DNA from: a virus
IMG/VR virus record: IMGVR_UViG_3300031857_001172
Coordinates: 1 to 26,568 of that record
Reading direction: 5' to 3' (one strand)
DNA: 26,568 nucleotides
The notes under the pieces were generated by a model that did not search any database, had not been told where the DNA came from, and worked only from the letters and a program-made list of their open reading frames with translations. A program made the translations under genes and the position numbers. This document shows, in pieces, positions 1-26,568 of this stretch. Within the stretch, counting starts at the first letter, position 1, and each line of letters opens with the position of its first letter.

Positions 1-255
1 GGGTGTTAATTCATATGCTCTATGTCTACCTTTGTTAATCCAAACTTGCTTTCCTTTTATGTTGCTAGTATCTGCCGATGCATAGATAACATTATCAAAC
101 ATATATTCAATAGTTGTTGGACATGAATTTTTATCCGTAACTAATGTTACTGGTAAGTTTAAGAAGTAATTTGCTCGTTTAGCAGTAGCTACTGCCATTT
201 TATAGTAATCAACTATGCCGTTGTTAAAAGCAAATAATAAAATACCTTTGCTCAT
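1..255 (-). CDS. N-terminus of a possible glycosyltransferase-like protein (3' end outside window)
   Basis: The frame opens with ATG and stays open for 85 codons to the left edge, so only the N-terminus is visible. It starts MSKGILLFAFNNG, followed by DYYKMAVATAKRANYFLNLP and then VTLVTDKNS. This strand-helix-strand order is what nucleotide-diphospho-sugar transferases (GT-A fold) show before their DxD motif. It then reads WINKGRHRAYELTP, and the expected DxD region would lie just beyond the edge, so the catalytic motif cannot be checked. The ATG sits in an ATGA overlap with the stop of the 101-residue gene and has no good Shine-Dalgarno sequence, so translational coupling is likely. The coding frame is supported by the overlap and lack of stops; the enzyme assignment is inference from fold pattern only. 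It may modify virion fibres or host glycans, or be an unrelated Rossmann-like protein. Confidence 0.6.
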   Translation of the reverse strand, partial: MSKGILLFAFNNGIVDYYKMAVATAKRANYFLNLPVTLVTDKNSCPTTIEYMFDNVIYASADTSNIKGKQVWINKGRHRAYELTP

Positions 256-557
256 CTATTATTTTTCAAAGATTCATATTCAGTATACCACTCATCCATT
301 ACAGAACGATATACCTGTCTTGCTGTAGACAATAATTGTACCCTATTTACTTTTACGGGATTACCATAGTTATCAACTATAACAACCGAATCTGGAATCA
401 ATGCTGTTAAAATTGTAAACAACTCTAAATTTGCAGTCCACATTCCCCCTTGCTCAACAAAGATTAACTTGCTGGTATACTTGTCTTTTAACTGTGCTTT
501 TTGGGAATTATGACTAAATCTAGCTTTAGTATCATTTATTAATTGTGCTGTATCCAT
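252..557 (-). CDS. Conserved-looking 101-residue protein of unknown function
   Basis: I cannot assign a function. The protein is short, soluble and mixed alpha/beta, with no signal peptide or membrane segment. It opens with a charged helix (DTKARFSHNSQKAQLKDKY), then a hydrophobic strand (KLIFVEQGGMW), a central helix, a strand plus turn (VVIVDNYGNPVKV), and a C-terminal amphipathic helix rich in Tyr, Glu and Lys. Similar DTKARF..NS..A.LK..Y proteins are, from memory, found in T4-like marine phages as hypothetical genes near tail fibres; this is recollection, not a search result. The start is well supported by GGAG five bases before the ATG. The stop overlaps the next gene in an ATGA junction. 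A weak late-promoter-like octamer lies just upstream, suggesting it may be expressed partly apart from the fibre genes before it. Confidence 0.8.
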   Translation of the reverse strand: MDTAQLINDTKARFSHNSQKAQLKDKYTSKLIFVEQGGMWTANLELFTILTALIPDSVVIVDNYGNPVKVNRVQLLSTARQVYRSVMDEWYTEYESLKNNR

Positions 558-572
558 GAATACTCCTGAAAG

Positions 573-580
573 TATTTAAT
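573..580 (-). promoter_or_regulatory. Weak T4-late-promoter-like octamer (ATTAAATA)
   Basis: On the minus strand the 42-base gap before the 101-residue gene holds ATTAAATA, 15 bases ahead of the ATG. It differs from T4 TATAAATA at two positions, so it is weaker than the octamers elsewhere in the window. Position in a gap is the only extra support. Confidence 0.3.
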
Positions 581-599
581 GAATAGATGCTGAGAGAAA

Positions 600-1811
600 T
601 TAATTTCCGGTAACTGACCCAACGACTGATACTGTTCCCCAGGTATTAGTGAGATAACCATTTGATGTATTGTCTATGGGATAACGAACAACTACCGTTG
701 TTGTAGAATTATTTACCGGTCCTGTATTGTTGCCCGGTAATACATTTAATCCATTTGGTACTTGATCCCAAACTGTAGTTACTGTAATAATTGATCCAGC
801 GTCACTATTTGTTCCCTGAGTTCCATTTGATTTTATATTAACTGAAATATTAGATTCAATATAATACCCACGAACACCGCCGGTGATAGGCGCAAACTGC
901 TTAAATGCAAGTTGATCCTCAGTAGTTAAATCATAATAACCAATTCTTTTAATTGTAGCAGTTCCGGATCCACCTACTTTTGTAAATCCATAATATTCAG
1001 TTCCTGTAATAGAACATCTAGTACCATATGGCGGTGCGCTTAATACTAATGTACCACATTGTGATGCTAAATCACTAAACATCTTATCAACTGGTGTACC
1101 AGTAGCCGCATGAGTAAAATTCAATGCAATTTGTCCGCCGGCATTAAAAAAGTAACGTGTTTTATCAGCAGATTGAAAAGTAATAGTGTGAGTAAATGTT
1201 ATAGAATTTTTCCAAGCTGAGGGGAGATATCTAGTAACTGTAGTACTAGTTGGTCCTTGTGCAGCCGCATTATTTTTATTTGTATATTGTGTAGTAAGTT
1301 GATTTACTAACTTATCCAAATAAGTTATTTTATCGTTTGTTGCTGGGACTATTAAAGGAGGAGTTTGTGTGAATACAAATGTTGCTGACCCAGATGCGTT
1401 TGCAGTTGTACTTACTGTAATACTCACATTGGCTACGATGCTTACAACAGTAACTAATACATTTGATGGGACACCGGTGCCGCTTATATATTGTCCTTTA
1501 GCTATACCAGTGGTACTAGCCATTGTAATTACTGCACTTCCCGTTGTTGCAGTGCCAGTTTTAGCTGTGATGACACCTACCTGATGCCTATTGATAATAT
1601 TAATTCTACTGGTCAATGATGCCCAGGCATCATAAGAGATAGTTGCATTTGCGGTGACATGCGGGATTGCTGGTTGACCGTAACCCCAACGTTCAGTACC
1701 TATTCCCCATATCGTATTTAATTTATTGGCAGCAGTGCTAGGTGAGTCGTAGGTACCTACTAATAAGTTATAATCACTTGCCTGAATTAACCCGCCTGCT
1801 GAGTAGGTCAT
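600..1811 (-). CDS. Fibre-like virion protein, paralogue with inserted module (403 residues)
   Basis: This is a probable virion surface or tail-fibre protein, Thr/Ser/Gly/Asn-rich and strand-forming, with no enzyme motif seen. It is a clear paralogue of the 317-residue protein encoded just before it. Shared blocks in order are: an N-terminal ASDYNLLVG / LN.IWGIG / GYGQ region (residues 10-46), a central AAQG..ST.T block, ITF.H...F.SADK.RYFF (about 205-222), GGQIAL.F.H, CGTLVLSAP, a V.T.WD.VPNG block, and the C-terminal VVGSVTG. The main difference is an extra segment at about residues 84-156 that matches a module in the giant protein. The ATG follows the stop of the paralogue by two bases, with AGGT eight bases upstream inside the end of that gene, so the two are probably co-translated. 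The most similar parts are the N-terminus and the FF.(A/T)GGQIAL core, which likely hold the attachment and trimer fold. No chaperone or receptor-binding domain is recognisable. Confidence 0.85.
   Translation of the reverse strand: MTYSAGGLIQASDYNLLVGTYDSPSTAANKLNTIWGIGTERWGYGQPAIPHVTANATISYDAWASLTSRINIINRHQVGVITAKTGTATTGSAVITMASTTGIAKGQYISGTGVPSNVLVTVVSIVANVSITVSTTANASGSATFVFTQTPPLIVPATNDKITYLDKLVNQLTTQYTNKNNAAAQGPTSTTVTRYLPSAWKNSITFTHTITFQSADKTRYFFNAGGQIALNFTHAATGTPVDKMFSDLASQCGTLVLSAPPYGTRCSITGTEYYGFTKVGGSGTATIKRIGYYDLTTEDQLAFKQFAPITGGVRGYYIESNISVNIKSNGTQGTNSDAGSIITVTTVWDQVPNGLNVLPGNNTGPVNNSTTTVVVRYPIDNTSNGYLTNTWGTVSVVGSVTGN
1033..1059. repeat. 27-base perfect repeat, copy in the 403-residue fibre gene
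   Basis: This 27-base stretch is identical to bases 2202-2228 in the paralogous gene, with mismatches on both sides. It encodes the CGTLVLSAP core. The spacing between copies is set by the tandem duplication. Confidence 0.9.
1344..1562 (-). other. Inserted MASTTGI module within the 403-residue fibre protein
   Basis: About 70 residues (roughly 84-156) are present here and absent from the tandem paralogue, which joins directly across the same point. The segment contains SAVITMASTTGI, then KGQYISGTGVP, then a Val/Thr-rich strand region ending SATFVF. A segment with the same order ([31 protein letters not shown]) is found in the giant protein. It is probably a small beta-sandwich-like decoration domain that moves between virion genes. 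Confidence 0.65.
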
Positions 1812-1813
1812 AG

Positions 1814-2767
1814 TTAACTACCTGTCACTGATCCAACTACTCCAACTGAACTCCAAGTATTTGCTAGATATGATGTAGAAGGATATCTGACTGTACATGT
1901 TGTTGCTGTTCCACTAGTTAATCCTAACGTTGCCCCACCATTAGGAACTTCATCCCATAAAGTAGTAATCGTAATTACACTACCAGATCCAGGTAATGCA
2001 TTTATTCTTGCATTAACCGATATGAAAGATCCTGCATAAGCACTAGGAGTACCTGTACCCAATTGTTTAAAAACTTCTTGGTTAGTTGTAGTTAATCCAT
2101 AAAATCCTGCATTAGGAACTATTGTAGTAACTGAACCTGATCCGCCTATTTTAGATATACCATTATATGATGTTCCTGCAATAGTTGCACTGCCGGAACT
2201 TGGTGCGCTTAATACTAATGTACCACATGCAGTTCCTAAAGCACTCATCAATGCGTTAACACCGCTACCTGTTGGATGACTAAATGTTAGAGCAATTTGT
2301 CCACCAGTGTTGAAAAAATAACGTGCAGTATCAGCACTTGTGAATGAAACAACATGGATGAAAGTAATAGCACTACTCCATGCAGTACCCACAGTCGTAG
2401 TAGAGGGCACACTAGCACCCTGTGCAGTAGCATTCAATCTATTAGTATAAATGCTTGTTAGGTTAGTAGAGATAGGAGCAATAACTTCAATTCTATCGCC
2501 TTGTTGAGGAACTGTAACTGATGTTATTGCAGTATTTTGGTGTCTAGCAATAGTAGTAGTTGTGTTTAATAAATTACCCCAATCACCATTGACTATCAGA
2601 TTATTTTGTGAGACTTGAGGTACTCCAGTTTGTCCATAACCATTATTACCACTACCGATACCCCAAACAGTGTTTAATGTGTTTGCTGTGGTTATACCCA
2701 CAACAGCATTGCCTACAAATGCATTAAAATCAGATGCTTCAATTCTTCCGTACTGTGAATAGGCCAT
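1814..2767 (-). CDS. Fibre-like virion protein, short paralogue (317 residues)
   Basis: This is a probable virion surface or tail-fibre protein without a recognisable enzyme motif. The N-terminus has ASDFNAFVG, LNTVWGIG and GYGQ (about residues 11-46). The middle has ARHQNTAITSV, then an uninterrupted join to the LTSIYTNRLNATAQG region. The core has SADTARYFFNTGGQIALTFSH, CGTLVLSAP and IGGSGSV, and the C-terminus LWDEVPNGG and VVGSVTGS. All of these recur in the next gene, so the two arose by tandem duplication. Similar N-termini occur, from memory, in fibre-type proteins of T4-like phages. AAGGA lies six bases before the ATG, which decides the start. It follows the 399-residue fibre gene by ten bases and lacks its own promoter-like octamer, so it is probably on the same transcript. 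Confidence 0.85.
   Translation of the reverse strand: MAYSQYGRIEASDFNAFVGNAVVGITTANTLNTVWGIGSGNNGYGQTGVPQVSQNNLIVNGDWGNLLNTTTTIARHQNTAITSVTVPQQGDRIEVIAPISTNLTSIYTNRLNATAQGASVPSTTTVGTAWSSAITFIHVVSFTSADTARYFFNTGGQIALTFSHPTGSGVNALMSALGTACGTLVLSAPSSGSATIAGTSYNGISKIGGSGSVTTIVPNAGFYGLTTTNQEVFKQLGTGTPSAYAGSFISVNARINALPGSGSVITITTLWDEVPNGGATLGLTSGTATTCTVRYPSTSYLANTWSSVGVVGSVTGS
2202..2228. repeat. 27-base perfect repeat, copy in the 317-residue fibre gene
   Basis: This is the partner of the identical stretch at 1033-1059. It is longer than the surrounding similarity between the paralogues would predict by eye, which fits recent duplication or local gene conversion. Confidence 0.9.
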
Positions 2768-2777
2768 TTCGTATCCT

Positions 2778-3977
2778 TTAGTTTACAAAAACGACTGCTT
2801 CTAGCATGCCTTCGCCGTCATCATCTTTATTAGCTAATGCACGACCGATAGTATTAAACGATGTTAATTCTTCCTTAGAACCAGCACGTGCTTTGCCGTT
2901 GCCTGCGCTAACTAATCGTTGACCTTTTTTAACTTTTCCTACTACTAATACATGTACACGTCCGGCTAGTGCAACTGCTGGGTGTGTATCATCATCTCCG
3001 GCAGTACTATTCATTAAGTAGGCAGCACTATTACTGATAACACCAAAGACTTCTTCGCTTAAGTCATCTTTAACTGAAGTGATTTCTTTCTCACCACCAA
3101 TTTCTACAACTGTGCCTACTGGGTACACAGCATCTGCTTCATAGCGTTCAGCCAAGTCAGCGTATGTTGCTTGAATACGTGCGCCACTTGCTAATGTCCA
3201 AACGTTAGCAATTGTACCACCACCACCGATATAACCGGTAATTAGATTGCTTGGATATAAGTTACCAGTGTAACCTGCGGCATTATTAAGATATAACGCA
3301 ACGTTACTGTTACCGTATGTACCTGCAGGATTGAATGGACTACCATTACCATACATATAGTTGTCTGATTTTATACCATATGTAGCACTTGAAAATGCAA
3401 TATTTCCCTGACCTAAAACTAAACCATTTCCACTAGTATTACCACTTATAGTCCATATACCTGTTAAAGTACCTGCTGTCGTTGCGGCACCAGTAGTAAT
3501 TGTTTGAGTTCGTACTGTTGTTAAATTCGCGGTTGTAATATTAGCTTGGAGTGCAACTAAATTTGCGGCAATGTTAGCATAATTAACATCTATTGTGTTA
3601 GCTGTTATTCCACTAGTAACGGCAATATTATTTGCATCAATGTCACCAGTAACAGTTACGTTTCCTAAGGTAGTATCACCTGCACTTGAAGTTGTAGTTA
3701 ATGTTACCCAATTACTAGCAGTAGTAGTATTGTCTGCTGGACATATACGCAAAGTGCTATCATTTGTATTATACCATAGTTGCCCCCTTATTGGGTTAGC
3801 TGGTACAGTATCTTTTGCAAAGTTTTCTAACATTCTAACTAGATTAGTATCTAGTGTTTGTCCGTAACTTGCATAATTTCTTCCGGGTAGACCTAAAGAA
3901 GTTGCTGTTGTATTGATAGTACCGTCCTGTATTGTTGCTAGAACGTTACCGTCACTTCGTATAATTGTGTATGCCAT
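2778..3977 (-). CDS. Tail-fibre-like protein with C-terminal chaperone/autoprotease-like domain (399 residues)
   Basis: This is probably a trimeric tail or baseplate fibre. Residues 1-80 form a phage-type N-terminus (IIRSDGN, DGTINT, LGLPGRNY, LVRMLENFA, PIRGQLWYN) that I recall from fibre-type proteins of T4-like marine phages. Residues about 95-185 are short Asn/Thr/Ile repeats (GDIDANNIAVTSG, TANTIDVNYANIAANL), as expected for a repetitive beta shaft. Residues 185-265 are Gly/Asn-rich. Residues 268-399 read YADLAERYEADAVYPVGTVV, then EVFGVISNSAAYL, VALAGRVHVLVVGKV and GRALA. This is the layout of the C-terminal domain on many phage fibres that aids folding and, in some families, cleaves itself off. 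I do not identify a catalytic residue. GGAGT lies nine bases before the ATG, and a late-promoter-like octamer lies 24 bases before it, so this gene probably begins the fibre transcript. Confidence 0.85.
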   Translation of the reverse strand: MAYTIIRSDGNVLATIQDGTINTTATSLGLPGRNYASYGQTLDTNLVRMLENFAKDTVPANPIRGQLWYNTNDSTLRICPADNTTTASNWVTLTTTSSAGDTTLGNVTVTGDIDANNIAVTSGITANTIDVNYANIAANLVALQANITTANLTTVRTQTITTGAATTAGTLTGIWTISGNTSGNGLVLGQGNIAFSSATYGIKSDNYMYGNGSPFNPAGTYGNSNVALYLNNAAGYTGNLYPSNLITGYIGGGGTIANVWTLASGARIQATYADLAERYEADAVYPVGTVVEIGGEKEITSVKDDLSEEVFGVISNSAAYLMNSTAGDDDTHPAVALAGRVHVLVVGKVKKGQRLVSAGNGKARAGSKEELTSFNTIGRALANKDDDGEGMLEAVVFVN

Positions 3978-4001
3978 TTAGTTATTACTCCGCTATTTTA
4001 T

Positions 4002-4009
4002 TATTTATC
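4002..4009 (-). promoter_or_regulatory. T4-late-promoter-like octamer (GATAAATA) before the fibre genes
   Basis: GATAAATA lies in the 32-base gap, 24 bases before the ATG of the 399-residue fibre gene. It matches T4 TATAAATA at seven of eight positions. The same octamer at similar spacing precedes gp6. The start of transcription would fall between the octamer and the ribosome-binding site. Confidence 0.6.
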
Positions 4010-4630
4010 TTAAACCGTAACCAGATTTGTCAGGCTCTGAATACGCACTGTATAATCTATCTGAATCTGACGATTCAAACTCTTTTGAACCGGGTGAAAA
4101 ATCACATGGGTCAATAATTTAGTTAATTCGTTTCCGGAAGTATCTGTTCCGTTATAAGATAATAGTCCCAATTCGTCAAACACAAATTGACTTTCTGTTT
4201 GTGTCCCATTATCAAATGCTAATTGTCCGGGAGGCTCGCCGTAATCCAATAAACACTGAACAATAATATCTGTATAGACTTTACCAGAGGTGTGATTTAT
4301 AGACATTTTATTTCTAATAGGATTGTTATTCAAAATGTTAGTATCATCAACTACTTTAGCGTAAGTTTGATTATATAGTGCGGCATTTTGACCTGTAGTA
4401 TTAGGTGGTAGATATGTGATAATACCAGTCTCGTCTACGCTTGCACCCCCATTTCCAAAAGCCATTTTATAGATAGTTCCTACCCCTCGATTGCTGAGTG
4501 CTTGGGCAATTGCTATACTCATGTTTTCATAATGGATAGCATTGCATCCGTCAAAAAAGACTTCATGGTTGTTAGGATCATAAATTTTTAAGAATCCTTG
4601 GATTGTTATCGGAATAGTAACTTCTGACAT
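4010..4630 (-). CDS. Virion structural protein in the T4 gene 8 position (206 residues)
   Basis: Function is inferred from position between the giant baseplate-like gene and the fibre genes, where T4 has baseplate wedge genes 8 and 9; I see no convincing gp8 sequence match, and the protein is shorter than T4 gp8 (334 residues). It begins with a strand (TIPITIQGFLKIYDPNNHEV), then CNAIHYENMSIAIAQALSN, followed by IYKMAFGNGGASVDETG and ITYLPPNTTGQNAALYNQTY. The second half has NKMSINHTSGKVYTDIIVQC and the C-terminal THVIFHPVQKSLNRQIQIDY. No membrane segment or catalytic motif is visible. Its ATG overlaps the stop of the 50-residue gene by one base (TAATG). GAGG nine bases upstream lies inside that mini-gene, which suggests coupled translation. 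The LKIYDPN motif at residues 14-20 recurs in the mini-protein. Confidence 0.8.
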   Translation of the reverse strand: MSEVTIPITIQGFLKIYDPNNHEVFFDGCNAIHYENMSIAIAQALSNRGVGTIYKMAFGNGGASVDETGIITYLPPNTTGQNAALYNQTYAKVVDDTNILNNNPIRNKMSINHTSGKVYTDIIVQCLLDYGEPPGQLAFDNGTQTESQFVFDELGLLSYNGTDTSGNELTKLLTHVIFHPVQKSLNRQIQIDYTVRIQSLTNLVTV

Positions 4631-4782
4631 TAGGTGTCGCCTCGCATTTGTACTAACACTTCTTCGGTATTAGGATCATATATTTTTATCGCTGAACTGA
4701 AATAAAATCCCCCAATTTCGTCAACTTTATCCGTAGTAGGAGTATTAGATTTTTGGTCAGTATTCTCGGTATTTTCATTCAT
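4630..4782 (-). CDS. 50-residue mini-protein sharing the KIYDPN motif with its neighbour
   Basis: An ATG frame of 50 codons fills nearly the whole gap between the giant gene and the 206-residue gene and ends in a one-base TAATG overlap with the latter. The product starts with a polar, Asn/Thr/Glu-rich stretch (MNENTENTDQKSNTPTTDKV) and ends GGFYFSSAIKIYDPNTEEVL plus a short basic/acidic tail. IKIYDPNTEEV (from residue 32) closely matches LKIYDPNNHEV near the start of the next protein, and the match is also visible in the DNA. That argues for a real coding frame and for partial duplication of the neighbour's N-terminus. There is no clear Shine-Dalgarno sequence, and the late-promoter-like octamer is only seven bases away. 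The message may be almost leaderless, or the frame may mainly serve to carry the next gene's ribosome-binding site. Function unknown. Confidence 0.6.
   Translation of the reverse strand: MNENTENTDQKSNTPTTDKVDEIGGFYFSSAIKIYDPNTEEVLVQMRGDT
4640..4643 (-). promoter_or_regulatory. Ribosome-binding site (GAGG) for the 206-residue gene inside the mini-gene
   Basis: GAGG lies nine bases before the ATG of the 206-residue gene, within the last codons of the 50-residue frame. Ribosomes finishing the mini-gene would clear and then re-use this site. Confidence 0.5.
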
Positions 4783-4789
4783 AATAAGT

Positions 4790-4797
4790 TATTTATC
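4790..4797 (-). promoter_or_regulatory. T4-late-promoter-like octamer (GATAAATA) after the giant gene
   Basis: The 20-base gap between the giant gene's stop and the 50-residue gene holds GATAAATA, seven bases before the ATG. In T4, late transcripts start several bases downstream of the octamer. Here the start would fall at or near the ATG, so this site better suits the 206-residue gene unless the mini-gene is read leaderless. Confidence 0.5.
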
Positions 4798-4802
4798 TTT
4801 CT

Positions 4803-7800
4803 TTAATTTCTGCTTTGCAAGAATTTTGCATATGTGGTATCGCTAATTTGTAGCGGGTCACCATAAGTTACGATATTTTCACTGTTCCATGTAGAATTAT
4901 ATCCTGCTTCTGACAATTTTCTTGCATTATTAATGCCGTAACCAATAGCATATTGTGAGTGGGTTCTTGCTGAACTTGTACCCTGAATTCCCCTAGTCAA
5001 TCCAGTAATAGTATTGTTTACTGTATCAATATAATCAAATTTGATTCTTTCTCCTTCGATTTCTACTATATTACCCACAGTCAACGTGATCCTGACTAAA
5101 TCCCCTGCTGTTACTCCGCCAGTAAACAATACTGTAGGTTTACCGTCTAGTAAAATAATACCATAATTAGTAGAATCAATATTTTGACCAACAGTTACAT
5201 TATATACCAATACTTCTTTAATTTCGTTAATATCACATTGAACACGTGCATATGTGTTCAACCCGACAGTCACGACATTAACTGAGGTCGTAAATGTTTC
5301 CACTAAGTTAGATACATTGTAAAAATGCATAGTATCATCATTTAGTTCAAATTCTTGTGTTAGCCAAGAACCATCTTGTGGATTAGCTCTATATATTGAT
5401 GCCTCACTATATTTGTTTATACTATAATTGAAACTCATAGAGTTAGGACTTGCACCAGTAACCATTGATGTTACAAGTAACAAATCAGTAGTATCTAGGT
5501 TAGCAAATATTGACAATTTATTGTCTACTGAGGTAGTTATTGCTGAAGATGCTACAGTTTGTGAGATATCGACTTCATAAGTTCCTATGCCACCAACACC
5601 TGATATCATTCCCACAATATATGTATTAGGTGAGATACTAGAGCCAAATATTTCTTGACCTATATTTATTAGTCCAGATGCTATTGCAGTAACAGTTAAT
5701 GTTGTTCCAGATATACTTCCTGTAAAACTAGCACTTGTGCTAAATCTTAAGTGCTGTGGATTTAAACGTTGACCATTGATAGTGAACCATGTTCTAGAAC
5801 CATCTGTATATGTCATATCAGGTAATATAGGAGGTTCCATATGACCCGGGGTAGCCGGAGTAGGTATTTGAATTGTAGAACTATCTAGCCATGCATACCC
5901 GCCACCTGTGTATCCACCAAAGTCCGGACCTACTACAGGTGTAGTTAATCCAATATCAGTATACAAGTTATAAAGTGTGGCTGAGATTTTATCTACATAA
6001 TAAGTCATGTTGTTTATACCGCTTGTTCCAGATACATCATCAATTCTAATTATATCTGTATCAACGAATCCCGGATCACTTGTAAACGTAACTTCCATTG
6101 GAGTTTTACTATGGTCTACATAGCTAATAGCAGTTACATTGATACCAGTACCACCTGTATAATCTGCTGTTGTTAAGAATTGACGCTCTGTATCATAGAA
6201 CGTAGTAATTGCAATAACATCAGTTGATGCTGGTGTAGCAGTAATTTGTAAGTAATTAGTACCGCTTACACTAGCAAATGTATATTCAGCACCAGTCAAA
6301 TTAGGAGGAATTAATCTTTGTCCATTAACTTCAACAATAGAATTGTCAATGTTATCTCCTGTTAATGTTGTTAAAGAGTCATCCAATGCAAATCCATTTA
6401 CAGGAACAATATCTGAACCCAAGAATACCTGAGTTTCAGGAATTGAATATCCATATTGTGTCAAATTATAGTCTGTGCGTGAATTACCTACAATAGAGAA
6501 CGATACATAATCAGTGTTAGGATCAAGTGTAGTATTCAAAAATAATAACTTCATAAAGTTAGTATAAGTGTAGGAAATTATATAATCTACATTGTATTCT
6601 AATTTGTTTAGTGTGCCGCCGGCAACAGAAACGTATACTAATGGATCATTTACTATTTCTTCGTATTCAATATCAAAGATAAAGCAAGACCATCCAGTAT
6701 CTTCATCTACCCTGATTGGGGTATATTTACTATTGCTTCTTATTAACTCTTTACCATTACCAACTTCATACATTTCAATCATAATTGATTTTCCTGCAGG
6801 TAGTGATTGATTAATTGTAATGATTTGATTATACCAATCTATTGAATAGGTATATGTGAATGTGCCAGTAGTTGTATTTTCATATATTCTATAGCTGTCA
6901 TTAGTTACATCATCTATTATAAACACTGACATCCTTGTTGGGTTAACTACTACGTTATCAAAATTTATTTCTAAATTCAAATTAGGTTTAGTAACAGTAG
7001 AGACCATATTAAACCCGGTATGTTTATACCATATAGAACCATCGTTACCTAAATTCCAATATGCACCAGGTGCAGTATTGACATACATTGACAATGTGTC
7101 TGTAACTACGCCTGCTACCAATTCTTCTGGTCCGTACCCATACAAGAAGTCATTACCCTGTACTACATAGTACGGATCATCAACTTGAAGATTTGATAAA
7201 TCTACCCAATTAATACCGTTATTACTTCTTAGAATAACATTCTCTTCACCCACTGCGTAGAAATAACCACCACTATAATATACAGAATTTAGATTTCTAG
7301 TAGGCACAGAACCACCAGTAGCTTGAGTCCAAGTGATCCCATTACTTGAGTATATGATTAGTGCAATATCTGTACTTGAAGATCCAATCTTATCTCCCAC
7401 AGCAACAAACAATGACCCACCACGTGCTACTGAGTTAAGATTAGCAGTTACTGCTGGACCAGAGATTGTACCCTGTACCCAATTATTTGTGTTGTTGCTA
7501 TACCAAACGGTAGCTTCATCACCTACAACTGCTACCAATGTACTAGATGCTGCCACTCCGTTAAATCCAACTGTATCTAACGTTGGTTGTAAATCCCAAA
7601 CTGTAGTTCCGTTAATACTAGTAACTACCCTAGATACTTCTGATATCGTAGGAGAACTTGTTCCTTGGCCGGATATAACTTGATATCCTAACCCGACACC
7701 TATATATCCAGTAAATGCCGGTATATCAATATATGCAATATCATTTATAGTGTTATTTAACCTAGAAGCAAATGCGTAAACTTGAGTCCAAGCTAAGGCA

Positions 7801-10800
7801 TCGGTACTTCTTAAGATAGTATTACCGGCACTAAAATAAATTCCATTTACATATAATACAGAATTCATCGGGACATTAGGAGCAGATATCTCAGTAGAAT
7901 CAAAACCACCTGCGCCAAATTCGATTGAATCGAATGCAGTAAATTGACCTAGAGTCACCCATAACACAGCATCAAAACTAACTAAGATAGGCATCAATTC
8001 ATTGGTACTAGTAATAACATAAACATCATCATCTGAATTATATGTTATATCAGTAATTCCTAATGACACGCTAGCAATCTTATAACTATTCCATGTACCT
8101 GTTTCATTGTACACTAGCACTAAAGAATGGTCAGTGGCATCACAAGCGGCAACTATTGTAGTTCCATTATACACGACTGCTTTTACGTTTACACCAGTTG
8201 GATAGAATGGTTCGTCACGCACAATGAAATCTAACGGTAATTCATCTTCTGGTGCAAAAGCATTACCATAATAAACATTATTTGGATATGATATTCCCTT
8301 GACGAGTTGTTGTGCATCTTTGCCGGGCATGCCTACAGTAGGTTCATAATATGCTTCAATTCTATCTAACGCATTTAAGGCAGAATCAGAACTTAATAAT
8401 GGATACCAGTGTGTGGGTGTAAACTCAGTATCGTTGTTTGCCTCAATACATTGCCATATTACGCCTGCATATGATACCACAGAACTTATATCATATCCGT
8501 ATGCATAACTACTGCCAATTGGCTCTGGTAAGTAAGCATAATCTTCCCCGGATCCGTCCCATATAAATGATGAGTATGATACTGGTACTGTTAATAGTGC
8601 ATCAGCATATATTGCAAGTTCATTATCACTTGTTGGTTTTACAAAATATTGTCCAAACTCTCCCACAGCAATACCATTGACGTTAGCAGAGAATATACTA
8701 CCACCATTAACAGTTAAACCAACAACAATCTTAGCATCATTGATAATATCAACACCACCCAACAATGAGCCAGCTATTACTATTACATCGCCCACAGAAT
8801 AAATGTATCCTGAATTTACTATTTTAATATAGTATAAATTATCAATTATCTTGGGGTTGAATCTAGGTCTGTATATTTTTATTATTGCACCGCCGCTAGT
8901 ATTGAATCCGCTAGCGGTTATTGTAGCAGTTATTGTCGTTGAAGCTACAGATTGAGTTGTACTAACTGTATATGTACCTATTCCACCAAGACTGCCGCTA
9001 ATTTGAGATACAATATATGTACCTGCAGTTACTCCAGAACCTGAAATAACTTGATTATTTTTTAATGTGCCTGCTGTAACACCAGTAACAGTAAGTGTCG
9101 TTGCATTAATAGATGCAGTAACTATTCCACTGCTAGTATTAACCGTGTATGTTCCTGTACCGCCCGATGCTGACAAGAATGCACTGATTACTGTTCCCGA
9201 AGGTACATTAATACCGTATACACTATCACCAACTACCAATGATGAACCATCTTCAATAGCAGTTACTGTCATAGTTGTTCCAGTTATACTTGCTGTAAAG
9301 TTTTTACCAGTATCATCATATGTGTATCCAGAATGTACTCTATAAAAATACATATTTCCACCATAGACTTGACCTGGTAGTAGTCCCAATGTATATGTTA
9401 CATTTACTATTGCTTGACCGTTGACATCTGATAGAGTATTAATAGGTAATACAGCACCTTGCAGACTTGATAAGTTTGCATCAATAGCAGTACCCGCAAT
9501 TGATATTGTACTAATTTCTCCACCAGCACCAATAGATTCTACAGTAATTAAACAATCATTTGGTATATATCCAGTTAAGAATAATAAAAGAGTTGTATCT
9601 GTTTCTGTTGCAGGATTACTTATGATAATGTTAGTATTAATATCTATACTCACCACTACAGTATCGTATGGTATACCATAACCAGTAATATAGTCACCAA
9701 CAGTAATACCAGTAGTACTTGCCATATTGATAATAGTAGCATCCTTGACTATTGAACCTGCTAATTGTGCAGTAGAAGGATAACCAAATAATGGACTTAG
9801 TGATGAGATAACATTTGGTATGATTCTAATAACATCTCCGACAACATAATTAGCACCCGGGTTTATAACATCAGCATCATACGTTCCACCTAGTAATACA
9901 TTGTATACTCTAAACGATGCATTTGTACCTGAACCACCAGAATAGTATGCTGATGTAATTACACTAGTTGGTTGTGCAACCTGCAATTTTACCGGGCTAC
10001 TAGCGTCATTACCAATACTTAAGTATGGACTTGAATAATATTCTCCAGCTACCCATGGCTTAATTCTTGCTCTATAACTAGTTCTATCAAATTTTAGTGT
10101 CGTAGCCATTGTACGAACTTTAGAACTGTTCATTGTAGGTATGGCTCTTGCTCTGATACTTACGGTATGTGTATAGTCATTTGACATTAGTGTTTCATTA
10201 GTAAATTGAACACGATTAGTGCCATATATACTATCATCATATGTTTTATAGAATGAAACTAATGATGCATTACCAGTAAATGCAAACAACAATGCACTAA
10301 TTTGAGTACTATTAATATAATAGTATCCATCTGGAATCATATTAACTCCGTTAGTTGAAATACCCTGTGAGTAAACCAATTGACCAGTTACAAAGTTAGT
10401 TGATAACAATTGTATAGTGTTATCAACAAAGTTTATTCTAAAAAATTCTGAAGTTTCTTCATAACTAGAAGAAAAAACGATTTCAGGAATAACTACATAT
10501 CCTTCACCAGAATCAATAATATCAACACCTATGACTTTATCGTCGGACATCAAAGCTACTAGTTTAGCTTCTCTCTTAGGTGCAGGATATATTGTTGTGT
10601 CTACGTATGCAGTAACAGTAGGAATGTCAGCATACTGACTTCCTGAATCTAGTACTACTATGCCAGGCAAATCCATTATGATAGGAATTCCTGCATAATG
10701 GTCTACTGGCACAGTGTTATTGACACCGCGACTTATTCCACTTAATATTTTGTGTACTCTATCAACGACAGTATAACCAATTATTTCATCTTCTATTTGT

Positions 10801-13800
10801 ACAGTTCCTGCGACTGGTATCCCCTCAGCACTGTCTATGTAAATTTCTATATCAACTGATGACATGAATTTAGCTACATTGCATATTGGTGTATTTGGTA
10901 TATTTTTAATCAGAGTTCCATAACTAGCAAACCACTGGGAGTACTCAGCAGAAGACCATATTGGACTATCTTCTGGGAATTCGTCAGGATAACTTGCGTA
11001 CACCGGTGTAGTATCATCAGGTGGGCTAGACAATCCATATAGTAGTTGAGGTGAAACAAATCTACCTATTTCTGAATTATAGAATGCCGGTAAATCGTAA
11101 TCTGTAAAATCACCCTCAAACACATCAGTCTTATTATACTGTAGGTAAAACTCTTTAACAACTACGTGGTAAGGTTTAAATTCATTTATATAGCCTTCTA
11201 ATAAACTTTGGTTATCACGTTGAAACTTTTGATTAGTAGTTAACTCACGTACTGAATAATTAACATCTGCAAAACTAGTTTTAGTTAGCCATGGCAAATA
11301 GTTTTGACTTTCAATATTTTCACTTTGAATATATTCAAATAACAATATCAAACTCTTATTTCTATGTTCAAACAATGGACCTACATATATCTGTTCATTC
11401 AATGCACGAACAATGTATCTAGTTTCTGTTGAAGGGAAAAAATCAAATGATTCACCACTGAATGAATCTCCAAAGCCTGTTTTGTATTTCTGATAATTCC
11501 ATAAAGTTGGTAAGAATTTTAATGTACCGTTTTGTACTCCAATTCGTACCCAAGTACTATCAGTGTAAATATAAACTTCACGATTACCTTGACTATTACT
11601 TGCAACACCTACTATTAATCCTTCAGTTGCTTCTGTAAGAGTTAGTAAATCAGTATAGATAGCTACATCCAATGCGGCTCTAGTACTATCACTATATCCT
11701 TCTGCCCACCAATAAATCTTTTCCCAATAATTAATAGTATTGAATGTATCACCTTGTGCGACCAAGAATGTTGTATTACCAAATTCAAGTATAGGGTATA
11801 ATGCTATGACTGAGTTGGCATATTCTAAATAATTTCTTAGTGCTTCTAATCTGTTAATAAACAAACTTTGTCTTGGTCTTACACTTACACCTATTTGTAA
11901 TAATTTAGGTAGTGTTGGATCAGGTACTGTTGCACCGGTCTCGTCAGTACCTGATATACTGTCTAATAGTCTATCATATAATCCAACTGGATCATTGTAT
12001 CCTTTATCACGATTTGGGAATCCTGATAAGAAGTCTGATGGATATTCACTACGAATTAATTCAAATTCTAAATGTCCTGAAGGGCCGTTTGCACTGTTAC
12101 CATATCCCAAATGTAAATTAGTAGAAACATCATTTACATATTCTTGTGCATTATAAAATGCATATGTATTTTGTTTTAACGGAGCAAAAAAAGCAATACC
12201 AGAATTCTTTGGATCAGCAATATATCTTTCTAAGATTGAATCTGATAATGTTTTACCTTGTAAACTGAATAGTCTATTTGTATTTCGCACCCAGAAATAA
12301 TATTTAGGAATCAAATTATTATTGCTATCAGTAACTAGTGTAACAGAATATGTTCCTATATCATATGGGACTCCTGGTCCTGTATAGAATGCAGGAGATA
12401 CATCACTTTCTATCCATGAATAAACTGTGACTGTACTACCTGGGAATACTGTTCCCCAATACTTACTATTGTAAACTACATCATCTTGGTGATAGTTCAT
12501 AAATCTTGTTGTAGTAGTATTGAACCATAATTTACCTAGATGGTCTTTGGTCCAAACAATATTACCAACACGTAATTGAGGACCGTTATATCCAGCTGGG
12601 TCAGTAGAACTAATATAATCTAAATGTTCTGCTACAGTACCTAATAGTTTACCTTGTAGCGGGTCTACATAATCTAAACCGATTAAGTTTTCATTGTTAG
12701 TATTATTATACAATGATACTTTTTGAATCTTTTCAACATCAACAATTGGATCAGATTCACGGTATGAATGCCAGTTTGGTATTCCAGATTCATTAGTGAA
12801 TACTAGTACTTTACCCTTTGTAGTTAGTGGTTTGAAATTAGGTGTTCCTACCATAACTACATTGTCATTAAATGCCAGTGCAGTACCGTACATAGGTTGT
12901 GCGCCATAATCCATTGCAATGTCATTGCATGATTGTGCGTATATGTATTTTCCAATATTGAGTAAACTCTCGTCATATGATTGTATATAATCATACATGT
13001 ATACACTACCTGCATTACTACTAACATCTTGGAAAGTTGTTAGATTGTTATCAAATACTGTATCATTTTTAATGTTGTTATCATTACTAAAATCAAACGT
13101 AGTAGAAATATATCTGTCATTAGCAGGTGCGCTAACAACAAATGAGTTCTCATCATTAAATTTTACAGCATAACCAAATTGAGTTCTAGTTTGTAGATGA
13201 GGATCTTGAATAACTTGAGATTTGATATAGTCAGTAAAACCCAACTCGTATAAATCATTACCATTGAATACACCAATGTTCAACTTATTATTGATTGGTC
13301 CTAAATTTATATCACGCAATCTAATTACCAAACGACCATCTTGTGTAGAATACGCAAAGGTGTTAGTTATGTTAAAACTGTTAATAGCATTTGCAACTGT
13401 GGCTGCATTGCCTGCAGGTATAGTCACTCTATAACCATTGATTAGAATATAGAACGGACTTGTTACGTTAGTTGCAATTAAACCTGTCATTATTCCAAAT
13501 CGTTTTCCACCGTTCGTAAAACGATATACTGCACCTTCTTTTAACGAATCGGTTACATCGAACGGGCTACCTATAATTACTTCGCTACCAAAAGTGTTGC
13601 AATCAACACTATATCCAAATAATTCACCTGGACGTAATTCATTTAAATTATCATAACCATATATTTGTTGAGTCAATACAAATTGTGCGCTACTAATAGT
13701 AACTATATCACCAGCATACATACCAATTGTACCAATGATTACAAAATTCAATATTACAACATATTTGTTAGTAGCTAACAATACACCATTGATATAAATT

Positions 13801-16800
13801 CTAGTTTGATTTGTTGGGTTGAACGCTAGAATAATAATATAAAACTCATCAGGTCTTTGGTCATATTGAACTTCAATATTCTCTACTAACCTGTCATACA
13901 TATATGCAATACCAGTATTAGGTAAACTCAAGCTGTAATCTGTATACGGGGCACCTGCAAATAATTTACTACCGTCATAATTAGTAGCTAAACTATAACT
14001 AAACTGGTCACCAGCGGCTACCATAGGAGGAGAAATTGACCCAACAAGACTAAAGTTAACACTAGCTATGTAAACATAAGACCCGGATGGTGCTGAGTAT
14101 TGAATTGGTTCTATAACATAGAATGTTGTTTTATTAGTGGTAGAGTTATATGTTGCTGTAATCACAGTATAAACTGCTTCTTCACTAAATGTAATCTTAT
14201 AAACTGTTTGTCCTACGTTAACTGTCGCATCTGCCATTTCTACAGTATAGAATGTAGTAGTGTTTGATCCAGGATCATATGCCTCGCTAGCGATAGTATA
14301 CAAACGAGTACTTGCTGGACCGTTATTAGTAAACGTAACTTTATCTCCATTGGCCAAATCACTTCTTTGGTCACCGGTACATACAAAATAATAATCTCCA
14401 GCACTTACTGTACTTGAAATAGTAGAACCAATTGAAGTATATGATGTTACAAAGTTTACACGTTGTCCTTCAAGTAATGTTGGGTTTGGTGACAAACAAT
14501 TTCCAGAACATACAAAATATGTCTTATCTAATAATGTTGCGGCACCAAGCACAAGTCCAGAACTTGTATACGTTAGTGTTTTATCACGTTGGAATGCAAG
14601 TGCAGTATTATCATTCTTAGCACCTAAATACAGTATATTACTGTCACCGGAAATATCCATTGCATCGCCAACTCTACCACCAAAAATACTAATAACTTGT
14701 TCAAGTATAATACTGTTAATATTAGTTGCCGGAGGAATTCTATAAACAAAAATTTGACTTAGTATGTCATCAGGACTTGATACAATAATCAAATCATTAC
14801 TACGTGTAATGCTTGTACCAAAATTACCACCTTCATCAATCGTGTTTCTCAAGTAGAAGAAGCCGCTTGAACTTATTGCATAGTGATACAACTTGCCTTC
14901 GCCTAAGTCTGACACAAAGTACCCTACATTAGGAATATGTGCAACTGCTGTTCCAAAAGTAGTGTTACTACCTATATGTGATATTTGAGTGCCTGGCGTA
15001 GGGTAATTATTTGTCTTTTCATACACTGTCCAAGTGCCATTAGTATTTGCGTCTACCCAAACTTTATTAACTGAATATTCAGCATTTAATAATGGCAGAG
15101 CATCAATGTCTCTTGCCGTTATGACACGCTGACTTTGCAATAGATAGCTTAAACCTTTTCCAGAAATAGAAGTTGTGCTAGGTGTTAATGTAGTTGAAAC
15201 AACTAATGAAGTTAAGTTGATTACTTCATTGATAGTATGGAAGCCATTAATAAGTGGGTCAAAGTTTAAAATACCTATTGATTGATTTTTCAATAACCCA
15301 TGTGGTTTATTAAACACAACGGTAACTGTGTCATTTAAGTTGTTAATAACGTTAACTACTAATGCACCGGTCGATACAGGTGTATATATTTGCCAAGTGT
15401 TATCTTTTTCTGCTACCCAAATATATTCGTTTTTATATATAGATCCTATAGAAGAATCAGCAAGAGTTCCGATAGAGTATGCAATCTCGGTAACATCATC
15501 AATGTTAACATATCCTGCACTTGGTAATTTTTCTTGGTATGTATAGTCTAGTGTAGGAAGAATATTTGTTGATGCAATAGGTCTTCCATAATTCTTAATC
15601 TTATACAACGGTACTGATTGTTCAGCACCGATAACAGGCTCATCTTGCACAATACTAATTATGCTTGGATTACCGGTCAACTCAGCTTCATTCAATGTTA
15701 CTTCAATAAAGTTTTGGTTTAATAGTCCACCAAATTCGCCAGCCTTGATTGCCCAATTTTCATGCACTTCATAATTCAGTGAATTTTGTTGTAAGTTTAT
15801 ACCTTGTAATTTTGTTACACTATCAACTGTTCCTTTAACAGGAATCATATTCTTATATAAATTAACTTGTGTAGCATCAGAGAAATTAGCATCTGCAAAA
15901 TAAGTACGAGGTCTAAATCCAATTAATGATGCACTCAACAAATCATTATCATTTTCTAAATTAGGATTGGTTGTGTCATAGAACATAGTAGCTTCATATG
16001 CTCTAGTACTAGGATTAGGTAACAATCCTTTTTGTATATCGTCATAGCTTGTCTTAGACCACTGCGTATAATCAAATGTGGCACTCGGCAATATTACAAT
16101 ATTTTCTGCAATATAATAATCGTTCTTAAATCTGACAATCGTACCTTTAGTATATTTTACATTCTCTTGCCATAATTCAATATTATCTTGGTTTATAATA
16201 TAACCACTAGCATTAACTAATCCGTTCCATTCAGCAGATTTGGAACCCTTAACATATATACGTTGTTGACGAAGTCCTGTAATCAAATTGTATATTACAT
16301 CGTTAAACACAGTGACGTTATCAAAAACAACTACATGCTCCATAGAACTTAAATTAGCCCTAAAGAAAGACATACTATCACCCTCGTTTAAAGACTTGAT
16401 GTTGAAATCTACACCGTTTCGGTTTATAAACAAGTCACTTGTTGCAATTGGTAACAAATTTTGATTTAATACAAAATTTTCTCTCTGTATAGTAAGTGGT
16501 TGAACTATGTTATTTTCTTTACTAACAAAAATATTTCTAGCATTAGGATTAACGTTGATGGAACTACCATAGTCCCATCCAGTTTTAACCCAATACAACA
16601 TTTCCAATATCATTTGATCCCAAGTTAATTCTATACCATTTTCAATATCCGTAAACTGTAGACCTTGACTAGTTAAGTATAATCCATGACCTCTTATAAA
16701 TTCACACAATTCAGTAATTGTATTAAACTCATGACCGTATGGTATGAGTATTGTACGTGGATAATAGTTTTTAGGGACTTGTACACTTAACCCATCAATT

Positions 16801-19800
16801 GTAAATGTATCATACAATCCATTAGTGATTGGTATTTGTGCAGTAAAGTATGTTCTATTTTGACTATTACCAAATACTTTATATCCGGTTTGAGTTTTTT
16901 GAACAATTACTGAACTATAAACTATAGTATCGCTAGGTTGATTATCATATAATAATACACTATAACTATCATCTGGTATCAATAAAGAATTGTTTTTACT
17001 ATTAGGTGTGCCTTTTTCTACATAAAAATTAAGTAAGTCTTTATCGCTAAAGCCAGCTAACCTGTAAGACAATCTAACATCTAAATTTTTAATCAAAGTT
17101 GTGATACTAGTAGAACCATCAATACCAAATTGATATAGATAATCTACTAACCAATTGATGTAACTATGTACCGAGGTACCAGCACCATAAACAACCAAAT
17201 TACTTATAGAATCTCTATAACGATTGTTATACAAGTATTGATTAAATTCTGTGTTAAACTTGTACTTGTCTACATCTATGCCTAAAGCAAAAAACTTAGC
17301 TGGTTTTAGCAATGCGGCAAGACGCATCAAGTCAAATGGCCATGTGCTACTTCTTAAATAACTAAATTCTGCAGGACCCACATCACCGACAGTCCACGGA
17401 TTATCAAAGTCATTAGAATTATATGCATTCAATAAGAAATCAAAAGGTGATAATAAATTACCATTTGAATCAACAGGGATAATATTTAATAAGTCTGGTC
17501 TTATACGATTTTCGTTGATATAAGGATCACCGTCATTCCAAATATAACCGTTGCTAATGTCTGTCCACATGTACGTGTTTTCGCTAGTATATGGTGCAAT
17601 ACCATATCTACTATCCCACCATGTTGGTTTATCAGTCAAACCTAACATTTCCCAAGGTGCTAATGCTGGATTAGTTGTGTCATAGAACCATAAATAAATT
17701 CCGCGCCAGCTACCCTGTGTTATAACTTTCTTGCTATTCTTGTAAACACTCTTGTTATAGTTAAATGTAAACGGATTTGTAGAACTGAACAAATGTTCTT
17801 TATAATCAATACGATTTTGTCCAATCCAATTTAAAAACTGTGTTGAGTACATGTTTCTAAAATTCTCATAACTTATACCAACATCTCTAAATTCTCCAGG
17901 AACTATCTCATCATAGTTAATAGGTATCTTAGCACTAATTTTTAAGTTATTAAATATTCTTGTTTCAAATTCCAACAAGACACTATCACGGTAATCAGTT
18001 AGAGCTCCATTTTCGTATTTACCATATAACTTATTATAAGAACCATCATGTCCTCTAATAAAATATGTGTCCGGTATGTAAGTACTATCTAATATTACAC
18101 TCGGTATTGTTGCTGGATATAATCCTAATTTGGTAGGAGTGTTTGGTACAAAACTACCATAAGTTTGGTCATATTCTTTAATGACAATAACATCATTGTT
18201 AATCAAGTCTTTAGTAATTGTTAGACTTTTTTCTGTTTCAGAAACTTCATAGTCTACTCCTCTTACTAATTGAGTAGTTGTAATTGCTCTGCCAATTCTT
18301 CTAGTCAAGTATACCAATACACTATAATAATTAGCTTCAGTAAAATTATAAATTCTACTTAGATTAAAAATACTAGTTGAAATATCCGTTTTGAATGTGT
18401 AGGTATTGGTTACTGTTGCATTCTTAGAAGGAAGCATATCACTCCAAAAGAATGGATTGGTATTAATTCTTACCTCAGAAATCTTAGACATTACATCATC
18501 TAAAATATACGCGGAAGTTTGCAATGAAGTATATTCATTGTTCACTAATGTGTTTATCAATAGGTTTTTAAATTTGATATATTCATTTGCATTATAACTT
18601 AGTGCATCAAAGAAATTATTACTGTTGTTACGCAAGAATGCTGATGCATTTACTAATGGCGCACTATTTTGTATAATTCGCATGCCGTATGGCACAACAT
18701 TACCAATATCTCTATAGTTATTAGCACCAAACGCTAAACCTTCAAACCCAGGTGCATTGTTACAAATACTCTTATAATGTCCTCTTATATCACCTGAATT
18801 AATAGTAGTAACTTCTGAATTGAAAGGGTTGTGATCCAAGTTACTTGGTATTTGATAATATCCAGTAATACTGGTTTGGTCGCTATAAAGCATTATTACG
18901 ACCTTAGTACCCATTAATGGTGGTGTAGATAATGTTACTGTAGTCGTAGTATCAGTTGTAATTACAGCAAAAGAAGAATTAGAAATTCTAGCGTTATCTA
19001 CATAAACAACAATTACCGGCCATGGTGTGGTCGTTTGATCCTTAATTGCAACATCTAAAGTGAATTCAGGTGATATAGGAGTTGCATTATATGTTTTTTC
19101 AAATACTTGATACTGGAAACTTTCACCTGGAGCAGTCTCCCAACCTACATTACGTACATAATCGGTTCTAGTAGAATAATCATATACATAACCACTATTA
19201 ACTACTTCAGTGACGGATATCCCGCTTGAATCATAGTTAAATGTTTGTGTATTCAAGCTAACTTCAAATGAGATATCACCTAAATTATTAAATGAACTAT
19301 ATTTGATTGGGAACCCCAATACTATATCGTCAGCTCCTGTGCCAATTGCATATTGAAATAATGTGCAACCTTCAAAATCAGTACTTGGATAAAAATCTCG
19401 GTCTCCAAAACTTATACTGTTGCTGTCAAAAATATCAAACAACGGTGGTTGATTGACACGTTCTTTAAATTGTGCTTGTATCCAGTTAGTACCGTCAAAG
19501 TAAAAACTTTTACCCTGATATACGTAACCTTGTGTTATAACCGTTTGTTCATTATAACTTACATCACCATCATCTGCTTTAGCTAAACTAATAACCGGAG
19601 CAGGTTGAATTAATGTTGGTTGTGAATTACTAAACACGCCCGGATTAGTATCATATTCTAATGTTACCGTGTTTAATGAACTACCCACAGCAACGTAATT
19701 ACCGTTATATAATTCATTGCTATTACCAGAAACTGTATAAGTTACGCCAAGTGCTGGTGGTGTAAGCTGAGTAGGTATATTTAATGTTACTATATAAGGT

Positions 19801-22034
19801 CCTGAACCTGTTTTAGAACTAAAAGTGACTGTACTTGTGACTCCACTTAAAGTGATAAAATTACAAGTCCAAATCTTATTACGTACTTCTACATCTGTAT
19901 CACCGGCAAAGATAATAGTTGCACCATCATACAATACTGAATTAACTCCGTCTGGTTTAAAATTAGGTTGTCCGGCAACTTCGTTAAATGCATCTGTAGC
20001 AGAGAAGTTGATGAAACTTGTATTTGGTTTGGCAACAGTACCTGATTGGTATAATTTTAAATTAGGGTAAAACTCGATGATTGGTCGCTTTGCTCTCTTA
20101 TCTGGGTTACCTAAGGCCTCTGTACTTATGGGACTAACTAAACTTTTTTCAATTACAGTGTTTAGTACATCAACATGAAACCAGCGATTACTGCGACTCC
20201 ATGCATTCTTATTAAAACTATTTCTTGCGATAGTTATGTAATCAGGTGATAATGGATAGAATAATGTTTCTCCCCATGGAAAACTATCAAACGGTTCTCC
20301 ATCAAAAGGTGAGGTGTAAGGTGTACCAAATGGTTCAGGAATATCAAAGTTGTCAACTGGTAATAGTTGTATGCTAGCACCTACGCCCTCTACATAGTAT
20401 TGACCTTGTGCATATATTTCTGGAAAAACATTTCCAGAAAATTGAACTTTTAATCCATTAGTAAATTTAATATCGTTTGGACTAGTATATACTTTCTTAC
20501 CTAATATTTGATTAATATCAATAATATCAGTACTCACACCATCTATCAAACGTATTAAACCAACTTTTTCTGAGTTAGAGCCATCTTGGTAATATAAAGT
20601 ATCTAACGATGCTGTTAAATTAGGTATCAAAATGATATCGCTATAACTGTTCTTTACAAACTTTCTACCAATATACTCTGTACCATAACGAATAGTCAAG
20701 TTTGTGTTGTCAGGTAATACACCTTCTTCTGTTAAACGAATAACATAATTATCTTCATCACCTAAGAAATTAATTTTATAATAGTGTTTGTTGATTTCAG
20801 TAGGTACTGCATCTTCTAATAAACCTTGATCCACTGTTCCCAACATTGTTCCGGTGTCAGTTGTTAGACCAATTACAGTACCATCAGGCTCGTTAGATAT
20901 GCTAAATGTAGTTGAACTATCAATTGTTTTTACATAGTATGTGCCGCCTGCATCAAGTCCGCCAATTGCAACGGTACCCATAGTAATTGTTTCATTCAAA
21001 CTTAAACTAGCAGTAGAATCACATGTTAGTAAGTCAGTACCAGCATTAGTGCTAGAAATTGTAACTGTTACAGTAGAGGTAAGTGTAGGATCATTTATAT
21101 CATATCCTTCACCAAAGAACTTGCTTATATATCCTAGTGTGCCTGGGGCTGTTCCATAAAACAAAAGTGTTTTATTTTGCAAGTCAAAAACATTGTCAAT
21201 AGATTCTATGCTATCTACACGTTGGCCATTAATTTGGTCAAATGACAATGTAGTTGCTATATCTATATCTAAGTTACCAGTATATACAAAGTCATTTTGT
21301 GCATCTGCACTTGGTACAGTAAATGTTATTGTTCCGTTATTTGTTCCGTTATTTTCTACACCGTATACTTCTCTGGTGCTTATATTTGGTCTAGCGTCAC
21401 TTACGCCACTTACGCCAGGTACTGATTGAATATAGAAATTACTAGGTTGGTCTACTACAAACTGATAGGTCCCGCCCCTAATCAATGTTATAATTGGATT
21501 GAGTTGATTTATTACATTTTCACCTGCCACAAATTCATATCCAATAGCTTTAGATGTTACTCCATAAGTCAATGATTTATACAATGTGGTATTGGTAATA
21601 GTCAATGCTTCAGGACCATTGGGCAACCAGTAATATTGGCTATGATTGATTAGTTTATCTAAATCAACAAAGCTATCCCAAGAATAAAATTGATTAGCGA
21701 ACAAATTATTATTGTTATCAGCATATCCACCTTGTAGTTTGATACTGTCTAAGAATCCAGGATATGTTAATAAGTCAACCGCAATCTTGGTATCTTTCTT
21801 TTTAAAAACTACTGTAGGTTCTAATTGATAATCAGTTCTAATTTTAGAAGGTTCTGTAAGATACTTGTCTCCGGAACTAATTCCGTAGCCAAATTTACTA
21901 CCAATATATCCTTGTATTTTTTTGAAATCAGGCTGTTGTACTAGCTGGTCTAGTGTAGCAGATAAAAACTGGTTGTTAGTCCTAGTCTTAAATATATCCG
22001 GTAAGAAATCAATTGTTCTAACTTTTGTTACCAT
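4803..22034 (-). CDS. Giant multi-domain baseplate-like virion protein (5743 residues, T4 gene 7 position)
   Basis: One frame of 5743 codons without a stop; AGGT seven bases before the ATG fixes the start. Gene order (gp25, gp6, this, fibres) puts it where T4 has gp7 (1032 residues), so a peripheral baseplate wedge role is likely but inferred. The N-terminus ([59 protein letters not shown]) and blocks such as PTKLGLYP (about residue 1300), [17 protein letters not shown] (about 1570) and [14 protein letters not shown] (about 3640) resemble, from memory, large structural proteins of marine T4-like phages. Other visible modules: 'GL..G.....NG.Y' strands near 730-800, 2227-2285 and 5305-5365; seven FG-GAP-like repeats at 2360-3083; Asp-box-like repeats at 4610-4960; G-T-Y-x-V modules at 4245-4370 and 5434-5500; a MASTTGI module near 4090-4160; two E.I.Y...RG modules near 3740-3790 and 5650-5710. 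No enzyme active site, signal peptide or membrane segment was recognised. Mass is roughly 0.6 MDa. Confidence 0.9.
5535..5745 (-). repeat. Third copy of the G-T-Y-x-V protein module in the giant gene
   Basis: Encodes [14 protein letters not shown], then [19 protein letters not shown], then [20 protein letters not shown]. It follows the same order as the tandem pair at 8925-9300, about 1100 residues earlier in the protein. Such units are common strand-rich decorations in phage virion proteins. Confidence 0.6.
7140..8220 (-). other. Asp-box/BNR-like repeat domain in the giant protein
   Basis: Encodes about residues 4605-4960. Five short motifs of Asp-box type recur at irregular spacing: SFDAVLW, STDALAW, SNNTNNW, SSNGITW and SNNGINW. 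Each follows a strand such as ILVSFD, TILRSTD, LIIYSSN or VILRSNN and is preceded by hydrophobic strands ([18 protein letters not shown]). This is the pattern of BNR or YCF48-like beta-propellers. Five visible motifs leave the blade number open. Such propellers often bind glycans, but no sialidase arginine triad or acid residue was identified. Confidence 0.6.
8925..9300 (-). repeat. Tandem pair of G-T-Y-x-V protein modules in the giant gene
   Basis: Two adjacent units of about 60 residues. The first has [32 protein letters not shown] and [13 protein letters not shown]. The second has [33 protein letters not shown] and [19 protein letters not shown]. The units line up along their full length and recur once more downstream. 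They are probably small beta domains acting as spacers or surface decorations. Confidence 0.7.
9560..9770 (-). other. MASTTGI module in the giant protein
   Basis: Encodes [23 protein letters not shown] and NIIISNPA, about 70 residues. It matches the segment inserted into the 403-residue fibre protein (1344-1562) in order and spacing, so two genes of the same virion region carry the same mobile protein module. Confidence 0.6.
12785..14960 (-). other. Seven FG-GAP-like repeats forming a probable beta-propeller in the giant protein
   Basis: Encodes about residues 2360-3083. Seven repeats follow the pattern aromatic-G-x-A/S-hydrophobic, a polar turn, a hydrophobic strand ending G/S-A/T/S-P, then V/A-Y-x-F/Y. 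They begin at FGTAVA (2360), FGTSIT (2405), RVGDAMD (about 2455), QFSYSLA (about 2677), LFGYSVD (about 2805), QFGYAVK (about 2953) and MYGTALA (3048). The clearest second halves are LFAGAPYTD with [15 protein letters not shown] with [15 protein letters not shown] with SVYMYDY, and VMVGTPNF with KVLVFTN. Repeats 3 and 4 are separated by about 200 residues of inserted strand-rich modules. Integrin-type FG-GAP repeats usually come in sevens, which fits. No clear DxDxDG calcium loop is seen. Confidence 0.65.
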
Positions 22035-22041
22035 TATTATT

Positions 22042-22045
22042 ACCT
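22042..22045 (-). promoter_or_regulatory. Ribosome-binding site (AGGT) for the giant gene
   Basis: AGGT lies seven bases before the ATG in the 17-base gap after gp6. This gap has no ATAAATA octamer, so the giant gene depends on read-through from the gp6 transcript unless it has a promoter inside gp6. Confidence 0.5.
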
Positions 22046-22051
22046 ATAAAA

Positions 22052-25000
22052 TTAACTTGTTGGTTGTAGTTCGCTTGGAGTAAGAGCAGTTATAACTGTA
22101 ATATCAGTTGCTTGTGCCGCACTTACAAAAATCTCATATGGAGCACTATGTATCTCGTACAAATCTCCAAAACTTAATGTATTGTCATTTGGTACTAGGA
22201 CGACTGAACTAACTAAGTCACCTATTTGTGAATGCAGATACGCACTCAATTCACTAAAATAGAATGTATCTCCAAAGTCCCAATTATCAATGCTGAAATA
22301 CGTATTAATTTCTGACAGTACGGTTGTACGTATTTCACTATCGCTTGCTGTGGTAGTGGCAGATTTTATCACCTTGATTGTTGCACGTAATTGCGGCACT
22401 GCCTTATCACCAAACAAAGGTTTAAATCTAGCACTGTTAAGTATGACACTATCTGATAACATTTTATACTCGTTTACTTTACTGTATGCAGTAGTTAAGT
22501 CATTGATACTAGGTCTAGTAGGTTCTTCTAGTGTACCAGTAGTATCACGAATCCAATTAGTGTAGGCAGTATAATAACTTTGACTTAACACATATAAATC
22601 AATAATGTTAGTTGTACCTGGATCAATTCTAGTTGTGTCACCTGAAATATGTTTATACTGGAAGTATAATCCTTGACGACCTGTTTTTACTGTGTATGTT
22701 GTTTGCAATTCTAAATTAACAATATTTGCTGAGGTAGTATCATTAACTGACTTATAGAATTTACCTTCTAAAACTGCATAGTAAACTTGCCCAACAGGAT
22801 ATTCATATTTAATAATTCCAATATCAGCTTGCGTACCGTATGCATATACAATATCAGTTGAAGGGACCATTTCATAACGTGATAACAAATTTGCATCAGT
22901 TACACGTTGGAAGAATACAAAGTTTTGTAGATTTCTAGTGCCAGGTACATATCCAGTCACATCTATGAAGAAGTCCGGATTCTTTAAACTACCCACTGTA
23001 GTTAAATCTGCTGTGCTAACTTCTACACTAAAGTCATCTACATATCCATCTGCCTCTACAGTTTGCCCAATTACACTTAATTTGATATCACGAGGATATG
23101 GAAAATTATAATTAGGTTGTGTATTACATTTTAAAATGCTAATGAAGTCTTGCAATAACTTACCGGTTGCAGGGTCATATATTACTTTGTCCCTGTCAAA
23201 TGTAAATCTGACATCGTACACACTACCAAAATAATATTTTACGCTATGCCATGCTACTAGATATCTATTATATCCTAAACTTTGAAATCTTACAAAATAA
23301 TTATTAGCCGAGTAACTACTAGTTGCCCAACGTTCTTGATTTGCTAATAAACTATTATTATATACTAGTGAAAAATTTTGATTCAAACGAATTTTAGTAA
23401 CACACTCTTGTATTAATTCTGTACCCAATGAATTTGTAAAGCTAGGTATAATGACACTTAATATTGCTCCGTCAGGAATTAAATTTGTTAATGTTACTGG
23501 ACCCAAACCAGTATCTAAGTTGCCGTCACCGCCATTATATCCATCGCCAACAACACTTGATACACTAGTCCAAATAGATTGTAAATCACTTGGTAATGGT
23601 AAACCAGCAACAAGTCTATTGTCTGGTCCAAAGTAATAACCACTCGGTGCAACAAATCCTAATAAAGCACCTTCAGTAACATACTTTACATTACCGGACG
23701 AATATACACCAACTGAGATAGGTAAAGTTGTGTAAAAATATCCCGTTGACTCGCCTGATTGGTTACTGGATTGATTCCAATATACTGCTTCATCGTTTAC
23801 TAGATATCTAGGATAAGCCTGAGTATAGTATTGATATGTTCTTTCACCACCTAATACACTGGGTAAATATTCTGTTAAAAAGTTTACAATATCATTTGTG
23901 GTGCTAGCAGTAAAAATAGTCACACCATCATTGATATCTTCATACAGTCCGCCATCATCTGCAAAATCATTTGTGCTGGAATATTTTGCACTTGGATCTA
24001 ACAAATCAAAATTGCGACTGGTGCCTACACTACTACGATTAATAGCTTTGCTTTTAATAATTGAACTGTATAATGTGAATGGGAAATTATTATAATCTTC
24101 ACCATTAACCATACGATTTTGTGTGTAGTAACGTTGTGGGGCACGTTCTTTAATATCAGCAATTGTCTCACGTGCTTGTGCAGTACTTACCGGAAGTTGT
24201 AAATCAAGCGTCATTGTTACTGTCTCTTGTCTTCCAGTACGACTTAAATAATTTAAAGACAATGTAATACTTTGGAATTCGCTTGGGTCGATTGTATATG
24301 TCAATCCATTACCAGAACGAACATAACTTATAAAAGAACCAACTGGTATTTCGCTGAACACACCATCACCAAATACATATGTTACTTGGTCATTGGTTCT
24401 AGAGTTTACGCTAAAAACTTTTTTGCCACTAGTTAATTTTTGTAAACTTCCATTTTCATAAACACTATCTACTTGTTTCCATCTACTGTATTGTCCAGTA
24501 GTTGAGTTAATTTCATATAACCATGTGTCAGTATTATTAACACCTTGAATATCAATATCTACTATCTGATTACTAATTTGCTCAGGTACATTAAATGAAT
24601 ATGTCTTTAATGCTCCTTGCTTAAAATATAAGAAAAACCCTGTATTAGGACTGCCATAACCCAATTTATCATTTCTATATAATAAATTAAAAACATTTGA
24701 GTTACCAGGAGGTATTTCATACACTGAATCACTATCTACGCTGGTTACGCTAACTGCTTCAAAATTCATTGAATTGCCATCAACAGTAGCTGTAAACGGA
24801 ATTACCGGTACATCGCCAGTTGGTAACAATATGCTATATTCGTCAGTCTTAATATTCAACAATACATTTGTATTTCCGGGTTTTCCGATACGTTGTGTAT
24901 CTATAAGAGCGGCGTTAATGATAGTATTAAACTGTTCTTGCCAATTTGGGTTTGCCGGGTCATTCCATAATACAGTAAGATTACTCAAACTTAAGTTAGT

Positions 25001-25396
25001 TACATCTCGTATTTGTTCTGAAGTGCTAATGGATGTAATCTTTACATACCCCTGGCCAGCAATATTTCTTTTAGGTGTATATCCTACTAGGTTAGCTAAC
25101 TTGATTACGCTGTCCCTACGTTCAGCAGTATCAATAAAATTCTCACGTGCATTCAAATCGCCCCTAAAACTTAGGGCTTGACCCATATATGCGATAACGT
25201 CCATTAAAGCAGAAAATTCACTGCTTTCAATATAGTCATTGAATGTTTCTGGGTAGTATAAGCGAAGGTAATCTACAAATGTCTTACGCAGTGTTTCATA
25301 GTCATAACTCTGAAAATCAGCTTGACTATAGTTTTTGTAGATTGATTTCCAATCATTTACACCAAAAATACTTGATTGTCTTGAACTTGTGGCCAT
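22052..25396 (-). CDS. 6: Baseplate wedge protein gp6-like (1114 residues)
   Basis: T4 gp6 forms the dimeric inner core of the baseplate wedge ring, holding gp7, gp25 and gp53 around the hub. The N-terminus is the conserved gp6 region: RKTFVDYLRLYYPETFNDYI (residues 38-57), SSEFSALMDVIAYMGQ, then ENFIDTAERRDSVIKLANLV and GYTPKR (to 110). The C-terminal part (about 985-1114) has SVILNSARFKPLFGDKAVPQ, IRTTVLSEINTYFSIDNWDF and FSELSAYLHSQIGDLVSSVV, also typical of gp6/gpJ-type wedge proteins. It is much longer than T4 gp6 (660 residues); the extra length lies in a strand-rich middle. It follows gp25 by 60 bases, with a late-promoter-like octamer 21 bases before the ATG and only a weak purine-rich ribosome-binding site (AAGAGA). 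Upstream gp25 supports the assignment strongly. Confidence 0.93.
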   Translation of the reverse strand: MATSSRQSSIFGVNDWKSIYKNYSQADFQSYDYETLRKTFVDYLRLYYPETFNDYIESSEFSALMDVIAYMGQALSFRGDLNARENFIDTAERRDSVIKLANLVGYTPKRNIAGQGYVKITSISTSEQIRDVTNLSLSNLTVLWNDPANPNWQEQFNTIINAALIDTQRIGKPGNTNVLLNIKTDEYSILLPTGDVPVIPFTATVDGNSMNFEAVSVTSVDSDSVYEIPPGNSNVFNLLYRNDKLGYGSPNTGFFLYFKQGALKTYSFNVPEQISNQIVDIDIQGVNNTDTWLYEINSTTGQYSRWKQVDSVYENGSLQKLTSGKKVFSVNSRTNDQVTYVFGDGVFSEIPVGSFISYVRSGNGLTYTIDPSEFQSITLSLNYLSRTGRQETVTMTLDLQLPVSTAQARETIADIKERAPQRYYTQNRMVNGEDYNNFPFTLYSSIIKSKAINRSSVGTSRNFDLLDPSAKYSSTNDFADDGGLYEDINDGVTIFTASTTNDIVNFLTEYLPSVLGGERTYQYYTQAYPRYLVNDEAVYWNQSSNQSGESTGYFYTTLPISVGVYSSGNVKYVTEGALLGFVAPSGYYFGPDNRLVAGLPLPSDLQSIWTSVSSVVGDGYNGGDGNLDTGLGPVTLTNLIPDGAILSVIIPSFTNSLGTELIQECVTKIRLNQNFSLVYNNSLLANQERWATSSYSANNYFVRFQSLGYNRYLVAWHSVKYYFGSVYDVRFTFDRDKVIYDPATGKLLQDFISILKCNTQPNYNFPYPRDIKLSVIGQTVEADGYVDDFSVEVSTADLTTVGSLKNPDFFIDVTGYVPGTRNLQNFVFFQRVTDANLLSRYEMVPSTDIVYAYGTQADIGIIKYEYPVGQVYYAVLEGKFYKSVNDTTSANIVNLELQTTYTVKTGRQGLYFQYKHISGDTTRIDPGTTNIIDLYVLSQSYYTAYTNWIRDTTGTLEEPTRPSINDLTTAYSKVNEYKMLSDSVILNSARFKPLFGDKAVPQLRATIKVIKSATTTASDSEIRTTVLSEINTYFSIDNWDFGDTFYFSELSAYLHSQIGDLVSSVVLVPNDNTLSFGDLYEIHSAPYEIFVSAAQATDITVITALTPSELQPTS

Positions 25397-25417
25397 ACGT
25401 TTATTCTCTTAATAATG

Positions 25418-25425
25418 TATTTATC
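25418..25425 (-). promoter_or_regulatory. T4-late-promoter-like octamer (GATAAATA) before gp6
   Basis: GATAAATA lies in the 60-base gap after gp25, 21 bases before the gp6 ATG. It differs from the T4 late consensus only at the first base. Placement and spacing match the copy before the 399-residue fibre gene. Confidence 0.6.
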
Positions 25426-25456
25426 ATAGAGGAAAACGTCGGTTTTTGTTAGCAGA

Positions 25457-25933
25457 TTACGAACGTGATACCCCTGGCATTAAAGATGATACACGTGCCA
25501 TCCCTGAATCAGTATCAAACATCACTGCCATTTGTTGAACTACATTAAATGGAGATATAGCAAATTCCATTTCAACCAAAATTCCATTATCTTGTGGATA
25601 TGAAATTACACTGTTAAGAAGCAATCTAGGGTCAAGGCCTGCAACTCTTTTCAATTCTCTCTCAATTTCTATTTGGGTATCTAGTGTATTTGGTTCATAT
25701 ACATAGCTCCATACTGTTGTGCCATATTGCGGTTTACCGGGTTTTTGTCCTTGTGGTATATTTAATGCATTTAAGAAATCTTGTATAACTAAGTCTTGGT
25801 CAACTATTCTAAATTTTTTGTTTACTCTTATTGGATTAGTGATAGAGCCAGAACCTCCGTCTACTCCCGAGGCAACTTGGCTCCTTCTAACCTGGTCAAT
25901 GTGTAATGTGCTAAATCCTATAAATGTTGCCAT
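25457..25933 (-). CDS. 25: Baseplate wedge protein gp25-like (158 residues)
   Basis: gp25 belongs to the GPW/gp25 family, a small wedge protein that contacts the sheath and is thought to start sheath assembly in contractile tails. The family pattern is visible: an N-terminal strand region (PIRVNKKFRIVDQD), then QDFLNALNIPQGQKPGKPQY followed by G (about 51-71), which matches the G.RP..P.FG turn. Next come IEIERELKRVAGLDPR (88-103), whose DPR corresponds to the conserved EPR motif, and the two final strands NSVISYPQDNGILVEMEFAI. It is slightly longer than T4 gp25 (132 residues), mainly at the N-terminus. AGGA lies six bases before the ATG. An octamer resembling the T4 late promoter overlaps the stop of the preceding gene. 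Confidence 0.92.
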   Translation of the reverse strand: MATFIGFSTLHIDQVRRSQVASGVDGGSGSITNPIRVNKKFRIVDQDLVIQDFLNALNIPQGQKPGKPQYGTTVWSYVYEPNTLDTQIEIERELKRVAGLDPRLLLNSVISYPQDNGILVEMEFAISPFNVVQQMAVMFDTDSGMARVSSLMPGVSRS

Positions 25934-25951
25934 AGTATATCCTAATAATAT

Positions 25952-25959
25952 TATTTATG
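25952..25959 (-). promoter_or_regulatory. T4-late-promoter-like octamer (CATAAATA) before gp25
   Basis: CATAAATA lies 18 bases before the gp25 ATG and contains the TAA stop of the preceding gene. Only the first base differs from TATAAATA. Confidence 0.55.
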
Positions 25960-26568
25960 CTGTTTGTCCTGCGTCACCGCTAGCAATTTTGCCTAGTTCT
26001 TCTCTTAGAGTTTGTACCTTCTGCATTGAGGCTTTATATGCTTCACTTGTTGTATCTACTTGCTCTTGTGTTCCTTTACCCTGACTTAAAGCATATTTTG
26101 CATCTGCGGCAGCTTTTCTTGTCACCCACATATTATCTTCTTCTTTTGCTATTTCAGCTTTTACTTTATCATATTCTTTTACTTGGTCAGCACTCAATGG
26201 TTTAGTAGGTATTTTAACTCCACCAAGATTTAATGGAGGAATCTTGTCATCACCCAATAATGATTTAGATTGTGCTAATATTCCACCAAAATCAAATGTG
26301 TTTGATGCAACAGTAGGTCCTTTAACTTCAACTGAGCCTGGGCTACCAACACTGGATATAGCCCCTTGAAACTCTGCGGCTGCTTCAGGATCTAGCCCAG
26401 TTGAAGCAAGTGCCTCAAGACCTCCTTTACTTGCTAGCGCAGGTTTAGCCCCGTTTGATGCCTCTTTAACACCTTTGCTGCCTTTAGAAATAGATCCGGC
26501 TAATTTCTTAACAGTAGCAACTAATCCTGCAACACTAGCTAATCCAACAGTTTTGCCTGCTATAACTA
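25955..26568 (-). CDS. C-terminal part of an Ala/Gly/Ser-rich protein upstream of gp25 (5' end outside window)
   Basis: The frame is open from the right edge for 203 codons; a TTG at 26257 is internal, not the start. I do not recognise the protein. The visible part begins VIAGKTVGLASVAGLVATVK, a hydrophobic helix-like stretch, followed by KLAGSISKGSKGVKEASNG and a flexible Ala/Ser/Gly region (ALASKGGLEALASTG, EAAAEFQGAISSV). A Pro-rich link follows (KIPPLNLGGVKIPTKP), then a charged helical segment (QVKEYDKVKAEIAKEEDNMW, ATRKAAADAK-like spacing, SMQKVQTLREELGKIAS) that could form a coiled coil. Its position before gp25 suggests a hub, spike or tape-associated protein. In related phages this position can hold hub, lysozyme or PAAR-type proteins, but none of their motifs can be seen in this fragment. 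Confidence 0.75.
   Translation of the reverse strand, partial: VIAGKTVGLASVAGLVATVKKLAGSISKGSKGVKEASNGAKPALASKGGLEALASTGLDPEAAAEFQGAISSVGSPGSVEVKGPTVASNTFDFGGILAQSKSLLGDDKIPPLNLGGVKIPTKPLSADQVKEYDKVKAEIAKEEDNMWVTRKAAADAKYALSQGKGTQEQVDTTSEAYKASMQKVQTLREELGKIASGDAGQTA

Follow-up and report, generated by a model that had tools for sequence, protein, structure and literature searches.

T4 gp7, a protein of 1032 aa, forms a trimer with two gp6 chains. In marine T4-like phages, the gene after gp6 can be giant, as the sequence-only reading had stated: it is annotated gp7 in S-SM2 (4156 aa) and P-HM2 (4454 aa), and it encodes 4120 aa in S-SCSM1, 3495 aa in ACG-2014e and, by coordinates, 6171 aa in S-SSM5 (S-SSM5_094); in Melnitz-1 and Cr30 its product has 896 and 767 aa. 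These marine slot proteins match T4-type gp7 around T4 residues 719-783 and 841-892 (best BLAST E 3e-9; also with iterated profiles), T4 gp7 itself matches phrog_2885 at E 1.3e-4, and sequence comparison makes the cyanophage giants clear homologues of T4 gp7. According to PMC7029224, cyanomyophages and pelagimyophages lack T4 gp7, for which VrlC appears to substitute. Contrary to that view, giant gp7, gp8 and VrlC are all present in Synechococcus phage S-SM2 (L126:6547-28001), where the giant carries the T4 gp7 blocks alongside a separate VrlC gene. Among non-cyanophage T4-like phages, gp7, gp10 and gp12 are described in PMC3037559 as so divergent that they fall into up to nine clusters.

The window analysed here is a whole virus record of 26,568 bases (IMGVR_UViG_3300031857_001172), likely a fragment of its genome. 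Positions 4803-22034 of its minus strand hold one ATG-started frame of 5743 codons without an internal stop, and the encoded protein is 5.56 times as long as T4 gp7, in agreement with the earlier description of a single gene more than five times that length. We assign it as a gp7-slot virion protein of the phrog_10938 family. The same 5743-aa frame is present on a second IMG/VR contig (L097, record G001, 50,639 bases), which differs from the window by 15 mismatches in the 18,201 bases compared, 11 of them inside the giant gene and 10 of these 11 synonymous. In a comparison with a more distant relative (L098, 5706 aa) in tiles of up to 500 codons, third codon positions were the most divergent (0.50-0.60) and second positions the least (0.17-0.31) in 12 of 12 tiles, indicating coding selection along the whole gene. 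A frame broken by misassembly or frameshift, which would have undone the single-gene description, was not found: the second contig carries the same frame, and the slot is a single frame of 5148-6794 aa in all 23 IMG/VR records, this contig included, that carry the downstream phrog_11259 gene and whose interval was examined, a set of long contigs and not a random sample. The longest of these frames (6794 aa) was taken from the coordinates of two overlapping regions, and in a 24th record carrying the downstream gene (L016) the slot protein has 3771 aa.

The giant's ATG lies 17 nt past the stop codon of a gp6-type baseplate wedge gene (22052..25396, minus strand, 1114 aa), the product of which matches phrog_10646 (E 4e-258) and phrog_219 (E 6e-30), TIGR02243 below its cutoff (E 5e-9, 35.3 bits, cutoff 155.8) and T4 gp6 directly by BLAST (E 6e-5). 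Beyond it is a gp25-type baseplate wedge gene (25457..25933, minus strand, 158 aa) that matches phrog_975, phrog_261, phrog_43 and, below the cutoff of 27.2 bits, PF04965 (E 4e-5, 23.7 bits). Downstream of the giant are a 206-aa gene of phrog_11259, a family with no known function (4010..4630, minus strand), found in 24 of the 32 IMG/VR records searched, and a 399-aa gene (2778..3977, minus strand) that matches phrog_14394, phrog_6427, phrog_22593 and phrog_15511, one of which is labelled virion structural protein and three of which are of unknown function. For two further genes of the baseplate cluster (403 and 317 aa, window 600-2767), neither PHROGs nor Pfam gave a match at E ≤ 0.001, and the second contig, farther upstream, shows matches to one hub/lysozyme family and to two families of virion structural proteins. 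The minus-strand order is thus gp25-type, gp6-type, giant, 206-aa phrog_11259 protein and 399-aa protein. The corresponding orders are 6-7-8 in T4, 25-6-7-8 in S-SM2 and W-J-I in P2; this likeness indicates that the giant occupies the gp7/gpI slot. Like T4 gp7, it lies directly after gp6 in the wedge cluster, as the sequence-only reading held; its position is that of gp7, and homology to T4 gp7 is unproven.

The giant belongs to a family that is already catalogued and that has larger members, as judged from sequence. Residues 1-1945 match phrog_10938 at E 1.9e-182 and residues 1834-3833 at E 9.7e-92; PHROGs lists this family (profile length 3324) as 'virion structural protein' and files it under head and packaging. 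In tblastn searches, residues 1-1000 matched 57 phage records and residues 1001-2240 matched 58, none of them from a cyanophage, and in both sets every record had at least 284,544 bases except two (86,102 and 109,507 bases). IMG/VR holds at least 599 relatives of the gp6-type gene and at least 594 of the giant's core, and one of the records whose slot was examined lies on a contig of 263,709 bases. Given these record and contig sizes, the window most likely derives from a jumbo phage. A T4-sized genome type is not supported, and the earlier premise of a genome type with pressure on gene size does not fit, because the relatives are jumbo phages. A cultured relative is Escherichia phage Sharanji, whose record names E. 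coli K12 MG1655 as host. Proteins encoded after a gene annotated as baseplate wedge measure 4449 aa in Atu_ph07 (gp180), 3857 aa in PA5oct (gp355), 3341 aa in GAP32 (gp230), 3326 aa in RaK2 (ORF070), 3340 aa in CBB (gp236) and 3313 aa in XacN1 (ORF325), and the records label these relatives 'virion structural protein', 'structural protein' or 'hypothetical protein'. The giant directly follows a gp6-type or annotated wedge gene in the window and in six of the seven named jumbo phages. The exception is Salicola phage SCTP-2 (giant of 3807 aa), in which the preceding gene (L006:10636-19926) encodes a 3096-aa protein for which BLAST at E 0.01 gave no match to the gp6-type protein of the window; this suggests that gp6 may have been replaced, fused or moved in that phage. 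In Klebsiella phage K64-1 (NC_027399.1 55024-58179), the stretch that matches the giant is annotated as ten hypothetical proteins, whereas AB897757.1 has one; the annotation of the former therefore seems fragmented.

Detection in virions comes from relatives of the window phage. The PA5oct gp355 record bears the note ESI-MS/MS, and the part of PMC5259590 that holds the virion table lists CBB_236 with the values 21 and 7.72, which we read as peptides and percent coverage. In the section of PMC7247149 on phAPEC6, gp245 (381.88 kDa) is reported with 17 unique peptides and 7.6% coverage and adjoins the baseplate wedge protein gp244; its place and mass suggest that it is homologous to the jumbo giants. 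With its family in PHROGs and in the virion proteomes of relatives, the giant is less unexplained than had been thought. Literature searches on the jumbo phage baseplate gp7 as a virion structural protein, and on phage baseplates with FG-GAP or beta-propeller domains, found no paper.

Conserved blocks (residues 1-180, 460-740, 830-2240 and 3060-3690) are broken up by variable inserts, which comprise an FG-GAP propeller, a chitin-binding-type module, a probable second propeller and copies of a strand module. The N-terminal domain (residues 1-165, window 21540..22034; all features of the giant are on the minus strand) was recognized by a profile of about residues 4-164 in 32 of 32 jumbo giants examined, the window and its twin included. 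Profiles also define the block at residues 460-740 (19815..20657), the core at residues 830-2240 (15315..19547) and the block at about residues 3060-3700 (10935..12857). BLAST coverage by the seven named phages is high in parts of residues 1-200, 500-700, 801-2200 and 3101-3600, with 0.33 at residues 1201-1300, and falls to zero at residues 201-400, 2301-3000 and past 3700. Among 23 IMG/VR relatives, not counting the twin, coverage is at least 0.62 in all 100-residue tiles except at residues 701-800, 2501-2700 and 4001-4500, where it is 0.15-0.54. An AF2 model of residues 1050-2240 reached a pLDDT of 83.6 and a pTM of 0.75 with 97 sequences, and that of residues 3060-3700 was weaker (pLDDT 77.3, pTM 0.51, 62 sequences). 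In a viral structure library, the former matched 23 models at probability 1.00 and E ≤ 0.001, that of the Atu_ph07 relative among them, and one further model at probability 0.13; the best VIA-align entry for the latter had Z 5.5 on 56 residues.

Within the core, a beta domain at residues 1206-1289 (18168..18419) resembles, by structure comparison, domains of the P1, phi812 and phiKZ baseplates and tail fibres: it aligned with 7rfv at Z 8.2 (1.9 Å, 64 residues), with 9vzk_T at Z 8.1 (3.0 Å, 78 residues) and with the phiKZ baseplate chain 9xqs_U at Z 6.8 (3.0 Å over 76 residues); for this domain as for the next module, a Z below 8 can reflect a common arrangement. A chitin-binding (CBM5/12)-type module at residues 1950-1996 (16047..16187) rests on a fold match with weak Pfam support. 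It aligned with chain 8fqc_P1 of the Milano baseplate at Z 7.0 (1.3 Å, 45 residues) and with chitin-active enzymes at Z 4.7-5.8; Pfam CBM_5_12 was reached at E ≤ 1 by four of seven relatives (the members of profile A1), with E 0.1 in the window and the best value in PA5oct (E 2.8e-4, 21.3 bits, below the cutoff of 26.2). A possible second module of this type at residues 4512-4544 (8403..8501) is weak in the window (profile E 0.13, Pfam E 0.27) and reaches a profile E of 8e-8 in the relative L099.

The mosaic of propellers and repeated strand modules described from the sequence alone stands for the FG-GAP propeller and the strand modules, and a second propeller is only probable. Seven FG-GAP-type repeats with inserts span residues 2360-3082 (12789..14957; PF14312 E 8e-9, 36 bits, cutoff 23). 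In leave-one-out tests with 500 shuffles per repeat, of which between 406 and 498 could be scored, their scores were reached by 5, 11, 25, 1, 1, 0 and 0 shuffles. For the probable seven-repeat propeller at residues 4617-4947 (7194..8186), which has no Pfam match, the counts were 2, 13, 0, 129, 0, 0 and 0 of 500, so that six of the seven repeats pass and the fourth is unsupported; because the repeats were picked by eye, the test is biased upward. A repeat profile places strand module copies at residues 4245-4311 (9102..9302) and 4305-4370 (8925..9122), and a third, the best stretch of both phrog_38233 and phrog_21413, lies at residues 5436-5501 (5532..5729); the module occurs in the window, L098, L099, L100 and L119 and is missing from the other 15 of the 20 proteins compared. 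An RG module detected by a repeat profile has a first copy at residues 3744-3791 (10662..10805) and a C-terminal copy at residues 5654-5733 (4836..5075). It is also present near the C terminus in L016, Atu_ph07 and PA5oct; SCTP-2, GAP32, XacN1 and the gp7-type proteins compared gave no match to it. The sole NCBIfam match on the giant, to acylphosphatase, had E 0.019 and 15.1 bits against a cutoff of 108 and was taken as chance. Window 7131-7604 (about residues 4811-4968) weakly matches a 'baseplate wedge initiator' protein of cyanophage S-8S55 (OQ504983.1 63326-63766, E 2e-3), and Limnohabitans phage DC31 matches near the same stretch (E 2e-5); these matches hint that modules may be shared between giant slot-7 proteins.

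For descent from gp7, the sequence comparisons are mixed. BLAST of the window giant against six T4-type gp7 proteins gave no match at E ≤ 1. Among six other jumbo giants compared with gp7 in the same way, the best match was that of GAP32 (E 0.017 at T4 residues 285-340), which falls outside the gp7 core and was taken as chance. The N-terminal domain, which to the sequence-only reading had looked like a conserved phage domain, is indeed conserved among the jumbo giants, but it is not recognizable as a T4 gp7 domain: its profile matched none of 13 gp7-type proteins at E ≤ 1e-3, and small-profile hhalign of this domain against the N7 and K7 blocks gave P 0.13 and 0.23. A PDB sequence search returned no match at E ≤ 1 for residues 1-2245 and none at E ≤ 10 for profile A1, and Foldseek against the PDB returned none at E ≤ 0.001 for the models of residues 1050-2240 and 3060-3700. 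T4 gp7 was not among the best 50 of 609 Foldseek matches of the former model or the best 50 of 199 of the latter, nor among the 50 VIA-align entries listed for each, where its absence does not exclude gp7.

The best candidate for a resemblance to T4 and cyanophage gp7 is the KGT block, placed by hhalign profile matching at 15792..15857 (about residues 2060-2081). We compared three T4 gp7 blocks (KGT/K7, T4 residues 719-783; N7, about 640-690; H7, about 841-892) with the giant split into 57 tiles, and the deep profiles were built from 89 gp7-type and 135 jumbo sequences. With deep profiles, the KGT block ranked the tile of residues 2001-2240 first of 57 (score 26.8, uncorrected P 0.0015, probability 16.6%); the tile that overlaps it came second, and the one after that scored 15.1. 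With small profiles, the same tile again came first of 57 (score 22.8). A separate small-profile hhalign comparison of the KGT block gave P 0.011 (probability 3.9%). A profile of residues 1900-2240 also matches cyanophage ACG-2014e at residues 149-224, its gp7 KGT region, at E 0.008. The N7 block was placed at residues 1601-1840 with deep profiles (P 0.0014, probability 17.4%) and at residues 3501-3740 with small ones (P 0.0029), and the H7 block, for which no tile among the 57 was distinct, at residues 3901-4140 (P 0.024, next tile 0.026) and at residues 2001-2240 (P 0.029), respectively. The deep-profile placements of N7 and H7 fall before and after the KGT block, but they are unstable between runs; because N7 equals KGT in nominal P and yet moved, such values can arise by chance here.

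The explanation that we somewhat favour is that the giant is a wedge scaffold in the gp7 position, enlarged by inserted surface-binding modules. It would correspond in position to T4 gp7 within the baseplate genes of a contractile-tailed jumbo phage, built into the baseplate beside gp6, with which contact is presumed, and would hold the wedge together as an old scaffold common to jumbo phages of the Rak2, Atu_ph07, PA5oct and related types. This scaffold part of the account is supported by the gene order, by conservation and by the detection of relatives in virions. Compact beta modules may have been inserted between and after the conserved blocks, thereby lengthening the scaffold in this clade, and the inserts might stick out from the rim of the baseplate, where they could contact glycans on surfaces or serve to dock fibres, as the fold types and variable distribution of the inserts suggest. 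An adhesion or display platform at the rim, as the sequence-only reading proposed, is a possible role. A possible alternative, to which we give appreciably less credence, is that the slot is occupied by a protein of the baseplate periphery or tip that has no relation to gp7, attached by its N-terminal domain and acting as an outer rim, with the true gp7 counterpart elsewhere or lost. The lack of BLAST homology to T4 gp7, the absence of gp7 from the fold-search matches listed and the likeness of the beta domain at residues 1206-1289 to baseplate and tail-fibre domains all agree with a peripheral protein, as does a KGT match no stronger than the unstable N7 match; against it, the KGT block chose the same tile first in both runs, a gp6-type gene followed by this slot recurs in P2, T4, cyanophages and jumbo phages, and a cyanophage giant of the same slot does match T4 gp7.

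Two other explanations concern whether the frame yields one protein. Cleavage of a polyprotein-like precursor, translated as one frame and cut into several baseplate proteins, seems improbable: the modular build would suit it, and the low mass-spectrometry coverage reported for relatives (7.6 and 7.72) does not demonstrate an intact chain, but low coverage also fits a low copy number, and relatives of 3771 to 5743 aa keep the N- and C-terminal modules in a single frame. We regard an assembly chimera or artificially fused genes as very improbable: although metagenome contigs are the only source of the closest forms, a second contig has the same frame and 23 records have one frame of comparable size (5148-6794 aa).

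Under the enlarged-scaffold reading, it is conceivable, if rather speculative, that the slot-7 wedge subunit acts as an evolutionary accordion, a conserved scaffold that takes up exchangeable glycan-binding and propeller cassettes in several phage lineages and so makes the baseplate itself an array for receptor binding, alongside separate tail fibres or in place of them. The baseplate would carry six copies by its symmetry, each chain having a mass of about 0.6 MDa by the rule of thumb of 110 Da per residue. Giant slot-7 genes are common in IMG/VR, to judge from the at least 594 relatives of the core, and if the jumbo giants share descent from gp7, the insertion of surface modules would have made a core wedge subunit several times larger. 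Cultured phages would allow a test of the idea that giant slot-7 proteins are gp7 subunits that have grown and serve as receptor platforms.

The window giant thus stands beside three known systems. It shares with T4 gp7 the place after gp6, but at 5743 aa against 1032 aa it has no BLAST match to that protein at E ≤ 1. The marine cyanophage giants (phrog_2885, phrog_701 and phrog_4406) share with it the slot after gp25-gp6 and the giant size; however, none matches it by BLAST better than E 0.013, and whereas they bear blocks clearly related to T4 gp7, the window giant has at most the KGT block. The jumbo giants of phrog_10938 have their conserved blocks, N-terminal domain and gene order in common with it. 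The window giant exceeds the longest of the seven named members by 1294 aa, and its residues 2301-3000 and all those past 3700 are without BLAST coverage by them, although its C-terminal RG module is detected by profile in Atu_ph07 and PA5oct.
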